Part shown: positions 1 to 64,000 of the stretch, piece after piece | Position numbering within the stretch: the first letter of the stretch is position 1 | How the letters are laid out: each line of letters opens with the position of its first letter | Source: Gemmatirosa kalamazoonensis | GTDB lineage: Bacteria > Gemmatimonadota > Gemmatimonadetes > Gemmatimonadales > Gemmatimonadaceae | Assembly (NCBI RefSeq): GCF_000522985.1 | Contig: NZ_CP007130.1 | Location: forward strand, 62,001-126,000 | DNA length: 64,000 bases | Direction: 5' to 3' | Position numbers and translations under genes: made by a program | The notes under the pieces: model-generated | What the model saw: the letters and a program-made list of their open reading frames with translations, nothing else | What the model was told of the DNA's origin: nothing | Database searches by the model: none

Positions 1-1132
1 TGCGCGCCCGCGCGAAGCCGTCGCCGCTGTCCTCGATGACGAACCGCGCGACGAGGTTCCCCGCCGGCTCCGTGACGAACACCGACCCGCGCAGCTCGTC
101 AGGCAGCCGGTCGCCGACGTACACCGTGGGGCTGCCGGCGGACGTGAACATCGCGAGCGAGCTGTCGCCGCGGAGCACGCCCTCGCGGTAGCCGCGGTTC
201 ACGGCGGGTGTCTTGTGGTCGGGCCACACCGACGTGTTGCGCGTCACCTGCTCGTACACGCCGCGCCGCAGCCCGGCGTTGCCGCCGCGCGCCGCGTAGT
301 GCTCGGGGATGTAGTCGGTGCGGAGCGGGTCCTCGTTGCTGTTGCGGAACAGTCGCCCGTAGTCGTCCGACGACACGCCCCACTGGCCTTCCTCCGGCGC
401 CGGGCGGAACGCGAACGAGCCGTCGGGCTGCAGACGGAACTCGCCCGCGTAGTTCGCGTTGTGCAGCCAGTTGTCGAGACCCCACAGCAAGCCGTTCGCG
501 TTGTGCTCGGGGTTGGAGCTGAGCGTGCCGTAGTCGCCGCGCACGAGCGTGCGCACGTCGGCGCGCAGGTCGGCGTTCGTGTCACGCGCGAAGTACAGGT
601 TCGGCGGCGCGCCCACCAGCACGCCGTGCTGCATGACCTTGATGGTGCGCGGCAGCACGAGGCTGTCGAGGAACACGGTCTTGCGGTCCATGACGCCGTC
701 GTCGTTCGTGTCCTCGAGCACGACGACGCGCCCGATCGGCCGGTCCTCGCCCTTGCCGTCGATGTTCGGCATGAACGCGCGCATCTCGACGACGTACATC
801 CGCCCGTCGGCGTCGAAGTCGATCGCGACCGGATCCTGCACGAGCGGCTCCGCGGCCACGAGCTCGGCCCGGTAGCCGTCGACGAGCCTGAACGTGCGCG
901 CCTCGTCCTGCGGCGACCGCACCGGCGTCACGCCAGTGTCGACGTACAGCGCCGCGAGCGGGTTCGCGGCGGGCGCCGGTGGCGCGGTGGACGCCGGGGT
1001 CGGCATGGCCGCGGCTGGCGCGGCGGCGGGCGCGGGTTGCGGCACCGGCTCGTGCCGGCAGCCGACGAGCAGCGACGCGACGAGCAAGGCTCCGCCGAAC
1101 GGGCCGGAGCGGAACGACATCTCCATCTTCAT
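1..1132 (-). CDS. PQQ/sorbosone-dehydrogenase-like beta-propeller protein, 3' end cut by window
   Basis: The gene enters from the left edge; about 377 N-terminal residues are visible. Three ATGs lie close together (1132, 1126, 1120) and I chose the outermost. A short hydrophobic N-terminus ends in LLVGC, a lipobox, so it is probably an exported lipoprotein. A Pro/Ala-rich linker follows, then propeller-type repeats: IDFDADGRMYVVEM, an acidic DTNDDGVMDRKT loop of the calcium-binding kind, and HNANGLLWGLDNWLH. This is the pattern of the membrane-bound dehydrogenase-like propellers common in Planctomycetes, Verrucomicrobia and Gemmatimonadota. The same fold appears in the genes starting at 5838 and 11441, but this one is more distant. 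The substrate is unknown. The usual C-terminal haem or HEAT domains would lie outside the window. Confidence 0.75.
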   Translation of the reverse strand, partial: MKMEMSFRSGPFGGALLVASLLVGCRHEPVPQPAPAAAPAAAMPTPASTAPPAPAANPLAALYVDTGVTPVRSPQDEARTFRLVDGYRAELVAAEPLVQDPVAIDFDADGRMYVVEMRAFMPNIDGKGEDRPIGRVVVLEDTNDDGVMDRKTVFLDSLVLPRTIKVMQHGVLVGAPPNLYFARDTNADLRADVRTLVRGDYGTLSSNPEHNANGLLWGLDNWLHNANYAGEFRLQPDGSFAFRPAPEEGQWGVSSDDYGRLFRNSNEDPLRTDYIPEHYAARGGNAGLRRGVYEQVTRNTSVWPDHKTPAVNRGYREGVLRGDSSLAMFTSAGSPTVYVGDRLPDELRGSVFVTEPAGNLVARFVIEDSGDGFARAR

Positions 1133-1170
1133 GTCCACGACTGGTTGATGAACGTCGCGCCTCGCGTGAC

Positions 1171-1309
1171 TCCACGTACGAGTGTGGGTGGGACTGAAGC
1201 AGGGACTGAAGGAGGACTGAAGAAGGACCAAACAATGCTTTCTTGCGGGTGGTCCTTCTTCAGTCCTCCTTCAGTCCTTCTTCAGTCCTCCAATAAGAAC
1301 GTACGTGGA
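1171..1309. repeat. Intergenic hairpin element, family 1 copy A
   Basis: The element starts TCCACGTACG and ends with its inverse CGTACGTGGA. Between them are two arms made of imperfect tandem GGACTGAAG units (1191-1229) and their reverse complement (1251-1288), around a loop of about 20 bases. It lies between two minus-strand genes. The stem could act as a terminator, but the conserved outer ends suggest a small mobile (MITE- or REP-like) unit. Copies B, C and D share these ends. Confidence 0.85.
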
Positions 1310-1326
1310 GCCATGCCGGGCGCGTC

Positions 1327-3864
1327 TCACAGCCGGATCTCCTGCCGCCCCGCGTGCAGCGGCGCTTCGCGGCCACGCCATACAAAGGTACCGGAAAGAC
1401 CGGCCGGCAGCGTGACCTCGCCGCGGACGCCCGTCGCGCCGACGCGCTCCAGGCGCACCTCCACGTCGCCGAGCGGGTGGGGCACGCGCCCCTCGGCGCG
1501 GTGCAGCGGGCCCAGGCTCGGCGCCACCCGCACGCGGCGGAATCCGGGCGCCGACGGCCGCACGCCGAGCACCGTGGCGAGCAGACCGTAGTTCGGATGC
1601 GCGCTCCACGCGTGCGAGTCGGAGCGCGTCGGCTCGGGCGTCTCCGGTGTCGTCGTGAGGCCTAACGCGAGCATCCCCCGCCACGGCGCGAGCTGCTCCA
1701 CGTAGCGCTCGCCGAGCCCCGCCTCGCGCAGCGCCTCCAGAACGTAGAAGCCGTAGTAGTAGCTCGCCCGCACGAGCGTCGTGTCGGCGAGCACGCGCTC
1801 CATCACCGTGCGCCGCTCGGCCGCCGGCACCGCGCCGGACAGCACGGCCATCACGTTCGTCTGCTGGCTGAACGAGGCCGAGTCGGGTGCGTCGGCGAAC
1901 AGGCCGCGCGCCGGGCGCCACGTCCGCGCGCGCACCGCGGCGGTGATCCGTGCGGCGAGCGCGCGCTCGCGCGAGCCCTCGGCCGGAAGGCCCAACGAAT
2001 CCTCCATCTGCGCCGCGCGCTGCAGCGCGTAGACGAACAGCAGCGACGTCATGGCGGAGTGCCCGCGGTCGGCGCCGGGCGGAACGCCGTTCCGCCACGC
2101 AGGCGTCCAGTCCACGTAGTTCCACCACGGCGTCGGCCCCACCATGCCCGTGGAGTCGACGTGCCGCTCGTACCACGCGAGCACGCCGCGTACGCCGGGC
2201 AGCAGCGCGCGCACGAACGCGGGCTCGTCGCGGTGCATCCAGTAGTCGTGCACCATCGCCACCCAGATCAGCGAGAACGGCGGGATGATCTGCACGAGGC
2301 ACGACGGGTACCGGCTCTGGGTGATCCCCTCCGGGAGACGCGACCGGTCGAACTGCACGATCGCCTCGCGCATCAGCCGCGCGTCGCCGCCCACGTACAG
2401 CGAGATGAGCGACTGCACGCGCGTGTCGCCGACGTACTGCAGCTGCTCGTAGTACGGCGTGTCGAAGTACGTCTCCCACGCGTCGAGGCGCGCGCCGCGC
2501 CAGTTCATGCGCCACATGTCCGCGAGCCACGGCAGGTCGCTCGCGAAGCGCGCGCGCTCCACGAGCGGGTAGCCGGTGAACACGCCGCTGACGTCGTGCA
2601 CGCTGAGCGGCTCGGCGGCCGTCTCGACGTCGAGCTGCACGTAGCGGTAGGTGCGGAACCACAGCGCGCGGAAGCGCCGTCGCTCGGCGCCGCCGCCCGG
2701 GCGCACGACGTCGCGCACGCCGGCGATCGTCTTGCCCTCCACCGAGTCGCGGTTGCCCTTGCGTCCCTGCGCGTCGCGCAGTGCCTCGGCATAGGTGAGC
2801 GTGATCGAGCTCCCCGCGCCGCCGCTCGTCTCCACGACAGGATACGCGTTCGTGAGCTGGCCGTTGTCGAGCAGCAGCGTGGCGCGCGTGCGCGCGGGGA
2901 TGACGAGCGCCCCCGTCCCGCGCAGGAACGCGTCGCCCGCGCTCACGCCCTGCGCGCGCCGCACCGACGCGAAGCGCACCGGCGCTTCCTCCATCGGCGG
3001 GATCGTGCGCGGCTGGAGCTGCCACGGCGCGGTGCCCGGCGCGCCGAGGTCGCCGACGCCGTAGAGCTGCACGCGTCCGATCACACCGCCGCCCGCGCCG
3101 GTCGCGATCGTGCGCCAGCGCGCGTCGTCGTAGTCGACGCGCTCCCATCCCCACGGGTACGCCGCGCCGTCGACGTTCTCGCCGGGCGGGGCGGCGTAGT
3201 AGCCGCGCACGTCGGCGAACGAGATCGGGATCGGCCGATACGCGGAGTCGCGCAGCACCTTCCATCCCGGCCCCGTGTTCGCCGCCGCCTCCGCCGCGCC
3301 GTCGCCCTGCACGAGGAAGCCGGTGCGCGTGCCGCACTGCGCCACCGGGCGATACGCGCCCCAGTTCCACACCTCGGCCGCGAGCACGTTGCGCCCCGCG
3401 CGCAGGAACGGCGCGAGATCCACCGTCTCGTAGCGCCAGTGCGGCACGTCCGAGCGCTGCGGGCCGCTCGCGACCGACGTGCCGTTCACGAACAACCGAT
3501 AGCGGTTGTCGGCCGAGACGTGGACGACGAATCGCGACGGCGCGGCGCGGAGGTCGAGCGCGCGGCGGAAATGGTATACGCCGTACACGTCGCCCGGCGC
3601 GTCGGGGTCGGCGATCCAGCTCGCGGGCACGGCGAACGGGCGCGGGACGTCGGTCGTCTGGGCCGCGATCGGCGCCGTGCCGAGGGCGATCGTTAGGCAG
3701 ATCGTCAGGAAGGGACGCGGCGAGTACGTCTGGGGATCTCTGGGATCACGAGGATCTCGCGATGGAGCAAAAGCGAACGATCCCAGGATCTCGTCGATCT
3801 CGAAGATCCCCAGAAGCACTCGTCTAGGATCCCATCCCTCATCGCTCCCGGTCGGCCCTTTCAT
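1327..3864 (-). CDS. GH78 alpha-L-rhamnosidase, secreted
   Basis: About 845 residues. It has rhamnosidase-type N-terminal jelly-roll regions (FVVHVSADNRYRLFVNGT), then an (alpha/alpha)6 barrel with DTPYYEQLQYVGDTR, the counterpart of the acidic catalytic segment of GH78, and a C-terminal beta domain. It should remove terminal L-rhamnose from plant or microbial glycans outside the cytoplasm. A signal peptide (PFLTICLTIALGTAPIAAQ) sits about 50 residues in. I found no in-frame ATG, GTG or TTG closer to it, so the start is the ATG at 3864, which overlaps the stop of the GH16 gene (ATGA). The intervening stretch is encoded by a hairpin (3730-3813), so the N-terminus is odd. It is probably co-transcribed with GH16. 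Confidence 0.85.
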   Translation of the reverse strand: MKGPTGSDEGWDPRRVLLGIFEIDEILGSFAFAPSRDPRDPRDPQTYSPRPFLTICLTIALGTAPIAAQTTDVPRPFAVPASWIADPDAPGDVYGVYHFRRALDLRAAPSRFVVHVSADNRYRLFVNGTSVASGPQRSDVPHWRYETVDLAPFLRAGRNVLAAEVWNWGAYRPVAQCGTRTGFLVQGDGAAEAAANTGPGWKVLRDSAYRPIPISFADVRGYYAAPPGENVDGAAYPWGWERVDYDDARWRTIATGAGGGVIGRVQLYGVGDLGAPGTAPWQLQPRTIPPMEEAPVRFASVRRAQGVSAGDAFLRGTGALVIPARTRATLLLDNGQLTNAYPVVETSGGAGSSITLTYAEALRDAQGRKGNRDSVEGKTIAGVRDVVRPGGGAERRRFRALWFRTYRYVQLDVETAAEPLSVHDVSGVFTGYPLVERARFASDLPWLADMWRMNWRGARLDAWETYFDTPYYEQLQYVGDTRVQSLISLYVGGDARLMREAIVQFDRSRLPEGITQSRYPSCLVQIIPPFSLIWVAMVHDYWMHRDEPAFVRALLPGVRGVLAWYERHVDSTGMVGPTPWWNYVDWTPAWRNGVPPGADRGHSAMTSLLFVYALQRAAQMEDSLGLPAEGSRERALAARITAAVRARTWRPARGLFADAPDSASFSQQTNVMAVLSGAVPAAERRTVMERVLADTTLVRASYYYGFYVLEALREAGLGERYVEQLAPWRGMLALGLTTTPETPEPTRSDSHAWSAHPNYGLLATVLGVRPSAPGFRRVRVAPSLGPLHRAEGRVPHPLGDVEVRLERVGATGVRGEVTLPAGLSGTFVWRGREAPLHAGRQEIRL
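3730..3813. repeat. Hairpin within the 5' end of the GH78 frame
   Basis: CTGGGGATC at 3730-3738 pairs with GATCCCCAG at 3805-3813. Further GGATCTCG-type units lie inside both arms. The spacing and size resemble the other intergenic hairpins of the window, but this one falls between the only usable start codon and the signal peptide of the rhamnosidase. Confidence 0.7.
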
Positions 3865-4760
3865 CGCTTGTAGACGCGCACGTAGTCCACGACCATCCGC
3901 TGCGGGAAGCTCGTCGTCGCGTCCGGATCGCCCGGCCACGCGCCGCCGACGGCGAGGTTCAGGAGCACGAAGAACGGGTGGTCGAAGACCCACTGCGACG
4001 TCGCCGGGATCACGCCGCTCGTCGTGCGGCGGTACTGCTGCCCGTCGACGAGCCATCGGATCTCGCCCGGCTCCCACTCCACCGCGAAGACGTGGAAGTC
4101 GTCCGCGAACGCGCCGCGGTCGAGCGCGTACGGCCCACCGATGCCGTTGCCGCCGGAGTAGCCGGGGCCGTGGATCGTGCCGTGCACGACGTTCGGCTCC
4201 TTGCCGATGTTCTCCATGATGTCGATCTCGCCGGAGCGCGGCCAACCCACGGTGTCGATGTCGCGGCCGAGCATCCAGAACGCCGGCCAGATCCCCTGGC
4301 CGCGCGGGATCTGGATGCGCGCCTCGAAGCGGCCGTAGGTCTGGTCGAACAGTCCCTGCGTCTTGAGCCGCGCCGACGTGTGCGTACACGCGCCGTACCA
4401 GCACCGGTAGCCGGACGTCGGCGACTCGGCGCGCGCGGTGATGACGAGATGCCCGGCGCCGTCGAGCGACACGTTCTCGGGGCGCGTCGTGTAGAACTCG
4501 CGCTCCTGGTTTCCCCAGCCGCCGCCGCCGGTGTCGGCGGTCCACTTCGCGCGGTCGAACGTCGCGCCGGCGGGGCCGTCGAACTCGTCGCTCCAGGCGA
4601 GCGCCCACTGCGCGGGCGGCGTGGCGGGGGTCACGGGCGTCGTCGGCGTGCTCGTCGTCGTCGTCGTGGCGTGCGGTGCCGTGCTCGACGCGCACGCGGC
4701 CAGCACGGCCCCGGCCAGCAGGGTGGCGAGCGCGGCTCGGGCGATGGTGCAGCGCGGCAT
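3861..4760 (-). CDS. GH16 endo-beta-glucanase (laminarinase-like) lipoprotein
   Basis: 299 residues. The N-terminus MPRCTIARAALATLLAG runs into a VLAAC lipobox, followed by a Thr-rich linker, so it is an outer-surface or periplasmic lipoprotein. The GH16 catalytic strand EIDIME is at about residue 178 (the first Glu is the nucleophile and the last the acid/base in the family). GIWPAFWML and the C-terminal VDYVRVYKR strand are also typical. Members cleave beta-1,3 or mixed beta-1,3/1,4-glucans; agarases and carrageenases share the fold but are less likely here. The ATG at 4760 was preferred to longer upstream starts because it begins the signal peptide. The stop overlaps the GH78 start, so the two form an operon. 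Confidence 0.9.
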   Translation of the reverse strand: MPRCTIARAALATLLAGAVLAACASSTAPHATTTTTSTPTTPVTPATPPAQWALAWSDEFDGPAGATFDRAKWTADTGGGGWGNQEREFYTTRPENVSLDGAGHLVITARAESPTSGYRCWYGACTHTSARLKTQGLFDQTYGRFEARIQIPRGQGIWPAFWMLGRDIDTVGWPRSGEIDIMENIGKEPNVVHGTIHGPGYSGGNGIGGPYALDRGAFADDFHVFAVEWEPGEIRWLVDGQQYRRTTSGVIPATSQWVFDHPFFVLLNLAVGGAWPGDPDATTSFPQRMVVDYVRVYKR

Positions 4761-4870
4761 GTTAGGCAGGGGCAGGGAGACCGGGCGAGGGACGCCGGAA
4801 ATCGGGCCCGCGGTCGAGCGGCGCGCAAGCCCGGCGCAGCGCCCGCGCAGCGCCCGCGCGGGGCACTCGC

Positions 4871-4898
4871 TTGACACCCCGCGGTCGCCGGGAATCTT
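4871..4898 (+). promoter_or_regulatory. Candidate promoter for the DUF1080/propeller operon
   Basis: TTGACA (4871-4876), a 16-base spacer and AATCTT (4893-4898) lie in the divergent gap between GH16 and the DUF1080 gene at 4963. The -10 match is weak. A very similar TTGACA-N16-GATCTT occurs at 28946 before the rhamnosidase at 29047. Confidence 0.3.
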
Positions 4899-4962
4899 GT
4901 CCCGTTGTCGCACATAGGGAAGTTCGTGAGCAGATGTGCGTTCACCCCGGTCGGTGGTGTCC

Positions 4963-5841
4963 ATGCGGATCGTCCTCCTCGCCCTGCTGGTGACCACGGC
5001 GTGCGCGTCCGGGCGCGCGGGTGGCCCGGCCAGCCGGCCTAACGATCCCGACGCGCGCGCGTGGATCGACCTGTTCGACGGCCGCTCGCTCGCCGGCTGG
5101 ACGCCGAAGATCGCGAAGCACGACGTCGGCGAGAACTTCGCCGAGACGTTCCGTGTGCGCGACGGCGTCATCCAGGCGCGCTACGACGGCTACGGTGGGA
5201 GCTACGGCAACCAGTTCGGGCACCTCTACTACGACCGCCCGTTCTCCTACTATCTCCTGTCGCTCGAGTACCGTTTCCTCGGCGACCTGTATCCCGGCGC
5301 GCCGTCGTACACGCTGCGCAACAGCGGCGTCATGATCCACTCGCAGGACCCGCGCACCATGCCGCGCGACCAGAACTTCCCGATCTCGGTCGAGGTGCAG
5401 TTCCTCGGCGGGCTCGGCGACGGCAAGGCGCGGCCCACGGGCAACATGTGCTCGCCGGGCACCGCGGTGGTGTTCAACGGCCGCCTCGACCCGCGACATT
5501 GCATCAACTCGACGTCGAAGACGATCCACGGCGACGCGTGGGTGCGCACGGAGGTGCTCGTGCTCGGCGACTCCATCGTGAAGACGATGATCGACGGCGA
5601 CACCGTGCTCGTGTACGAGAAGCCGCAGATGGCGGCCGGCGTCGTCACGGGATTCGACCCGAAGATGCTCGTGCCCGGCAAGCTCCTGACTGGTGGCTTC
5701 ATCGCGCTGCAGGCCGAGGGGCATCCGGTCGACTTCCGGAACGTGCGCGTGTTGAACCTCGAGGGGTGCACGGACCGGCGCGCGACCAATTACAAGTCCT
5801 ATTACGTGCACTCGAACCCGTCCGCCTGCACCTACCGATGA
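4963..5841 (+). CDS. DUF1080 / 3-keto-disaccharide hydrolase-domain lipoprotein
   Basis: 292 residues. MRIVLLALLVTTAC is a lipoprotein signal. The mature part starts with DARAWIDLFDGRSLAGWTPK, the hallmark opening of the DUF1080 (3keto-disac_hyd) jelly-roll fold, and ends with a conserved NLEGCTDRRATNYKSYYV segment rich in Tyr and Cys. Family members bind or hydrolyse 3-keto-glycosides in the periplasm. The close paralogue at 9522 shares almost every block, including the NSTSKT/NSRSKT region. The ATG at 4963 was chosen over an upstream in-frame start because it begins the signal peptide. It is the first gene of a plus-strand operon, with its stop overlapping the next start. Confidence 0.85.
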   Translation: MRIVLLALLVTTACASGRAGGPASRPNDPDARAWIDLFDGRSLAGWTPKIAKHDVGENFAETFRVRDGVIQARYDGYGGSYGNQFGHLYYDRPFSYYLLSLEYRFLGDLYPGAPSYTLRNSGVMIHSQDPRTMPRDQNFPISVEVQFLGGLGDGKARPTGNMCSPGTAVVFNGRLDPRHCINSTSKTIHGDAWVRTEVLVLGDSIVKTMIDGDTVLVYEKPQMAAGVVTGFDPKMLVPGKLLTGGFIALQAEGHPVDFRNVRVLNLEGCTDRRATNYKSYYVHSNPSACTYR

Positions 5842-8615
5842 GACTCGCCCGCTACCCCCTGCTGCTCGCTCTGCTCGCGACGCCGGCGCTCGCCCAGCCG
5901 CGCGGCAACCCGACCGCGCGCCCGGCGACGATTCCCGCGAGCGGCGCGGTGCCGCGCGAGCCCGCCGTGGAGCAGAAGCTGCGCGACGAGGTGAAGGCGC
6001 CCGACGGCTTCACGCTCACGCTGTTCGCCGGCCCGCCGGTGGCGATGTACCCGACGTGCGTGGCCGAGTCGCCCGACGGCGCGCTGTTCGTCGGTGTCGA
6101 CCCGAACCTGTCGCTGTCGCAGCTCAAGGGCGTCGGCCGCGTGATGCGCCTCGTCGACGACGATCACGACGGGCGCGCCGACCGGTACACGACGTTCGCC
6201 GAGATGGACAGCCCGCGCGGCGTCGCGTTCGACGGCAGGACGCTGTACGTGATGCACCCGCCGAACCTCACCGCGTATCGCGACACCGACGGCGACGGCG
6301 TGGCCGACTGGCAGCAGAACATCGTCGAGGGGCTCGGCTTCGACCTCGACTTCCGCGGCGCCGACCACACGACCAACCAGATCGCGTTAGGCATCGACGG
6401 CTGGATCTACGTCGCGGTCGGCGACTACGGCTACCGCAAGGCGGTCGGCACCGACGGCACGCAGATCTCCCACCGCGGCGGCTCGGTGGTGCGCGTGCGC
6501 CCCGACGGCACGCACCTCGAGATCTACGCCACCGGCACGCGCAACATCTACGACGTCGCGATCGATCCGCTGCTCCACGTCTACGCGCGCGACAACACGA
6601 ACGACGGCGACGGGTGGGACACGCGCCTGCACTACCTCGCGCCGGGCGCGAACATGGGCTACCCGACGCTCTACCAGAACTTCAAGACGGAGCACTTCCC
6701 GTCGCTGTACGACTACGGCGCGGGCGCCGGCGTGGGCTCGGTGTTCGTGCAGGATCCGTCGCTGCCGCCGGAGTACGGCAACACGCTCTACACCGGCGAC
6801 TGGACGAAGAACCGCATCTACCGCCACCCGCTGTCGCCGAAGGGCGCCAGCTTCGACGCGCGGCAGGAGGAGTTCCTCACCGTCGTGCGCCCGTCGGACA
6901 TCGTCGCCGACGCGCAGGGGAGCCTGTTCGTCGCGAGCCTGTCGGGCGGCCAGTTCACGTACAACGCGGACACGGTCGGCTACGTGTTCCGCGTGCGCCG
7001 CAGCGACGTCGCGCCGGCCGCGCTGCTGCCGATCGACAAGGCGCCCGACGCGCAGCTCCGCACGATGCTCGCCTCGGGCAACGCGCTCGTCCGGCTGCAC
7101 GCGCAGCAGGAGATCCTGCGCCGTCCGGCATCCGACGCGACCGTGCGTGCGCTGCAGAGCGCCGTCGCCGACGCGAAGGCGTCGGCCGAGGCGCGCGCGG
7201 CGGCGATGTTCACGCTGAAGCAGCTCGTCGGCGCGCGCGCGAACGCGGCGCTCGAGCAGGCGGCCGCCGACGCGAGCGCGCCGGTGCGCGAGACCGCCGT
7301 GCGCGCGCTCGCCGACCGGCCCGACCAGGCGGAGGGCGTCCACACCGCGCTGCTCGTGAAGGCGCTCGGCGACGCCGACGCGCACGTGCGCGTGCAGGCG
7401 CTGAACGCGCTCGTGCGGCTCGGCGCGACCGACGCGGCCGACGCCATCGCACCGCTCGTGGGGAGCGACGACCAGGCGCTGCAGCACCTCGCCGTCCACG
7501 CGCTGGTCGCGTTGGGCGCGCGCGACGCGGCGCTGAAGGTGGTCGACGGCGGTACGCCGGCGGCGCGCGACGGGGCGCTGCGAGCGCTCGCCATGATGTA
7601 CGACCAGCCGACGGTGACCGCGCTGCTCGCGCGCCTCGACCGCGCCGATGCGGCATCGCGCGAGCCGCTGCTGCACACGCTCGCGCGCCTCTACGATCGC
7701 GAGGGCTTCTGGGCCGGCGACTGGTGGACGACGAAGCCGGCCCATCTCGGCCCGTACTTCGATCCGACCCCGTGGGAGGGGAGCGCGCGCATCCGGCCGG
7801 CGCTCGCCCGCGCGCTCACCGCCGCGCGCGGCGACGCGCTCGACCGGATCGCGAAGGACTTCGCGGCGAACCAGGTGCTGCCGCGCGGCGCGCCGGCGTT
7901 CCTCGCCGCGGTGCCCGCGAACGAGCCGCTGCGTGCGCAGGCGATCGACGCGCTCGTCGGCCGGGCGCAGCTCGACGCCGAGTCGGTGACCCTCGCCCAG
8001 CAGCTCGACGCGCGTGGGCCGGCGCTGCGGGCCGCGGTCGCGCAGCTGCTCTCGGGCGAGAGCGCGCTCGGCGCGGGCACGCTGCCGCTCCTGCGCACCG
8101 TCGTGCTCGACGCGAAGCTCGACGCGGCGGTGCGCGGGCAGCTGCTGACGGCGTTGAGCCAGGTCCCCGGGCCCTCGGCGCGCGACGCGGCCGCCGAGGT
8201 GTTCGGCCGGCTGATGCCGGTGCCGGGGCTGCCCGCGGCGGCCACCCCGGCCGCGGCCGCCTCCGCGGCGCCCACGCCGCCCGCCGGCTCGGCCGGCGCG
8301 GGCGATCCGGTGGAGTCGGCGTGGCGCCGCTACGTCGGCGACCGGCGGCGGCTCGCCGATCTCGACTGGTTCATCGCGCAGGCGCGCTCGGGCACCCCGG
8401 CGCAGCGCACGCTGGCCTACGCGGTGCTGGTGCAGTCGGTACGCACGCCGCGCACGCCGGCCCCGGTGCGGGAGAAGGTCGCCCCGGTGCTGGAGGCGGC
8501 GTGGCGCGACCCCGCCTCGACGCCGAGCCTGGTCCAAGCGATTACACTCATGCACGTCGAGAGTCAGTACGCCGACAGGCTGCAGGCGGTCGGCCAGCAG
8601 CAGAAGAAGCCGTGA
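5838..8615 (+). CDS. Exported beta-propeller (PQQ-dehydrogenase-like) protein with HEAT repeats
   Basis: 925 residues with a signal peptide (LLALLATPALAQ). Residues from about 50 to 390 form a propeller with repeated acidic DxDxDG loops (DDDHDGRADRYTTF, DTDGDGVADW) and WIYVAVGDYGY, as in the sorbosone/PQQ dehydrogenase-like superfamily. From about 400 onward the chain is Ala/Leu-rich helical repeats (HEAT-like), then a Pro/Ala linker and a conserved tail with HVESQYADRL. No CxxCH haem motif is present; a cytochrome c is encoded downstream at 10415. It probably oxidises a sugar or glycoside in the periplasm (inference). It shares layout and much sequence with the protein at 11441. The start overlaps the DUF1080 stop (ATGA). 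Confidence 0.8.
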   Translation: MRLARYPLLLALLATPALAQPRGNPTARPATIPASGAVPREPAVEQKLRDEVKAPDGFTLTLFAGPPVAMYPTCVAESPDGALFVGVDPNLSLSQLKGVGRVMRLVDDDHDGRADRYTTFAEMDSPRGVAFDGRTLYVMHPPNLTAYRDTDGDGVADWQQNIVEGLGFDLDFRGADHTTNQIALGIDGWIYVAVGDYGYRKAVGTDGTQISHRGGSVVRVRPDGTHLEIYATGTRNIYDVAIDPLLHVYARDNTNDGDGWDTRLHYLAPGANMGYPTLYQNFKTEHFPSLYDYGAGAGVGSVFVQDPSLPPEYGNTLYTGDWTKNRIYRHPLSPKGASFDARQEEFLTVVRPSDIVADAQGSLFVASLSGGQFTYNADTVGYVFRVRRSDVAPAALLPIDKAPDAQLRTMLASGNALVRLHAQQEILRRPASDATVRALQSAVADAKASAEARAAAMFTLKQLVGARANAALEQAAADASAPVRETAVRALADRPDQAEGVHTALLVKALGDADAHVRVQALNALVRLGATDAADAIAPLVGSDDQALQHLAVHALVALGARDAALKVVDGGTPAARDGALRALAMMYDQPTVTALLARLDRADAASREPLLHTLARLYDREGFWAGDWWTTKPAHLGPYFDPTPWEGSARIRPALARALTAARGDALDRIAKDFAANQVLPRGAPAFLAAVPANEPLRAQAIDALVGRAQLDAESVTLAQQLDARGPALRAAVAQLLSGESALGAGTLPLLRTVVLDAKLDAAVRGQLLTALSQVPGPSARDAAAEVFGRLMPVPGLPAAATPAAAASAAPTPPAGSAGAGDPVESAWRRYVGDRRRLADLDWFIAQARSGTPAQRTLAYAVLVQSVRTPRTPAPVREKVAPVLEAAWRDPASTPSLVQAITLMHVESQYADRLQAVGQQQKKP

Positions 8616-8643
8616 CCGGCCCCCGGCCCACAGAGGAGGAGTG

Positions 8644-9525
8644 ATGAGCGAATCACGCACGAGCCGTCGGTCGTTCCTGGTGGAGCTGGCGGGCGTCGCG
8701 TTAGGCGGCGGCGCGCTCGCGGCGTGCGCGAAGCACGCGTCGGGAGGGGTGCGCCCGTCGCCGGACCGCGTCGGCATCCAGCTCTACACGGTGCGCGACC
8801 TCATGCAGCAGGACTTCGAGGGCACGCTGGAGCGCGTCGCGCAGGCCGGGTACAAGGAGATGGAGTTCGCCGGCTACTACAACCGCACGCCGGAGCAGGT
8901 GCGCGCGGTGCTCGACCGGCTCAAGCTCGTGTCGCCGAGCGCGCACATCGGCGCGCAGCTGCTGAAGGAGAACGTGCAGCGCGAGATCGCGAGCGCGAAG
9001 ACGATCGGACAGTCGTACATCACCATCCCGTCGTACGGTTTCCCGAGCAACGCCGGCGTCGACGCGTGGAAGGCGGCGGCGGCGGAGTTCAATCGCTGGG
9101 GCGCGGCGTGCCGCGACGCGGGGCTCAAGCTCGCGTACCACAACCACAACCGCGAGTTCGCGCCGATCGACGGGGCGACGTCGGGGTTCGACGTGCTCGT
9201 GCGCGAGACCGATCCCGCGCTCGTCGACTTCGAGCTCGATCTGTACTGGGCGACGTACGCGGGGCAGGACCCGATCGCGCTGTTCGGGCGCTACCCGGGC
9301 CGCTTCGCGATGTGGCACGTGAAGGACATGCGCGACCCGCAGGGCGCGAAGACGATGGCGCCTGTGGGGCTCGGGACGATCGACTTCAAGAGCATCTTCG
9401 CGCACGCGTCGCAGTCCGGGATGCGCCACTACTTCGTGGAGCACGACACCGCCGCGCAGTGGCCCGGCGGCGCGATCGCCAGCATCACCGAGAGCGCGCG
9501 CTACCTCAAGCAGCTCCTCGCATGA
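8644..9525 (+). CDS. Sugar phosphate isomerase/epimerase-like TIM barrel, Tat-exported lipoprotein
   Basis: 293 residues. A twin-arginine signal (TSRRSFLVELAG) ends in an AACAK lipobox. The barrel has the xylose-isomerase-like/AP-endonuclease-2 signatures: GIQLYTVRD, LAYHNHNREF and FELDLYWATYAGQDP with metal-ligand Glu, Asp and His residues, then MWHVKDM and FVEHD near the end. Periplasmic members of this family occur with DUF1080 and Gfo/Idh/MocA proteins in keto-sugar pathways. A strong GAGGAGGA site (8633-8640) sits 4 bases before the ATG at 8644; a GTG at 8641 is too close to it. The stop overlaps the next start. Confidence 0.88.
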   Translation: MSESRTSRRSFLVELAGVALGGGALAACAKHASGGVRPSPDRVGIQLYTVRDLMQQDFEGTLERVAQAGYKEMEFAGYYNRTPEQVRAVLDRLKLVSPSAHIGAQLLKENVQREIASAKTIGQSYITIPSYGFPSNAGVDAWKAAAAEFNRWGAACRDAGLKLAYHNHNREFAPIDGATSGFDVLVRETDPALVDFELDLYWATYAGQDPIALFGRYPGRFAMWHVKDMRDPQGAKTMAPVGLGTIDFKSIFAHASQSGMRHYFVEHDTAAQWPGGAIASITESARYLKQLLA

Positions 9526-10418
9526 GACGCGCGCTGCCGCTCCTCCTCGTCGCCCTCGCCGGCTGCGCGAGCGCCCACGGCGCCGCGCGCGCGACGACCG
9601 ACCCCGACGCGCGCGAGTGGATCCAGCTCTTCAACGGCCGCGACCTGAAGGACTGGGACATCAAGTTCGCGAAGCACGACCTCGGCGACAACTTCAACGA
9701 CACGTTCCGCGTCGAGGACGGGCTGCTGAAGGTGCGCTACGACAAGTGGACCGCGTTCAACGGCGAGTTCGGGCACATCTTCTACAAGAAGCCGTTCTCG
9801 TACTACCTCGTCGCCGCGGAGTACCGCTTCGTCGGCGACCAGGTGACCGGCGCGGGGCCGAGCCTCGCGTGGGCGAAGCGCAACAACGGCATCATGATCC
9901 ACGGCCAGAGCGCGGAGAGCATGGGGAAGGATCAGGACTTCCCGATGTCGCTCGAGGTGCAGCTGCTGGGCGGCCTGAGCGACGGCAAGCCGCGGTCGAC
10001 GGGGAACCTGTGCACGCCGGGCACGAACGTGCACTTCGGCGAGAAGCTCATCACCGCGCACTGCACGAACTCGCGCTCGAAGACGTACGACGGCGACCAG
10101 TGGGTGCGCGTGGAGGCGCTCGTGCTCGGCGACTCCGTGATCAAGCACATCGTCATGGGCGACACGGTGCTGGAGTACCGCAAGCCGGAGATGGGCGGTG
10201 GATCGGCGAACAACATGAAGCCCGGCGTGAAGATCGACGGCACGCCGATCACCGGCGGCTCGATCTCGCTGCAGGCCGAGACCGCGCCGATCGACTTCCG
10301 CAAGGTGGAGCTGCTGAACCTGGAAGGGTGTATGGACGCCAAGGCCTCGAACTACAAGCGCTACTACGTGAAGGCGGACCCCGCGGCTTGTCGCTACGGT
10401 GGCGGAGCGCGGCCATGA
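9522..10418 (+). CDS. DUF1080 / 3-keto-disaccharide hydrolase-domain lipoprotein, second copy
   Basis: 298 residues, paralogous to the protein at 4963. The lipoprotein signal is MRRALPLLLVALAGCAS. The fold opening is DAREWIQLFNGRDLKDWDIK, and the conserved IMIHGQSAESMGKDQDFPMS and NLEGCMDAKASNYKRYYV blocks match the first copy. Having two copies in one operon, each near a propeller-HEAT protein, suggests two related substrates or anomers. Start and stop both overlap their neighbours by four bases, so translation is probably coupled. Confidence 0.85.
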   Translation: MRRALPLLLVALAGCASAHGAARATTDPDAREWIQLFNGRDLKDWDIKFAKHDLGDNFNDTFRVEDGLLKVRYDKWTAFNGEFGHIFYKKPFSYYLVAAEYRFVGDQVTGAGPSLAWAKRNNGIMIHGQSAESMGKDQDFPMSLEVQLLGGLSDGKPRSTGNLCTPGTNVHFGEKLITAHCTNSRSKTYDGDQWVRVEALVLGDSVIKHIVMGDTVLEYRKPEMGGGSANNMKPGVKIDGTPITGGSISLQAETAPIDFRKVELLNLEGCMDAKASNYKRYYVKADPAACRYGGGARP

Positions 10419-10870
10419 ACGCGCGCGTCGCGCTGGTCGCGTTAGGCACCGCGCTCGCCGCGACGTCGGCGTCGGCGCAGGCCCCGTCCGACGGCAAGAA
10501 GATCTTCGGTGCGACGTGCGCCGCGTGCCACCAGGCGACGGGCGAGGGCGTGCCGGAGAAGTACCCGCCGCTCGCCGGCAGCGAGTGGGTGACCGGCGAC
10601 GAGGGGCGCCTCGTGCGCGTGATCCTGCACGGGCTCCAGGGCGACGTGGAGGTCGAGGGCGAGACGTTCAACGGCGCGATGCCGGCGTGGGGCCCGACGC
10701 TGAGCGACCCCGACATCGCCGCGGTGGCGACGTACATCCGCGCGAGCTTCGGCAACAAGGCCGCGCCGGTGAGCACGGCCACCGTCACGCAGATTCGCGC
10801 CGCCACGAAGTCGCGCGCCACGCCGTGGACGGCGCAGGAGCTCGCGCAGGTGCTCCAGGTGAAGAAGTAG
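10415..10870 (+). CDS. Small periplasmic c-type cytochrome
   Basis: 151 residues with a cleavable signal (ATSASAQA). One haem-binding CAACH motif lies at residues 35-39, and a distal Met is likely in NGAMPAWGPTLSD, as in class I cytochromes c. DPDIAAVATYIR is the usual C-terminal helix. It follows the DUF1080 gene with a four-base overlap. It is the only haem protein of this operon and so is a natural electron acceptor for the adjacent propeller proteins, whose sequences lack haem motifs (inference). Confidence 0.9.
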   Translation: MNARVALVALGTALAATSASAQAPSDGKKIFGATCAACHQATGEGVPEKYPPLAGSEWVTGDEGRLVRVILHGLQGDVEVEGETFNGAMPAWGPTLSDPDIAAVATYIRASFGNKAAPVSTATVTQIRAATKSRATPWTAQELAQVLQVKK

Positions 10871-10878
10871 GCGCCGGC

Positions 10879-11337
10879 GTGCGTCGCTGGTCGGGCCGCG
10901 CGCTGCAGGTCGTCGCGTGGCTCCTCGTGCTCTGCACGATCGTCCAGATCTTTCTCGCCGGGCTCGCCGTGTTCGTGGGGCCGCAGTGGTGGCCGCGCCA
11001 CCGCGCGTTCGTCGACGGCTTCCAGTACCTCGCGCCGCTCGCGCTCGTGCTCGCCTACCTCGCGCGCACCACGCGCGGTCCCAAGGTGATAGGCTGGGTC
11101 ATGCTCCTGCTGCTCTGGCTGCAGTACACGACGATCGAGCAGCGGCTGGTGCCCGGCCATCAGGCGTGGGCGGCACTGCATCTCGTCGGAGGCGTGCTGA
11201 TCTTCTGGCTCTCCACCGAGTTGGCCCGGCGCGCGACCGTTCGTCCGCCGTACCACGACTCCACCACGAGGGGGCCTTCATTCAACGAATCGGGAGAATT
11301 CGAGGAACCTCCGCCGGTCCCGAAGGGGGTTCCTTGA
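10879..11337 (+). CDS. Small membrane protein, DUF6220-like
   Basis: 152 residues starting at GTG 10879, 8 bases after the cytochrome stop. Four hydrophobic helices are visible, with GLAVFVGPQWWPRHRAFV and a conserved HLVGGVLIFWLS helix. This is the shape of the small four-helix family often annotated DUF6220. The role is unknown; its place after cytochrome c could mean a haem or quinone-linked function, but this is a guess. The last ~20 residues (from FNESGEFEEPP) are encoded by the left arm of the hairpin at 11281, so the original stop may have been lost. Confidence 0.7.
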   Translation: MRRWSGRALQVVAWLLVLCTIVQIFLAGLAVFVGPQWWPRHRAFVDGFQYLAPLALVLAYLARTTRGPKVIGWVMLLLLWLQYTTIEQRLVPGHQAWAALHLVGGVLIFWLSTELARRATVRPPYHDSTTRGPSFNESGEFEEPPPVPKGVP

Positions 11338-11356
11338 ATTCTCCCGATTCGTTGAA
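11281..11356. repeat. Intergenic hairpin, variant core with family 1-like flanks
   Basis: A 29-base left arm (11281-11309, starting TTCAACGAATCGGGAGAATT) pairs with 11328-11356 with a single mismatch around an 18-base loop. The bases on either side (GACTCCACCACGAGG before, AACGTGGAGCCGTGCCGG after) resemble the outer ends of copies A to D, but the stem sequence is unrelated. It overlaps the 3' end of the preceding gene and could terminate that operon. Confidence 0.85.
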
Positions 11357-11440
11357 TTGAAAACGATAGAACGTGGAGCCGTGCCGGCGCGACGGACGGG
11401 AGCGCTCGCACATCATGTCGTCCCTCATCCGGTGCCCACG

Positions 11441-14332
11441 ATGTTCATGACGTCGAGACGATTTCTCCTCGCGGCGGCCTTCTCGGCCGGCCTCGGCGCG
11501 CCCGCCCAGGCCCAGTTCGGGCAGCCGAACATGGGGACGGGCCCGAAGCTGCCCGCGAGCGGCGCGATCACGCGCGACACCGCGTACGAGCGCAAGGTGC
11601 TCGAGAACATCACGGCGCCAGCCGGCGCGACGATGACGCTGTTCGCCGGACCGCCGATCGCGATGTACCCGACCGCCGTCGCGCCGTCGCCCGACGGCTC
11701 GGTGTACGTCGGCGTCGACCTCAACCTCGCGCAGGGGGCGGTGAAGGGACGCGGCCGCGTCATGCGCCTGGTCGACACCGACGGCGACGGGCGCGCCGAC
11801 CGGTACACGACGTTCCTCGACGTCGACAGCCCGCGCGGCATCGTCGCCGACGGCAAGACCGTGTACGTGATGCATCCGCCGAACCTCACGGCGTACCGCG
11901 ACACGAACGGCGACGGCATCGCCGACGACTCGACCGACATCGTGAAGGGGATCGGCTTCGGGCTCGACGTGCGCAGCTCGGACCACTCGACGAACAACAT
12001 CACGCTGGGACCCGACGGCTGGATCTACGTCGCCGTCGGCGACTACGGCTACCTGAACGCGACGGGGAAGGACGGCAACACGATCACGCGCCACGGCGGG
12101 AGCCTCGTGCGCGTGCGCCCCGACGGTACGGGGCTCGAGATCGTCACCGTCGGCACGCGCAACATCTACGACGTCGGCATCGATCCGTTCGGGCACGCGT
12201 TCACGCGCGACAACACGAACGACGGCGGCGGGTGGGACACGCGCTTCCACTACCTGGCGCCTAACGCGAACATGGGCTACCCGTCGCTCTTCCGGTACTT
12301 CCGCGAGGAGCACATGCCGTCCATCGCCGACTACGGCGCGGGGTCCGGCACCGCGGGGCTGTGGATCCAGGATCCGGGCGTGCCGGATCAGGTGAACAAC
12401 TCGCTGTTCACCGGCGACTGGACGACGAACCGCGTCTACCACCACGTGCTGACCCCGAAGGGCGCCAGCTTCGCGATCGAGCAGCACGACTACATGACCG
12501 TGCCGCACGCGATCGACATCGCGATGGACGACCGGTCGCACCTGTACGTGGGCAGTCTCATCGGCGGGGTGTTCAACTACGCCGGCGATACGGTCGGCGC
12601 GATCGTGCGCGTCTCGTTCCCCGGAAAGACGCCGTCGAAGCCGCCGACCTGGGCGTCCGCCAGCGTGGCGCAGCTCGTCGACGCCATCGTCTCCGACAAC
12701 GCGGTGCACCGCATCTGGGCCCAGCAGGAGCTCGCGCGCCGCGGTGCGTCGGCGGCGACCGTCACGCGGCTCGGCCAGCTCGCGGGCGACCGCGCGCGCC
12801 CGGCGTACGCACGTGCCTCGGCGATCTTCGCGCTGAAGCGCCTCGCCGGCGAGCGCGCGAATCCGACGCTCGTGCGGCTCGCCGACGACCCGGTGGTGCG
12901 CGAGGTCGCGCTGCGCGCGCTCACCGACGACCGGACCCACGTCGCGAACGTGCCGGTGAACCTGTTCGTGCAGGCGCTGCAGGACACGAGCTACTTCGTC
13001 CGCGTGCAGGGGCTCAACGGCCTCGTGCGACTCGGCGCGCGCGACCGCGCGCAGGCGATCGTGCCGCTGCTCACGAGCCCCGACTCGGCGCTCGCACACC
13101 TCGCCGTGCAGTCGCTCGCGGCGCTCGGCGCGCGCGACGTGGCGCTCGCCGCGCTCACCGCCGCGGGCAGCTCGCCGGCGCTGCGCACGCGCGCGCGCAT
13201 GGTGCTGCAGCAGCTGCACGACAGCGCCACGGTCGGCGCGCTGCTCGGCGCGTTAGGCAGCTCGTCGAGCGCGGACGTGAAGCACGAGGCGCTGCTCGCG
13301 CTCGCGCGGCTGTACAACACCGAGGGGCCGTGGACCGGCGACTGGTGGGGGACGCACCCGTCCACGCTCGGGCCGTACTTCGCGCCGGCGACGTGGGAGC
13401 AGAGCGCGCGCATCCGTCCCGCGCTGCGCGACGCGCTGCTCGCCGCGCAGGGCGACGACTTCCGCGCGCTCGCGCAGACGTTCGTGCGCAACCGCGTGCT
13501 CCCGGCCGGCGCCGAGGCGCTGCTCGCCGCGGTGAGCACGCCCGGCGACCCGTCGCGCGCGCGGCTCGTCGACGCGCTCGCCGGCGCGTCGCAGGTCGGC
13601 GACGCCGCGGTGGCGCTGCTGCCGGAGCTCGACCGGCGCGGCGCCGCGTTCCACACCGCGGTGGCCGAGCTGCTCGCCGGCGAGACGACGTTCGGCGCGC
13701 CGACGCTGCCGCTCGCCCGCGCCGCGGCGCTCGACACGACGCTGAGCCCGGAGGTGCGCGGGCGGCTGCTCACCGCGTTCAGTCAGCTCTCGGGCGACGC
13801 CGGACGTGACGCCGCGGTCGCCGTGTTCGCGCTCGTGACGCCGCGCACGGCTGCGCCCCGTCCGCCGTCGCCGCCGGCCGGAACGACCGGCGACCCGGGC
13901 GCCGGCGTGCCCGGCGTGGGCGTGGTAAAGAGCGGCGCCCCCGCGCCCGGCGCGGTGCCTGCCGCCGCGGCGGCGGCGGCCACGCCGACCGCGGCGCCTA
14001 ACGCGCCGGCGGGCGCGCCGAGCGCGGTGGAGCAGGCATGGCGCCGCTACGTCGGGTCGTTCGACCGGTTCCAGCAGCTCGACTACTTCGCCGCGCTCAC
14101 GAAGAGCGCCGACGAGGCGCAGCGCACGCTCGCCTACGCGGTGCTGCTGCAGGCCGCGCGCGCGTCGTCGCGCTCGCCGATGCTCGCGCCGGTGCGCGAG
14201 AAGGTCGCGCCGGTGATCGACGCCGCGTGGGGTGACCCGACCGCGCGCACGAGCCTCGTCGACGCCATCCACATCATGCACGTCGAGAGCCTGTACGCGG
14301 ACAAGCTCAAGGTGACGAAGGAGCCGGATTGA
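11441..14332 (+). CDS. Exported beta-propeller protein with HEAT repeats, paralogue of the 5838 gene
   Basis: About 963 residues from ATG 11441; ATG 11447 is equally possible. The signal peptide is SRRFLLAAAFSAGLGAPAQAQ. The propeller region keeps the same landmarks as the 5838 protein (LFAGPPIAMYPT, DTDGDGRADRYTTF, VMHPPNLTAYRD, WIYVAVGDYGY, RDNTNDGGGWDTR). The HEAT-like half also aligns, including GDWWGTHPSTLGPYF and HVESLYADKL. It differs in a longer Pro/Ala-rich linker near residue 830. No haem motif is present. It is separated from the operon by the hairpin at 11281. It probably has the same class of substrate as its paralogue. Confidence 0.8.
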   Translation: MFMTSRRFLLAAAFSAGLGAPAQAQFGQPNMGTGPKLPASGAITRDTAYERKVLENITAPAGATMTLFAGPPIAMYPTAVAPSPDGSVYVGVDLNLAQGAVKGRGRVMRLVDTDGDGRADRYTTFLDVDSPRGIVADGKTVYVMHPPNLTAYRDTNGDGIADDSTDIVKGIGFGLDVRSSDHSTNNITLGPDGWIYVAVGDYGYLNATGKDGNTITRHGGSLVRVRPDGTGLEIVTVGTRNIYDVGIDPFGHAFTRDNTNDGGGWDTRFHYLAPNANMGYPSLFRYFREEHMPSIADYGAGSGTAGLWIQDPGVPDQVNNSLFTGDWTTNRVYHHVLTPKGASFAIEQHDYMTVPHAIDIAMDDRSHLYVGSLIGGVFNYAGDTVGAIVRVSFPGKTPSKPPTWASASVAQLVDAIVSDNAVHRIWAQQELARRGASAATVTRLGQLAGDRARPAYARASAIFALKRLAGERANPTLVRLADDPVVREVALRALTDDRTHVANVPVNLFVQALQDTSYFVRVQGLNGLVRLGARDRAQAIVPLLTSPDSALAHLAVQSLAALGARDVALAALTAAGSSPALRTRARMVLQQLHDSATVGALLGALGSSSSADVKHEALLALARLYNTEGPWTGDWWGTHPSTLGPYFAPATWEQSARIRPALRDALLAAQGDDFRALAQTFVRNRVLPAGAEALLAAVSTPGDPSRARLVDALAGASQVGDAAVALLPELDRRGAAFHTAVAELLAGETTFGAPTLPLARAAALDTTLSPEVRGRLLTAFSQLSGDAGRDAAVAVFALVTPRTAAPRPPSPPAGTTGDPGAGVPGVGVVKSGAPAPGAVPAAAAAAATPTAAPNAPAGAPSAVEQAWRRYVGSFDRFQQLDYFAALTKSADEAQRTLAYAVLLQAARASSRSPMLAPVREKVAPVIDAAWGDPTARTSLVDAIHIMHVESLYADKLKVTKEPD

Positions 14333-14341
14333 GCGCTCGAC

Positions 14342-14375
14342 CGACAGGAAGCCTGCCCGTTCGTTCATCCTGTCG
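14342..14375. terminator. Stem-loop between convergent genes
   Basis: CGACAGG (14342-14348) pairs with CCTGTCG (14369-14375). It sits in the 32-base gap between the plus-strand propeller gene and the minus-strand eboE and runs into the eboE stop. It has no T-tract; a bidirectional terminator is plausible. Confidence 0.4.
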
Positions 14376-15615
14376 AACGGGGTGACGGGCCTCCGCCTAA
14401 CGGCTCCAGTCTGGACGCGGCCCACCCGAGCTCGCGCGTCACGGCGGTCACGATGTCCTCCCGGCGGTATTCCTCCGGGAGGACGTCCCACGTGTAGGTC
14501 TCGACCTCGAAGTGCGCGCAGTCCGACCGCTGCCGCACCGCGCGCAACAGCTCCGCGACGTACGCCTGCGTCCCCTCGAACCGACCGTAGCGGTCGCGGA
14601 ACAGCGGCACGTGGAAGTGGATGCGCCACTCGCGCGGGCCCGCCTCGTCGGTGCCGCGCGCGGCGGCGAGCGCCTGCGGCAGGTCGAGGTGCCGCACGAG
14701 CGTGCCGTCGGCGCGCCGCTCGACGACCTGGTGCAGGTACACGTCGTCGGCGAACGCATCGAGCGCGTCGAGCACCGCGGCGTCGTCCGTGCCGCCGGGC
14801 AGCGCGACGCGGAGCCCCGCGCTCACCTGCACCTTCGCGACGCGGACCCCCGCGCGGTCGAGCGCGTCGAGCGCCGCCGCCGGATCCTCGAACTCCACCG
14901 CCATGTGGCAGGCGTCGAGGCACACGCCGAGGTGCTCGCGGATCGCGCGCGCGGCGTCCGCGGGCGCGAGCCCGGTCGCGCGCGCGACCGTGACGGCCGC
15001 TTCCGGCGTGAAGAGGTGGCGCGCGAAGAAGTCGACCGCCTGCGCCGTCGTCTCGAGGAAGCAGCACGGCTCCGGCTCGAGCGCGAGCGCGACCCGACGG
15101 CCGGTGGTCACGCGCAGGAGCACGAGGTGCGCGACGTGCGCGAGCATCGCGCGCGCCATGCGCTCGGCGTCGGCGTCGCCGGCCACGCGGCGCTCGAACG
15201 CGCCCGGCACGGTGCTGATCGTTCCCTCCATCCCCTCGGGCAGCAGCGCGGCGAGGAGGTCGGCCAGCCGGTCGGTGTACGCGAGCCGCTCGTCGTCGAG
15301 CCAGTCGGGTAGGTAGACGGTCTCCTTCACCGGCCGGCCGTGGAACGTCCCGTACGGGAAGCCGTTGATCGTGTAGACGAAGAGGTCGTGCGCGCGCAGC
15401 AGCCCGCGTAGCTCGGCCATCGCCTCCGGCTCCGACAACGCGTGGGCCGCCGCGCCCGACAGGCGCAGGCCGACGCCGAACGGTCGTCCGGGCGCGAACC
15501 GCTCGCGGACCGGCACGACGTAGCGCGTCAGGTTCTCGCGCACCTCGGGCCACGTCTCGCCGGCGTGGATGTTGGTGCAGTAGGTGAGGTGGGGTCGGGC
15601 GGGCGGAGCGGTCAC
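14365..15615 (-). CDS. eboE: EboE, metabolite-traffic TIM-barrel protein
   Basis: 416 residues, starting with GTG at 15615 (VTAPPARPHLTYCTNIHAGE). LTYCTNIHAGETW, YTINGFPYGTFHG and EGTISTVPGAFERR are typical of EboE. ALALEPEPCCFLETT, VCLDACHMAVEFE and IHFHVPLF carry likely metal ligands of a xylose-isomerase-like barrel. Ebo proteins are encoded in a conserved cluster found in cyanobacteria, algae and diverse bacteria; in Nostoc the cluster is needed to deliver scytonemin precursors to the periplasm. EboE's reaction is not established. It diverges from the rest of the cluster across a gap of about 110 bases. Confidence 0.88.
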   Translation of the reverse strand: MTAPPARPHLTYCTNIHAGETWPEVRENLTRYVVPVRERFAPGRPFGVGLRLSGAAAHALSEPEAMAELRGLLRAHDLFVYTINGFPYGTFHGRPVKETVYLPDWLDDERLAYTDRLADLLAALLPEGMEGTISTVPGAFERRVAGDADAERMARAMLAHVAHLVLLRVTTGRRVALALEPEPCCFLETTAQAVDFFARHLFTPEAAVTVARATGLAPADAARAIREHLGVCLDACHMAVEFEDPAAALDALDRAGVRVAKVQVSAGLRVALPGGTDDAAVLDALDAFADDVYLHQVVERRADGTLVRHLDLPQALAAARGTDEAGPREWRIHFHVPLFRDRYGRFEGTQAYVAELLRAVRQRSDCAHFEVETYTWDVLPEEYRREDIVTAVTRELGWAASRLEPLGGGPSPRSTG

Positions 15616-15726
15616 GGTCGGAAGCGGCGGGCTCGTCGTGATGGGAGGGCGTCGTGCCGCACACTAGATTGCAGGGTGCGCCCCCGCCAGGCGCGAGGGC
15701 GTCCCCACCCATCAGGAGACCGTGCC

Positions 15727-16053
15727 GTGCAGCCGGCAGTGATCGCTTCGCCGAAGACGGGCCGCGAGCTCGTCGACGAGTACTTCATCGAGAACCGGAC
15801 GCGGCTGCTCGAGATCGCGGCGTTCCTCGACCGCCTCGACCGCGTGGACGATACGCTGGCCCAGCGCGACTTCCGCGCGCGCGCGTTCCGCGAGGCGTTG
15901 GGCGTGCTCACCGCGGACGCGGCGACGGGCGACGCGACGCGGGTGGAACGCATCCAGATGATCTTCAGCGACCCCACGACGGAGCCGCTCGAGCGTCTCG
16001 ACCAGAAGAGCGCGCGCGGCGCCTACGACCGCTGGCAGATGGGGGTGGCGTGA
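15727..16053 (+). CDS. Small helical protein at the head of the ebo operon
   Basis: 108 residues from GTG 15727, with AGGAG at 15714-15718 at good spacing. It is predicted all-helical and charged: [44 protein letters not shown], and a conserved-looking end [18 protein letters not shown]. It has no signal or membrane segment. It occupies the place of EboA, but EboA proteins are usually about twice as long and I cannot show homology, so no symbol is given. Its stop overlaps the EboB start (TGATG), which implies translational coupling. It may be a partner or scaffold of the TatD-like enzyme. Confidence 0.75.
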
Positions 16054-16886
16054 TGCGCTACATCGACCTGCACGCGCACATGGTCTCGCGCACGACCGAC
16101 GACTACGTGCAGATGGCGCTGACCGGCTGCGTGGCCGTCACCGAGCCCGCGTTCTGGCCGGGGTGGGACCGCAGCTCGGCCGACGGCTTCGAGGACTACT
16201 TCCGTCAGCTCACGGACTTCGAGCCGAAGCGCGCCGCACAGTACGGGATCCGGCACTTCACGTGGCTCTGCCTGAACCCGAAGGAGGGCGAGGACCGGCA
16301 GCTCGCGCGCGAGGTGCTGCGGCGCATCCCGCGGTTCCTCGACGCGCCTAACGTGCTCGGCATCGGCGAGATCGGCCTCAATCGCGTGACGCGCAACGAG
16401 CTCGCGACGTTCCGCGACCACGTCGAGCTGGCGCTCGAGCACGATCAGCTGATCCACATCCACACGCCGCACCTCGAGGACAAGTACAAGGGCACGAAGA
16501 CGATCGTCGACGCGCTGCTGACGTACGACCGCATCGATCCGGCGCGCGTGATGGTGGACCACGCCGAGGAGCACACGCTGCGGATGATCCTCGACAACGG
16601 CTTCTGGACCGGCCTCACGCTCTACCCGCAGACGAAGGTGAGCCCGGAGCGCGCGATCGACATGCTCGAGCGGTACGGGCCGGAGCGCGTCTGCGTCGCG
16701 TCGGCGTGCGACTGGGGGCCGAGCCTCCCGGACGCGGTGCCGCACTTCGCGATGGCGATGCGCCGCCGCGGACACGACGAGGCGTTGATCGAGCGCGTGG
16801 TGTTCGAGAATCCGGCGGCGTTCCTCGGCCAGTCGCCGAAGTTCCGCGTGCCGCGCGCGGAGGGGGCGGCCGTGGCGGCGGTCTGA
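16053..16886 (+). CDS. eboB: EboB, TatD-like metal-dependent hydrolase
   Basis: 277 residues. It opens with [18 protein letters not shown], the HxH metal motif of the amidohydrolase/TatD superfamily. [11 protein letters not shown] carries the conserved Glu, [12 protein letters not shown] and MVDHAEEHT the later histidines, and [10 protein letters not shown] the final Asp. The sequence around [12 protein letters not shown] is typical of the EboB branch rather than of DNA-repair TatD. The substrate is unknown, presumably a small metabolite handled by the ebo pathway. It lies between the small protein and the phosphodiesterase with almost no spacing. Confidence 0.85.
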
Positions 16887-16892
16887 CGCGCC

Positions 16893-18308
16893 ATGCGACC
16901 CACGGTCGTGCTGCTCGTCGTCGGCCTGACGAGCGATCTGTTAGGCGACGACACGCCGAACCTCCGCGCGTTCGCCGCGCGCGGCGGGCTGCGGCCGCTG
17001 CGCACCATCGTGCCCGCGGTCACGTGCTCGGTGCACGCGACGTTCACGACGGGGCTCCTGCCGCGCGACCACGGCGCGGTCGCGAACGGCTGGTACTTCC
17101 GCGACACGGCGGAGGTGCGGCTGTGGGTGCAGTCGAACCACCTCGTGTCCGGCGAGAAGGTGTGGGATGCGGCGCGGCGCGTCGACCCGAGCTTCACCTG
17201 CGCGCAGCTCTTCTGGTGGTACAACATGTACAGCGGCGCGGACTACACCGTCACGCCGCGCCCGATGTATCCCGCGGACGGGCGCAAGATTCCCGACGCG
17301 TACACGCAGCCGATGGCGCTGCGCGACGAGCTGAACGCGCAGTTGGGCACGTTCCCGCTGTTCAACTACTGGGGGCCGCGCGCCGACATCACGACGTCGC
17401 GGTGGATCGCGGACTGCGCGAAGCACATCCACGACACGCGGCGTCCCACGCTGTCGCTCGTGTATCTGCCGCACCTCGACTACAACCTGCAGCGGCTGGG
17501 CCCCGACGATCCGCGCATCGGCGCCGACCTGCGCGCGATCGACGCCATCTGCGGCGAGATGATCGAGTGGGCGGAGCGCGACGGCGCGCGCGTCGTCGTG
17601 CTCTCGGAGTACGGGATCACGCCGGTGACGGGCGCGGTGCACGTGAACCGTGCGCTCCGCGAGGCGGGGCTCATCCAGGTCCGCTCGGAGCTCGGGCGCG
17701 ACATGCTCGATGCGGGGGCCTCCGAGGCGTTCGCCGTGGCCGACCACCAGATCGCCCACGTCTACGTCAGGCGTCCGGAGCGCGTGCCCGAGGTGCGTGC
17801 CCTGCTCGAGCGGCTGGACGGCGTCGAGACGGTGCTCGACGAGGAAGGGAAGCGCGCGCACGGCCTCGACCACCCGCGCTCGGGCGAGCTGGTCGCGATC
17901 TCGAGCGCCGACCGGTGGTTCACGTACTACTTCTGGCTCGACGACGACCGCGCACCCGACTATGCGCGTACGGTGGACATCCACCGCAAGCCTGGCTACG
18001 ACCCCGTGGAGCTGTTCGTCGATCCGGCCATCCGCTTCCCGACGGCGAAGGTCGCGGGGATCCTGGCGCGCCGGAAGCTGCTGAACTCGCGCGCGCTGCT
18101 CGACATCACGCCGCTCGACGCGTCGCTCGTGAAGGGCTCGCACGGCCGCCCCACCGACGACCCGGCGCGAGGCCCGGTGTTCATCTCCGGCGATCCGTCG
18201 CTCGCGCCCGACGGCGACGTGCGCGCCACGGACGTGAAGGAGCTGCTGCTGCGGCAGGTGTTCGCGGTGCGCCCCGACGCGGCGCGTGGGCTGGCACATG
18301 CCCGCTGA
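16893..18308 (+). CDS. eboF: EboF, alkaline-phosphatase-superfamily phosphodiesterase/nucleotide pyrophosphatase
   Basis: 471 residues, starting 6 bases after eboB. The N-terminus MRPTVVLLVVGLTSDLLG leads to the nucleophile region VPAVTCSVHATFTTG, and GLLPRDHGAVANGW follows as in type I phosphodiesterases. Later metal sites are SLVYLPHLDYNLQR, VVLSEYGITP and VADHQIAHVYV. The usual D at VVVLSDHG is an SEYG here, as in other EboF-like proteins I recall; this should be confirmed. There is no signal peptide, so it is cytoplasmic. It probably removes a phosphate or nucleotidyl group from a prenylated or cyclitol intermediate (inference). Confidence 0.82.
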   Translation: MRPTVVLLVVGLTSDLLGDDTPNLRAFAARGGLRPLRTIVPAVTCSVHATFTTGLLPRDHGAVANGWYFRDTAEVRLWVQSNHLVSGEKVWDAARRVDPSFTCAQLFWWYNMYSGADYTVTPRPMYPADGRKIPDAYTQPMALRDELNAQLGTFPLFNYWGPRADITTSRWIADCAKHIHDTRRPTLSLVYLPHLDYNLQRLGPDDPRIGADLRAIDAICGEMIEWAERDGARVVVLSEYGITPVTGAVHVNRALREAGLIQVRSELGRDMLDAGASEAFAVADHQIAHVYVRRPERVPEVRALLERLDGVETVLDEEGKRAHGLDHPRSGELVAISSADRWFTYYFWLDDDRAPDYARTVDIHRKPGYDPVELFVDPAIRFPTAKVAGILARRKLLNSRALLDITPLDASLVKGSHGRPTDDPARGPVFISGDPSLAPDGDVRATDVKELLLRQVFAVRPDAARGLAHAR

Positions 18309-19266
18309 CGCGATCGACGCCGGCGGGGCGCGCGAGGCGCCGCGCACCCGCCCGCGCGTTGGGCGCGTTAGGCACGCACCCGACGCGTCCGCGCCGCACC
18401 CGCTGCTGCCGTACTTCCGGCTGGTGCGCGCGCCGGCGGTCTTCTCCGCGCTCGGCGACCCGCTCGCCGGGCTGCTGATCGGCGCGGGACGGCTGCCCGC
18501 GCGCCGCGCGGCACGGCTGTCGTCGGCCGCGGCGCTGCTCTATCTCGCGGGGATGGCGCTGAACGATCTCGCCGACCGCGCCGAGGACGCGCGCGAGCGG
18601 CCGGAGCGGCCGATCCCGTCGGGGGCGGTGTCGCCGCACGCCGCGGCGCTGGTGGGCACGGCGCTGCTGATGGCCGGCGCCGTCGTGGCGCGCGACGCGG
18701 GCGCCCGCCGCACCGGCCCGGCGCTCGCCGCGCTCGTCGCGGCGTACGACTTCGACCTGAAGCACTCCGCCGCGTTAGGCCCGACGGCGATGGGCGCCTG
18801 CCGGTCGCTGTCGCTGCTCATGGGCGTGGAGGCGGCACGGCGCGTGGACATGCGGTCGGGCGCGCGGCCCCGCACTCGGCGCGGGCGCGAGGCGGCGGTG
18901 CTGTTGGGCGCGTACGTCGCCGGGCTCACGCTCGTCGCGCGTGGCGAGACCGGCGCGGCGCGGCGCAGGGAGCTGCGGCTCGGCGCCACGCTCGCGGCGA
19001 CCGCGCTGCTCGCGTCGGCGTGGCGCGGCGGAGCGCGATCGGTGCCGTGGGCGGCCGCGGTCGCGGCGCTCGCCGGGCCGGCGGTCGCGCGCGCGCTGCG
19101 TGAACCGGCGCCCGCGACCGTCGGGCCCGCGGTCGGCGCGCTGATTCGCGCGATCCCAGCGCTCGACGGCGCGCTCGCCGCGGCCGATGCGCCCGGGCGC
19201 GCGCTCCTGCTCCTGCCGCTGCTCGGTCTCGTGCGCTGGGGCCGTGCGCTCATTCCCATCACGTGA
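18298..19266 (+). CDS. eboC: EboC, UbiA-family prenyltransferase
   Basis: 322 residues with about eight or nine hydrophobic helices. The first Asp-rich motif is NDLADRAEDARERPERPIPS, the prenyl-diphosphate/Mg site of UbiA enzymes, and the second is AAYDFDLKHSAALGP. It should transfer a prenyl group to an acceptor at the membrane. I used the ATG at 18298; a GTG at 18286 is also in frame. It overlaps eboF by 11 bases. In known ebo clusters EboC is the only integral membrane protein and is thought to anchor the pathway. Confidence 0.85.
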   Translation: MPADAIDAGGAREAPRTRPRVGRVRHAPDASAPHPLLPYFRLVRAPAVFSALGDPLAGLLIGAGRLPARRAARLSSAAALLYLAGMALNDLADRAEDARERPERPIPSGAVSPHAAALVGTALLMAGAVVARDAGARRTGPALAALVAAYDFDLKHSAALGPTAMGACRSLSLLMGVEAARRVDMRSGARPRTRRGREAAVLLGAYVAGLTLVARGETGAARRRELRLGATLAATALLASAWRGGARSVPWAAAVAALAGPAVARALREPAPATVGPAVGALIRAIPALDGALAAADAPGRALLLLPLLGLVRWGRALIPIT

Positions 19267-19302
19267 GAGACGTTGCGCGCCGCGTGGTGCGCCACCCATG
19301 AC

Positions 19303-19415
19303 TCCACGTACGCGTCTTCGTGGGACTGAAGAAGGACTGAAGAAGGACACTTGAAAGGTTCCCTCTTCAGTCCTCCTTCAGTCCTTCTTCAGTCCTGTAC
19401 ACACACGTACGTGGA
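19303..19415. repeat. Intergenic hairpin element, family 1 copy B
   Basis: TCCACGTACG at 19303-19312 and CGTACGTGGA at 19406-19415 form the outer ends. Inside, GGACTGAAGAAGGACTGAAG units are answered by their reverse complement. It separates eboC from the inositol-3-phosphate synthase gene and could end or attenuate the ebo transcript. Confidence 0.85.
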
Positions 19416-19445
19416 GTCACGAACGACACATCGGAGGAGTCGTAC

Positions 19446-20645
19446 TTGAAGATCTGGATCGTTGGAGCCCGCGGCGCGATCGCCACGACGCTGACCGTGG
19501 GGCTGCTCGCGGCGCGCCGTGGTCTGCTGCCGCTCGAGGCGCTGCTCACCGAGACGTCCCCGTTCGGCGCGCTCGACCTGCCGTCGCTCGACGATCTGGA
19601 GATCGGCGGCTGCGACCTCCGACCGGGGACGCTGGCCGAGAGCGTGCGCGCGACGCTCGACGGCGTGGGCAGCTTCTCCGCGCCGGTGATCGACGCCGTG
19701 ATGCCCGCGCTCGACGAGATGCGCGTCACGCGTGGCGTCCTGCGCGGCGGCGGCCCCGCGGTCGAGGCGCTCGCCGGCGAGGACCGCGAGGCCGGCGCCG
19801 CGGGCACGGCGCGCGACGCCGTCAGGCGCATCGGCGACGACCTGCGCGCGTTCGCGGGCGGCACGCCCACCGTGGTGGTGAACGTGGCGTCGACCGAGCC
19901 GCCGCCGCATCCGTCGCTCGCGGCGTGGGACGCGGAGGCGCTCGAGCGGGCGCTCGACGCCGACGACCCGCGCATCCCTGCGTCGTGCCTGTACGCGTAC
20001 GCGGCGATCACGGCCGGGCACCCGCACGTGAACTTCACGCCGTCGGGCGGCGCGGCGCTCCCCGCGCTCGCGGAGCTGGCCCGCGCGGCGGGCGTGCCGC
20101 TCGCGGGGCGCGACGGCAAGACCGGCGAGACGCTGCTCAAGACCGCGCTCGCGCCGATGTTTCCGATCCGCGCGCTCACCGTCGAGGGATGGTACGGCAC
20201 GAACATCCTCGGCAACACCGACGGGCTGGTGCTCGCCGATCCGGACAACAAGGCGAGCAAGATCACGTCGAAGAAGGGCGTCCTCGAGGGCTGCCTCGGC
20301 TACGCGCCGGCGGGCGACGTCCGCATCGACTACTTCCCGCCGCTCGCCGACCACAAGGTGGCGTGGAACTTCATCCAGTTCCGCGGCTGGGGCGGGCACC
20401 GCATGCGGCTCCAGTTCACGTGGGAGGGGACCGATTCGGTGCTCGCCGCGCCGCTCGTGCTCGACGTGGCGCGGCTCGTCATGCTCGCGCACCGGCGCGG
20501 CGAGGCGGGGCCCGTCGGCGCGCTCGGGCTCTTCTTCAAGACGCCGGAGGGGAGCGACGAGATGAACCTGCACCGGCAGTACGACGCGCTGCTCCGCTGG
20601 GCGGCGGCGCCGGTGCCTAACGGAATCGCCGCGCCGGACGTCTGA
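19446..20645 (+). CDS. Inositol-3-phosphate synthase (myo-inositol-1-phosphate synthase family)
   Basis: 399 residues. The start is TTG 19446, with TCGGAGGAG ideally placed upstream. KIWIVGARGAIATTLTVG is the NAD-binding Rossmann loop. GKTGETLLKTALAPMF, TNILGNTDGLVL and SKITSKKGVLEG are the core MIPS motifs, and HKVAWNFIQFRGWGG follows. The enzyme converts glucose-6-phosphate to inositol-3-phosphate with tightly bound NAD. It lies directly after the ebo genes, where one would expect EboD, a dehydroquinate-synthase-like sugar phosphate cyclase. It is therefore a candidate functional replacement that supplies a cyclitol phosphate (inference). Confidence 0.9.
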   Translation: MKIWIVGARGAIATTLTVGLLAARRGLLPLEALLTETSPFGALDLPSLDDLEIGGCDLRPGTLAESVRATLDGVGSFSAPVIDAVMPALDEMRVTRGVLRGGGPAVEALAGEDREAGAAGTARDAVRRIGDDLRAFAGGTPTVVVNVASTEPPPHPSLAAWDAEALERALDADDPRIPASCLYAYAAITAGHPHVNFTPSGGAALPALAELARAAGVPLAGRDGKTGETLLKTALAPMFPIRALTVEGWYGTNILGNTDGLVLADPDNKASKITSKKGVLEGCLGYAPAGDVRIDYFPPLADHKVAWNFIQFRGWGGHRMRLQFTWEGTDSVLAAPLVLDVARLVMLAHRRGEAGPVGALGLFFKTPEGSDEMNLHRQYDALLRWAAAPVPNGIAAPDV

Positions 20646-21490
20646 TGTCGGCGCGCCCGTACCGGCTCGGCTACAACACGAACGGCTTCGCGCACCACCG
20701 GCTCGAGGACGCGCTCGCGATCATCGCGGAGCTGGGCTACCGGGCCGTCGCGCTGACGCCCGACGCGAACCACCTGCCGCCCGACCGCACCTCGGCGGCC
20801 GATCTGCGCGCGGTCCGCTCGCTGCTCGAGCGCCTCGACCTCGCGGTGGTGGTGGAGACCGGCGCGCGCTACGTGCTCGACCCGCGCCGCAAGCACCGCC
20901 CCACGCTGCTCGAGCGCGACCCCGCCGACCGCGCGCGGCGTCTCGACTTCCTCGTGCGCTGCGCCGAGATCGCGTCGGAGCTCGGCGGCGACTGCGTGTC
21001 GTTCTGGTCGGGCATCCCCGCGCCCGGGGTGTCGCGTGACGAGGCGTGGAGCTGGCTGGTGGACGGCGTGGCCGAGGTGTGCCGGCGCGTCGAGCCGTTG
21101 GGCGTGCGCCCCGCGTTCGAGCCCGAGCCCGGGATGCTCGCCGAGTCGCTCGCCGACTGGGCAGCGCTGCGCGACGCCGTGTCGTCGCCCGCTCTCGGCC
21201 TCGTGCTCGACGTGGGCCACGTGCCGTGCACCGAGTCGATCACCGCCGGCGACGCGATCCGTCGGCACGGCGCGGAGCTGCGCACGCTCCACCTCGACGA
21301 CTCGCGCGGCGGCGTGCACGAGCACCTGCAGATCGGGGAAGGGGAGCTGGACTGGCCCGACATCGCGCGCGCCCTGCGCGAGGTCGGCTTCACCGGCGTC
21401 GCCGCGTTCGAGCTCTCTCGCCACTCGCACGCGGCGCCCGACGCGGCGCGTGTCGCGATCGAGCGCTTTCTGGCCGCGGATCGTCATTGA
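20645..21490 (+). CDS. Sugar phosphate isomerase/epimerase (TIM barrel)
   Basis: 281 residues, no signal peptide. RLGYNTNGFAHHRLEDALAI and YRAVALTPDANHL begin the barrel, FEPEPGMLAESL and LVLDVGHVPC carry the acidic metal ligands, and LHLDDSRGGVHEHLQIGEGE matches the late xylose-isomerase-like motif. The start overlaps the synthase stop (TGATG), so the two are coupled. A role in epimerising or isomerising an inositol- or keto-sugar-derived intermediate is plausible but not shown. Confidence 0.88.
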   Translation: MSARPYRLGYNTNGFAHHRLEDALAIIAELGYRAVALTPDANHLPPDRTSAADLRAVRSLLERLDLAVVVETGARYVLDPRRKHRPTLLERDPADRARRLDFLVRCAEIASELGGDCVSFWSGIPAPGVSRDEAWSWLVDGVAEVCRRVEPLGVRPAFEPEPGMLAESLADWAALRDAVSSPALGLVLDVGHVPCTESITAGDAIRRHGAELRTLHLDDSRGGVHEHLQIGEGELDWPDIARALREVGFTGVAAFELSRHSHAAPDAARVAIERFLAADRH

Positions 21491-21649
21491 ACCGCAGAGG
21501 GCCGCAGAGGGCCGCAGAGAACGACCAACTGCTTTCTCACCACAGAGGACACAGAGGACACGGAGGAAACCAACAAGAGGTGGCTCTCCTCCGTGTCCTC
21601 CGTGTCCTCTGTGGTTCAAATGAAAGGCTCTGCGGCCCTCTGCGGTTCG
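21489..21649. repeat. Nested double hairpin of CCGCAGAGG and CACAGAGGA tandem units
   Basis: The outer arm (21489-21519, GAACCGCAGAGGGCCGCAGAG) pairs with 21628-21649. The inner arm (about 21538-21568, CACAGAGGACACAGAGG units) pairs with about 21587-21615. The two stems are built of different short tandem units. It lies between convergent genes and ends 2 bases before the stop of the minus-strand gene. Such CACAGAGGACACAGAG hairpins are known from many soil bacterial genomes; their role is unknown. Confidence 0.85.
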
Positions 21650-21651
21650 AA

Positions 21652-22653
21652 TCAATCCCTCGCGAACGCCGCGTCGAACGCCACGTTGCTCGGCGCGAAG
21701 TCCAGTGACTTGATCTTCGCGCACGCCTCGCGCGCCCCGAACTCGCGGTCCATCGCGCCGTCCTCCCACTCCACCGAGAGCGGCCCCTGGTACCCGATCT
21801 TGTTCAGCGCGCGGATGATCTCCTCGAACCTGATCTTGCCGCGGCCGATCGAGCGGAAGTCCCAGTAGCGGTCGCCGTGCCCGAAGTCGAGGTGGCCGCC
21901 GAACACGCCCGACGGCTTCGGCACGTCGGACCACCACACGTCCTTCATGTGCGCGTGGTAGATGCGGTCGGCGAACCGCTCGATGAACAGCACGTAGTCC
22001 ACGCCCTGGTAGCCGAAGTGGCTCGGGTCGTAGTTGAAGCCGAAGGCCTCGCGGCGTCCCACCGCGTCGAGCGCGCGCTCGGCCGACGACACGTCGAACG
22101 CGATCTCGGTCGGATGCACCTCGAGCGCGAAGCGTACGCCCACCTCGTCGAACGTGTCGAGGATCGGGTTCCAGCGGTCGGCGAAGTCGCGGTAGCCGGC
22201 GTCGATCATCCCCGGCGCGTTCGGCGGGAAGCTGTAGAGCAGCGGCCAGACCGCGGAGCCGGTGAACCCGGGCACGACCTTCACGCCTAACGCCTTCGCC
22301 GCGCGCGCCGTGTTCTGCATCTCCTCCGCGGCTCGCCGCTGCACGCCGTCCGGCTTGCCGTCGCCCCACACCCGCGGCGGGAGGATGCTCTTGTGCCGCT
22401 CGTCGATGCGGTCGCACACCGCCTGGCCCACGAGGTGGTTGCTGATCGCGTATACCGCGAGGCCGTGCTTCTCGAGGATGTCGCGGCGCGACTGGACGTA
22501 GCGGTCGTCGGCGAGCGCCTTGTCGACCTCGAAGTGGTCGCCCCAGCAGGCGAGCTCCAGGCCGTCGTAGCCGAACGACTTCGCCTTCGCGGCGACCGTT
22601 TCGAGCGGCAGGTCCGCCCACTGCCCCGTGAACAACGTGACGGGTCTCGGCAT
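21652..22653 (-). CDS. Xylose-isomerase-like TIM-barrel sugar isomerase/epimerase
   Basis: 333 residues, cytoplasmic. [14 protein letters not shown] opens the barrel and [20 protein letters not shown] carries the first metal Glu region. [29 protein letters not shown] and [12 protein letters not shown] hold the conserved Glu, Asp and His residues, and PLSVEWEDG ends the site. This family accompanies Gfo/Idh/MocA dehydrogenases in inositol and keto-sugar pathways. Two such dehydrogenases lie directly upstream in the same direction, separated only by a hairpin, so they probably act on one substrate. Confidence 0.88.
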
Positions 22654-22677
22654 CAGTGTTGAGCGTAGGAGTGATTG

Positions 22678-22744
22678 CTGCGTGGCTGCGTGGCTGCGTG
22701 AGCGCGTAGCTGTTACGCAGCCACGCAGCCACGCAGCCACGCAG
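22678..22744. repeat. Hairpin of GCGTGGCT tandem units
   Basis: CTGCGTGGCTGCGTGGCTGC at 22678-22697 is answered by GCAGCCACGCAGCCACGCAG within 22715-22744. It fills most of the gap between two minus-strand genes and ends just before the stop codon of the upstream dehydrogenase. Confidence 0.85.
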
Positions 22745-22745
22745 T

Positions 22746-23909
<1,164 letters not shown>

Positions 23910-23926
23910 GAGGATGTGGTTGGGCG

Positions 23927-25084
23927 TCAGGTGGGCGGCGCGTAGCGCGCGTCGACCCAGTCTCGCTGCCGGCCGCTGTCGATCGCGCGGTGGATGAAGT
24001 GCACGCCGCGCGCGCCGTCCTGCACGGTCGGGAAGTCGGTGTCGAACTCGCCCGGCGCCTCGCCGGCGACGCGCGCCGCGATCGTGCGCGCGACGTTGCG
24101 GTAGATGTTCGCGAACGCCTCGATGAACCCCTCGGGGTGCCCGAACGGGATGCGCGTGTTGTGGCGCGCGATCGGCGCGAGGTAGTCGTTGCCGCGCTTG
24201 TAGACCTCCGACGCGCGGTCCGCGTAGAGCAGGTGCAGGTAGTTCGGGTCCTCCTGCCGCCAGTCGAGCCCCGCCTCGGTGCCGAACACGCGCAGCCGCA
24301 GCCCGTTCTCCTCGCCGACCGAGATCTGCGACGAGTAGATGACGCCGCGCGCACCGCCGTCGTAGTGCACGAGCAGGTTCGCGTCGTCCTCCAGCTCGTA
24401 GCCCTTCCCGAACGACGTGAGGTCGGCGTTGAGCGCGGTGAGCTCGAGCCCCGTCACGTAGCGCGCGAGGTGCCACGCGTGCACGCCGATGTCGCCCACC
24501 GCCGACGAGATGCCGGCGACGCTGGGGTCGAGGCGCCACATGTTGATCCCTGCCGCCTTCGCGAGCCACCCCTGCGGGTACTCCGCGACGACCTTGCGCA
24601 GCGTGCCGAGCTTCCCCTGGCGCACGAGCTCGCGCGCCTGCTTCACCATCGGGTAGCCCGTGTAGTTGTGCGTGAGGCCGAACACGGTGTCGTACCGCTT
24701 CACGAGCCGGCACAGCTCCTCGGCGTCCTCCACGGTCGTCGTCATCGGCTTGTCGCACACGACGTGGAAGCCGGCCTCGATGAACGCCTTCGCGATCGCG
24801 AAGTGCGACACGTTCGGCGTCACGATCGTCACGAAGTCGATGCGGTCGCCCTCGGCGCGCGCGCGCTCGCGCTCGACCATCTCCTCCCACGACGCGTAGA
24901 CGCGCGCCGGATCGAGGTGCAGCGCGTCACCCTGCTGCCGCGACTTCTCCGCCGACGACGAGAACGCGCCGGCGACGAGCTCGATCTCGCCGTCGAGCGC
25001 CGCGGCGGCCCGGTGCACTCCGCCGATGAACGCCCCCGGCCCGCCGCCGACCATCCCGTACCGCACCTTCCTGTTCAGTGGCAT
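23927..25084 (-). CDS. Gfo/Idh/MocA family oxidoreductase
   Basis: 385 residues. [20 protein letters not shown] is the nucleotide-binding start, [19 protein letters not shown] and [13 protein letters not shown] carry the catalytic Lys, and [19 protein letters not shown] the His. The opening GGGPGAFIG and the GITSVG-like region resemble the branch acting on myo-inositol or related 3-keto sugars, but specificity cannot be read from sequence. ATG 25084 was preferred over an upstream in-frame start. It is 17 bases from the second dehydrogenase, so it is probably co-transcribed. Confidence 0.9.
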
Positions 25085-25121
25085 CGGTTCGTTAGGCTGT
25101 CGTTGATGGTTGCTCGGCAAT

Positions 25122-25192
25122 GGGTCGTCCGCAGATTACGCAGAGCTCTTGGAAAGGCCTGCTGCGTAATCTGCGCAATCTGCGGACGACCC
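25122..25192. repeat. Hairpin of CTGCGTAAT/CGCAGATTACG units
   Basis: GGGTCGTCCGCAGATTACGC at 25122-25141 pairs with 25162-25192, which has one extra internal TCTGCGCAA unit and so bulges. It lies between two minus-strand genes, just downstream of GH106. Confidence 0.8.
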
Positions 25193-25203
25193 GAACAGCA
25201 CGG

Positions 25204-27954
25204 TCACATCCGCGGCCCACTCGCCAGCGGCGTCAGCGTCGCCGGCCCGACGAGCCCCGACGTCCGCACCGGCCACGTCGACGCGTCGAACGGCTTGTAG
25301 TCCAGGTTCACGTAGTTGATGTCGCGGAAGATCTTCCACGGCACGCCGCGCACGTCCAGGTCGCGCACGCGGTTCGCCGAGAGGTTCGTCACCTCCACCT
25401 CGAGCACGTTGCCGCTCGGCTGCAGCGGTCCGGTGCGGACGCGGAACGGGCGCGCCACCAGCGTGCCGAGGTCGCGGCCGTTCAGCCGCACGCGCGCGCT
25501 CGCCTCCACGCGCCCGAGGTCGAGCAGATAGTCGCTCGCCGAGCCCGGCGCGTCGAACCGCAGCGCGTAGCGCGCCGTGCCCGCGAAGCGGTCCGCGTCC
25601 GCGTCGCCGAGCCCCGTCCACGGGAGCAGCGAGTCGGCGCTGAACCCTTTCGGGAGCGTCGGGCCGCCGTCGACGAACGCCACCGTCCAGCGCCCGCGCA
25701 GCGCCACCGGCGCCCCGGCCGGCGTGCGATACGGCCACGCGGCCCCGGTCACCGCGCGGTCGAACGCGCGCAGGATCAGCGACTCGCCCGGATCGAGCTG
25801 CAGATACGCCTCCGTCCGATCGCCCTGGCGCCGCGTGCGCGCGAACCCAGTCCGTCCGGTCATCGGATCGAGGATCGCGACCGACGCGGCCCGGACGCCG
25901 AGCGCGACCCAGCCGTCGACCGCGTCGCCGTTGCCGGTGTGGGCGACGAAGTAGCTGTGCCCCGCGTCGGTGCGTCGGCGGATGAAGTGCACGCCTGCGC
26001 GCGCCGTCATCGGCTCGCGGCGCACGCCGGCGGCGTCGAGCAGCGTGGCGAGGCTGTCGCCCACGAGCACGCGGCCGCGCCCCACGACGCCGGTTCGCAT
26101 TCCGCTCGCGTCGGCGATACGGACGCGCTTCTCCTCGGCCGCGAGCGCGCCGCGCCGCGCCTCGAGCTCCGCGAGCCCGGGCACGTCGGTCGGGAGCGCG
26201 CCGAGGAACACCACCGTGGCGCCGTCGCGCGCGAGGTTCAGCAGGCGGCGCATCGTCTCCACCGGCATGTGCTGCGTCGGCGGCACGACGATCGCGCGGT
26301 ACGACGCGCCGCCCGCCTGCAGCCGGCCGTTAGGCGCGGTGACGTGCGCGGCCAGCAGCCGGTCGGACACGTAGTCGAAGCCCACGCCGGTCGCGATGAG
26401 CGCCTTCGCGACGTCGCCGACCGGCTTGCCGCCGAGCCACGACGTCGTGCGGCCGACGTCGCGCACGTTGAAGTCCATGCGCAGCCCCGCCGGGTCGTGC
26501 CAGTTGTCCCACACCGGCCAGTAGAGCAGCACGTCCTCGTCCGGGCGTCCGCGCTGCAGCTCCGACTGCACGCGCGCCACGTAGCGGTTGAACGCCGGCA
26601 GGTCGCGCCAGAACGCGTTGCGCGGGTTGAACTCGGCCGACGCGTAGAACTCCCACCCGGGCCACGCGATGCCGGCGGGCGAGTACGCGGTGCCGTGGTA
26701 CAGCAGGTGGTTGATGCCGCCGAGGAACATGCCGTCGGCGGCGCGCTTCACCTCGTCGAGCGCGACGGAGAAGTGCTCCTCGAGCCACGTGAACGACTCC
26801 GCCGACGCGAGCGGCTTCCCCGACACGTGCGCGGCCGACGACGCGAACTTGTTGATGAGACGGTTCGCATCGGTGGTGTCGACGGGGCCGAAGATCTCCG
26901 TCTCCGGAATGTCGACGGCGGCGTAGAGGTCGAGCAGGTTGCCGGGCGAGCCGTGCGCCTGGTTGCGGCTCAGCCCTCCGCGGGTGTGCGCCCACGCGGT
27001 GAGCGGCCCGAGGAAGTTCGCGAGCAGCATGTCGCTCAGCGTCTCGCGGTAGTCCGACTTCACGCGTGCGACGGAGTCGGCGCTGCCGCGGCCGAGCAGC
27101 TCGGGGAGGTGCAGCGCGAGATCGTAGCCGCGCAGCCGGCGGAACGTGTCGAACAGCTCCGGCGACCCGGTGCCGGTGTACTCGTACGAGTCGTGGAACC
27201 ACGCCCGCACGAGCCCGTTCGGCAGCGCACGCGTGCGCTCGTCGTACGCCGCGAGGAAGTGCCTAACGGCGCTGGCGGAGAACGGATCGATCGCATGTCC
27301 CTCGCCGCCGGGCGCGGGGCGCTTCACCTCGTCCACCGGCGCGCGGGTCTCCGCGATGTAGACCGTCCACGGGCCCGCGCCGCCGGCGGGGGCCGTCCAG
27401 CGCAGCGGCCCGGCGGGAAGGCGCGCGACGAGCACCGGCGCCGCGCCCGGCGCGGTGGCCGTGACCGCCTCGATGCGCTTGCCGGTGAGATCGGCGCTCC
27501 ACGTGCCGCCCGACGGGACCGGCTCCGCGGTGACGCGGAGCGACGCGCTCGCGTCGGCCTCCGGCACGAACGGGCCGCCGGTGCGCCAGCCGGATCCGGG
27601 CGGCATGTCGAGCCCCATGCCGAACCGCCGCGCCTCGGTCGCCGCGTGACGCAGCAGCTGCACCCACCTCGGCGACAGGTACGGCACGTACGCCGAGTCG
27701 GCCCCCTTGGCGCCGTAGATCGCCGTCACCTCCACGCCGCCGAATCCCGCGGCGGCGAGCCCCCGCAGCTCGCGCGTGAGCCCTGCCGAGTCGACCGCGC
27801 TCCCGAGCCACCACCAGCGCGTCCACGGGCGCTGCTCGCGGCCGACCGCGGACCATGCGAGCGGACCGGCCTGCGCGTGCGCGCGTGGCGCCGCGATCGT
27901 TAGGCACGCGGCGACCAGCATCGCGTGAACACCCCGAGCAATGAGCTGCGACAT
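25204..27954 (-). CDS. GH106-type alpha-L-rhamnosidase, secreted
   Basis: 916 residues with a signal peptide (LTIAAPRAHAQAG). RPWTRWWWLGSAVDSAGL and GFGGVEVTAIYGAK, then GLDMPPGSGWRTGG, are hallmarks of the GH106 barrel. RAWFHDSYEYTGTGSPE carries conserved acidic residues of the active site. The C-terminal third holds beta domains with a galactose-binding-like LNGRDLGTLVARPFRV segment. GH106 enzymes remove rhamnose from rhamnogalacturonan. The length agrees with the family. It lies just downstream of the SorC regulator, 2 bases apart, so both are probably transcribed together. Confidence 0.85.
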   Translation of the reverse strand: MSQLIARGVHAMLVAACLTIAAPRAHAQAGPLAWSAVGREQRPWTRWWWLGSAVDSAGLTRELRGLAAAGFGGVEVTAIYGAKGADSAYVPYLSPRWVQLLRHAATEARRFGMGLDMPPGSGWRTGGPFVPEADASASLRVTAEPVPSGGTWSADLTGKRIEAVTATAPGAAPVLVARLPAGPLRWTAPAGGAGPWTVYIAETRAPVDEVKRPAPGGEGHAIDPFSASAVRHFLAAYDERTRALPNGLVRAWFHDSYEYTGTGSPELFDTFRRLRGYDLALHLPELLGRGSADSVARVKSDYRETLSDMLLANFLGPLTAWAHTRGGLSRNQAHGSPGNLLDLYAAVDIPETEIFGPVDTTDANRLINKFASSAAHVSGKPLASAESFTWLEEHFSVALDEVKRAADGMFLGGINHLLYHGTAYSPAGIAWPGWEFYASAEFNPRNAFWRDLPAFNRYVARVQSELQRGRPDEDVLLYWPVWDNWHDPAGLRMDFNVRDVGRTTSWLGGKPVGDVAKALIATGVGFDYVSDRLLAAHVTAPNGRLQAGGASYRAIVVPPTQHMPVETMRRLLNLARDGATVVFLGALPTDVPGLAELEARRGALAAEEKRVRIADASGMRTGVVGRGRVLVGDSLATLLDAAGVRREPMTARAGVHFIRRRTDAGHSYFVAHTGNGDAVDGWVALGVRAASVAILDPMTGRTGFARTRRQGDRTEAYLQLDPGESLILRAFDRAVTGAAWPYRTPAGAPVALRGRWTVAFVDGGPTLPKGFSADSLLPWTGLGDADADRFAGTARYALRFDAPGSASDYLLDLGRVEASARVRLNGRDLGTLVARPFRVRTGPLQPSGNVLEVEVTNLSANRVRDLDVRGVPWKIFRDINYVNLDYKPFDASTWPVRTSGLVGPATLTPLASGPRM

Positions 27955-27956
27955 CG

Positions 27957-28919
27957 TCACTTGGGTCGGGAAGCGAGCGCCTCGGCCGTGCTCTGATCGG
28001 TGAACAGCACGCTGATGACGCCGGTCGCGAGCGCGGCGGCGATCGCATCGACCTTCTCGAGCCCACCCGCGACCGCCACGACGCGGCGCGCGCGGCGGAG
28101 CTGGTCGCGGGTGATGCCGAGCAGCCGCTCGTCGAGCGACGTGCGCACGCTCTCGCCGGCAGCGTCGAAGAAGCGTAACGCGATGTCGCCGATCGCGCCG
28201 GCCCGGCGCAGCTCCTTCAGCAGCCCCGGCGGAAGCGACGCGGGGTCGTTCAGCGCCGCGTTCGTCGCCAGCGCGCCGATGCCCACGTACACCACGTCGA
28301 GCGCGTCGAGCTGCTTCAGCGCGGCCTGCACGTGCTGGTCGCCGCGCAGCGCGTCGCGCACCGCGGCCGACGGCACCACGCCCGGCGCCGGCAGCAGCAC
28401 GGGCGTCGCGCCGAGAAGCTGCGCCAGGCGGCGCACGAGCGAGCCCGCGTACGACGCCGCGTCGGGCGGCCCGATGCCGCCGAGCGTCTGCACCACGCGC
28501 ACGCCGTCGGTGGGGAGCGGCGTCATCGCGTCGACGAGCGCGGAGAGCGTCGTGCCCCACGACAGCCCGATGGAGTCGCCCCGCTGCACGGTGCGCGCGA
28601 GGTACCCCGCGGCGCTCGCGCCGAGCTGGCGCTTCAGGAGGTCGCGCGCTTGGCGCGGTTCCAGGGCGACGACCTGCGCTTCCTGCAGCCCGAAGCGCTC
28701 CTCGAGCCGCGACTCGAGCTCGGTGTGCAGGCCGCGCGGCGGCGCGACGGTGATCTGCACGATCCCCTGTTGCTGCGCCTCCTGCAGCAGCCGCGACACC
28801 GTGGGCCGCGAGATGCGCAGGCGGTCCGCGATCTCCTGCTGCGTCTGATCGCGCAGGTAGTAGAGCGAGCTGACTTTCGTGAGGAGGTACAGATCGGGCG
28901 CGGAGCGAGGGCGAGGCAT
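27957..28919 (-). CDS. SorC/DeoR-family sugar-responsive transcriptional regulator
   Basis: 320 residues. The N-terminal HTH is QTQQEIADRLRISRPTVSRL, followed by LLQEAQQQGIVQI. The C-terminal sugar-phosphate-binding domain shows GDSIGLSWGTTLSALVDAM, VVQTLGGIG, VYVGIGALATNAALND and RVVAVAGGLEKVDAIAAAL, the canonical SorC pattern. It probably controls the adjacent rhamnosidases: GH106 follows 2 bases downstream on the same strand, and GH78 diverges from it across 127 bases that contain a GAACG/CGTTC dyad. The effector is likely a phosphorylated sugar. ATG 28919 is the first start that keeps the whole HTH. Confidence 0.9.
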   Translation of the reverse strand: MPRPRSAPDLYLLTKVSSLYYLRDQTQQEIADRLRISRPTVSRLLQEAQQQGIVQITVAPPRGLHTELESRLEERFGLQEAQVVALEPRQARDLLKRQLGASAAGYLARTVQRGDSIGLSWGTTLSALVDAMTPLPTDGVRVVQTLGGIGPPDAASYAGSLVRRLAQLLGATPVLLPAPGVVPSAAVRDALRGDQHVQAALKQLDALDVVYVGIGALATNAALNDPASLPPGLLKELRRAGAIGDIALRFFDAAGESVRTSLDERLLGITRDQLRRARRVVAVAGGLEKVDAIAAALATGVISVLFTDQSTAEALASRPK

Positions 28920-28945
28920 GCGGGAGGCGTTAGGCCGCGGAGCAC

Positions 28946-28973
28946 TTGACAGCGCACCCGCGCGCACGATCTT
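28946..28973 (+). promoter_or_regulatory. Candidate promoter for the GH78 gene
   Basis: TTGACA at 28946-28951, a 16-base spacer and GATCTT at 28968-28973. The pattern matches the candidate at 4871. The -10 element is weak by the sigma-70 consensus. Confidence 0.3.
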
Positions 28974-28991
28974 CGGCCGAGACTCGTTTCC

Positions 28992-29021
28992 GAACGGATT
29001 GCATAATCTGCACATTCGTTC
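28992..29021. promoter_or_regulatory. Candidate SorC operator (GAACG-N20-CGTTC dyad)
   Basis: GAACG (28992-28996) and CGTTC (29017-29021) flank an AT-richer centre ATTGCATAATCTGCACATT in an otherwise GC-rich gap between the regulator and the GH78 gene. SorC/DeoR regulators bind such dyads near their own promoters. Confidence 0.4.
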
Positions 29022-29046
29022 AGTCACGCCAGAGGGACCGACGCCC

Positions 29047-31818
29047 ATGCGCCTCTCCACCTCCGTCCGGCGGTGCCTCGTGGCGGCCGTCGTCCTGCTC
29101 GCGGCGGCGCGCGGCGCGCCCCTGCATGCGCAGCCGGCCATGCAGGTCACCGACCTGCGCACCGAGTACCAGACCAACCCGCTCGGCATCGACGTCCTCG
29201 CGCCGCGCCTGTCGTGGAGGCTCGCGTCGAGCGAGCGGGGCGCCGTGCAGGGCGCGTACGAGATCCGCGTCGCGACCGACGCCGCGTCGCTCGCCAGTCG
29301 GCCGCTGTGGACCACCGGACGCGTCGCCTCCGACAGCTCCGTGCAGCGGCCGTACGCCGGTCCGGCGCTGCGCAGCGGACAGCGCTACCTGTGGCAGGTG
29401 CGCGTGTGGGACGGCAAGGGGCGCCCGTCCGCGTGGAGTGCCCCGGCGTGGTGGGAGATGGGCCTCCTCGCGCCGGGCGACTGGACCGCGCGCTGGATCT
29501 CCCCCGACGTCCCCGAGGACACGACGAAGTCGAACCCGAGCCCGATGCTGCGGCGCGACTTCACGCTCGCCGGCCCGGTCGCCTCCGCGCGCCTCTACGT
29601 CACGAGCCTCGGGCTGCACGAGGTGGAGCTGAACGGCCGACGCGTCGGCGACCGGCTGTTCGCGCCCGGATGGACGAGCTACGACCACCGCCTGCAGTAC
29701 TTCACCTACGACGTCACCGACCTGCTGCGCCCCGGCGCGAACGCGATCGGTGCGACGCTCGGCGACGGCTGGTACCGCGGGCACTTCGGCTTCACCGGGA
29801 AGCGCAACAACTACGGCACGCGGCTCGCGCTGCTCGCGCAGCTCGTCGTGCGCTACGCGGACGGCCGCACGGTCACGTTAGGCACCGACTCGGCGTGGAA
29901 GTCGTCGACCGGGCCGATCCTCGTGTCGGACATCTACGACGGGGAGCGGTACGACGCGCGGCTCGAGAAGCGCGGGTGGAGCGCTGCGGGGTTCGCCGAC
30001 GGCGGCTGGCGCGGCGTGCGCGTGACGGCGGCGCCTAACGTGGCGCTGGTCGCCCCCGCGGGCCCGCCGGTGCGGCGCATCCAGGAGCTGCGGCCGCTGA
30101 AGGTGATCCACACGCCCGGCGGCGACACCGTGCTCGACCTCGGCCAGAACATGGTGGGCTGGGTCCGGCTCAGGGCGCGCGGACCGAGCGGCACGACGAT
30201 CACGCTGCGACATGCCGAGGTGCTCGACAAGGCGGGGAACTTCTACACCGAGAACCTGCGCGGCGCCGAGGCGACGAACCACTACACGCTGAAGGGGGAA
30301 GGGGAGGAAGTCTTCGAGCCGCACTTCACCTTCCAGGGGTTCCGCTACGTCGCGGTGAGCGGCTACCCGGGCGGCGACCCGCCGCTCGACGCGATCACCG
30401 GCATCGTGGTGCACTCCGACATGGCGCCGACCGGCACGTTCGAGTCGTCGAACGCGCTCGTGAACCAGCTCCAGCACAACATCCAGTGGGGGCAGAAGGG
30501 GAACTTCCTCGACGTCCCCACGGACTGCCCACAGCGCGACGAGCGCATGGGATGGACGGGCGACGCGCAGGTGTTCGCGCCGACGGCCGCCTTCAACATG
30601 GACGTCGCCGGCTTCTTCACGAAGTGGCTCGGCGACGTCGCGCTCGACCAGAAGCCTAACGGATCGGTCCCGTTCGTCGTCCCGGACGTGTTGAGCAAGG
30701 GACAGCCGACGGGCGGCGGCGCGACGGGGTGGGCCGACGTCGCCGTCGTCGTGCCGTGGACGATGTACCAGGCGTACGGCGACACGCGGCTGCTCGCGCG
30801 GCAGTATCCGAGCATGCAGCGGTGGGTGGAGTACATGCGCGCGCAGGCCGGCGACAGCCTGCTCTGGAAGAGCGGCTTCCACTTCGGCGACTGGCTCGCG
30901 TTCGCGAGCACGTCGGCGGACTATCCGGGCGCGACGACCGACAAGGATCTCCTCGCGACGGCGTACTTCGCGCACTCCACCGACCTGCTCGCGCGCTCCG
31001 CCGCGGTGCTCGGCAAGCGCGACGACGCGGCGCGCTACCGGGCGCTGTTCGAGCGCATCAGGGCGGCGTTCGACCGCGAGTACGTGACGTCGCGCGGACG
31101 GCTCAGCTCCAACACGCAGACCGCGTACGCGCTCGCGCTCGACTTCGGGCTGCTTCCCGACAGCGTGCGCGACGACGCCGCGCGGCGTCTCGCCGAGGAC
31201 GTGCGGCGCATGCGCCACCTCACGACGGGCTTCCTCGGCACGCCGGCGCTCACGCGCGCGCTGAGCGAGAACGGCTATCTCGACGTCGCCTACGCGCTGC
31301 TGCTGAACGAGAGCTACCCGTCGTGGCTCTACCCGGTGAAGCAGGGTGCCACGACGATCTGGGAGCGGTGGGACGGCCTCAAGCCGGACGGCACGTTCCA
31401 GGACAAGGGCATGAACTCGTTCAACCACTACGCGTACGGCGCGATCGGCGACTGGATGTACCGTGTGGTCGCGGGGCTGAACATCGACCCCGAGCATCCG
31501 GGCTACAAGCACGTCATCGTGCGCCCGCGTCCCGGCGGCAACTTCACCTGGGCCCGCGCCGCGCTGAAGACGCAGTACGGCGACGTCGCCTCCGGCTGGA
31601 AGCTCGACGGCGGCCGCATGACGGTCACCGTGCGCGTGCCGCCCAACACGAGCGCCACCGTGTGGCTGCCTGGCGCGACGCTCGCGTCGGTCAGCGAGGG
31701 CGCGTCGCCCGTCGCGCGTGCCGCCGGCGTCACGTTGGCGACTCAGGACGGCGCCGCCGTGCGCGTCGACGTGGGAGCGGGCGACTACACCTTCGCGTAC
31801 GACGCCGCTCGACGTTAG
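29047..31818 (+). CDS. GH78 alpha-L-rhamnosidase, secreted
   Basis: 923 residues with a signal peptide (VVLLAAARGAPLHAQ). It has the full domain order of bacterial GH78: a fibronectin-like N-terminus (QTNPLGIDVLAPRLSWRL), the rhamnose-binding N domain (YVTSLGLHEVELNGRRVGD), the concanavalin-like domain, then the (alpha/alpha)6 catalytic barrel with DVPTDCPQRDERMGWTGDAQ, which contains the general acid, and the C-terminal beta sandwich (GYKHVIVRPRPGG). It cleaves terminal alpha-L-rhamnosides. It diverges from the SorC regulator, which probably controls it. A family 1 hairpin follows its stop. Confidence 0.93.
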   Translation: MRLSTSVRRCLVAAVVLLAAARGAPLHAQPAMQVTDLRTEYQTNPLGIDVLAPRLSWRLASSERGAVQGAYEIRVATDAASLASRPLWTTGRVASDSSVQRPYAGPALRSGQRYLWQVRVWDGKGRPSAWSAPAWWEMGLLAPGDWTARWISPDVPEDTTKSNPSPMLRRDFTLAGPVASARLYVTSLGLHEVELNGRRVGDRLFAPGWTSYDHRLQYFTYDVTDLLRPGANAIGATLGDGWYRGHFGFTGKRNNYGTRLALLAQLVVRYADGRTVTLGTDSAWKSSTGPILVSDIYDGERYDARLEKRGWSAAGFADGGWRGVRVTAAPNVALVAPAGPPVRRIQELRPLKVIHTPGGDTVLDLGQNMVGWVRLRARGPSGTTITLRHAEVLDKAGNFYTENLRGAEATNHYTLKGEGEEVFEPHFTFQGFRYVAVSGYPGGDPPLDAITGIVVHSDMAPTGTFESSNALVNQLQHNIQWGQKGNFLDVPTDCPQRDERMGWTGDAQVFAPTAAFNMDVAGFFTKWLGDVALDQKPNGSVPFVVPDVLSKGQPTGGGATGWADVAVVVPWTMYQAYGDTRLLARQYPSMQRWVEYMRAQAGDSLLWKSGFHFGDWLAFASTSADYPGATTDKDLLATAYFAHSTDLLARSAAVLGKRDDAARYRALFERIRAAFDREYVTSRGRLSSNTQTAYALALDFGLLPDSVRDDAARRLAEDVRRMRHLTTGFLGTPALTRALSENGYLDVAYALLLNESYPSWLYPVKQGATTIWERWDGLKPDGTFQDKGMNSFNHYAYGAIGDWMYRVVAGLNIDPEHPGYKHVIVRPRPGGNFTWARAALKTQYGDVASGWKLDGGRMTVTVRVPPNTSATVWLPGATLASVSEGASPVARAAGVTLATQDGAAVRVDVGAGDYTFAYDAARR

Positions 31819-31840
31819 GCGGCGTCGTGGGCGGCGTGGC

Positions 31841-31973
31841 TCCACGTACGAGTGTTGGTTGGACTGAAGAAGGACTGAAGAGGGACTGAAGAAGGAGAAC
31901 ACCAACAATGTTGTTGGTCCTTCTTCAGTCCCCCTTCAGTCCTTCTTCAGTCCCCCAGAAACACGTACGTGGG
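31841..31973. repeat. Intergenic hairpin element, family 1 copy C
   Basis: TCCACGTACG at 31841 and CGTACGTGGG at 31964-31973 are the ends. The arms are GGACTGAAGAAGGACTGAAG-type units and their reverse complement, joined by an inner ACCAACA/TGTTGGT stem. It lies between convergent genes. Confidence 0.85.
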
Positions 31974-31993
31974 ACCGTGCCGGGCGCACCCGA

Positions 31994-34471
31994 TCAGTCG
32001 CCTCGCATCGCGCTGATCGGATCGATCCGCGTGGCCCGCCGCGCGACGAGCAGGCACGCGCCCAACGACGTGACGACGAGCCCCGCGACGACGCCGACGA
32101 ACGTGCGGGGGTCGGTGGCGCCGATGCCGAAAAGGAGCCCGGACAGGAAGCGCGTGGCGCCGAGCGCGGCGACCACGCCGACGGCCACGCCCGCGCCGAG
32201 CAGGCGCGCGCCGTCGCGCACCACGTGGCCGAGGATGTCCCGCCGGTCGGCGCCTAACGCCATCCGGATGCCGATCTCGCGCGTCCGCTGGGCGACCGAC
32301 TGCGCGACCACCGCGGCGAGCCCCGCGAGCGCGAGCACGAGGCCGAGCGCGCCCGCCGCGCCGAGCGCGATCCCGGAGGCGCGCGACGGGAACAGCGCGA
32401 ACCCGAGATGCTCCTCGAGCGTGCCCGTGCGCAGCACGAGGCTCGGGTCGAGGTGCGCGACCTCGCGCCGGATCGCGCCGAGCGCCGCCGTCGGCGTGAC
32501 GCCGGCCACCTCGGCCACGATCGTCAGCCGCGCGCGATACGTCTGCCGCTCGGCGCGGAACAGGGCCGGCGTCGGACGCTCGCCGAGGCTGCGGTACTTG
32601 CCCGTCGTCACCACGCCGATCACCTGGTAGCTCGCCGGTCCCGCGCCCACGTCGACCGTGAGCGCGCGGCCGACCGCGTCGCCGTCGGACCACAGCGCGC
32701 GCGCCAGCGCCTCGTTCACCACGACCACGGGCGCGGAACGCTCGTCGTCGCTCGCGCCGAACTCGCGGCCGCGCAGCAGCGGCGTCCCCATCGTCGCGAA
32801 GTAGCCCGGGCCGACGTCGAACGTCTGGACCTGTCGCTCCGTGCCGTCGGCGCGCACGCCGGCGGCCATGCGCGTCGTGGCGAGCGGCAGATACTGTGTC
32901 GCGCTCGCGCGCCGCACGCCGGGCAGCGCGGCGACGCGCTCCATCAGGCGGCGCTGGAGCGCGCGTCCCGCGCTCTCCGTGTAGCCCAGGCTCCCGAGGT
33001 CGAGCTCTGCGGCGACGCGGTTGCGCACGTCGAATCCCGGGTCCGCCGACTGCGCGCGCCGCAGGCTCTGCCAGCACAGCGCACCGCCCACGAGCAGCAC
33101 GAGCGACATCGCGATCTGCGTGACGACGAGCGCGTTGCGCAGCCGCGCGCCGCGTCGACCGCCCGCCGCATCGAGCCGCAGGATCCCCGCGAGGTCGCTC
33201 GTCGCGCGCAGCGCCGGCCCGAGGCCGAACAGCAGTCCGGTGAGCAGCGCCGTCCCCGACGCGAACGCGACCACGCGCCAGTCCATCGCGAGCCCCAGCC
33301 GCAGCGGCAGCGTCGGCGGGACGAGCCGCAGCAGCAGCGGCGCCGTCTGCCGCGCCACGAGGAGCCCCGCGATCCCGGCGAGCGCGCCGAGCAGCGTCGT
33401 CTCCACGAGCACGAGCTGCACGAGCCGCGCGCGCGTCGCGCCGAGCGACGAGCGGAGCGCCATCTCGGGGCGGCGCGTCGTGGCCTGCGCGAGAAACAGG
33501 TTCGCGGCGTTCGCGCCCGCGATGAGCAGCAGCATCACCACCACCGCCTGCAGCAGTCCCACGAACGCGCCGACGTAGACGCGGAACGGGCCGGGCACCA
33601 GCGTCGCCGGGTACACCGCGGCGTCGAACGTGCCCCGCTCGACGTCCGGCGGCGCGCCCGGCACCGGCGCCAGTCGGTCCTCGGCCGCGACCCGGCGCGC
33701 GAGCACGCGGACCTCGGCCGCGGCGCGCGGTGCCGTCACGCGCGGCGCGAGCCGGCCCACCGCCATCAGCCAGAACGTGGAGCGGCTGGCGAGGCGGCCG
33801 TGCTCGTGCCTAACGGCGTCGGTCGTCGCGAGCGGCGCCCAGACGTCGGGCGCGAGGCCGGCGAGCAGTCCGGTGAATCCTGGCGGCGCCACGCCCGCGA
33901 CCGTGAACGCGACGCCGTTCAGCATGATCGCGCTCCCCACCGCGGTGGGCTCGCCGCCGAGCTGCTCGCGCCAGAAGCGATGGCTCACGACGACCGTCGG
34001 TGTCGCGTCGCCGCGCCCCTCGTCCGCTGGGAGCGCCGTGGTGCCGAGCGTCGCGCGCACGCCGAGCACCGAGAAGAAGTTGCCCGACACGAACTGCGCC
34101 TGCACCATCTCGCCCCGTCCGCCGCGCATCCAGCTCAGCGTCGCCGGGTCCCCATCGAACGCGAGCAGCCCCGTGAAGCCGTGCGCGTGGTCGCGGTAGT
34201 ACGCGTATGCCGGATAGCTCAGCGGGACGAAGCGCTCCATCGGCGAGCGCGCGCCGCGGTTCACGTTCCACAGCTGCAGCAGCCGCTCCGGCGCCTCCAC
34301 CGGTGCCGGCTGGAGCAGCAGCGCGCTCACGAAGCGGAAGATCGTCGTGTTCGCGCCGATGCCGAGGGCGAGGATCGCGACGGCCACCGCGGTGACCGTC
34401 CGGTTGCGGCGCAGCGTGCGCGACGCGTGCACGATGTCGCGGGCGACGTTCTCGATCCGGGGGCGGACCAT
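31994..34471 (-). CDS. ADOP-type ABC transporter permease (FtsX/MacB fold)
   Basis: 825 residues. It has two FtsX-like modules, each with an N-terminal helix, a MacB-type periplasmic domain and three helices: TAVAVAILALGIGANTTIF at the start, the second after RRGARLRNALVVTQIAMSLV. The C-terminus is REIGIRMALGADRRDILGHV. This duplicated, ATPase-less arrangement is the acidobacterial duplicated orphan permease type, frequent in Acidobacteriota and Gemmatimonadota. Its role is unclear, probably export or envelope mechanotransmission with an ATPase encoded elsewhere. ATG 34471 has AGGAG just upstream. The start is about 100 bases from the GH28 stop. Confidence 0.9.
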   Translation of the reverse strand: MVRPRIENVARDIVHASRTLRRNRTVTAVAVAILALGIGANTTIFRFVSALLLQPAPVEAPERLLQLWNVNRGARSPMERFVPLSYPAYAYYRDHAHGFTGLLAFDGDPATLSWMRGGRGEMVQAQFVSGNFFSVLGVRATLGTTALPADEGRGDATPTVVVSHRFWREQLGGEPTAVGSAIMLNGVAFTVAGVAPPGFTGLLAGLAPDVWAPLATTDAVRHEHGRLASRSTFWLMAVGRLAPRVTAPRAAAEVRVLARRVAAEDRLAPVPGAPPDVERGTFDAAVYPATLVPGPFRVYVGAFVGLLQAVVVMLLLIAGANAANLFLAQATTRRPEMALRSSLGATRARLVQLVLVETTLLGALAGIAGLLVARQTAPLLLRLVPPTLPLRLGLAMDWRVVAFASGTALLTGLLFGLGPALRATSDLAGILRLDAAGGRRGARLRNALVVTQIAMSLVLLVGGALCWQSLRRAQSADPGFDVRNRVAAELDLGSLGYTESAGRALQRRLMERVAALPGVRRASATQYLPLATTRMAAGVRADGTERQVQTFDVGPGYFATMGTPLLRGREFGASDDERSAPVVVVNEALARALWSDGDAVGRALTVDVGAGPASYQVIGVVTTGKYRSLGERPTPALFRAERQTYRARLTIVAEVAGVTPTAALGAIRREVAHLDPSLVLRTGTLEEHLGFALFPSRASGIALGAAGALGLVLALAGLAAVVAQSVAQRTREIGIRMALGADRRDILGHVVRDGARLLGAGVAVGVVAALGATRFLSGLLFGIGATDPRTFVGVVAGLVVTSLGACLLVARRATRIDPISAMRGD

Positions 34472-34572
34472 GCGGCGCTCCTGTCGCGAGGATGCCGGTC
34501 CGTACGGGTGGTGGGCGCTCGTCGTTTCGACACGCTCGGCACGGGCATGCTCCGCGGCTCCGCGTGAGAAGA

Positions 34573-36195
34573 TCAGTAGCTCTTCCGCGCGACCCGCGCG
34601 AGCGTCACGTCGGCGAGCGGCGCGGAGTCGCGCACGCGCACGTCCTCGACGCCGCGCAGCTCGAGCAGCGATGCGCCGGACGCGCGCCGCGCCCGCACGC
34701 CGCGCAGATCCACGCCGCGCACGTCGTCGAGCACGAACGCGGGACGCGTGTCGGGCTGCTCCCAGCTCACCTGCACGCCATCGAGCCGCACGCCCCTCGC
34801 GTGGCGCACGTAGAACCCGTACGCCGGCAGCACGCCGAACATGCTCGGCTCCGGGTACATCGCGGCGCGCTCCGGTACCGTGAACGGCTCGCGCGGGCCG
34901 CTGCCGTCGGGCGGACGGAAGAACGTGTTCACGAGCTCCGACGGTTGCTTCGCCGCGTGCTCGAGCGACAGGCCGCCGCGGTAGACGAGCCGCACGTCGC
35001 GCAGCGTCACGTCCTCCACCGGATGCCCGGGCAGGCCCGCGATGATCGACGCGTAGCGGGGGTCGGCGCCCGAGGCGACGACGTTGCTGATCGTCACGCG
35101 CCGAATCGCGCCGATCTGCGTCCCCGCCGGGCCGCGCAGCCGCGCACCGATGCGCAGGAAGATCGGCGCGGTGGTCACCTCGCGCATCGTGACGTTCGTG
35201 ATCGCCACGTCCTCGATCGTCGCGCCGTCCACCGTCTCCAGCGCGAGGCCGCGCGACCGCTCGAAGACGACGTTCGCGATCGTGATGTTGCGGAACGCGC
35301 CGTTCGACTCGGTGCCGAGCTTGATGCGCCCCGTGGGACCGTCGCGGTCCGGCGCGCGCTCCGTGGTGCGGCGGTACGTGCCGTCGAGCACCGAGCCGAC
35401 GTCGAAGCCGCTCACGACGCTGTTCGTGATCGCCACGTCCTCCGTGGCGCGCGGCGCGCCGAGCGCGTAGGAGCTCTTGAGCACGATCGCGTCGTCGTTC
35501 GGCGCGTTCACGCTCGTGTTCGAGATCCGCACGTTGCGGCACGCGTCGACGTCGATGCCGTCGCGGTTCGTGTCGATCGTGAGGTCGTCGATCGTCAGGT
35601 TGTCGACGCCGGTGGCGAGGATGCCGAAGTGGCCACCGCGATAGATCGTGAGGTCGCGCAGCAGCACGTTGCGCGCGCGCTTGAGGGCGATCGCCTTGTT
35701 CGCGAGCCCCGGCACGTCGCGCGACAGCTCGCGGCGCAGCGCGGCGCCGTCGATGCGCCCCGGCCCGACGATCGACACGTCCTCGACGTCCTCGCCCCAG
35801 AGGAGCGAGTTGTGCCAGTGGCTGTGCCCGAAGTCCTGATACGCGTTCCCCGCGCCGGGCTCCGCGGGGTCGAACCCGCGGCCGTTCGCGGTGTCGGCGG
35901 CGAGGAGCGTGGCGCCGCGCTCGAGGTGCAGCGCCACGTGGCTCCTGAGGCGCACCGAGTGGCTCGCGTACGTGCCGGCGGGGAAGTGCACGGTGCCGCC
36001 GCCCGCCGCCGCCGCCGAGTCGATCGCGCGGTTGATCGCGTCGGAATCGATCGTGTGTCCGTCGCCCGTCGCGCCGAACGCGCGCACGTCGAACGTGCGG
36101 GCCGGTGCCTGCGCGGCGAGCGGCGGGGCGAGCAGCGCGAACGCCAGAAGAGACGTCGCGATCGAACGTCCGTAGGTCGCAGGCGAGGACTTCAT
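34573..36195 (-). CDS. GH28 polygalacturonase-like secreted enzyme
   Basis: 540 residues with a signal peptide (LLAFALLAPPLAAQ). The right-handed beta-helix begins FDVRAFGATGDGHTIDSDAI. The GH28 active-site residues are visible: TNRDGIDVDACRN near residue 210, APNDDAIVLKS near 231 and GRIKLGTES near 288. The usual GHG is replaced by GFDVGS, so activity may be on rhamnogalacturonan or another uronic-acid polymer rather than plain polygalacturonan. A C-terminal region of about 120 residues adds more helix coils. The hairpin at 36194 abuts the start codon. It lies beside PL22-CE12 and fits pectin breakdown. Confidence 0.87.
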   Translation of the reverse strand: MKSSPATYGRSIATSLLAFALLAPPLAAQAPARTFDVRAFGATGDGHTIDSDAINRAIDSAAAAGGGTVHFPAGTYASHSVRLRSHVALHLERGATLLAADTANGRGFDPAEPGAGNAYQDFGHSHWHNSLLWGEDVEDVSIVGPGRIDGAALRRELSRDVPGLANKAIALKRARNVLLRDLTIYRGGHFGILATGVDNLTIDDLTIDTNRDGIDVDACRNVRISNTSVNAPNDDAIVLKSSYALGAPRATEDVAITNSVVSGFDVGSVLDGTYRRTTERAPDRDGPTGRIKLGTESNGAFRNITIANVVFERSRGLALETVDGATIEDVAITNVTMREVTTAPIFLRIGARLRGPAGTQIGAIRRVTISNVVASGADPRYASIIAGLPGHPVEDVTLRDVRLVYRGGLSLEHAAKQPSELVNTFFRPPDGSGPREPFTVPERAAMYPEPSMFGVLPAYGFYVRHARGVRLDGVQVSWEQPDTRPAFVLDDVRGVDLRGVRARRASGASLLELRGVEDVRVRDSAPLADVTLARVARKSY

Positions 36196-36292
36196 GGGGA
36201 TCCAAATGCGAGTGAACGGATCTCGGGATAGCCTCGAGACTGTAGCCTGTCGCCTATCGTGAGATCCGTTCGAATCGCTCGTGGATCCCCAT
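36194..36292. repeat. Hairpin abutting the GH28 start codon
   Basis: ATGGGGATCC at 36194-36203 pairs with GGATCCCCAT at 36283-36292, with inner pairs GCGA/TCGC and CGGATCTC/GAGATCCG. The ATG of GH28 (36195) lies at its left edge, so the transcript leader would fold up to the start codon. Confidence 0.8.
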
Positions 36293-36363
36293 CGTGTTCT
36301 CACCTCGCGCCTCGGTCGAGATGAAACACCTCGCGCAGGTGCGGAACGCATTGCGGATCATGC

Positions 36364-38349
36364 CTAACGGAGGTACGGCGCCACGGGACTGTTCGGCAGC
36401 CGCCGCAGCGCGTCGATGGCGATGCGCGCGCTGATCGCCGCGCCGTCGCGGTTCGTGTGCGTGTGGTCGGCGGGGAAGAGCGCGTGCACCCGCTCCTCGC
36501 CCATGGCGTCGTACTCGCGCGCGATCAGCTCGTTGAGGTCGATGAACGGAACGCCCTCGGCCCGCGCGACGTCGCCGGCCCACCCGGCGAAGCCGCCGAG
36601 GCCGCGGCGCACCCTGCCGTCGTCCCACGCGTCCTGCGGTACCGACGACGCGACGATCGGCGTGGCGCCCTTCGCGCGCGCGTCGGCGATGAGCTTCCGC
36701 AGGTACCAGCCGTAGCTGTGCACCGTCTCGTGCCGGTGCGTGACGCCGTTCTCTATCTCGACCGAGTCGTCGCCGATGCCGTGCAGCGTGCCGCGGGCGC
36801 GCGTCGTGTCGTTCACGGGGCTCGCGTCGTTGTGGCCGAACTGCATGACGACGACGTCGCCCGTGCGGAGCTGCGCGAGCACCGCGTCCCAGTAGCCCTG
36901 CGAGATGAACGTGCGGCTGCTCCGTCCGCCGAGCGCGCGGTTCACGACGTGGACGCGCGTCGTGTCGAAGTACGACGCCGTCAGATCGCCCCATCCCCAC
37001 TGGCCGTTCCCGCCGGTGCCGTTGCCGTTCCGCACGGTGGAGTCGCCGATGTAGAAGACCGTCGGCAGCGCGTCGCGCCGCGCGGGCTGCGCGACGAGCG
37101 GCGCGCGCACGCTCGCGGTCGGGTCGGGCGGGAGCTGCGCGCGCGCCACCTCCACGGCGTACGAGTCGCTCCGCCCCTCGAAGTTCGCGCGGAACACCAC
37201 CCACTTCCCGTCGGGGGAGAAGTGCACGTTCGGCTCGAGGCGGTAGTCGTGCGCGCGCATGTCGACGAGCTTCTCCGACACGAGCCGGTCGCCGTCGGGA
37301 CGGAACAGGTAGAGCCACCGGCCGTCCTTCGCGCGGGCCACCTGCGACGAGTCGCCGCCGTCGCCCGCGAACAGGAGCGGAGCCACCGGCGACTGGTTGA
37401 AGTGGATCGACCACTCGTCGCGCGTGAGCGCGTAGCGCGTCGTGCGGCCCGTCGCGACGTCGGCGCCCGCGAGGTAGAACGTCACGCCGCGCGGGATCTG
37501 CAGGTCGTACCAGATCGTGCGGCCGTCGGGGCTGAAGAACTCGTGGCCGGCGATCTCCCGCTCCATGGAGCGGTGGTGGATCTGCTTCACGTCGCCGCGG
37601 CGCACGTCGATCGTCCAGATGCGGTCGACGAGGTGCCACGGTCCCTCGTGGCAGAACATCAGCAGATCCGGATCCGTCGGCGAGAACTGCACGTGCCCGA
37701 TCCAGGTCCGCTCCTCGTGGATCCGCCGGAGCGCGCCGGTCTTCAGGTTGACGACGAACAGCGTGTGCCGTGGGTGCGCGGCGAAGATGCGGTCGAAGAA
37801 GTCGCGCTTCGCCGGATACTGCGCGAGGATCTCGCGCACCTCGGGACCGGCGATGACGCCGCCGAGCAGCGTCTCGTCGGCGTTGAGGGTGGTGACGCTC
37901 GCGTGCAGCGTCGGGGGCAGGGCGGCGAGCAGCCGCGTGCGGCGCGTGTCGAGGTGCGTCGCGAACACCGAGTCGCCACGCTGCCACACCGCCTCGCGGT
38001 GCCGCGGCGCGACGATCTCGCCGCGCGCGCCCCCCGGCTCGTCGGTGAGCTGCGCGATCGCGCGCGTCGCGAGGTCCACCGTGAAGAGCTGGCGCCCGTG
38101 CCCGGTCGTGCCGGCGAAGACCATGCGTCCGCCGCCGTCGCTCCGCCGCGGCACGAACGGGTCGTTGTGGAAGTAGAAGCTCTCGCTGCTCGCCTCCCGG
38201 TGCGTGAGCCGCACGACGCGATGCCCCGTCGCGCGGTCCACCCACTCGTCCGGCATCGCGCCACGCGTCTCGAGGGTCGGCGCGCGTTGGGCGCCGGCCG
38301 ACGCGAGCGGGAGAACGACGATCGAGGCGACGATCCAGGGGAGGCGCAT
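36364..38349 (-). CDS. Fusion of oligogalacturonate lyase (PL22) and rhamnogalacturonan acetylesterase (CE12)
   Basis: 661 residues with a signal peptide (VVLPLASAGAQ). Residues 30-420 form the seven-bladed propeller of oligogalacturonate lyases: TGHRVVRLTHREASSESFYF, IGHVQFSPTDPDLLMFCHEG and HEFFSPDGRTIWYDLQIP carry the metal-binding His residues. From about residue 430 an SGNH esterase follows: VFYIGDSTVRNG (catalytic Ser), NRALGGRSSRTF, VVMQFGHNDAS, and HTHTNRDGA near residue 630 (Asp/His dyad). The product would deacetylate rhamnogalacturonan and split unsaturated uronide oligomers. PL22 enzymes are often cytoplasmic, so an exported fusion is unusual. The gene sits next to GH28. Confidence 0.88.
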   Translation of the reverse strand: MRLPWIVASIVVLPLASAGAQRAPTLETRGAMPDEWVDRATGHRVVRLTHREASSESFYFHNDPFVPRRSDGGGRMVFAGTTGHGRQLFTVDLATRAIAQLTDEPGGARGEIVAPRHREAVWQRGDSVFATHLDTRRTRLLAALPPTLHASVTTLNADETLLGGVIAGPEVREILAQYPAKRDFFDRIFAAHPRHTLFVVNLKTGALRRIHEERTWIGHVQFSPTDPDLLMFCHEGPWHLVDRIWTIDVRRGDVKQIHHRSMEREIAGHEFFSPDGRTIWYDLQIPRGVTFYLAGADVATGRTTRYALTRDEWSIHFNQSPVAPLLFAGDGGDSSQVARAKDGRWLYLFRPDGDRLVSEKLVDMRAHDYRLEPNVHFSPDGKWVVFRANFEGRSDSYAVEVARAQLPPDPTASVRAPLVAQPARRDALPTVFYIGDSTVRNGNGTGGNGQWGWGDLTASYFDTTRVHVVNRALGGRSSRTFISQGYWDAVLAQLRTGDVVVMQFGHNDASPVNDTTRARGTLHGIGDDSVEIENGVTHRHETVHSYGWYLRKLIADARAKGATPIVASSVPQDAWDDGRVRRGLGGFAGWAGDVARAEGVPFIDLNELIAREYDAMGEERVHALFPADHTHTNRDGAAISARIAIDALRRLPNSPVAPYLR

Positions 38350-38402
38350 GTGGCGAGATCTCGGGTTCCGGCGCGCCGTCTCCGGACGCCTCGGCGGAGA
38401 CG

Positions 38403-38468
38403 ACCCCTCTCGTCTTGTAACGGATCGACGGATCGGCGGATCGTTCGATCCGTTACCGAAGACGAGGG
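38403..38468. repeat. Intergenic hairpin of CCCCTCGTCTT arms with GGATCGA units
   Basis: CCCCTCTCGTCTTGTAACGG (38403-38422) and the following GATCGA pair with TCGATCCGTTACCGAAGACG...GGGG (38444-38468). The loop is CGGATCGGCGGATCG-like. It lies between two minus-strand genes. Confidence 0.8.
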
Positions 38469-38502
38469 GCTCTCGCGGTGGTGTAGTCGTGAGATGGCGC
38501 GC

Positions 38503-40026
38503 CTAACGGGTCACGCGCAGCAGCACCACGCCGTGCGCAGGTACCGTCGCGGTGTGCTCGGACCCGGGCGACACGTCCTGATGCGCCCACAGGTCGCGCG
38601 CCTGCCGCGCGCGGACCCCCAGCGACGCCCAGCGCGCGGTGATCGACGCCGGCGCGTCGCCGCGGTTGAACAGCGCCACGGCGCGCGACCCGTCGGCCAG
38701 CTCGCGCGTCCAGATCTCGCGGTCGCCGTCCTGCCACGCGCGCGCGCCCTGCTTGCCGCCGGCGTCCTGGTCGATCGCGATCACCTCGCGGTTCAGCAGG
38801 ATGTCGCGGATCTCCGGCGTCATCGCGCGCAGGTCGTTGCCGGCGAGCAGCGGCGCGGCGAGGATCGACCACAGGCTCATGTGCGTGCGATACTCGTCGG
38901 CGCTCATGCCGCCGTTGCCGATCTCCAGCATGTCGGGGTCGTTCCAGTGCCCGGGCTTCGCGAAGCGGGCGAGCGAGTCCTGCGCGAAGCCGATGCGCGT
39001 CATCGAGTCCCACGTGTCGCGGATGTCGCCCGTCGTGCGCCAGAGGTTCCCGCCGACGTCCGCGCCCCACGTCCACACGTCCTCGCGGCCGTACTGACAG
39101 AGGCTGTAGACGATCGGCCGCCCCGTCGCGAGCAGCGCGTCGCCCATCTTCTGGTAGACCGCGGGCATCTCCGCGTCGGTGTAGATGTTCCGCGCGCCGC
39201 ACCAGTCGTACTTCAGGTAGTCGATCCCCCACGCCGCGTACGTGCGCGCGTCCTGCGCCTCGTGGCCGTAGCTCCCCTCGTAGCCCGCGCAGGTGTTCGG
39301 CCCCGGCGACGAGTAGATGCCGAGCTTGAGGCCCTTCGCGTGCACGTAGTCGGCGAGCGCCTTCATGTCGGGGAACTTGCGGTTCGTCGTGATGTTCCCC
39401 TGCGCGTCGCGCTCGCCCTCCCACGTGTCGTCGATGTTGACGTACACGTAGCCCGCGTCGCGCATGCCGTTCGACGCCATCGCGTCCGCCATCGCGCGCA
39501 CCGCCGCGTCGTCCACTCGGCCGGCAAACTTGTTCCACGAGTTCCAGCCCATCGGCGGCGTGCGTGCGAGGCCGTTGTCGCGCACCGCGTGGCGCGCCGG
39601 CGGCTCGATGCGTGCCGGCATCGCGCCCTCGCCGGCCGGCGCGCGCACCGCCTTCGACTCCGTCATCGGCGACTGCGCGTTGCGCCGCGTGAAGAGATGC
39701 AGCGTGTCGCCGACCAGCTTCCCGGTGTACGTCGCGCGCCGCTCGCTCGCGCCGTCGCGCATCACGCCGGTGATCTGGAACGAGTCCGCGGTGCCCGCGC
39801 CGATCACCGTGCGGTAGAAGAACTGCGTCGTGCGGATCGTGCCGCCGATCGAGTCGCCGCGCTGCGTGAGCGCGAAGTAGCTGTTGCGCGACGTCCCGTC
39901 GCCCATCGGCTGGCGCACGACCCAATTGCCGTTCAGCCCGACGTCCGGCGTGGGCAACGGCGCGGGGTGGTGCGCGCAGGCGCCGACGAGTAAGGCGGCG
40001 ATCGCTGGGAGTCGACGGTCGTGCAT
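38503..40026 (-). CDS. GH27 alpha-galactosidase lipoprotein
   Basis: 507 residues. MHDRRLPAIAALLVGACAHH is a lipoprotein signal. After an N-terminal beta region of about 120 residues, the barrel starts TPPMGWNSWNKFAG. The nucleophile Asp is in DYLKYDWCGA near residue 270, the acid/base Asp in WNDPDMLEIGNGG near 360, and YVNIDDTWEGERD is the conserved early acidic site. A C-terminal beta domain carries VALFNRGDAPASI. It releases alpha-linked galactose from plant galactans or galactomannans. The extra N-terminal region is not part of the usual GH27 architecture. Confidence 0.92.
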   Translation of the reverse strand: MHDRRLPAIAALLVGACAHHPAPLPTPDVGLNGNWVVRQPMGDGTSRNSYFALTQRGDSIGGTIRTTQFFYRTVIGAGTADSFQITGVMRDGASERRATYTGKLVGDTLHLFTRRNAQSPMTESKAVRAPAGEGAMPARIEPPARHAVRDNGLARTPPMGWNSWNKFAGRVDDAAVRAMADAMASNGMRDAGYVYVNIDDTWEGERDAQGNITTNRKFPDMKALADYVHAKGLKLGIYSSPGPNTCAGYEGSYGHEAQDARTYAAWGIDYLKYDWCGARNIYTDAEMPAVYQKMGDALLATGRPIVYSLCQYGREDVWTWGADVGGNLWRTTGDIRDTWDSMTRIGFAQDSLARFAKPGHWNDPDMLEIGNGGMSADEYRTHMSLWSILAAPLLAGNDLRAMTPEIRDILLNREVIAIDQDAGGKQGARAWQDGDREIWTRELADGSRAVALFNRGDAPASITARWASLGVRARQARDLWAHQDVSPGSEHTATVPAHGVVLLRVTR

Positions 40027-40069
40027 CTCAGGTTTCGTGGCAGGTGGACATGGGCGGGCCGTTCATGAC

Positions 40070-40117
40070 TCCACGTACGAGTTTCGGGTGGGACTGAAGG
40101 AGGACTGAAGAAGGACC
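40070..40117. repeat. Half copy of hairpin element family 1 (copy D)
   Basis: TCCACGTACGAGT is followed by GGACTGAAGGAGGACTGAAG, the left arm of copies A to C. The right arm and the CGTACGTGGA end are missing; the GH29 3' end follows within 16 bases. Confidence 0.75.
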
Positions 40118-40132
40118 GGCGCCGGAGCGTGC

Positions 40133-41512
40133 CTAACGTTTGACCGTGCCCCCGTCGATCTCGACGACGATCACGGTGCCCATGAGGTCGTCGATCGCGA
40201 GAAACCCCGGACGGTCGGCGGGGAAGCGGGGCAGCACGATCTGGCGCGCGCCGGCCGCCGTTGTGCGCACCTCCATCGGCGCGCCGTCGCTCAGGCGGTA
40301 CGCGCGCTGCACCGCGTTCGGCATCGCCGGCAGCTCGAACGTGCCGCCGGGATCCCTGAAGAACGTGAAGAAGAGCTTCCCGGGCTTCGTCGTGACGCGG
40401 TAGTCGGTGCGCGCGAGGAACGCCGGCTGTCCGCGCGCGTCCTTCGCCTTCGTCGCGGGCTCGCCGAGCTCGTCGCCGAACGGCGTGGGGCCCGCGCCGT
40501 ACACCGCCTCGCCGTTCTTCTTGAGCCACGCGCCGGCCGTGGTGAGGATGTCCACCGCGGCCCGCGGCATCTCGCCGTTAGGCATCGGGCCGACGTTGAG
40601 CAGGTAGTTGCCGCCCTTGCTCACGACGTCGACGAGCTTGAAGATCACGTCGCCCGGGGACTTCCAGTCCGCGTCGTCGGTGCGGTAGCCCCACGTGTGG
40701 TTCAGCGTCGCCGGCACCTCCCAGTACTCCCCGCGCACCGCGGACGGGATCGCGTTGTCGCCCGTGCTCACGTAGTCGCCCGCGGCGCCGAGGCGGCCGT
40801 CGATGAGCGTGTTCGGCTGCAGCGTGCGGACGATGTCGGTGAAGCGCTTCGCGCGCTCCGGCGTCATCATGCGCGGCGTGTCGAACCAGATGAGCGCGAC
40901 CGGCCCGTAGCGCGTGAGCAGCTCGCGCACCTGCGGCTCCGCCTTGCCGCGCAGGTAGGCATCGTAGTCCTTCAGCGAGTCGGGGCCGAAGTCCCACGTG
41001 TTGCCGGCGCCGTTCGGCTCGTGCCAGTCCTGCGCCTGCGAGTAGTAGAAGCCGAGCCGCAGCCCGTACTTCGCGCACGCCTTCGCCAGCTCGGCCAGCA
41101 CGTCGCGCTTGAACGGCGTGGCGTCGACGACGTCGTAGCGGCTCACGTCGGACCGGAACAGCGCGAAGCCGTCGTGGTGCTTGGAGGTGATGACGACGTA
41201 CTTCATCCCGGCGTCGCGGGCCATCCGTGCCCACGCGTCGGCGTCGAACCGCGTGGGGTTGAACTGCCGCGCGAGCTGCTCGTACTCGCGCACCGGGATC
41301 CGCGCCCGGTTCATGATCCACTCGCCGATGCCGGGGATCGTCTTCCCCTTCCACTGGCCGGCGGGGATGGCGTAGAGCCCCCAGTGGATGAACAGCCCGT
41401 ACTTCGCGTCCTTGAACCACGCGAGCCGCGCCTCGCGGGCCGAATCGACCTGCGCCCGGGCAGGGGACGCGAGCGTGAGTGCGATCGCGAGGAGCCTGAG
41501 GTGACGTCGCAT
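40133..41512 (-). CDS. GH29 alpha-L-fucosidase, secreted
   Basis: 459 residues with a signal peptide (LLAIALTLASPARAQ). FKDAKYGLFIHWGLYAIPAG, YVVITSKHHDGFALF and GLRLGFYYSQAQDWHEP are the standard GH29 blocks. The nucleophile Asp is in ALIWFDTPRMM at about residue 209. SKGGNYLLNVGPMPNG is the conserved late block before a C-terminal beta domain. It removes terminal L-fucose; rhamnogalacturonan and xyloglucan side chains are likely sources. ATG 41512 was preferred to an in-frame GTG at 41539 that would add nine residues before the signal peptide. Confidence 0.92.
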   Translation of the reverse strand: MRRHLRLLAIALTLASPARAQVDSAREARLAWFKDAKYGLFIHWGLYAIPAGQWKGKTIPGIGEWIMNRARIPVREYEQLARQFNPTRFDADAWARMARDAGMKYVVITSKHHDGFALFRSDVSRYDVVDATPFKRDVLAELAKACAKYGLRLGFYYSQAQDWHEPNGAGNTWDFGPDSLKDYDAYLRGKAEPQVRELLTRYGPVALIWFDTPRMMTPERAKRFTDIVRTLQPNTLIDGRLGAAGDYVSTGDNAIPSAVRGEYWEVPATLNHTWGYRTDDADWKSPGDVIFKLVDVVSKGGNYLLNVGPMPNGEMPRAAVDILTTAGAWLKKNGEAVYGAGPTPFGDELGEPATKAKDARGQPAFLARTDYRVTTKPGKLFFTFFRDPGGTFELPAMPNAVQRAYRLSDGAPMEVRTTAAGARQIVLPRFPADRPGFLAIDDLMGTVIVVEIDGGTVKR

Positions 41513-41536
41513 GCTTAAACGATTAAGGAAATCGCT

Positions 41537-41611
41537 CACGCGGAGACGCGGAGAACGCGGAGAACGACCAAGTTACGTCGGTGTTCTCCGCGTTCTCCGC
41601 GTCTCCGCGTG
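41537..41611. repeat. Perfect hairpin of CGCGGAGAA tandem units
   Basis: A 29-base arm (41537-41565, CACGCGGAGACGCGGAGAAC at its start) is perfectly complementary to 41583-41611, with a 17-base loop. It lies upstream of GH29 and downstream of the Gfo/Idh/MocA gene. Confidence 0.9.
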
Positions 41612-41632
41612 CGATGCCGAGCCGTCGGAGCG

Positions 41633-43138
41633 TCAGCCGAGCGACGGCACCTCGAACGGCTTGCGGTAGTCGCGCTTCAGCATCGCGTTCGCCTGCGCCG
41701 AGTTCGAGCCCACGAAGCGCTCGTGCGCCGCGTCGATCTGCAGCGGCACGCCCTGCGTCAGCGGCGTCTTGCCGAGGTCGACCTTGTTCGCCGCGAGGTG
41801 CTCGAGCATCCGCCCGTGCGCCTCGAACAGCTTCGCGTCCGACTTGATCGACGACGTGAGCACCGCCTCCGACTGCGCCTTGCCGAGCCGGTGCGAGATG
41901 TTGCCGAGGTGGCAGAGCGCGCTCGACACGTGCCCCTCCTCGACCGGCCCGAAGAGATCCTGCGACCGGCGGCTGCGGACGACGTCGATGAAGTTCTGCA
42001 TGTGCGTGTCGCGGCCCGTGAACTCCTTGATCACGGTGCCGCTCTTGTCGACCACGCGCGCCGTCGTGTAGCTCGGCACGATCACGCTGCCGCCCTCACA
42101 GTCGATGACGTTGCCGATGTCGACGCCGCGGTAGTTGTCCATGTCGCGCGCCGCGGCGCCGCCCTGGTTTGCCGCCGGGTCGCCGCCCGCGCCCTGGACG
42201 CCGGCCGCCTTCGGCAGCCCGCGCACCTCGAAGATGAGCGGCGCGGTGGCGTAGTCGTGGATGACGACCTGCGTGTTCGGGGTCTCGCCGTCGTCGACGT
42301 AGCCGAGGCGGCCGCCGATCGACATCGTGTGGCGCGGCAGCCCCTCCTCGCCGAGGAACCAGCGCGCCACGTCCATCTGGTGGATGCCCTGGTTGCCGAC
42401 GTCGCCGTTGCCGTACAGCCAGATCCAGTGCCAGTCGTAGTGCACCGGGCCGTTCTTCGTGTTGCGGTGCGGCGCGACGAGCGGCGCCGGGCCGCTCCAC
42501 AGGTTGTAGTCGATCGTCGACGGCACCTGCTGCGGGCCGCCGCACAGGCCGATCGAGTCGCGGCGCTTGTAGCAGAAGCCGCGCGCCGCCGTGATCTTGC
42601 CGAGCTGACCCGACCGGACGTACTGCACCGCCTGCTGCAGCCCCTCGCCGGAGCGGATCTGCGTGCCGACCTGGATGACGCGGTCCTTGTACTTCTTGGA
42701 CGCGTTCACGAGCTGGCGCCCCTCCCAGATCTCGTGCGAGACCGGCTTCTCGACGTAGACGTCCTTGCCCGCCTGCATCGCCCAGATCGCCGCGAGGCTG
42801 TGCCAGTGGTTCGGCGTGGCGATCGTCACCGCGTCGACGTCCTTGTCGTCGAAGAGCTTCCGCAGGTCGGTGTACGTCTTCACGTCGCCGCCGTTCACCG
42901 TCGGCTTCACCTTGTCGAGCACCGCCGTGTCGACGTCGCAGAGCGCGACGACGCGGACGCCCGGGATGCGCGCGAGGCTCTGCAGGTGGTTCCGGCCGCG
43001 GCCGTTCAGGCCGATCACGGCGACGCGGATGTCGGCGTTGGCGCCCGGGATCCGGGCCCACGCCTTGGCCGGCAGGGCGGCGCCGGCGGCCGCGAGGGCC
43101 GAGGACTTGAGGAAGGTACGACGCGAGAAGGAGCTCAT
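41633..43138 (-). CDS. Tat-exported Gfo/Idh/MocA family oxidoreductase
   Basis: 501 residues. The twin-arginine signal is FSRRTFLKSSALAAAGAALP. IRVAVIGLNGRGRNHLQSLA is the nucleotide-binding loop, IATPNHWHSLAAIWAMQAG and VYVEKPVSHEIWEGR the signature with catalytic Lys, and DVGNQGIHQMDVARWFLG the His. A long C-terminal part with NFIDVVRSRRSQDL is typical of the exported branch found in PVC, Bacteroidota and Gemmatimonadota genomes. It may oxidise or reduce a free sugar in the periplasm with a tightly bound cofactor, as do other members with Tat signals such as glucose-fructose oxidoreductase. Confidence 0.9.
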   Translation of the reverse strand: MSSFSRRTFLKSSALAAAGAALPAKAWARIPGANADIRVAVIGLNGRGRNHLQSLARIPGVRVVALCDVDTAVLDKVKPTVNGGDVKTYTDLRKLFDDKDVDAVTIATPNHWHSLAAIWAMQAGKDVYVEKPVSHEIWEGRQLVNASKKYKDRVIQVGTQIRSGEGLQQAVQYVRSGQLGKITAARGFCYKRRDSIGLCGGPQQVPSTIDYNLWSGPAPLVAPHRNTKNGPVHYDWHWIWLYGNGDVGNQGIHQMDVARWFLGEEGLPRHTMSIGGRLGYVDDGETPNTQVVIHDYATAPLIFEVRGLPKAAGVQGAGGDPAANQGGAAARDMDNYRGVDIGNVIDCEGGSVIVPSYTTARVVDKSGTVIKEFTGRDTHMQNFIDVVRSRRSQDLFGPVEEGHVSSALCHLGNISHRLGKAQSEAVLTSSIKSDAKLFEAHGRMLEHLAANKVDLGKTPLTQGVPLQIDAAHERFVGSNSAQANAMLKRDYRKPFEVPSLG

Positions 43139-43286
43139 GGCACGGGCGGCGGTGAGGGGGCTGCGGAGCCGGACGATCGGCCGGAGCGGGCGCTGTCCAC
43201 GTTGCTGTAACGTTCAAGCACCTCGGAGCGCTGATGATGGGGGGGGAAGCCGAAATCGGCAACCGGCGCCCGGTCCAGCCTCCGCG

Positions 43287-43319
43287 CCGGCCCCCGCGCG
43301 GCCCCCGCGCGGCCCCCGC
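43287..43319. repeat. Tandem GC-rich CGGCCCCCGCG units
   Basis: About three copies of an 11-base CGGCCCCCGCG unit fill the gap downstream of the N-formylglutamate amidohydrolase-like gene, ending at its stop codon. Confidence 0.7.
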
Positions 43320-44284
43320 TAGCGGGTCAGCTGGACGCCCCAGTGGGCGGCCAGGTAGCGCTCCAGGATCCGCGCCGTCGCGTCGCCGAACCGGGTGCGG
43401 CTCGCCGCGTCGTCGCGGACGCCGGTCAGGTTCGTCTCGATCTGCACGGCGCACAGCGTCCCGCCGTCGCGGCAGCCGTAGCGCTCGACGTTGAAGCCGC
43501 CGTTGAAGTACGGATCGCCGCCCGGCGATCGGTCGGTGACGCTCGGCACCGCGCGAAATCCCTCCGCGGCGTACATCGCACCGAGGCTCGTCGGACCACG
43601 CAGCAGCGCGGAGAACGACCGGCTCGTGTCGTCGTGCGAGATCGTCCGGATGGTGCTCGAGTCCTCGAACGCGGTGCCGGCGTCGAGCGCGGCGTCGGAG
43701 AGGGCGAGCGTCGCGGCCGAGAGGTCGTAGCCGATCTCCAGACGCTGGATCGCGTGGCCATGGCCGTGCATGTCCATGTACCAGCCGCGCGCGCCGTTCG
43801 CCGTCACCGCCTGCCTCGCGACGTCGAGGAAGCCGTGCCACGCGACCCACGCGGCCGTCGCGTTCGCATCGCCGCACGTCGCTTCCTGCACGTCGCGGTT
43901 CGCATCGAGCTTGCTCCGGCTCAGCCGATTGATCACGACGTGCGGGAACCGTCCGGTACGGTTGAAGAACGACTGCTGCATCTGTCGGACGAGCTCCTCG
44001 GTGTTCAGATCGGTCGTGTTCGTTCCGCAGGTGCGCGTCGCGATGTCGGCCGGCGCCAGCGTGCCGCCGTGCGGCGCGCTGAAGATCACCGGCGCGTTCC
44101 CGGCGATGTACTCGATGTAGTCGTGCTGACTGAAGTACGACTGCCCGGGCACGTACGGTCCGGGCGGGAGGATCGGCGGCGGCTGCGGCCCGCAGGCCCA
44201 CGCGGCGAGCACGACGACGACGATGCGCGTGGCCGACGCGCGGCGAACGTTCGTGGCGCGGTCGTGCTCGTGTGAACGCGACAT
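43319..44284 (-). CDS. N-formylglutamate amidohydrolase-like lipoprotein
   Basis: 321 residues. The N-terminal hydrophobic stretch IVVVVLAAWACGP looks like a lipobox. PVIFSAPHGGTLAP resembles the metal-binding HSG/HGG start of the FGase family. VINRLSRSKLDANRDVQEAT is the conserved NR-K-D-NR region, and MDMHGHGHAIQRLEIGYDLS holds further His ligands. The family hydrolyses N-formyl or related amide groups, but an exported member with this length has no known substrate. It is preceded by a divergent gap of about 180 bases facing the response regulator. Confidence 0.7.
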   Translation of the reverse strand: MSRSHEHDRATNVRRASATRIVVVVLAAWACGPQPPPILPPGPYVPGQSYFSQHDYIEYIAGNAPVIFSAPHGGTLAPADIATRTCGTNTTDLNTEELVRQMQQSFFNRTGRFPHVVINRLSRSKLDANRDVQEATCGDANATAAWVAWHGFLDVARQAVTANGARGWYMDMHGHGHAIQRLEIGYDLSAATLALSDAALDAGTAFEDSSTIRTISHDDTSRSFSALLRGPTSLGAMYAAEGFRAVPSVTDRSPGGDPYFNGGFNVERYGCRDGGTLCAVQIETNLTGVRDDAASRTRFGDATARILERYLAAHWGVQLTR

Positions 44285-44462
44285 GGGCGCACCATCGCGG
44301 TGTCCGGAACGCCGCCGATTCTACGTATGTTGGATGGGGCGATGGCCGCACGTGTGCGCCGACGCTGGCGCGTGCGACCGGGGCAGCGCATCATGGTCGC
44401 TCGTTTCGATGGACCGCGCTACCCCGGCGGTCGCGCATCGCAGGACATCGCGAGTCGGGCGC

Positions 44463-45152
44463 ATGGCCATCCGGACCGCCATTCTCGGCGAGGTTCGATT
44501 GTTTCGCGACGGCCTCGCGAGCCTCCTGCGAGGGTCGCCTGCCGTCGACGTCGTCGCCACCGCGGCCACGCTCGCGGAGGCGCTGCAGGTCATCGAGCGC
44601 GACCAGCCCGAGGCCCTGCTGCTCGACATGGCGATGCCTAACGCGCTCGAGCAGATCCGGGCGCTCGCCGGCGCGTCGCGCGACCTGAAGATCGTGGCGC
44701 TCGGCGTGCCCGAGACCGCCACGGATGTGATGCCGTGCGCCGAGGCCGGCGCGGCCGGCTACGTGCCGCGCGACGCGTCCGTCGACGACCTGATCGGCGC
44801 GCTGCAGGCCGCCGCGCGCGGCGAGCTGCGGTGCTCCGTGCGCATCGCCGCCGCGCTGCTGCGCCGCGTCGCCGAGCTCGCGCGCACGCGCACCGGGATG
44901 CGCCCGGGCACGCGCGCGACGGCCCCCACCGCGCTCACGGCGCGCGAGCTCGACGTGCTGCGGCTGCTCGAGGCGGGACGCACGAACAAGGACATTGCGC
45001 GCGAGCTCGGCATCGAGCTCGCGACGGCGAAGAACCACGTCCACAACGTGCTCGAGAAGCTCGGCGTGCGCGGCCGCGCGCAGGCCATCGCGGTCGCATC
45101 GCGCTGGCTCCCCGGCGCCCCGAGCGGACTCGGCGTGCCCGTCGGCGGCTGA
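44463..45152 (+). CDS. LuxR/NarL-type response regulator
   Basis: 229 residues. The receiver domain has EALLLDMAMPNALEQ with the phospho-acceptor Asp, but the usual acidic pair near the N-terminus (after TAILGE) is reduced to AILGEVR. The output domain is a GerE-like HTH with LTARELDVLRLLEAGRTNKD and ATAKNHVHNVLEKLGVRGR. It is the first gene facing the unrecognised locus that follows and is a candidate regulator of it. No histidine kinase is adjacent. ATG 44463 begins the receiver fold. Confidence 0.88.
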   Translation: MAIRTAILGEVRLFRDGLASLLRGSPAVDVVATAATLAEALQVIERDQPEALLLDMAMPNALEQIRALAGASRDLKIVALGVPETATDVMPCAEAGAAGYVPRDASVDDLIGALQAAARGELRCSVRIAAALLRRVAELARTRTGMRPGTRATAPTALTARELDVLRLLEAGRTNKDIARELGIELATAKNHVHNVLEKLGVRGRAQAIAVASRWLPGAPSGLGVPVGG

Positions 45153-45178
45153 TCGCGCCGAAATCAGCTGAACCCTGC

Positions 45179-45203
45179 TGAATCCTGCTGAACCCAGGAT
45201 TCA
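45179..45203. terminator. Stem-loop after the response regulator
   Basis: TGAATCCTG (45179-45187) pairs with CAGGATTCA (45195-45203) around a 7-base loop. It sits within direct CTGAAYCCTG repeats just after the response regulator stop. Confidence 0.5.
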
Positions 45204-45274
45204 CGCGGTGCTCGGCACGCGAGGATGTGCCCCGACTGCATCTCCGCCTGAGCCCAACTTCGCTCCTTCGGCTC

Positions 45275-45706
45275 ATGGCGTCGCGCGCCGCCGACATCGA
45301 TCGTGGGCCTCGTCTCTCTCGGAGCCTGCCGGAGATGATCCGTGGTCCGACGGCGCGATCGCGCGTCCTGGTCTGGATACCGCCGGGAGTGTTCCGGTCG
45401 GTCATCATGGAAGCGCTGAAGGACGCGGCCGACATCGCCGTGCTCGACGCGGTGCCGCCGTGCGACGGTCCGACCGCACCGAGCGCGGTGGCGTTGCGCG
45501 ACACCGCGAAGCGCCTGCAGCCCGACGTGATCATCGTCCGCACCCCGGACGCGGACCTGCGGCGGCTCGTCGGCGACGCGAGCGAGATGTCCGCGGTGTT
45601 CGTCTCGACCGACGGCCGCCGCGCGCTCGCCTACGATCGCGACGTGTCGGCGAGCTCGCTGCTGGGTCTCGTGCGGTCGGTCGCCGAGAGCGCCCTTCGT
45701 CAGTGA
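45275..45706 (+). CDS. Receiver-like protein of unknown function
   Basis: 143 residues from ATG 45275; a start at 45335 (with GGAG upstream) would give 123. RSRVLVWIPPGVFRSVIMEA, LQPDVIIVRTPDADLRRLV and MSAVFVSTDGRRALAYDRDV follow the strand order of a response-regulator receiver. The Asp equivalent is not evident (IIVRTPD) and there is no output domain. It may be a pseudo-receiver that partners with the LuxR regulator just upstream. It ends 22 bases before the first gene of the unknown locus. Confidence 0.6.
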   Translation: MASRAADIDRGPRLSRSLPEMIRGPTARSRVLVWIPPGVFRSVIMEALKDAADIAVLDAVPPCDGPTAPSAVALRDTAKRLQPDVIIVRTPDADLRRLVGDASEMSAVFVSTDGRRALAYDRDVSASSLLGLVRSVAESALRQ

Positions 45707-45728
45707 TACCACGAGGCCGGAGGAAGCC

Positions 45729-46727
45729 ATGGCTGCGAACGACTGGCGCCTGACGTCGACGGAGTATCCCGCGGTCCGCCGCGTCATGGGCCCCGACCGG
45801 ATGGCGCTCGACGACGATGCGCTCGAGGCGCTGCTCGCGCGCACGTTTCCCGGGACGCCGGCGGAGGACGTGGAGGACTTCATGGGCACGATCCAGCGCT
45901 TCGGGCGTGACGCGGCGCCGATCGTCCAGCGCGCGCTGCCGGGCGTGGTGCAGGGCGCGGCCCAGGGCGGCGCGGTCGCCGGCCCGTGGGGCGCGGTCGC
46001 CGGCGGCATCATCGGCGGCGGCTCGGCGCTCCTCGGCGGCGGCGGTGCGCCGAGCGCCGGGGCGCGTGCGGCACCACCCGCACCGGCTCCGACGCCCAAC
46101 GCACCCGCCGCCTCGCCGCCTAACGCGACGCCTAACGCGACGCCTAACGCGACGCCGAACGCGCCGCCTAACGTGACGCCGAGCGCACCGCCCGTGGCGT
46201 CGTCGAACGGCGCGCCGAACGCGCCGGCCGTCGCCCCGCTCGGCACGACGTCGAGCCTCACGCCCGACGCGGCGGCGATGCAGCTCGTCGCGCTGCTGAC
46301 GCGGCCCGAGACGATCCAGGCGCTGCTCGCGCTCGTTCTCGCCGCGGTGGGTCGCCAGACCATCGCCGTGGGCTCGCGGCAGGTCCCGCCGACCGCGTTC
46401 GCGAACGCGATCGCCGAGCTGGCGTCCGTCGCGGCATCGGACGGGCCGGCGGTGGAGGACTACGCGGCCGAGCACCTCTACGACGACGTCGGCCAGCCCC
46501 GCGGCGACATCGCGAATCCCGCGGAGCGCGCTGCGATGCTGCTGACCGACCTCGCCGCGGTCGCGATCATCGACGCCGACGGCGAGGCGATGGACGACGC
46601 CGAGGCATCGGGCGACGCATGGGACGACGCGTGGGACGATGCGTGGGACGACGCGTGGGACGAGTCCGACCCCATGGCCGCGTTCGAGGCGGCCACGCGC
46701 GACTGGCGGGAGTGGCCCGATGTCTGA
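45729..46727 (+). CDS. Unknown protein with glycine-zipper segment, PN(A/V)T repeats and acidic tail
   Basis: 332 residues, preceded by GGAGGAAG. I do not recognise a family. Residues 1-60 look helical (DRMALDDDALEALLARTFPG). Residues 71-106 form a glycine-zipper type hydrophobic stretch (QGAAQGGAVAGPWGAVAGG, then more Gly and Ile). Next comes a Pro/Ala/Asn linker with repeated NATP units encoded by tandem CCTAACGCGACG copies, then a helical domain (QLVALLTRPETIQALLALVL). The tail is strongly acidic with repeated DDAW units (46614-46664). There is no signal peptide. It overlaps the next gene by eight bases. Glycine zippers occur in membrane-inserting and oligomerising proteins, so a structural or pore-like role is possible but unproven. 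Confidence 0.7.
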   Translation: MAANDWRLTSTEYPAVRRVMGPDRMALDDDALEALLARTFPGTPAEDVEDFMGTIQRFGRDAAPIVQRALPGVVQGAAQGGAVAGPWGAVAGGIIGGGSALLGGGGAPSAGARAAPPAPAPTPNAPAASPPNATPNATPNATPNAPPNVTPSAPPVASSNGAPNAPAVAPLGTTSSLTPDAAAMQLVALLTRPETIQALLALVLAAVGRQTIAVGSRQVPPTAFANAIAELASVAASDGPAVEDYAAEHLYDDVGQPRGDIANPAERAAMLLTDLAAVAIIDADGEAMDDAEASGDAWDDAWDDAWDDAWDESDPMAAFEAATRDWREWPDV

Positions 46728-47385
46728 CCCCACGCGCGCCGACGATCCGACGGGCGAGGGGCCATCGGGGCAGGGAGCGGGAGCTGCCGCGCTGCCGCTG
46801 CTGCTCGGCCTCCTCCAGGGCGGGGGCGGCCTGCCGTCGCTGATGATGGCGCTGGCCGAGGCGCCGCTCACCCCCGAGCAGCGCGCGGTCATGGAGCTCC
46901 TCGGCGCGCTCGGCAGCCGGCGCGACGACGACGACGACGATGACGACGATGACGACGACGACATCGACGAGCCGCGCCGGCGCGCGGCATGGCGCGCCGC
47001 GCGATACGGCACGCGATACGGCGCGTCGCCGCCTGTGAGCGAGCCCGTCGTCGACGTGCCGTTCTACTCGCCGCCCGAGCCCGAGCCCGACCCGTCGTCG
47101 TCCGATCCGTCGGCCGACGAGATGGTGTGCGTCGACGTGCGCACGCTCGCGCGCATGCGTCAGGAGCTCGCGAGCCTGCGCGAGGTGAACGACACGCTCG
47201 CCGCGGCGCTCGGCGCGTGCCGCGCGTGCTGGGGCGGCGAGGCGCACTGTCCGTTGTGCGGCGGCCACGGGAGCAGCGGCGCGTCGCCGCCGGACCCGCC
47301 GCTGTTCGAGGCGCTGGTGGTTCCGGCCGTCCGGCGCATGCGCGCTCGCGCGCACCCCTCCCCTACCACGGAGGATTCCCCATGA
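46720..47385 (+). CDS. Unknown protein with hydrophobic Leu/Gly segment, poly-Asp run and CxxC pairs
   Basis: 221 residues. Residues about 21-45 are Leu/Gly-rich (AAALPLLLGLLQGGGGLPSL), and SPEQRAV-like helices follow. A run of 13 Asp codons lies at 46924-46962. The C-terminal third has a heptad-like MRQELASLREVNDTLAAALG helix, then CRACWGGEAHCPLCGGHG. The two CxxC pairs (Cys 167, 170, 177, 180) suggest a zinc-binding knuckle like that of DnaJ. No family is recognised. It overlaps both neighbours by 8 and 4 bases, so all are likely translated together. Confidence 0.68.
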   Translation: MSDPTRADDPTGEGPSGQGAGAAALPLLLGLLQGGGGLPSLMMALAEAPLTPEQRAVMELLGALGSRRDDDDDDDDDDDDDIDEPRRRAAWRAARYGTRYGASPPVSEPVVDVPFYSPPEPEPDPSSSDPSADEMVCVDVRTLARMRQELASLREVNDTLAAALGACRACWGGEAHCPLCGGHGSSGASPPDPPLFEALVVPAVRRMRARAHPSPTTEDSP

Positions 47386-48020
47386 ACGCCGAGGACTACG
47401 AGACCATGGAGACCGACGAGAGCTACGGGCCTAACGTCGCGGAATACGACCACGGTGAGGTGGACGAGATGCTCGACTCGCTGATCGACGCGGCCGGCGG
47501 GGAGTTCGGCGAGGCGCGCCGCGGACGCGGGCGTGGCCGCGGCCGCACGAACGGCCGCCCGGTGCCGACCCCCGACGGTCGATCCGCGTACCGCGACCCG
47601 ACCGGCGCCGGCAACGGCCCGGTCACGCAGAAGCAGTACAAGGAAGGGATGGACAAGGTCGCCGCCGAGTTCGTGCGCACCGCGAAGGGCATCCAGGAGA
47701 TCAACGCGCGGCTCGGCACGATCGATCGCCGCGTCGACGGCGTCGTCACCGTCGCGACGGCGCAGAGCCGCCAGCTCACGCGGATCGAGAAGCTGAACAA
47801 GGCGGACGGCGCGCTGGAGCTTGTCGAGGCGCTGAACGGCACCCAGCTGAACGTGTTCCAGCTCCTGAAGGGGGCCGTGAAGCTGGGCTTCCTGGGCGAC
47901 GGCAAGGGCGCGCTCGGCAACCCGGTGGTGATCGGCGGCATCGGACTGCTGCTCCGCAATCCGGGCATCCTCGGCGGTCTCGCGAACGGCTTCAACGCGA
48001 ACGCCGCCGGCACCCCGTAG
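47382..48020 (+). CDS. Unknown protein with Arg/Gly-rich linker, coiled coil and C-terminal hydrophobic segment
   Basis: 212 residues with GGAGG upstream. The acidic N-terminus (residues 1-40) is followed by an ARRGRGRGRGRTNGRP basic linker. A long amphipathic region comes next (EGMDKVAAEFVRTAKGIQEI, INARLGTIDRRVDGVV, SRQLTRIEKLNK). The C-terminus is a Gly/Ile/Leu-rich stretch at about residues 180-204 (NPVVIGGIGLLLRNPGILGG). The charge layout (acidic, basic, coiled coil, hydrophobic) suggests an assembly or membrane-associating protein. No signal peptide and no recognised family. Confidence 0.68.
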   Translation: MNAEDYETMETDESYGPNVAEYDHGEVDEMLDSLIDAAGGEFGEARRGRGRGRGRTNGRPVPTPDGRSAYRDPTGAGNGPVTQKQYKEGMDKVAAEFVRTAKGIQEINARLGTIDRRVDGVVTVATAQSRQLTRIEKLNKADGALELVEALNGTQLNVFQLLKGAVKLGFLGDGKGALGNPVVIGGIGLLLRNPGILGGLANGFNANAAGTP

Positions 48021-48047
48021 CACATCGTCCCAACGGAGGCTCACAAC

Positions 48048-48707
48048 ATGGGCGTGACCATTCCCATCGGCGGCGGATCCGCCGGGTCGGGCGCCGCGGC
48101 CGGGATCAACATCCCGCTCGGGATCGGCGTGCCGGCGTTAGGCACCGGCGCCTCGACGCGCGAGACGCAGATCCTGCGCGCGGTGGCCGCTGCCGCCGCG
48201 CTCGAGGACCCGGCCAACGCGCTCGAGCTGGCGCGGCAGGCGAGGGACGACCCCGGGTCGGTCGTCGCGCCGACGATCGACGCGGCGAAGCTCGCGCTCG
48301 TCGTCGACGCGGTCGACCGCCGGCGCACGGACGGCACGGGCGCACCGTCGATCACGGCATTGCACACGGCGGCGGCGGGCGCGATCGGCGCGAGCGCGGC
48401 GCTCGTCGCCGCGGGCGACGCCGTGCTCGCGGACCGCACCAACGGCTCGCTGCCGCAGGCGCTCGCGTGGGTCGCCTCGATCGACGCGACGCTGCTGGAG
48501 CGCGCGGCGCTCGCCGGCGAGCGCCGGCGGGAGCTCGATCGGATCGCGGCACCCGCTGCCACCGTCGTGAACGATCGCATCGACCAGCTCGAGACGCGCG
48601 TCGGCACGATCGACACGCGCGTGACGTCGCTCGACACGCGCGTCACGAACCTCGACACCCGCCTCACCGCGCTCGAGGCGCGCGTGACGGCGCTCGAGAC
48701 GAGCTAG
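48048..48707 (+). CDS. Unknown protein with glycine-rich start and C-terminal coiled coil
   Basis: 219 residues with a good GGAGG site. The N-terminus is Gly/Ile-rich (TIPIGGGSAGSGAAAGINIP). The middle is Ala-rich helix (REtq-type heptads through ELARQARDD). The end is a regular coiled coil made of repeated TRVTSLD-type heptads (DTRVTSLDTRVTNLDTRLTA). Such heptad ladders are typical of trimeric fibre or scaffold proteins, including phage tail and spike-associated parts. The family is unknown. It is the fourth gene of a run that leads into the giant protease. Confidence 0.68.
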   Translation: MGVTIPIGGGSAGSGAAAGINIPLGIGVPALGTGASTRETQILRAVAAAAALEDPANALELARQARDDPGSVVAPTIDAAKLALVVDAVDRRRTDGTGAPSITALHTAAAGAIGASAALVAAGDAVLADRTNGSLPQALAWVASIDATLLERAALAGERRRELDRIAAPAATVVNDRIDQLETRVGTIDTRVTSLDTRVTNLDTRLTALEARVTALETS

Positions 48708-48877
48708 TCCACCGGTGGCTCGGCCAGTAGCGCGTCCAACGAGTACGCGAGCAGTACGTCGACGCCGCCCCCGCCCGCCACGTCGAAGGGAAAGAGCGCG
48801 TCCGGCGCGCAGCAGGCCGGCCAGCCGTGACGCAGACAGTCGACACGGCGGCGTAGCGATCCTCGCGGCGACGGCAT
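48704..48877 (-). CDS. Possible small antisense ORF, 57 residues
   Basis: An ATG at 48877 opens a short frame that ends opposite the stop of the coiled-coil gene. It contains Cys/Pro-rich (HGWPACCAPDALFPFD) and acidic (YSLDALLAEPPVD) segments. It fills the only real gap in this part of the locus. No ribosome-binding site is convincing, so it may be chance. Confidence 0.2.
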   Translation of the reverse strand: MPSPRGSLRRRVDCLRHGWPACCAPDALFPFDVAGGGGVDVLLAYSLDALLAEPPVD

Positions 48878-48926
48878 CACCGCGCCGCGAGGGCCGCGCG
48901 CCGGTCCGCTCACCACGGTGCAGCCG

Positions 48927-51900
48927 ATGGCCGACCCGCAGGCGGAGGTTCGCCAGTACGACCCGGCGCTCGCCGAGGTCGCGCGCGAGGGCGACGGCGA
49001 CGACGAGATCTCGCTCATCGCGCGCGTGCCCGACGTGACCGCGCTGCCCCCGGGCGTGCGCGCCGTCACGCGCTTCGGCGACGTGGTGACGCTGCGCGCG
49101 CCCCGCTCGCAGCTCGTCGCGCTCGCCGAGAGCCCCGCGGTGGTGGAGATGGAGGCGGCGTTCCACCTCCTGCCGTCGATCGAGGTGCTGGACGCGCCTC
49201 CGTCAGGCATCGACGCGTCCGACGCGGATCCGTTAGGCGCCGACGACGCGCTGGGCGACCTGCCGATCGCCGAGGACGCGCCCGACGACTCGCCGTACAC
49301 GCGCCGGCCCGCGGGGCTCGTCGCGACCGGACGCGGCGTCGTGATCGGCGTGCTCGATTGGGGCTTCGATTTCGCGCTCGACACGTTCCGCAACGGCGAC
49401 GGCTCGACGCGGCTGCTCGCGCTCTGGGACCAGCGCGGCGACGCCGGCTCGGGGCCCGACAACGTCTGGGGCTACGGGCGCATCCACACCGCCGCGGAGA
49501 TCGATCGCGCCCTCGCCGCGCCCGACCCGTACCGGACGCTCGGCTACCATCCCGCCGACGCCGACGCGCCCGACCGCGCGACCCACGAACGATACGGCAC
49601 GCACGGCACGCACGTGCTGGACATCGCGGCGGGCAACGGCCGCGGTGCCGCAATGAGCGGCGTGGCGCCCGACGCACGGCTCGTGTGCGTGCACCTCGCG
49701 CGCACGTCGGACGTGCTCGGCCCGCGCAACCTCGGCGACTCGGCCAGCCTGCTCGAGGCGCTCGACTTCGTGTTCCGCGTCGCGAACGGTCGGCCGTGCG
49801 TCGTGAACATGAGCGTCGGCGCGCAGGGCGGGCCGCACGACGGGTCGACGATGGTGGAGCAGGGGATCGACCGCGCGGTGTGGCTCGAGCCGGGCCGCGC
49901 GGTGTGCAACAGCATCGGCAACTACGCCATGGCGGGCGCCCACCAGCACGGGCGGCTGCGCACCGGCGAGGAGGCGGTGCTGCGCCTGACCGTGCCGACG
50001 CACGACACGACGCCTAACGAGGTGGAGGTCTGGTACGCGCGCGGCGATCGGTTCCTCGTCACGATCGTCGGGCCCGACGGCGCGCAGCTCGCCGCGGTCG
50101 CGCCGGGCGCGGAGGCCCCGCTCACCATCGGCGGCCGCGGCGTGGGCTACGTGTACCACGTGCGCACCGCGGGCACGGGCGAGCACCAGGTGGATCTGTT
50201 CCTCTATCCCCGCGCGCCCGGCGGCACGTGGGAGATCCGGCTGCGCGGGGACGCCGCGCCCGACGGCCGCTTCCACGCGTGGGTGGAGCGCAAGCGCGGG
50301 CCGCACCCGCGGTTCGCCGACTCCGCGGACGGGCCGCTGTTCACGACCGGCACGCTGTGCAACGGCCGCCTGTCGATCGGCGTCGGCGCGTACGACCCGC
50401 ACGACGCGTCGCGCCGGATCGCGCGCTTCTCGAGCGCCGGGCCGACGCGCGACGGCCGGCTCAAGCCGGAGGTGTGCGCGCCCGGCGTGAGCATCTCGGC
50501 CGCGCGCTCCACGCCGCCGGGCGAGGCGCCGTCGGCGCGCGCCGTCTCGAAATCCGGCACCAGCATGGCCACGCCCCACGTGGTGGGCGTCGTCGCCGTC
50601 ATGTTCGAGGCGATCGGCCGGCCGATCGAGATCCTGGACACGCGGGCGCTGCTGCTGGCGAGCACCGACCACGCGGCGATCGACGACGACGACCCGGACG
50701 CGAACCTCGACGTCCACCGCATCGGCCACGGCTACCTCGACCCCGTCGCCGCCGAGCGTGCCGCGCGGCGGTGGGCTCGCGACGACTTCTCCGGAGACAC
50801 CGCCATGAGCTCGACCTCCGACGCATGGGCCCGCGAGTCGCTCGACGACGCGCTCGACGACGCGCTCGACGACTCGGTCGTCGCGACGTCGCCGTCGCTC
50901 GCGGACTTCGCGTTCCTCACCGGCGTGCCTAACGCCCCGGTCGTGCCTGACGGTACGGACGTCGCCGAGGACGACGGCGGGCCGGGACACGCGATCCCGC
51001 GCGCGGTGGTGAAGGACGTGCTCGGGAACCGCATCCTCGACCTGCTCTGGGAGCCGATCGCCGACGACGACGCGCCGCGCGTCGTGCGCCGGCTCGGCGA
51101 CCTGCGGACGCTGTTCGACGCCGTGCCGTCGGGGCCTAACGCGTGCCAGCTGCTCACCCGGCTCAACCCGGGCGGCGACCTGCAGCGCGACTTCGACTAC
51201 CGGCTGATGACGTCGACGCGACGCGAGCTGCGCGAGAGCCTGCGCGTGCGCTGCCATGCGCCACCACCCCCACCGCCACCGCCGCCACCGCCGCCACCTC
51301 CTCCGCCACCACCTCCGCCACCACCGCCGCCGCCACCCCCACCGCCGCCACCGCCACCGCCACCGAAGCCCGCGCCGAAAGCGCGGGCGTGGCAGCTGGC
51401 CGGCGAGTACGTGTTCGCGACGAAGGACCGCGTCGTCAAGCGGTTCAAGTACTTCACGGTCCTCGGGCACATCGAGGTGCAGATCGTCGCCACCGTGAAC
51501 GCCACCGACGACGAGCTGGTGAAGATCAAGGCGCGGTGGGTGAACGGCGACTACAAGCCGCAGGTCGAGGCGGGCCTAACGGATTACCTCGGCTTCGACG
51601 TGAAGGCCGAGTCGGCGAAGGGGAAGTACAAGATCCAGTTCAAGCGCGACATCGGCGTCGGCCCGATCGAGGTGACGCCGGCGATCCAGTCGAGCCTGAC
51701 GGATCCGTTCCAGGTCAAGGTCAAGACCCCGAAGGTGACGCTGCCGATCACCATCCTCGGCAACGAGTTCCGCCTCGCCGCGAAGGCGATGATCGTGCTC
51801 ACGCTGCACTTCGAGTGGGGGCAGTATCTCAAGGACCGCGTCAAGCGGACGATCAAGGACATCCTCGAGGATCTGCTGGGCGACGTGGCCGAGTTCTTCG

Positions 51901-54900
51901 GCGGGCTGTTCGGGCACTCGATCCTCCGCTCCATCCTCGCGGGTCTCATCGGCCTCGTCGCGGTGAAGCTGCTGTGGGACAAGGACGACGGCGGGGAGAT
52001 CCCGCTCCCGCAGCTCGACGACGTGCGCGGGCACAAGGGCGCGCTCAAGCTCGCCGGCGGCAGCGGCGACGCCGGAGCCCGTCTGCTCAAGGAAGCGGAG
52101 GCGTACCGCAAGGCGTTCGCAATCGGCATCGGCGACACGCTCGGCGAGCTCACCGAGGCGACGTGGAAGACGAGGCTCGCCACCGTCACGACGACGGTGC
52201 ACGTGCCCAGCCTGGCGAGCCTGCCCGCGGTCTCCGCGGAGCACGAGGTGTGGGTGCGCTGGGCGCCGAGCGCCGCCCGCATCGGCAGCGAGGCGGTCGA
52301 TCTGACGAACGACGACTACGTCGCGCGCTACCGACTCTGCGAGAAGGCGCTGATGTACGCGTACGCCGCGTACTACGCCCGCCGGTTGTCGAAGAAGGAT
52401 CTCGACGACGTGCGCGGGGTCGTGCATCAGCAGGCGACGGCAGCGGGCATGGCGGCCGCGGTGATGCACGTGCACGCAACGATCGCGCGCGAGACGTACG
52501 TCTACATCGACGAGACCGGCGCGTCGCAGCGGGCCGACGGCATCGCGGCGTGGGACGCCATCGCGGGCATCGCTCGCGACGCCGCGCCCGATCGGATGAA
52601 CCGGCAGCGTCGGCTCGCCGGCCTGGTGACCGATTTCCTGCCACGCCTCGGCGGCGCCGCGCTGCAGGAAGCCGCCGACGACACCGATGCCGTGCGCGAC
52701 GACGGCGCCGGCGCGGACGCGAGCGGCCTGACAGCCGAGGCCCAGCCCAACGCCACCGTGGCGCACGTCGTCGGCACGAAGCGCAACCCGAAGCCCGCGC
52801 GCCCGACGAAGGTGATGCCGGAGTCGGCCGAGGAGGACGCGGGCGACGATCGCTCGTTCCGCGAGCGCCTGCTCGAGCGCGCCGCCGACGCGACGCCGCG
52901 CGACGCCGCGGGGCTCCTCGCGCTCGCGGCTGCGCTGCTCGGGCGACGGAACGCGCTCACGCCGCTGTCGAGCCCCGGCATGCAGCTCTCCGAGGCGCCG
53001 CGCGCCGGCGACGTGCTCGTACGCTCGGCACCGAGGCAGGGCGTGCGCTACAAGGCCGTGATCGTGTCGGAGCGGCCGGAGCTGGCGTGGGAGATCAAGC
53101 GCCGCGGCGTGACGGTGGAGGCGAGCGGCGACGGGCTGTACGTCGAGGTGGCGGAGGTGCCTAACGACGGCGGCGACGTGCGGACGGTGGGCCGGCGACT
53201 CACGGATGCGTGGCGGCGGCTGCCCGCGGGCCAGGGCGTCTACCGCTTCCGCGACGCGCACGACGAGCAGTACCGCGAGGACGACGATGCCGACGACGAC
53301 GACCGGAACCCGCTCCACGACTGGGTCGCCGACCGTCAGTCCATCGTCTTCCTCGTGGGGGACGGCCACCTGTTCCTGCTGCCGTCGTCGACGCTCGGCG
53401 TCGTCACGCCGCCGGAGAAGCTCGGGAAGATCGACTGGAGCCGGGTCGTCGTCGCGAACGACCTCGGGCCGCTGTTGGGCCTTCCGGCCGTCGCCGCGGG
53501 CGCGTCGCGCGTGTTCCGCGCCGGCCCGCGCCTCGGCGTGATGCTCGACGCCGGCCGGAACCCGCAGCGACAGCCGGCCGCGGTGTACCTGGACCACCTC
53601 GCGGCGCGCGTGCGCGACCTCGGGCTGTCCGAGGTGCGCACGGTGATCCTCATCCACCGCCACGCCGACCACGCGAACGAGCTCGCGCGCGTCGTGCAGG
53701 ACTACGGCATCAAGCCCGAGAACGTCGTCATCCCGCGCGCGTACGACGCGCAGCAGCCCGACGAGGTGTACGAGGCGACGATGCGGGCGCTGCGCGCGCG
53801 CTTCGGCGCGAGCTGGAAGCCCGCGGACCTGAAGCTGCAGCCGGCGACGCCGACCGGCACGCTCGTGCGCGGACGCTACACGTTGGGCGACGCGACGTTC
53901 GAGTTCCTCGCCGACAGCGCGAAGCTCAAGCTGCCGCGCCACACCGATGCCGCGTCGCTGCTCGTGCGCGTGACGCGGCGCGGCGAGCGGAACGCCGTCG
54001 TCGTGCTGGGCGACTTCCGCGGCGCCGACCTCGAGTCGCTGCACGACCTGATGGGCGCGCGCGCGTGGAGCGAGACGTTCCGCGACGTGCGGCTCATCGA
54101 CGGCTTCAGCCATCACCGCGGCGCGATGACCGCGGCCGACGTGCCCGGCATCATGCGCCTGCTCGAGGCGACGCTGCTGCGGAATGGCAGGCTCGCCGTC
54201 ACGCTGCAGACCGATCCCGGGCAGCACGTGCAGGCGCGCGCCGACACGCTCGAGCTGATGCGCCGCATCGGCGTCGAGGTCGTGGAGACGAACGTCGGCG
54301 CGCAGACGGCGTCCGGCGTGCAGGCGACGAGCGGCGGTGCCCGGCCGATCGGTCCCGCGGCCACAGTGTACAGTCCGATCCGCTCGCCGCTCGTCGCCGC
54401 GCTCGAGCGCATCGCGCGGCTCGAGGCGGCGCGCGAGACGATCGAGCTGTGGGGACCGCACGTCGCGCGCACGACCAAGGGCTACGATCCGCAATCGGAT
54501 CTGCGCACGATCGAGCGCTCGCTCGACGAGCTGCGCACGACGACCGGCGCCGCGCTGCTGGCGGCCGCCCAGGTGCGCACGGCGCCGGCAGCGCGTGGAC
54601 AGCAGCCCGTGCGCGATTACGCCACCGGCGCCGCGGGCACCGCGTTCACCGCGGCGGTCGGACGCATTCCCGCGACGACCGCGGCGGAGACGGCGATCGG
54701 AACGACTGGCTTCGAGCAGCTGCGGCGGCTGCGCGAGGTGCCCGAGCGAGAGGTGCCGCTGCGCGTCCAGCTCACCGACGCGTTGCAGAACGGCCGGTTC
54801 ACGAAGGAGGCGTTCCGCTACATGGTGAGCCAGCTCGATCCCGCGACGCGGAAGAGCATCTTCACCGGGCCGCGCGGCGGGCCGGCCGGCGAGCTGACCG

Positions 54901-55688
54901 TGATGCGCCGAGTGCGCGCGCAGTTCGGGTTCCAGCAGATGCTCGGCGACATGGAGACGATGAGCGTCGCGCATCTGACCCCGGCAGGACGGGTCGGCGC
55001 GCGCGGCGTCGCCGGCGTGCTGCTCGCCGTGGAGATCGGGAACCTCGTCGCGCAGGGCGTCGAGGCCTATCGCATCTCCAAGGACACGGCGCGCCGACGC
55101 AACGTCGCCCCGTTCCTGCGGCGCATCGCGTTCTGGCGCCAGCTCGGCGTGCACGCCGCGGAGGTGGCGGTCGACGACGGCGTGTTCAGCGCCGACGAGT
55201 CGCGCGACGCGGCGGAGATCGACGAGGGGCTGAAGAAGGACCGCTGGAACTTCCTGTTCATCGAGCACACGAGCACGCGGCCGGCGCTCTCCGACGCGGC
55301 GATCCTGCGCCTCGGCGTGGTGTTGGGCCAGATGGTCCGCAGCTACGACGAGTACGCGACGCTGTTCGAGGACTCGTTCCAGGACGCGATCCGCTTCGTG
55401 CCCGACCCGAAGAACTGGACGGACGCGCGGTGGGAGGTGTGCGTCGGCTCGTTCGAGACGTCGGGGGAGAACCACATCGCGGAGCGGTGGGTGGAGCTGC
55501 CGCTGCTCACCGAGACGATGCGCGCGGTCACGCGCCGCGTCGTCGCGAACACCGCGGAGCTGTTGAGCCGCATCGGGCGCAACGTGTCGGCGGACACGCA
55601 GGACTTCGGCACGCTGACGGAGCCGCCGGGGACGCTCCAGTATCGCGCGCGCGCGGCAGCGGGCAGCCGACCACGATCTTCGAGGTGA
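48927..55688 (+). CDS. Giant subtilisin (S8)–polyproline–MBL-fold protein of the unknown locus
   Basis: About 2,253 residues before a stop that is probably not the original one. Residues 130-600 are an S8 peptidase of the Csp-like type: VIGVLDWGFDF (Asp 144), THGTHV region with His 226, and KSGTSMATPHVVG (Ser 546), so the triad is intact. DDALDD repeats and a helical section lead to a run of 35 prolines (779-813). A middle region follows with no recognised family, including amphipathic and TM-like helices (SILRSILAGLIGLVAVKLLW). Near residue 1577 an MBL-type HxHxDH motif (LIHRHADHANEL) starts a metallo-beta-lactamase-like domain; FLADSAKLKLPR and GDFRGADLE fit its later strands. The C-terminal ~650 residues are helical and unassigned. 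No signal peptide. ATG 48927 or GTG 48918 may be the start. It may process or deliver the preceding proteins. Confidence 0.8.
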   Translation: MADPQAEVRQYDPALAEVAREGDGDDEISLIARVPDVTALPPGVRAVTRFGDVVTLRAPRSQLVALAESPAVVEMEAAFHLLPSIEVLDAPPSGIDASDADPLGADDALGDLPIAEDAPDDSPYTRRPAGLVATGRGVVIGVLDWGFDFALDTFRNGDGSTRLLALWDQRGDAGSGPDNVWGYGRIHTAAEIDRALAAPDPYRTLGYHPADADAPDRATHERYGTHGTHVLDIAAGNGRGAAMSGVAPDARLVCVHLARTSDVLGPRNLGDSASLLEALDFVFRVANGRPCVVNMSVGAQGGPHDGSTMVEQGIDRAVWLEPGRAVCNSIGNYAMAGAHQHGRLRTGEEAVLRLTVPTHDTTPNEVEVWYARGDRFLVTIVGPDGAQLAAVAPGAEAPLTIGGRGVGYVYHVRTAGTGEHQVDLFLYPRAPGGTWEIRLRGDAAPDGRFHAWVERKRGPHPRFADSADGPLFTTGTLCNGRLSIGVGAYDPHDASRRIARFSSAGPTRDGRLKPEVCAPGVSISAARSTPPGEAPSARAVSKSGTSMATPHVVGVVAVMFEAIGRPIEILDTRALLLASTDHAAIDDDDPDANLDVHRIGHGYLDPVAAERAARRWARDDFSGDTAMSSTSDAWARESLDDALDDALDDSVVATSPSLADFAFLTGVPNAPVVPDGTDVAEDDGGPGHAIPRAVVKDVLGNRILDLLWEPIADDDAPRVVRRLGDLRTLFDAVPSGPNACQLLTRLNPGGDLQRDFDYRLMTSTRRELRESLRVRCHAPPPPPPPPPPPPPPPPPPPPPPPPPPPPPPPPPPPKPAPKARAWQLAGEYVFATKDRVVKRFKYFTVLGHIEVQIVATVNATDDELVKIKARWVNGDYKPQVEAGLTDYLGFDVKAESAKGKYKIQFKRDIGVGPIEVTPAIQSSLTDPFQVKVKTPKVTLPITILGNEFRLAAKAMIVLTLHFEWGQYLKDRVKRTIKDILEDLLGDVAEFFGGLFGHSILRSILAGLIGLVAVKLLWDKDDGGEIPLPQLDDVRGHKGALKLAGGSGDAGARLLKEAEAYRKAFAIGIGDTLGELTEATWKTRLATVTTTVHVPSLASLPAVSAEHEVWVRWAPSAARIGSEAVDLTNDDYVARYRLCEKALMYAYAAYYARRLSKKDLDDVRGVVHQQATAAGMAAAVMHVHATIARETYVYIDETGASQRADGIAAWDAIAGIARDAAPDRMNRQRRLAGLVTDFLPRLGGAALQEAADDTDAVRDDGAGADASGLTAEAQPNATVAHVVGTKRNPKPARPTKVMPESAEEDAGDDRSFRERLLERAADATPRDAAGLLALAAALLGRRNALTPLSSPGMQLSEAPRAGDVLVRSAPRQGVRYKAVIVSERPELAWEIKRRGVTVEASGDGLYVEVAEVPNDGGDVRTVGRRLTDAWRRLPAGQGVYRFRDAHDEQYREDDDADDDDRNPLHDWVADRQSIVFLVGDGHLFLLPSSTLGVVTPPEKLGKIDWSRVVVANDLGPLLGLPAVAAGASRVFRAGPRLGVMLDAGRNPQRQPAAVYLDHLAARVRDLGLSEVRTVILIHRHADHANELARVVQDYGIKPENVVIPRAYDAQQPDEVYEATMRALRARFGASWKPADLKLQPATPTGTLVRGRYTLGDATFEFLADSAKLKLPRHTDAASLLVRVTRRGERNAVVVLGDFRGADLESLHDLMGARAWSETFRDVRLIDGFSHHRGAMTAADVPGIMRLLEATLLRNGRLAVTLQTDPGQHVQARADTLELMRRIGVEVVETNVGAQTASGVQATSGGARPIGPAATVYSPIRSPLVAALERIARLEAARETIELWGPHVARTTKGYDPQSDLRTIERSLDELRTTTGAALLAAAQVRTAPAARGQQPVRDYATGAAGTAFTAAVGRIPATTAAETAIGTTGFEQLRRLREVPEREVPLRVQLTDALQNGRFTKEAFRYMVSQLDPATRKSIFTGPRGGPAGELTVMRRVRAQFGFQQMLGDMETMSVAHLTPAGRVGARGVAGVLLAVEIGNLVAQGVEAYRISKDTARRRNVAPFLRRIAFWRQLGVHAAEVAVDDGVFSADESRDAAEIDEGLKKDRWNFLFIEHTSTRPALSDAAILRLGVVLGQMVRSYDEYATLFEDSFQDAIRFVPDPKNWTDARWEVCVGSFETSGENHIAERWVELPLLTETMRAVTRRVVANTAELLSRIGRNVSADTQDFGTLTEPPGTLQYRARAAAGSRPRSSR
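51261..51365 (+). repeat. Run of 35 proline codons in the giant S8 protein
   Basis: Thirty-five consecutive CCN codons of mixed third base (CCA, CCG, CCC, CCT). Because the third base varies, the run is not simple recent slippage of one triplet and may be kept by selection as a stiff linker. Confidence 0.95.
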
Positions 55689-55981
55689 AGTCGCACGCCC
55701 CGTCGGCGTGGGGCGGCGCGCCGGGCGTCGCGCCGAAGAGCACCTACCACAAGATCACGTGGGGCGCGAGCCGGCCGGAGTACTTCGTGTGGGCGGTGGA
55801 CGGTGTAGACGTGCGGGTGAGCGGGTCGAACTTCACGACGTACGCGCTGCTGCGGGACTTCGAGAAGTACGAGTACTCGGTGGGCACCCGCGGCGACGTG
55901 CTGAACGCGACGTTCGAGCGGCTCGTGCGGAACGCGACCGGCGACGCGTGGGTGCTGGTGCCGGACATCGAGCGGGTCTGA
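55652..55981 (+). pseudogene. C-terminal ~110 residues of the giant protein in a shifted frame
   Basis: The frame shifts at a (CG)6 tract (55644-55655). In the new frame the chain continues GQPTTIFEVKSHAPSAWGG and further to VPDIERV, with good codon bias up to a stop at 55979-55981. The in-frame end of the upstream frame is a short basic tail (RPRSSR). A loss or gain of one CG unit, a sequencing error or programmed frameshifting could explain this. It has no start codon of its own. Confidence 0.6.
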
Positions 55982-55992
55982 CGACAGGCGAT

Positions 55993-56023
55993 GGGTGCCG
56001 GGACGGCGGGGGTCCCGGCACCC
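55993..56023. terminator. Strong stem-loop after the giant protein gene
   Basis: GGGTGCCGGGAC (55993-56004) pairs perfectly with GTCCCGGCACCC (56012-56023) around a 7-base loop. It lacks a T-tract but is well placed to end the locus. Confidence 0.65.
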
Positions 56024-56171
56024 GCGTCCTGGTGGCCGGGGCGGGCAGCACGAGCGACATAACGGAGCCCATAATTACCGTTGCGGGTTCCTTAAGTTTT
56101 GCAAATGAAGTGAGGCGCGACCCGGAGAGCCGCGCCCCACTCGAATACCCAACGACATCCGGGCCAAGCGC

Positions 56172-57305
56172 CTACGGGATGATGCCTCCCGCCGGCTTCA
56201 GGCCCGTGCCGCTCACCGACACGCTCGACGAGCCCCCGCCGGCGTTGTGCACCACGTTCACCGTCGCCGTGCGCGATCCGACGCGGAGCGGCTCGAAGCT
56301 CACCCAGACGCTGCACGACGCGCCGGGAGCCAGCGAGGTGCCGCTGCACGGATCCCACAGCGAGAAGTCGCCGGGATTCGCGCCGCCGAGGCTCACCGAC
56401 GAGACGACCAGCGGCGCGTTGCCGGTGCTCTTGATCGTGATGGCGCGGCCGGACGTGGCCAGACCGAGCGCCACCGATGGGAAGCCGATCGACGTCGGCG
56501 TGACGCTGATCCCCGGCGCGGGCACGTAGCCGACCCCGCTGAGACCCACCGCCGCCGGATTGTTCGGCGAGCTGTTCGGGATGAGGAGCGTGCCGCTCAC
56601 CAGACCGTTGATCGTCGGCTTGAACGAGACCCACACATGGCAGTAGTCGCCAGGGTGGACCAGGATGGTCGGGCAGTCGTTTGTCTGCGTGAACGGCCCG
56701 GAGACACTGATCGCGCCCAGGAGGAGCGGACCGGTGCTGCCGAAGTTCTCCAGGAACACGGTCTGCGGGGCGCTCGTCGTGCCTAACGGCTGCCAGCCGA
56801 AATTGAGCGAGCCGGGATAGAGGGTGATGACCGGCGGCGGGTCCTGGTAGACCGTGAGGTTCTCCGTGCGCGTCTGGCCCAGGTACGTGGCCGAGAACGT
56901 GATGGGGATGCTGCCGACGGGGTCGGGGCCCGAGAAGATGGTGAAGGTCCGACGCGTGGTCCCTGCCGGCACGATCACCAGGCTGTCGGGCGCGACCCAG
57001 GCCACCGCGTTGTTAGAACTCGTGATCACGACCGTCGCGCCGCCCGCCGGTGCGGGCGCGTGCAGGACCAACGTGCCCGTCGCGTAATAGCTGCCAGGAA
57101 TGGAGTCCGGATCGATCCGGAAGCTGTCGATCGGCGTCGGGGTCGGTCCGACGTCGGCCCGCGCGCGCGGCGCCGCGAAGCGTGGGGCGGTCGCGGGGGC
57201 GTCGGTGCACGCAGCGGCGGCGGCGACGACGGCAAGTAGAACGAGCGACCGCGCGGTGCGGGAGCGCCTAACGGACGAGGAAGTTCGGCGATCGGGCCAC
57301 GACAT
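56172..57305 (-). CDS. Exported choice-of-anchor/Ig-like (ASH-type) lipoprotein
   Basis: 377 residues. VRRSRTARSLVLLAVVAAAA runs into an AACTD lipobox. The mature part is beta-rich: one Ig-like region (FRIDPDSIPGSYYATGTLVL) and two tandem ASH/HYDIN-like repeats (LNFGWQPLGTTSAPQTVFLE and IGFPSVALGLATSGRAITIK), each with a CP or CS pair (TNDCPTILVHPGDYCHVWVS; WDPCSGTSLAPGASCSVWVS). It is likely a surface adhesin or binding protein. It is convergent with the giant-protein gene and is probably monocistronic. ATG 57305 was chosen because it precedes the signal peptide. Confidence 0.85.
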   Translation of the reverse strand: MSWPDRRTSSSVRRSRTARSLVLLAVVAAAAACTDAPATAPRFAAPRARADVGPTPTPIDSFRIDPDSIPGSYYATGTLVLHAPAPAGGATVVITSSNNAVAWVAPDSLVIVPAGTTRRTFTIFSGPDPVGSIPITFSATYLGQTRTENLTVYQDPPPVITLYPGSLNFGWQPLGTTSAPQTVFLENFGSTGPLLLGAISVSGPFTQTNDCPTILVHPGDYCHVWVSFKPTINGLVSGTLLIPNSSPNNPAAVGLSGVGYVPAPGISVTPTSIGFPSVALGLATSGRAITIKSTGNAPLVVSSVSLGGANPGDFSLWDPCSGTSLAPGASCSVWVSFEPLRVGSRTATVNVVHNAGGGSSSVSVSGTGLKPAGGIIP

Positions 57306-57491
57306 GGCGGCGAAGCTCCGAGCTGGAAGGTGATCGCGATGGGGCGTACGCGTGTCACGCCTCCACGTCCCGATCCTTCTCATGTAGCCGCTCGCCCGAG
57401 ATCTCGTGGGCATGGCGCCGCCTGACGTTCTCGCTGAGGTTCTTGATGGCGTTTACGGGCCCCCAATGAAGCGCGCGCAGCTGCGGGGGCG

Positions 57492-58472
57492 TCACTGGCG
57501 ACGTGCCATCGTGCCGCGGCCGGGGTGGTCAGCGTCGGCCCCTCGTTTTCCGACGACCACGACGCTCGGCCCGCTCCGGCGCACCAGGTCGATGATCTCG
57601 CGCCCGGCGTCGCCACCGGGGACCGAGACCCGGCAGGCGACCTCCGGCCCGGCGTCTCGCGCCAGCCATGCGAGCCGCGCGTACATCGCGTCGCGGTGGG
57701 CTACCTCGCTCGCAGGCACACGCTCGGCACGGCCGACACCATCGCGCCGCGGAGCGAGCAGGCGGTCGTAGCTTCCCGTCCAGGGCGAAAGCACGTGCAC
57801 GAGCGTGAGCGCGGCACGGTGCACTCGCGCCACACGCAGTGCCCGAGCGACGACCTGCTCGGCGGCGGGGCTCGCGTCGACGGCGGCGATCACGTGCTCG
57901 ACCGGCGCGGTGGTCTCCTCCGGCACCACGAGGACCGCGCACGGCGCACGGCGCGCAACCCGCTCGATGACGTTCGGCTCGCCGATTCGGTGCCGCGCAG
58001 CGTCCTTGCGGCGCCCCAGCACGAGGAGATCCGCGTGCTCCGACTCCGCGAGCGTGGCGAGCCAGGCGGACGGGCGCCCGAGCCGCACGACCGAGCGGGT
58101 GCGCGCGAGACGCAGACTCGCCGCGAAGCCTGCGAGTCCACCGAGCAGCGCGGGACGCATCTGGCGATACGGACGCTCCGCCTCGCGCACCCCACGCACG
58201 GTCTCGCCGTCGTGCGACGGCGGGCCATCGGGCCACGGCACTACGTGCGTGAACAGCGCGGTGCTCGCCGGCGCGAGCTGCCGGACCGCCCAGCGGCCGG
58301 CGTTGAGCGACGCGGGGCTGAAGTCGACGCCCACGACGATGCGTTCGGTGCAGTCAGTCGTGTCACCCGACGCCCTTCCCTCTGGCGTAACCTCGGCCGC
58401 AACCCTGCCGACCGACTCCACCGGCACGCTGTCGCCCAGCCCCGCACCATCGATCATGTCCCCGTGATGCAC
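57492..58472 (-). CDS. Tandem universal stress protein (two UspA domains)
   Basis: 326 residues from GTG 58472, which has AAGGAGG at 58478-58484; an ATG at 58457 lies too far from it. The first Usp domain starts RIVVGVDFSPASLNAGRWAV and ends LLVLGRRKDAARHRIGEP, with PCAVLVVP. The second starts HVIAAVDASPAAEQVVARAL and ends SVVVVGKRGADADH. The glycine pattern (GKRG, GRR) suggests nucleotide binding in at least one domain. Such proteins respond to starvation or redox stress. The C-terminus beyond PGRGTMARRQ is short. The next gene upstream on this strand is an HTH regulator, about 230 bases away. Confidence 0.87.
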   Translation of the reverse strand: MHHGDMIDGAGLGDSVPVESVGRVAAEVTPEGRASGDTTDCTERIVVGVDFSPASLNAGRWAVRQLAPASTALFTHVVPWPDGPPSHDGETVRGVREAERPYRQMRPALLGGLAGFAASLRLARTRSVVRLGRPSAWLATLAESEHADLLVLGRRKDAARHRIGEPNVIERVARRAPCAVLVVPEETTAPVEHVIAAVDASPAAEQVVARALRVARVHRAALTLVHVLSPWTGSYDRLLAPRRDGVGRAERVPASEVAHRDAMYARLAWLARDAGPEVACRVSVPGGDAGREIIDLVRRSGPSVVVVGKRGADADHPGRGTMARRQ

Positions 58473-58703
58473 GCGCCCTCCTTCGCTGGGGGCGAACGCA
58501 CGACGAGCGAGCACTCCGCACGCCGAACGGCCGCCCGTTCAGGTACGAAGGTCTCGCTCGGTCACGAGGGACTTGCCGGCCCGTGCGCCCCAAGGCGCAG
58601 TGTTGACGATCCGGCAGCGCGGGCTCGGCCCGCGGAGCTACTCCCCTTCAGTTGTCTGCTTCATTCGAAGACTACCCACCCGACACGCCGCCGCACAACC
58701 CAT

Positions 58704-59345
58704 TCAGGCCGCGGTCGTGACGGCGAAGCAGCATCGCGGACGCGCGCCGTGCTCGCAGCACTGCCGCACCGGTGCGCCGACGACCTCGCCTACGAGCCGC
58801 TCGACCGAGCGGCACATCTCCGGCCGCCGCGACACCGTGGCCGACAGCGGACAGGCGTAGCCGCGCAGCCGCAGACCCGCCTCGTCGTGGACGACGTCGA
58901 CCTCACCGCCTAACGCCTCGAGTACCGCCGCGGCGGCGGCGGCGCGCTCCTGGATCGTGCCCGACGCCTGCCCACCGACATCACGCCCGAGTCGGCGGCC
59001 GACCTCGCGGAGCAACTCCTCGGCCTTGGCGGCGGATAGCTCGTCGACGAGGACGTCGATCGTGGTCGTGAGCACCGGCGCATACGCGCGAGAGAAGAGC
59101 GGCTCGGCGTCCGGATGGACCTCGTAGAGCACCGCCGGCTTTCCCGCACCGGGAGAGCGCCGTACGCCCTCCTGCCGCACGATCCCATGACGCTCGAGCG
59201 TCGCGAGGTGGTTCCGGACCCCGTTGTCGGTCAGGCCGACGGCGCGGGCCAGCTCCTCGACCGTTCGCGTGCCGCGGCGCAGGAAGGCGACGATCTGCCC
59301 CCGCGTCGTGCCGAGAAAACGCCTGGCGAAATCGGTTGCAGACAT
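58704..59345 (-). CDS. ArsR/SufR-like HTH regulator with cysteine-rich C-terminus
   Basis: 213 residues. The winged-helix part is RGQIVAFLRRGTRTVEELAR, then LTDNGVRNHLATLERHGIVR. The C-terminal region has Cys residues at intervals: RGYACPLSATVSRRPEMCRS, then APVRQCCEHGARPRCCFAV. This resembles the [Fe-S]-binding C-terminus of SufR-type repressors, so it probably senses iron or redox state (inference). It faces the DUF4142/cytochrome operon across a 200-base AT-richer gap with a GTCAA/TTGAC dyad. ATG 59345 begins the HTH. Confidence 0.82.
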   Translation of the reverse strand: MSATDFARRFLGTTRGQIVAFLRRGTRTVEELARAVGLTDNGVRNHLATLERHGIVRQEGVRRSPGAGKPAVLYEVHPDAEPLFSRAYAPVLTTTIDVLVDELSAAKAEELLREVGRRLGRDVGGQASGTIQERAAAAAAVLEALGGEVDVVHDEAGLRLRGYACPLSATVSRRPEMCRSVERLVGEVVGAPVRQCCEHGARPRCCFAVTTAA

Positions 59346-59396
59346 GGACGCACCGTGGATGCGGACACCCCAAGAGTAGCCCCTCTCAGGCATTAT

Positions 59397-59423
59397 GTCA
59401 AATATTTACAGTGATTACTTGAC
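59397..59423. promoter_or_regulatory. Candidate operator/promoter dyad GTCAA-N17-TTGAC
   Basis: GTCAA (59397-59401) and TTGAC (59419-59423) flank AATATTTACAGTGATTAC in the divergent gap between the cysteine-rich regulator and the DUF4142 gene. It is one of the few AT-rich spots of the window and is a candidate site for that regulator. TTGAC on the plus strand (59419) could also be a -35. Confidence 0.45.
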
Positions 59424-59548
59424 TTATTCTGGTCCACCGGGCACTCCTTCCGGCACGAGACGCGTCCCGCGGCGGTCCGGCGCCAGCCGGAGCCGAGGGG
59501 GACGCGCCGACAGGCAACGCCGCATCACTCACAGCATCGAGGTTTCTC

Positions 59549-60109
59549 ATGCGCAGGATCGTGATCGCAGCCCTCAGTCTCGTCACCACCGCGGCGCTCA
59601 CGGCCGCGACCCGCCCGCCGACACCGGTCGCGATCGCCTCGGCGACCACACACCAGGCTCTCGACGATGCCACGATCGTCGCGATCTTCGACGCCGCGAA
59701 CACGGCCGACATCGAGACCGGCCAGCTCGCCGCCGAGCGCGGGCACACGAAGGAGGTTCGCGACTTCGGCGCGATGCTCGTGCGCGACCACAAGATGGTC
59801 CGCCAGCAGGGACGCGACCTGGCGAAGAAGCTCGGCGTCACGCCGACGCCACCGAAGAACGACGCGTCGGCCACCGATCACGAGGCCGCCATGCAGCGCC
59901 TGCGGGTGCTCCACGGCGCCGCCTTCGATCACGCGTTCCTCCAGCACGAAGTCGCGTTCCACAAGGCTGTCATCGACGCCATCCAGTCGACGCTCCTGCC
60001 GGCGATCAAGAACGCCGAGGTGAAGGATCTCGTCGTGAAGGTCGCGCCCGCGTTCCAGGCGCACATGATCGCCGCGCAGAACCTCGACAAGCAGCTCGCG
60101 GAGCGCTGA
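59549..60109 (+). CDS. DUF4142 ferritin-like exported protein
   Basis: 186 residues with a signal peptide ([16 protein letters not shown]). [20 protein letters not shown] opens the four-helix DUF4142 domain, with [20 protein letters not shown] and [20 protein letters not shown] as its later helices and conserved His/Asp residues that may bind metal. The family is periplasmic and stress- or metal-linked, of unknown exact role. It is the first gene of a plus-strand group; the next gene starts 2 bases after its stop. Confidence 0.88.
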
Positions 60110-60111
60110 CC

Positions 60112-61323
60112 GTGCGCCGCGCGCTCACCACCGGCGTCGCCGCCCTCGCGCTCCTGGGCGCCGGCGCGATCGGCTCGGCCGTCGCGTGCTCCGACGACGC
60201 GCCGACCGCGCCGCGCCCCGAGCACCTCGATCCCGCGCTCGTTGCACAGGGGAAGGACATCTTCCGCTTCGACACGTTCGGCGACGAGAAGTACTGGACC
60301 GACACGCTGCGGATGCACGAGATCATCCAGCAGGCCGTCTCCCCGGCCGCGGCGCTCGCAGTCGGGCTCAGGGTCGACGTCGACAGTCTGCCGCAGGCCG
60401 TCAGGGACGCGCTGGCCGCGGGCAAGGTAGACCTCAACAGCCCCGCAACCACGGTCACGCTGCTCAAGTTGAACGCGGTGGTCGGCCTGAAAGGCCAGGT
60501 GCAGACGGTGGGCGGCCGCGACTCGCTCGTCCGCGTCGGGATCACCTGCGCGCTCTGCCACTCGACCGTCGACAACAGCTTCGCCAAGGGCATCGGCCGC
60601 CGCCTCGACGGCTGGCCGAACACGGAGCTGAACCCCGGCGCCATCGTCGCGCTCTCCCCCGCCGTCGCGGAGAACGTCAAGGCCGTGCTCCGCACGTGGG
60701 GGGCCGGCAAGTACGACCCGCGCATCAACTTCGACGGACAGAGCACGCCGCTCGTGCTGCCGCCGGCGTACGGGCTGTTAGGCGTCGACAAGGAGACGTT
60801 CACGGCCGAGGGGCCGGTGTCGTACTGGAACGCCTACGTCGCTGTCACGCAGATGCATGGGCAGGGCAACTTCAGCGACCCGCGGCTCGGGATCAACGTC
60901 GCGCAGGCGCCCGATCTCGTCACGCCGAAGCTGCCGGCGCTCCGCCAGTATCAGCTCAGCCTCCAGAAGCCGGCCCCTCCTGCCGGGAGCTTCGACGTCG
61001 CCGCGGCCGAGCGCGGGCGCGCCGTCTTCACCGGCGCCGGGCAGTGCGCGACGTGCCATGCCGGGAGCACGTTCACCGACGTCAACACTGGCAAGCTCCA
61101 CGCCCCGTCCGAGACCGGAATGGATCCGCGCTACGCAGCGCGAACCGCAGGGAAAGCGTATCGCACGACGCCGTTGCGTGGGCTGTGGCAGCACGCGCCG
61201 TACTTCCACGACGGCAGCGCCAAGACACTGGCCGACGTGGTCGCGCACTACGACCGTGTGCGGAGCCTGCGGCTAACGGACCAGCAGCAGCGGGACCTCG
61301 TGGAGTACCTCAAGTCACTCTGA
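60112..61323 (+). CDS. Di-haem cytochrome c (MauG/peroxidase-like)
   Basis: 403 residues from GTG 60112. The signal ends in AVAC, a lipobox. Haem motifs are CALCH (Cys 146, Cys 149, His 150) and CATCH (Cys 312, Cys 315, His 316). The second half shows [20 protein letters not shown] and [18 protein letters not shown], typical of the di-haem peroxidase/MauG superfamily C-terminal domain. The N-terminal half is longer and less conserved than in standard peroxidases. It probably reduces peroxide or oxidises a partner in the periplasm. It is coupled with DUF4142. Confidence 0.85.
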
Positions 61324-61334
61324 CCGGAGCGGCG

Positions 61335-61985
61335 ATGGGCAGCAGTGGCAGCACCCTCAGGCAGCGCTTCGACGCGGTTCGCGCGCTCGGAGCCCACGCC
61401 GACGCCACCTCGTTCGACGGCGCGATCGACGACGAGCTCGCGGCGACCATCGAGCGGCAGCTCGAGCTGCTAGGTGAGGATCCGGGGCGCGACGGACTCC
61501 GGAAGACGCCGTCGCGCGTCGCGGCAGCACTCCGCTTCCTCACGCGCGGCTACGACATGTCGGCCGACGAGGTGGTGGGCGACGCCGTGTTCAGTGAGTC
61601 GTACCGGAGCATGGTGATGGTCCGCGACATCGAGTTCTACTCGCTCTGCGAGCACCACATGCTGCCGTTCTTCGGCAAGGTGCACATCGCGTATCTGCCT
61701 AACGGGCGCGTCGTGGGGCTGTCGAAGCTGCCGCGCATCGTCGACGTGTACGCGCGCCGGCTGCAGGTACAGGAGCGACTCACCGAGGAGATCGCGGACG
61801 CGATCGAGCGGGTGCTGCATCCGGCGGGCGTGGGCGTCGTCGTCGAGGCGGCCCACCTGTGCATGATGATGCGCGGCGTGGAGAAACAGAACTCCTCGAC
61901 CGTGACGAGCGCGGTGCGCGGCGCCGTGCGTGACTGCCCGATGACGCGCGACGAGTTCCTCAGGCTCGCCCACGGGCGCCGGTGA
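61335..61985 (+). CDS. folE: GTP cyclohydrolase I
   Basis: 216 residues. [40 protein letters not shown] (zinc Cys and His), [20 protein letters not shown] and [20 protein letters not shown] (second zinc Cys) are the complete FolE1 motif set. It converts GTP to 7,8-dihydroneopterin triphosphate, the first step of folate or tetrahydropterin synthesis. It lies 11 bases after the cytochrome gene, outside any folate cluster, so it may supply pterin rather than folate here (inference). Confidence 0.95.
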
Positions 61986-62028
61986 CCACAGCGGTCGTCG
62001 GTGCGAATCGCGCGGGTCGTGGCCCCCG

Positions 62029-62529
62029 ATGACCGCGCTCTACCTCGCGAGTGTCACCGCTCACGTCCTCGCCGCGATGCTCTGGCTCGGCGGCATGTTC
62101 TTTCTCGGCGTCGTGGGCGCGCCGGTCCTGCGCGCGGTCGAACCGCCCGCGCTGCGCAAGCACCTCTTTCGAGAGCTCGGGCTGCGGTTCCGATCGGTTG
62201 GCTGGTGGGCAATCGGCACGCTCGTCACCACCGGCGTGATCAACCTGCACTTTCGTGGGCTCCTGCATTGGGACGGTGTCCTCGGTGCCGCCACGTTCTG
62301 GCAGACGCCTGTGGGACGTGCGCTGGGCGTCAAGCTCGTCGGAGTCGTGGCCATGCTCACCGCGAGTGCGATTCACGACTTCGTGCTTGGTCCGCGTGCC
62401 GCCAGCGCGGAACCCGGGTCGCTCCGGTCCGTGACGCTTCGCCGTAACGCGGCGGTCCTGGCACGCGCGAACGCCCTACTCGGCGTGGTGATCGTGCTCG
62501 CCGCCGTCCGGCTCGCACGCGGCGGCTGA
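62029..62529 (+). CDS. Small CopD-like membrane protein
   Basis: 166 residues with four or five hydrophobic helices: YLASVTAHVLAAMLWLGGMF, WWAIGTLVTTGVINLHFRGL, ALGVKLVGVVAMLTASAIHD and ARANALLGVVIVLAAVRLAR. HVLAAMLWLGG and TGVINLHFRG are the pattern of the CopD/YwiC-like family, which includes copper-uptake and haem-related membrane proteins. His residues in helices 1, 2 and 3 could bind haem or copper. It is a likely partner of the cytochrome group. Its start is 43 bases after folE. Confidence 0.8.
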   Translation: MTALYLASVTAHVLAAMLWLGGMFFLGVVGAPVLRAVEPPALRKHLFRELGLRFRSVGWWAIGTLVTTGVINLHFRGLLHWDGVLGAATFWQTPVGRALGVKLVGVVAMLTASAIHDFVLGPRAASAEPGSLRSVTLRRNAAVLARANALLGVVIVLAAVRLARGG

Positions 62530-62850
62530 CGTGCGTCTCATCGAGCGCGTCAGACCCTGGGCCGCCTAACGATCGCCGGGCGTGGCGGCGGTGTCCGGCT
62601 GCCTGCCGCCGTCATGCTGCCACCGCCTGCCACCGCAGCCATGGTGGTGTCGGACACCATCCGACAGCGGCCACACGATGCTCCGACGGCCCCGGTGGCG
62701 GAACATAGGTACGGTTGTCTCAGCCGTCAGAATGCCGCGCACAGTGAATGTGATGCTATGCGGCGCGGGACGCACTACTGCGACGGGTGATGAGCATGGC
62801 ACTGCTCTACGCCATCACCGAATCCGCGTTTCCCGCAGTCGGAGCAACCA
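62530..62850. other. Gap of about 320 bases between the CopD-like and sensor genes
   Basis: No convincing gene. It begins with one GCCTAAC motif (about 62567), then a run of CTGCC(A/G)CCGCC-like tandem units (62597-62640), GGTGTCGGACACCATC near 62647 forming a short palindrome, and a slightly AT-richer stretch near 62700-62770 that may hold the promoter of the downstream sensor. A GGAG precedes the GTG at 62851. Confidence 0.5.
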
Positions 62851-64000
62851 GTGCACACGCTGCCTAACGCTGCCCATCAACATCGCGCCGAGTCGCATCG
62901 GGAACCTGGGAACTTTGCGGGTCTTGAGCCACGGTCCGCTCGCTGGGCTGTCCTCCCGCTGGCGCTCGTCGTGGTGGCAATACTCGGCTCCGTGGCGATC
63001 CCCGCCCGACAGACGTGGCGGATCACGCGGCTGCTCCGCGAGACCACCGCAGTGCTCGCGCCGGCGCGGCTGATCGAAGCGGAGCTGCACGCCGGGCTCG
63101 CGAAGGAGCTCACCGCGCTGCAGCGCTACGCCCTGACGGGCGACACCGCGATGCTCGAGCAGTTCCGCGCGGCGGCGGCGGATGACGAGCGGCGTCTCGC
63201 TGCCCTAAAGCGCCTCGCCGCGCGCCTCGGAGCCGCGCCCACCGTTCACGTGGATGTGCTCGGACAGCGGATCGATGGGTGGCGGAGGACGACGGGCGCG
63301 AGGGCGACGCAGTCAGGGACGCGCGCACAGATCGCGGCGACGTTTCGGGCGGGACAAGCGCAGTACGACGCAGCGCTGAGCGCGTTCGCTGGATTGTCGT
63401 CCGACCTCGCGGCCAACGCTGCCGCGCGCGACGACCGTGTCCGCGCGCTCGAGCACCTGAGCCTCGCGATCAATGCAGCGCTGGTGCTGGCAGCGCTCGT
63501 CGCGATGGGCGGCGTGACGACGCTGACGCTCAGGGAACGGCGGCTGACCGCCACGCTTCGCGCCCGCGTCGGCGAGGCTCGCCGGAGAGCACGGCAGGAG
63601 GCCGCGCTCCGTGAGGCGGCGGAGGCGCTCGCCGGGGCGTACAGCGTCGACGAGGTGACGCAGCGGGTCGCACAGACAGCCCTCGCCGCGCTCGAAGTTC
63701 ATGGGGCCTTCGTCGAGCGGATCGTCTCGCGGTCGGGCGAACTCGCGGACGTGGCGGTCGTTCAGGCGGTGGCTGGCGCCGATGTGCCACCGCTCGGGAC
63801 AACACGCGCGCTCGCCGGCTCCTTCACGGAGCAGGTGACGGCGAGCGGTCAGTCGCTGCTCATCGCGGATCTGCATCAGCCGGAGCGAGCAGGGGCCGCC
63901 GGTGCCGTTCGCACGCCGGGCGGATCGGCGATCGCCGTGCCACTCGGCGGCAGCGTCACGCCGATGGGCGCGCTCTTCGCCATGCGCGCCACGGGTGGCG
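62851..64000 (+). CDS. N-terminal part of a membrane-bound GAF-domain sensor (probably histidine kinase)
   Basis: About 383 residues to the window edge, starting at GTG 62851 with GGAGCAACCA upstream. A first membrane helix (WAVLPLALVVVAILGSVAI) is followed by a helical periplasmic domain of about 170 residues (CHASE3-like), a second helix (INAALVLAALVAMGGVTTLT), a coiled-coil linker (RERRLTATLRARVGEARRRA) and then a GAF-like domain (SVDEVTQRVAQTALAALEVH through VPLGGSVTPMGALFAMR). The kinase or output domain lies beyond the window. The ligand is unknown. Confidence 0.8.
   Translation, partial: MHTLPNAAHQHRAESHREPGNFAGLEPRSARWAVLPLALVVVAILGSVAIPARQTWRITRLLRETTAVLAPARLIEAELHAGLAKELTALQRYALTGDTAMLEQFRAAAADDERRLAALKRLAARLGAAPTVHVDVLGQRIDGWRRTTGARATQSGTRAQIAATFRAGQAQYDAALSAFAGLSSDLAANAAARDDRVRALEHLSLAINAALVLAALVAMGGVTTLTLRERRLTATLRARVGEARRRARQEAALREAAEALAGAYSVDEVTQRVAQTALAALEVHGAFVERIVSRSGELADVAVVQAVAGADVPPLGTTRALAGSFTEQVTASGQSLLIADLHQPERAGAAGAVRTPGGSAIAVPLGGSVTPMGALFAMRATGG

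Follow-up and report, generated by a model that had tools for sequence, protein, structure and literature searches.

The 64,000-nucleotide stretch of Gemmatirosa kalamazoonensis DNA analysed here (contig NZ_CP007130.1; referred to below as the window) contains a complete ebo-type gene cluster, which is a variant rather than a standard member of its class as the sugar-phosphate cyclase EboD is missing. The ebo cluster is found in numerous bacterial phyla as well as some algal plastids, with a presumed role in metabolite export. There is strong support for the view that, in this variant, a myo-inositol-1-phosphate synthase (MIPS) stands in for EboD. On balance we favour a model in which the cyclitol-forming step of an ebo-type cluster is carried out by MIPS and its partner TIM2, instead of EboD, in a route leading to a prenylated cyclitol lipid. 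We found no published description of a MIPS-type ebo variant in the open-access literature.

Gene content of the cluster

The gene order is EboE, which is divergent, followed by EboG-EboB-EboF-UbiA/EboC-MIPS-TIM2. EboE (14365–15615, minus strand, GTG start) is a TIM-barrel ‘metabolite traffic protein' whose identity is unambiguous in profile searches (460 bits against NF035939, E=4.7e-138, cut-off 250), and which displays 44–50% identity to proteobacterial and Deinococcus EboE and 39% to Streptomyces EboE. EboB (16053–16886, plus strand), a TatD-family metal-dependent hydrolase (PF01026), is 71–75% identical to Deinococcus EboB, and EboF (16893–18308, plus strand), a member of the type I phosphodiesterase/alkaline-phosphatase superfamily (PF01663, E=1.5e-62), is 58–65% identical to EboF from EboD-type clusters of proteobacteria and Deinococcus. 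The first-pass annotation had described EboE, EboB, EboF and EboC as a single block; profiles and sequence identity bear out the first three assignments, but EboE is on the opposite strand to the other genes, and the fourth protein scores below the cut-off of the EboC profile. The annotation had also overlooked EboG (15727–16053, plus strand), a small protein that replaces EboA in one class of ebo operon, the eboG variant described in PMC5133447. EboG is 38–42% identical to the small Deinococcus protein that sits between EboD and EboB, matched no Pfam or NCBIfam family with a meaningful score, and its stop codon overlaps the ATG of EboB (TGATG).

The gene in the EboC position (18286–19266, plus strand, start uncertain) encodes a UbiA-superfamily prenyltransferase (PF01040) that is EboC/SCO3242-like. 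The protein scores 136 bits against the EboC profile NF035940 (cut-off 250) and 172 bits against NF045897, the SCO3242 family (cut-off 260), and is thus below both thresholds; a Streptomyces reference prenyltransferase scores 347 against NF045897. EboC-position proteins from several undoubted EboD-type clusters are likewise under the NF035940 cut-off, and the window protein has an NDxxDxxxD motif (residues 93–101) and a conserved position in the cluster. An EboC homologue has been shown to farnesylate a quinoline (aromatic) acid in vitro (PMC9235831). Between the UbiA and MIPS genes lies a REP-like palindromic element (19299–19419) containing a 50-nt inverted repeat, and thus co-transcription of the two genes is not assured. 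The REP-like unit recurs at three further sites in the window.

The MIPS gene (19446–20645, plus strand) encodes an archaeal-type enzyme comprising PF07994 and PF01658. In agreement with the earlier report of a TTG-started inositol-3-phosphate synthase with its core motifs, the TTG at 19446 is preceded by GGAGG and coincides with the starts of homologues. The best solved relative is the MIPS of Archaeoglobus fulgidus (1u1i), with a full-length match (E=5.5e-88), and D225, N255, D261, K274, K278, K306 and K367 (A. fulgidus numbering) are retained in all ebo MIPS sequences that extend over these positions. Homology and the intact catalytic residues support the prediction that the window enzyme forms inositol phosphate from glucose 6-phosphate. 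The matches to the window MIPS also include 6k96 (‘five-membered-cyclitol-phosphate synthase'), an example indicating that MIPS homologues may make other products, which counts against our favoured explanation. A second MIPS, the canonical 447-aa housekeeping form, is encoded on another contig of the same genome and had likewise escaped the first-pass annotation. The canonical form is present in nearly all relatives, and the window type in only 2 of the 150 sampled. Movement of the housekeeping MIPS into the cluster is thus ruled out.

The MIPS stop codon overlaps the ATG of TIM2 (TGATG; 20645–21490, plus strand), a xylose-isomerase-like TIM-barrel sugar isomerase/epimerase (PF01261, E=3.6e-42) that displays 47–53% identity to the TIM protein adjoining MIPS in Streptomyces ebo operons. 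A sugar isomerase had indeed been noted downstream on the same strand, but the gene lies beyond the interval then assigned to the cluster, and its role as the constant partner of MIPS was missed.

Distribution of EboD and MIPS

No EboD is encoded in the window or elsewhere in the genome (7.48 Mb), in which the sole dehydroquinate-synthase homologue is AroB. This protein scores 157 bits against the EboD profile, on which true EboDs score 560–602, and a full eboD hidden elsewhere in the genome can thus be discounted. The first-pass annotation, which saw no dehydroquinate-synthase-like gene in the cluster, was therefore correct both locally and genome-wide. Similarly, the other MIPS-type genomes searched lack EboD throughout, the best match being at most 194 bits, which is the AroB level.

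The proposal that the inositol synthase replaces EboD is strongly supported by a survey of 111 loci, each carrying three or more core ebo genes. EboD without MIPS was found in 79 loci, MIPS and TIM2 without EboD in 25, both EboD and MIPS in none and neither in seven (Fisher p ~7e-19 for the exclusion, treating loci as independent). TIM2 was present in all 25 MIPS-type loci and in 0 of 68 EboD-type loci. Actinomycetota and Gemmatimonadota loci were sampled by EboE, not by MIPS. In the Actinomycetota MIPS occurs in 13 of 14 intact operons, none of which contains EboD, while in the Gemmatimonadota ebo operons were detected in 3 of 395 genomes, and all three carry MIPS and lack EboD. The third lineage is the haloarchaea, sampled through their plasmids, which carry TatD-TIM-UbiA-TIM and MIPS-EboF sets; no recognisable EboE, EboA or EboG was found in these clusters. 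Co-occurrence across genomes, on which the original proposal depended, is thus evident in three lineages with EboD fully excluded, and the 25 loci with MIPS and TIM2 rule out MIPS as a chance neighbour. Conversely, MIPS is absent altogether from 34 of the 36 EboD-type genomes searched, and from all the cyanobacterial genomes searched.

Planctomycetes have been reported to lack eboD (PMC5133447). Within the 40 planctomycete regions sampled, EboE was mostly solitary and EboD was present in 10 of 11 real operons, and the planctomycetes of this sample are thus not MIPS users. Two alphaproteobacterial metagenome-assembled genomes with EboD-less ebo operons (L062 and L080) contain an unlinked MIPS, whereas 16 EboD-type alphaproteobacteria have none (Fisher p 0.0065). 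Substitution of the missing EboD by this unlinked MIPS is suggestive only, as the two genomes are close sisters and their MIPS fall on the side of the canonical form in the tree.

Relationship to known ebo clusters

The window cluster is chimeric. In phylogenetic trees its EboB groups with the EboD/EboG-type clusters of Deinococcus and Herpetosiphon (100/100), but UbiA, MIPS and TIM2 do not: UbiA is separate from the Deinococcus and Herpetosiphon proteins, and MIPS groups with other ebo MIPS and the A. fulgidus enzyme. The EboG-class operon of Deinococcus and Herpetosiphon (PMC5133447) shares the EboG-EboB-EboE-UbiA-EboF gene set with the window, which differs in having MIPS and TIM2 for EboD and a UbiA from a different lineage. 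MIPS, TIM2 and a matching UbiA behave as an exchangeable module, which in the window lineage is joined to a core of the EboG type, the relatives of which rely on EboD.

The Streptomyces SCO3242-family cluster shares MIPS, UbiA, TIM2, EboB, EboE, EboF and the lack of EboD with the window, and the two MIPS are about 46% identical. In S. coelicolor this actinobacterial ebo-like cluster is represented by SCO3242/SCO3243. The Streptomyces genes, in contrast, are all on a single strand in the conserved order MIPS-UbiA-TIM2-EboA-EboB-EboE-EboF, with EboA and not EboG, and the UbiA of the window is only remotely related to SCO3242. Some Streptomyces copies are in natural-product neighbourhoods, and one adjoins a ScyD/ScyE-family gene and a multicopper oxidase, which recalls the scytonemin setting. 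The A. fulgidus MIPS has its catalytic residues in common with the window enzyme; to our knowledge no ebo genes lie beside its gene, whereas the window MIPS shares an operon-like block with the UbiA and TIM2 genes. The Nostoc punctiforme ebo and Pseudomonas fluorescens EDB clusters contain homologous EboB, EboC, EboE and EboF but, unlike the window, use EboD and EboA. Genetic evidence shows that the Nostoc ebo genes are needed for export of the scytonemin monomer (PMC6282210).

The ring-forming step and its possible product

In the model that we favour, MIPS would generate inositol phosphate from glucose 6-phosphate, TIM2 and perhaps EboE, EboB and EboF would remodel or dephosphorylate it, and, following the published ebo model, the UbiA/EboC-type membrane enzyme may prenylate the ring, and the resulting cyclitol-headed lipid could aid the transfer of a metabolite across the membrane. 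The simplest inference is that inositol phosphate serves as the scaffold in place of the EboD cyclitol. MIPS yields a phosphorylated C6 inositol, while EboD is predicted to form an unphosphorylated C7 cyclitol, so that one is not an exact chemical substitute for the other, a point that counts against the model. The farnesylation of an aromatic acid by an EboC homologue, the lack of a recognisable EboE, EboA or EboG in the haloarchaeal clusters and the REP-like element between UbiA and MIPS also weigh against it. The first-pass annotation had suggested that the scaffold may be prenylated by EboC and trimmed by EboF; EboF occurs equally in EboD clusters, and so has no specific tie to the phosphorylated product of MIPS.

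It could be argued that the cluster MIPS supplies free inositol phosphate to an unrelated process (phosphatidylinositol, mycothiol or an osmolyte) and merely travels with ebo genes that function without a cyclitol. MIPS is a common enzyme, and ebo operons may not require a linked cyclitol-forming enzyme, as seven operons with at least three core genes contain neither EboD nor MIPS, and the actinobacterial copy L148 has kept TIM2 but lacks MIPS. The genome containing L148, however, also has a second, complete cluster (L149), the window genome already possesses a housekeeping MIPS, and the linkage recurs in Gemmatimonadota, Actinomycetota and haloarchaea, always with EboD absent; we regard this explanation as quite unlikely. 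Slightly less probable again is a MIPS homologue with changed chemistry that converts sedoheptulose 7-phosphate to the same cyclitol as EboD, or an isomer, leaving the downstream pathway unaltered. MIPS-family enzymes with altered products such as 6k96, and the largely unchanged remainder of the cluster, are in keeping with this proposal. Against it are the conservation of every catalytic residue tested, a true MIPS as the closest solved relative, and the addition of TIM2 in MIPS-type clusters only, which suggests extra processing.

An alternative to which we give some, though limited, credence is that these genes comprise a separate prenyl-inositol pathway, homologous to ebo in its enzymes, that leads to another end product (a lipid or a natural-product scaffold, for instance) and not to ebo transport. 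This would accommodate the low profile scores of the window UbiA, the reduced haloarchaeal gene sets and the natural-product surroundings of some Streptomyces copies. It fits less well with the joint retention of homologous EboE, EboA or EboG, EboB and EboF, with the close identity of the window EboB to that of EboD-type clusters, and with the Streptomyces copy beside ScyD/ScyE-family and multicopper oxidase genes.

A cyclitol-containing lipid was previously proposed as the ebo product from EboD alone (PMC5133447, PMC6282210). A cyclitol-forming enzyme of unrelated sequence in the EboD slot, together with strict exclusion in the surveyed loci and evidence of module exchange, provides independent support for a ring sugar as the key building block. 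More tentatively, it is possible that MIPS-type ebo clusters in Gemmatimonadota, Actinomycetota and haloarchaea produce an undescribed class of prenylated inositol(-phosphate) carrier lipids that serve in the transmembrane transport of metabolites in Bacteria as well as Archaea, the ring-making module having been swapped independently for EboD at least twice. The MIPS variant makes the question of the ebo product tractable, as inositol is easily labelled, MIPS has a known substrate and the Streptomyces hosts are genetically amenable.

Gene content of the window cluster

The ebo-type cluster of Gemmatirosa kalamazoonensis (genome of 7.48 Mb, four contigs) spans 14365-21490, with its first gene, EboE (NF035939, 460 bits), on the minus strand and the other six on the plus strand. 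These encode EboG (15727-16053), a small protein standing for EboA in one ebo class, the TatD-family EboB (16053-16886), EboF (16893-18308; PF01663), a UbiA-family prenyltransferase that scores below both curated cut-offs (18286-19266), the myo-inositol-phosphate synthase MIPS (19446-20645) and the xylose-isomerase-like TIM barrel TIM2 (20645-21490). The first-pass annotation, which described an ebo block with MIPS and without the usual sugar-phosphate cyclase EboD, is thus correct, but its gene list overlooked EboG and the status of TIM2 as the constant partner of MIPS. TGATG overlaps occur at two gene pairs, EboG/EboB and MIPS/TIM2, while MIPS starts with TTG downstream of GGAGG, a start that agrees with those of its homologues. 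A palindromic element with GGACTGAAGAAGGACTGAAG units lies at 1203-1288, 19299-19419, 31861-31953 and 40091-40121 (13 matches against 0 expected), and one copy separates UbiA from MIPS; a second palindromic region (21489-21648; arms CCACAGAGGACACAGAGG and CCGCAGAGGGCCGCAGAG) is directly 3' of TIM2.

When the whole genome was searched with PF01761 a single locus was returned, the translation of which is an ordinary AroB that reaches 157 bits with a profile made from seven EboD proteins, compared with 560-602 for EboD in known ebo genomes; neither search found an EboD in the genome. A second MIPS, on contig C2, is of the canonical form (447 aa) that occurs in nearly all of the 150 relatives searched, among which only the host and G071 have the window form; the G071 protein is 77% identical to the window MIPS. 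At the G071 locus EboE is split over two reading frames (about 6245-7420), reflecting either a pseudogene or a sequencing error, and the remaining cluster genes appear intact.

The closest solved relative of the window MIPS is the Archaeoglobus fulgidus enzyme (1u1i, E=5.5e-88), in which Asn255, Lys274, Lys306 and Lys367 matter by mutagenesis (Neelon et al., as cited in PMC5614600); Lys278 and Lys367 are positions altered in PDB mutant entries aligned with the window protein. All of these residues, together with Asp225 and Asp261, are kept in the window MIPS and in every ebo MIPS covering them. In the MIPS tree the ebo, A. fulgidus and haloarchaeal proteins fall on one side and the canonical MIPS of the relatives on the other. 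TIM2 displays its best, though weak, likeness among solved structures to D-psicose/D-tagatose 3-epimerases (E 7e-11), its profile matches include 5-keto-gluconate epimerase and inosose dehydratase, and it keeps conserved Glu, Asp and His residues of a metal-ligand type.

Distribution of EboD and MIPS among ebo loci

A tblastn search of plasmids with the window MIPS led to Streptomyces and haloarchaea. Annotated neighbourhoods in Streptomyces have the order MIPS-SCO3242-type UbiA-TIM2-EboA-TatD-EboE-EboF, and those on haloarchaeal plasmids TatD-TIM-UbiA-TIM with MIPS-EboF, both without EboD; one haloarchaeal MIPS of the window type sits outside any ebo setting. Clusters found through EboE in Salipiger, Ketogulonicigenium, Azospirillum, Deinococcus, Mycetohabitans, Aureibacter and Roseivivax all contain EboD, annotated '3-dehydroquinate synthase', and no MIPS. 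On the plasmid of Streptomyces sp. NBC_00019 the MIPS-type operon adjoins a ScyD/ScyE-family gene and a multicopper oxidase, and on that of Streptomyces sp. AMCC400023 it lies beside FAD monooxygenase, amidase, glutamine-synthetase-like and adenylosuccinate-lyase-like genes, possibly a natural-product cluster. In the open-access literature, to which the search was confined, we came upon no account of an ebo cluster of the MIPS type, and earlier notice in subscription papers is possible; its parts are annotated singly in public records, and where SCO3242/SCO3243 are mentioned they are no more than a putative transferase and a myo-inositol phosphate synthase counted with the CDA cluster (PMC3610822).

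Every survey locus was classified with nine protein profiles built from annotated ebo loci, and was counted if it contained at least three of EboB, UbiA, EboE and EboF. One source was the 80 contig loci closest in sequence to the window's EboE, a set biased to such sequences; another was the plasmid loci, through which alone haloarchaea entered, picked by MIPS. Samples not picked by MIPS comprised all EboE-positive genomes among 395 Gemmatimonadota, 296 Actinomycetota and 299 genomes from the order of an acetobacterial MAG, and 40 EboE-positive regions from 392 planctomycetotal genomes. EboD without MIPS was present in 79 qualifying loci, MIPS with TIM2 and without EboD in 25, neither in seven and both in none; several counts come from draft genomes. 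The exclusion has a Fisher p of about 7e-19 if loci are independent, which they are not entirely, relatedness being ignored. MIPS was present in 13 of 14 intact operons of Actinomycetota and 3/3 of Gemmatimonadota, with EboD in none of either. Profile searches found EboD absent genome-wide from MIPS-type genomes, and MIPS of any kind was absent from 34 of the 36 EboD-type genomes searched and from 20/21 in a second batch; canonical-level MIPS was found in two further EboD-type genomes of another batch. It is highly probable, we believe, that MIPS with TIM2 truly replaces EboD in this cluster class.

Several loci depart from both arrangements. A second cluster in an actinobacterial genome retains TIM2 and has an FAD amine-oxidase-like gene at the usual MIPS position, in a host that also carries a complete MIPS-type cluster. 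A planctomycete EboG-type locus contains EboB, EboE, UbiA and EboF, with neither EboD nor MIPS within 20 kb. The alphaproteobacterium G398 has an ebo operon without EboD. Unlinked to it (10040-18655 of its region) is a MIPS from the canonical side of the tree, with a YcaO gene, a PIG-L deacetylase gene and a relative of TIM2 (282 bits) close by. EboE-like genes occur in 282/392 planctomycetotal genomes and are solitary in 26 of the 40 regions sampled; part of NF035939 may thus do another job there.

Probable module exchange

It could be argued that the EboD/MIPS pattern reflects taxonomy only. The window cluster, however, is of mosaic make-up. EboB shares 71-75% identity with its Deinococcus counterparts and falls into one clade with the Deinococcus and Herpetosiphon proteins (support 100/100), whereas the clusters of those genera use EboD with EboG and the window has MIPS with EboG. 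EboF and EboE are closer to EboD-type proteins than to those of Streptomyces, and UbiA falls outside the Deinococcus/Herpetosiphon enzymes, grouping with actinobacterial, haloarchaeal and EboABCDEF-type enzymes (99% support). Mapping MIPS onto the EboB tree requires five changes, at least four of them forced by well-supported branches. Thus the switch between EboD and MIPS probably took place more than once, which weakens the taxonomic objection.

A possible cyclitol-lipid pathway

EboD was proposed to form a cyclitol from sedoheptulose 7-phosphate and EboC to prenylate something (PMC5133447); in Nostoc ebo mutants scytonemin monomer stays in the cytoplasm, and a cyclitol-headed lipid carrier was proposed (PMC6282210). 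The exchange of EboD for an unrelated cyclitol-forming enzyme fits this model, and alternatives are hard to find. By strong homology, which this step alone has, MIPS would convert glucose 6-phosphate to inositol phosphate. TIM2, possibly with EboE and EboB, may then remodel the product, EboF may handle the phosphate, UbiA would prenylate, and the resulting lipid could serve in export. We lean towards this fuller scheme, from MIPS to lipid-aided export, with moderate confidence; that the product is specifically an inositol-headed prenyl carrier lipid is a more doubtful proposal. Against so simple a reading, the MIPS product is a six-carbon compound that retains its phosphate, MIPS clusters have EboF no more often than EboD clusters do, and the acid that one EboC homologue farnesylates in vitro is 8-hydroxyquinoline-2-carboxylic acid (PMC9235831).

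The flanks of the window cluster (1-14332 and 21655-25120) carry sugar-oxidation genes, encoding 3-keto-disaccharide hydrolases, DUF7133/HEAT proteins, xylose-isomerase-like proteins and Gfo/Idh/MocA proteins. The Gfo/Idh genes lie outside the conserved set and could in principle act on inositol.

What the first reader, a model, noticed from the sequence alone, without database searches (positions are those of the whole stretch)
45729..55981. Unrecognised five-gene locus built around a giant subtilisin–polyproline–MBL protein
Seen: four consecutive small proteins, three with start/stop overlaps, each have a Gly/Ile/Leu-rich hydrophobic segment, low-complexity acidic or basic linkers and no signal peptide. 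The fifth is over 2,200 residues long and joins an intact S8 triad (Asp144, His226, Ser546), a 35-Pro rod and an HxHxDH metallo-beta-lactamase-like site (1577-1582). Known: Csp-like subtilases process partner proteins, and MBL folds are often hydrolases. Inference: the protease could mature or release the glycine-rich proteins as part of a contact-dependent, secretion or self-assembling system. I recognise no published system with this gene order.
Basis: partly seen in the sequence, partly recalled or inferred. Interest (0 to 1): 0.8.

Follow-up and report, generated by a model that had tools for sequence, protein, structure and literature searches.

The report
Five-gene protease cassette with swappable payloads
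A soil bacterium carries a five-gene set, four small proteins of no known family followed by a protease fused to an interchangeable enzyme that most often acts on bacterial cell walls, and the same set recurs in unrelated bacteria of six phyla, which suggests an undescribed way of deploying such enzymes.

Summary
The window lies in Gemmatirosa kalamazoonesis (genome size identical to the published one). Profiles of ORF1-ORF3 find the same genes, in the same order and strand, directly upstream of a related S8 protease in all 14 loci from six phyla that have upstream sequence (one lacks a detectable ORF1). ORF4 is recognisable in 10 of them. None of about 50 loci with more distant S8 proteases has them. 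ORF1-ORF3 match no Pfam, PHROGs, NCBIfam or PADLOC family. The S8 core (intact triad; nearest solved relatives the clostridial Csp germination proteases) is conserved, but what follows it is swapped: amidase, VanY/M15, M23, lysozyme-like, OmpA and peptidoglycan-binding domains, phospholipase D, and here a metallo-beta-lactamase fold. A shared 'GDVL' domain links most payloads and also occurs in neighbouring payload proteins without S8. Best reading: a mobile, polymorphic, mostly wall-directed effector cassette in which the Csp-like protease processes or activates attached or neighbouring enzymes and ORF1-4 form a scaffold. Conservation and payload swapping are shown; activation, export and target are inferred. 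The giant gene is frameshifted near 55,650-55,680. No eCIS or type IV secretion link was found.

The parts
45729..46727 (+). ORF1 (332 aa): acidic N-terminal helical part, Gly/Ala-zipper hydrophobic segment, low-complexity Pro/Asn/Ala linker, conserved helical C-terminal domain (QLxxLLxxPExxQALLALxLxxxGRQxIxVGxxxVPxxAFANxI)
   Evidence: 36% identical to the gene in the same place in Cupriavidus; HMM finds it in 13 of 14 cassettes; no family; low-confidence model of a relative with a long hydrophobic helical hairpin
46720..47385 (+). ORF2 (221 aa): coiled-coil plus invariant zinc knuckle GACxxCxGxxxxCxxCxGxGxxG
   Evidence: 12-sequence alignment with 11 invariant columns including four Cys; found in 14 of 14 cassettes
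47218..47280 (+). zinc knuckle of ORF2 (residues 167-187), locally like the CxxCxGxG units of DnaJ
   Evidence: five weak hits in Acidobacteriota to about 355-aa proteins over these columns only, read as DnaJ
47382..48020 (+). ORF3 (212 aa): acidic start, basic low-complexity linker, coiled-coil 'VTQxQLxxALxRV' region, Gly/Leu-rich hydrophobic C-terminus
   Evidence: alignment with the Cupriavidus and Streptomyces genes; HMM hit in 14 of 14 cassettes, weakest in L016 at E 0.0037
48048..48707 (+). ORF4 (219 aa): small hydrophobic core plus variable tail; here a heptad coiled-coil (residues 173-218, 21-nt repeats). Elsewhere PASTA repeats or a Big_2 domain (in L016, where ORF3 and ORF4 appear fused)
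   Evidence: HMM finds it in 10 of 14 cassettes, a different ORF sits there in the rest
48927..55688 (+). ORF5, giant S8 protein (2253 aa in the start frame; alternative GTG start 48918)
48927..49328 (+). conserved N-terminal region of the cassette S8 proteins (DPxLxE...GDDE...GVRxVxxFGxVVTxR), probably the prodomain
   Evidence: prodomain role inferred from Csp (PMC3567191)
49329..50666 (+). S8 catalytic domain, triad D144/H226/S546, with an internal beta-rich stretch aligned through by Csp proteases
   Evidence: Pfam 1.5e-27; Csp structures align continuously over residues 130-561; catalytic residues intact in all 15 cassette S8s
51261..51365 (+). 35-proline rod (residues 779-813), not seen in the other cassettes
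52944..53255 (+). 'GDVL' domain (residues 1340-1443), shared by most cassette S8 proteins and by two neighbouring payload proteins without S8
   Evidence: HMM E 1.6e-7 here; alignment; relative in L011 modelled with pLDDT 89.6
53616..54071 (+). payload of this copy: metallo-beta-lactamase-like fold (HRHADH 53655-53672, then GD and HH motifs)
   Evidence: Lactamase_B_2 E 0.006, below cut-off; weak similarity to CbpE, E 0.011
55664..55981 (+). C-terminal tail of ORF5 in the -1 frame (IFEVKSHAP...), coding by GC3
   Evidence: no family match above cut-off
44403..45152 (+). upstream response regulator with receiver and GerE (LuxR) output domain; possible regulator
45227..45706 (+). small protein 22 nt upstream of ORF1, by eye like a degenerate receiver; possibly co-transcribed, not conserved in other cassettes

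Best explanation
This is a horizontally spread, polymorphic, mostly cell-envelope-directed effector cassette. Shown: four small core proteins (ORF1-4) and a Csp-like S8 protease stay together in order across six phyla, while the part after the protease is exchanged between many enzymes, most of them peptidoglycan hydrolases or peptidoglycan-binding domains; a GDVL domain marks most of these payload proteins. Inferred: the S8 domain folds with its prodomain, autoprocesses, and by limited proteolysis frees or activates the attached payload and neighbouring payload proteins, as CspB activates the cortex hydrolase SleC. ORF1 and ORF3 (Gly-zipper or Gly/Leu segments), the coiled-coil and zinc-knuckle ORF2, and ORF4 (hydrophobic core plus PASTA, Ig-like or coiled-coil tail) form a membrane- or wall-associated scaffold that holds, exports or presents the protease-payload, with GDVL as the docking or sorting domain. 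The likeliest use is attack on neighbouring bacteria after lysis or release. The payload of this copy is an MBL-fold hydrolase.
For: Synteny. No hits in control S8 loci. Payloads: PG_binding_1 in L003, Amidase_2 + PGBD in L010, OmpA in L013 and L015, VanY in L016; Extensin-like_C + Phage_lysozyme2 + PGBD in L019, VanY/Muramidase genes next door; PLD + PGBD in L080, M23 + PGBD in L081, M15_4 + VanY in the second GDVL protein of L014. Recent payload swap within one plasmid: two Cupriavidus proteins are 71% identical over 259 aa including GDVL and PGBD, then unrelated. ORF4 PASTA and Big_2. Csp as nearest solved relatives: NCBIfam; Csp-SleC biology in PMC3567191 and PMC5241399. Triad intact in all copies. 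GDVL domain. Sporadic spread.
Against: No secretion route is known: no signal peptides, no sheath or VirB4 gene found in this genome. No immunity gene follows the giant gene here. The payload of this copy is not a recognised wall enzyme; the MBL assignment is weak, and L018 and L080 carry non-wall domains. L011 has no enzyme after GDVL (its payloads are in the next gene), and L004 and L015 lack a detectable GDVL domain. The hydrophobic segments are only borderline for membrane spans. Proteolysis of any payload is untested.
Confidence: 0.42

Rival explanations
1. Self-directed wall remodelling or programmed lysis: as in Csp-SleC germination, the cassette acts on the producer's own envelope, opening its wall in a developmental or stress response to release contents or particles. 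The hydrophobic ORF1/ORF3 would act like holins and the payloads like endolysins.
For: Nearest solved relatives act on the producer's own spore cortex (PMC3567191); VanY, muramidase, amidase and phage-lysozyme-like payloads; no immunity gene; PASTA and OmpA wall anchors.
Against: Payload swapping, PLD, MBL and CHAT-like payloads and the sporadic distribution look like conflict rather than house-keeping; members of these lineages are not endospore formers (general knowledge).
Confidence: 0.25
2. Cargo or accessory module of extracellular contractile injection systems (eCIS), or a system released together with them.
For: Seven of 13 carrier genomes or records searched hold a contractile sheath gene; most sampled loci look like eCIS by eye; BTAD or GerE regulators lie near some cassettes, regulators also named for eCIS in PMC8213781.
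Against: No sheath hit in G. kalamazoonesis, whose genome is rated 100% complete; the sheath loci of the other carriers contain neither cassette genes nor GDVL proteins; no base rate was measured for the same lineages.
Confidence: 0.12
3. Intracellular anti-phage defence: a protease-effector system with variable effectors (PLD, MBL, CHAT-like) that kills the infected cell.
For: S8, PLD, CHAT and MBL domains occur in defence systems (general knowledge); a generic 'subtilase' PADLOC model matches the S8 domain.
Against: No PADLOC model matches ORF1-3 of either set tested; most payloads and ORF4 tails are wall-directed; no nucleic-acid or nucleotide sensor in the cassette.
Confidence: 0.08
4. Secreted exoenzyme complex for feeding on dead cells or for building extracellular matrix, without a conflict role.
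For: Wall-degrading and wall-binding domains; carriers are mostly free-living environmental bacteria.
Against: Does not explain the four strictly conserved small proteins, the lack of signal peptides, or the swapping behind a constant protease.
Confidence: 0.1

Closest known systems
Clostridial Csp germination proteases (CspB/CspBA, PDB 4I0W, 6MW4, 9T7M)
   Same: Closest solved relatives of the S8 domain, aligned continuously over residues 130-561 including the internal insertion; an N-terminal region where the prodomain lies; Csp proteases activate a peptidoglycan hydrolase
   Different: Not in spore formers; fused to varied enzymes; accompanied by four unrelated small proteins; no SleC or CspC partner
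Polymorphic toxin systems (CDI, Rhs, MuF, T6SS/T7SS effectors)
   Same: Constant N-terminal part with exchangeable C-terminal enzymes; recently diverged paralogue with a different tip on one plasmid
   Different: No known trafficking domain, no immunity gene after the effector here, a conserved active-looking protease at the N-terminus and four constant partner proteins
eCIS loci with DUF4157 effectors (PMC8213781)
   Same: Long multidomain effectors with variable C-termini; regulators of the GerE/BTAD type near some cassettes
   Different: No tail tube, sheath or baseplate genes; the constant protease is S8, not a DUF4157 metallopeptidase; absent from the sheath loci sampled from carriers
CHAP/NlpC-P60/Gsp amidase fold
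   Same: GDVL domain model resembles the barrel half (Z 5.0-5.7)
   Different: Aligned from residue 75 onward of the LysK-type CHAP domains, so without the part that carries the catalytic Cys helix; weak scores, no sequence match

Membership tests
Csp germination protease family | intact Asp/His/Ser subtilase triad | tested here: met
   all 15 cassette S8s (the Csp family itself includes pseudoproteases)
Csp germination protease family | internal jellyroll insertion of about 130 aa in the subtilase domain | tested here: inconclusive
   one continuous alignment to Csp structures over residues 130-561 while most other subtilases match only short pieces; not modelled in 3D
Csp germination protease family | retained, autoprocessed prodomain | not testable with these tools
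   needs protein biochemistry; a conserved N-terminal region is present
Csp germination protease family | membership by the curated NCBIfam models CspBA/CspC | tested here: not met
   best score 115.8 bits against a cut-off of 1250
Polymorphic toxin system | constant N-terminal region with exchangeable C-terminal enzyme domains | tested here: met
Polymorphic toxin system | known trafficking or secretion domain at the N-terminus | tested here: not met
   only Peptidase_S8 found; GDVL is a candidate docking domain without proof
Polymorphic toxin system | immunity gene directly downstream | tested here: not met
   in the window no same-strand gene follows closely; the next recognised gene is on the - strand
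extracellular contractile injection system | sheath, tube and baseplate genes in or near the locus | tested here: not met
   none seen in the cassettes; no PF04984 hit in G000
type IV secretion effector | VirB4 ATPase in the carrier | tested here: not met
   PF03135 in 1 of 15 carrier genomes or records
known anti-phage defence systems | match of the core proteins to PADLOC models | tested here: not met
   only generic subtilase/IetS for S8 and a PD-T4-6 match, probably PASTA-driven, for ORF4 of L011
bacteriophage or viral element | presence in phage or viral contigs | tested here: inconclusive
   no relatives in viral contigs and none of the GDVL domain in phages; phages hold only the S8 domain; scans reach close relatives only
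metallo-beta-lactamase superfamily | HxHxDH motif plus further metal ligands in fold order | tested here: inconclusive
   HRHADH, then GD and HH present; Pfam score under the curated cut-off

The most novel reading that the evidence does not exclude
ORF1-4 form a previously unknown, Sec-independent assembly that exports or injects a protease-armed, exchangeable wall-lytic payload into or onto other cells, a protein-delivery system not derived from phage tails, conjugation or any numbered secretion system.
Probability: 0.3. Interest if true: 0.92.

Novelty: categorically new. Interest (0 to 1): 0.72.

Why it matters
Four uncharacterised protein families are tied, in constant order, to a Csp-like protease and to a changing set of mostly wall-active enzymes in at least six phyla. 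That makes a concrete, testable system out of proteins absent from the family libraries searched, and a handle on two open questions: how large enzymes without signal peptides reach cell walls, and whether protease activation of wall hydrolases, known from clostridial spores, is a wider strategy in bacterial conflict or lysis. The GDVL domain could serve as a marker to find further payloads.

Tried and rejected
(1) Single-protein scan of genome contigs with the MBL part: no relatives; no relative of this payload was found. (2) Type IV secretion: the GDVL model resembled the TraI translocation-signal domain (Z 4.2-5.3), but that domain is part of a vestigial helicase (PMC3912908) and VirB4 occurs in 1 of 15 carriers. 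(3) eCIS: unlinked co-occurrence only. (4) Viral origin: no relatives in viral contigs, no GDVL match in phages. (5) Defence databases. (6) ORF1 structure: mean pLDDT 60, so not used for a fold search; a match of its profile to a crAss phage cargo protein (E 0.0013) covers the Gly-rich part and is probably compositional. (7) GDVL fold: no Foldseek match under E 0.001 in PDB or viral models. (8) Conserved regulator: BTAD genes near L004, L015 and L018, a receiver-type gene in L003, a GerE regulator here; none is constant. (9) Promoter and terminator scan of the region: nothing above chance.

Full report
What was checked. The window is contig C4 (1,040,503 bp), positions 62001-126000, of a 7,479,215-bp genome. 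That size is identical to the one published for Gemmatirosa kalamazoonesis in PMC11271474, which also reports a putative extrachromosomal element. The five genes exist as described, with small corrections: two stop/start overlaps (joining three genes), and a giant gene whose reading frame ends at 55688 but whose coding signal continues in the -1 frame to 55981.

Families. ORF1-3 match nothing convincing in Pfam, PHROGs, NCBIfam or PADLOC; ORF4 matches only generic coiled-coil models. The giant protein matches Peptidase_S8 (1.5e-27) and, below cut-off, Lactamase_B_2. The best NCBIfam models for the S8 part are the clostridial CspBA and CspC proteins, far below their curated cut-offs, and the best solved relatives are Csp germination proteases (9t7m E 1.7e-27; also 4i0w CspB), aligned in one stretch over residues 130-561, whereas most other subtilases align only in pieces.

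The cassette is real. tblastn of the giant protein against plasmids gave a Cupriavidus oxalaticus plasmid (41% over residues 7-605) and a Streptomyces canus plasmid. The Cupriavidus plasmid, unannotated there, carries four small genes in the same order upstream: ORF1 36% and ORF2 39% identical, ORF3 about 26%, ORF4 about 21%, S8 43% over 634 columns. A scan of GTDB contigs with the N-terminal part of the S8 proteins added ten true relatives: three cyanobacteria, Thermoanaerobaculia, Saprospiraceae, Cytophagales, Hyphomicrobiales, Kineosporiaceae, Cellulomonas and Sedimenticola. Two more cyanobacteria came from genome searches. Profiles built from five to seven seeds each were run over six-frame translations of all loci. 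In all 14 loci with a core S8 protein and upstream sequence (window, L003, L004, L010-L012, L014-L019, L080, L081) ORF2 and ORF3 are found in order and strand; ORF1 in 13 (cut by the contig end in L010, not detected in L019); ORF4 in 10, the others having a different ORF in that place, or in L016 an apparent ORF3-ORF4 fusion with a Big_2 domain. L013 lacks upstream sequence, but another contig of the same genome holds ORF1-3. Loci with more distant S8 proteins (L005-L007, L020-L068) gave no hit to ORF1-4. A tree of S8 domains is compatible with one origin of the cassette S8s (support 79/49, so not proven), and the Cupriavidus copy groups with cyanobacterial ones. The cassette is rare: among genomes sampled per phylum, 3 of 386 in the cyanobacterial set, 1 of 396 Actinomycetota, 1 of 395 Bacteroidota, 1 of 396 Acidobacteriota after setting aside five weak zinc-knuckle hits read as DnaJ, and of 200 Gemmatimonadota this genome plus one weak hit with an internal stop. 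Each of these counts includes the query genome itself. This is what horizontal spread would give.

Variable payloads. Downstream of the S8 core the proteins differ: peptidoglycan-binding repeats in L003; Amidase_2 plus peptidoglycan-binding in L010, with an amidase-like motif by eye in L012; OmpA in L013 and L015; VanY in L016; Extensin-like_C, peptidoglycan-binding and phage tail lysozyme in L019; phospholipase D plus peptidoglycan-binding in L080; M23 plus peptidoglycan-binding in L081. By eye, a caspase/CHAT-like motif is present in L018 and an alpha/beta-hydrolase-like domain in L014. Here it is a metallo-beta-lactamase-like fold whose weak best solved match is the teichoic-acid phosphorylcholine esterase CbpE (E 0.011). 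In three cyanobacteria the next gene encodes VanY, with N-acetylmuramidase in L011 and L012. On the Cupriavidus plasmid a second, truncated copy has the N-terminus of ORF1 next to a protein 71% identical to the first over 259 residues, after which similarity stops: a recent payload exchange. ORF4 shows the same principle, with PASTA repeats in L012 and by sequence in L003, L010, L011 and L080, Big_2 in L016, coiled coils here and in L081.

The GDVL domain. A domain of about 125 residues lies after S8, usually before the payload, in most cassettes, and also in two proteins without S8 (L003 3697-6120 minus strand; L014 11001-15221, which carries M15_4 and VanY). It models with confidence (pLDDT 89.6). 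Foldseek finds nothing at E 0.001; VIA-align gives the barrel half of CHAP and Gsp-amidase folds at Z 5.0-5.7, a level at which the tool itself warns of common arrangements. I propose, without proof, that it docks payload proteins to the core.

How it probably works. Shown: conservation of the five genes, intact triads in all 15 S8 domains, exchange of payloads, and wall-directed domains in the majority of them. From established knowledge: Csp proteases autoprocess, keep their prodomain, and activate the cortex hydrolase SleC by limited cleavage (PMC3567191); their packaging into C. difficile spores depends on a gel-forming low-complexity protein, GerG (PMC5241399), an analogy for the low-complexity ORF1-ORF3, no more (its gel-forming repeats were dispensable for that role). 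Inferred: the S8 domain releases or activates the enzymes joined to it or docked through GDVL, and ORF1-4 form a membrane- or wall-associated scaffold. Hydropathy of ORF1, ORF3 and ORF4 is only borderline for membrane spans. The target (neighbour or self) is not decided by the data; payload swapping and scattered distribution favour conflict, the missing immunity gene favours self or distant targets.

Delivery tests. A contractile sheath gene was found in 7 of 13 carrier genomes or records but not in G. kalamazoonesis. Most sampled sheath loci look like eCIS by eye and none holds cassette or GDVL genes, so the cassette is not part of those loci; whether co-occurrence exceeds the base rate was not measured. 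PF04984 alone could miss a divergent sheath. VirB4 is nearly absent from carriers. No relatives were found in viral contigs.

Confidence. Conserved cassette: about 0.97. Constant core with exchanged, mostly wall-directed payload: about 0.9. Protease acting on payload: about 0.5. Attack on neighbours rather than self: about 0.4. Novelty rests on absence from the family libraries and from the open-access literature searched; a description in a subscription journal or preprint cannot be excluded.

Noticed in passing
window 55640-55690: The giant gene changes frame (GC3 moves from frame 0 to frame 2) in a GC-repeat stretch: one-base deletion, assembly error or true frameshift; the last ~100 residues lie beyond it.
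   Followed up: partly
L003 3694-6665 (minus strand): Truncated second cassette on the Cupriavidus plasmid: N-terminus of ORF1 next to a GDVL protein with another payload, which by eye contains a lysozyme/transglycosylase-like motif (ESG...YNGG); the middle of the cassette is missing.
   Followed up: partly
L017 8858-9997: The Cytophagales cassette has an additional coiled-coil gene (379 aa) between ORF4 and the S8 gene.
   Followed up: no
genomes G216, G217, G218, G219, G221, G222, G223: Carriers of the cassette often also carry contractile sheath genes, on other contigs where this could be compared; enrichment over the base rate was not tested.
   Followed up: partly
L004 8465-9220, L015 5793-6656, L018 6607-7437: BTAD/SARP-type regulators lie beside three cassettes; PMC8213781 names BTAD and GerE regulators for eCIS loci.
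   Followed up: partly
L020-L068: A large, separate group of S8 proteins in Flavobacteriales and relatives shares the VLDWGFD motif but has no ORF1-4 upstream.
   Followed up: no
L007 7902-11389 and 11791-20801: An Agrobacterium plasmid S8 protein of a related branch is preceded by two small hypothetical genes of another type and lies near phospholipase D and caspase-family genes.
   Followed up: no
window 48708-48926: The 219-nt gap between ORF4 and the S8 start is longer than in several other cassettes and its use is unclear.
   Followed up: no
window 16700-36400: Much of this stretch looks by eye like ordinary sugar metabolism (Gfo/Idh oxidoreductases, sugar isomerase, rhamnosidase- and polygalacturonase-like genes), so the cassette sits as an isolated island.
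   Followed up: partly
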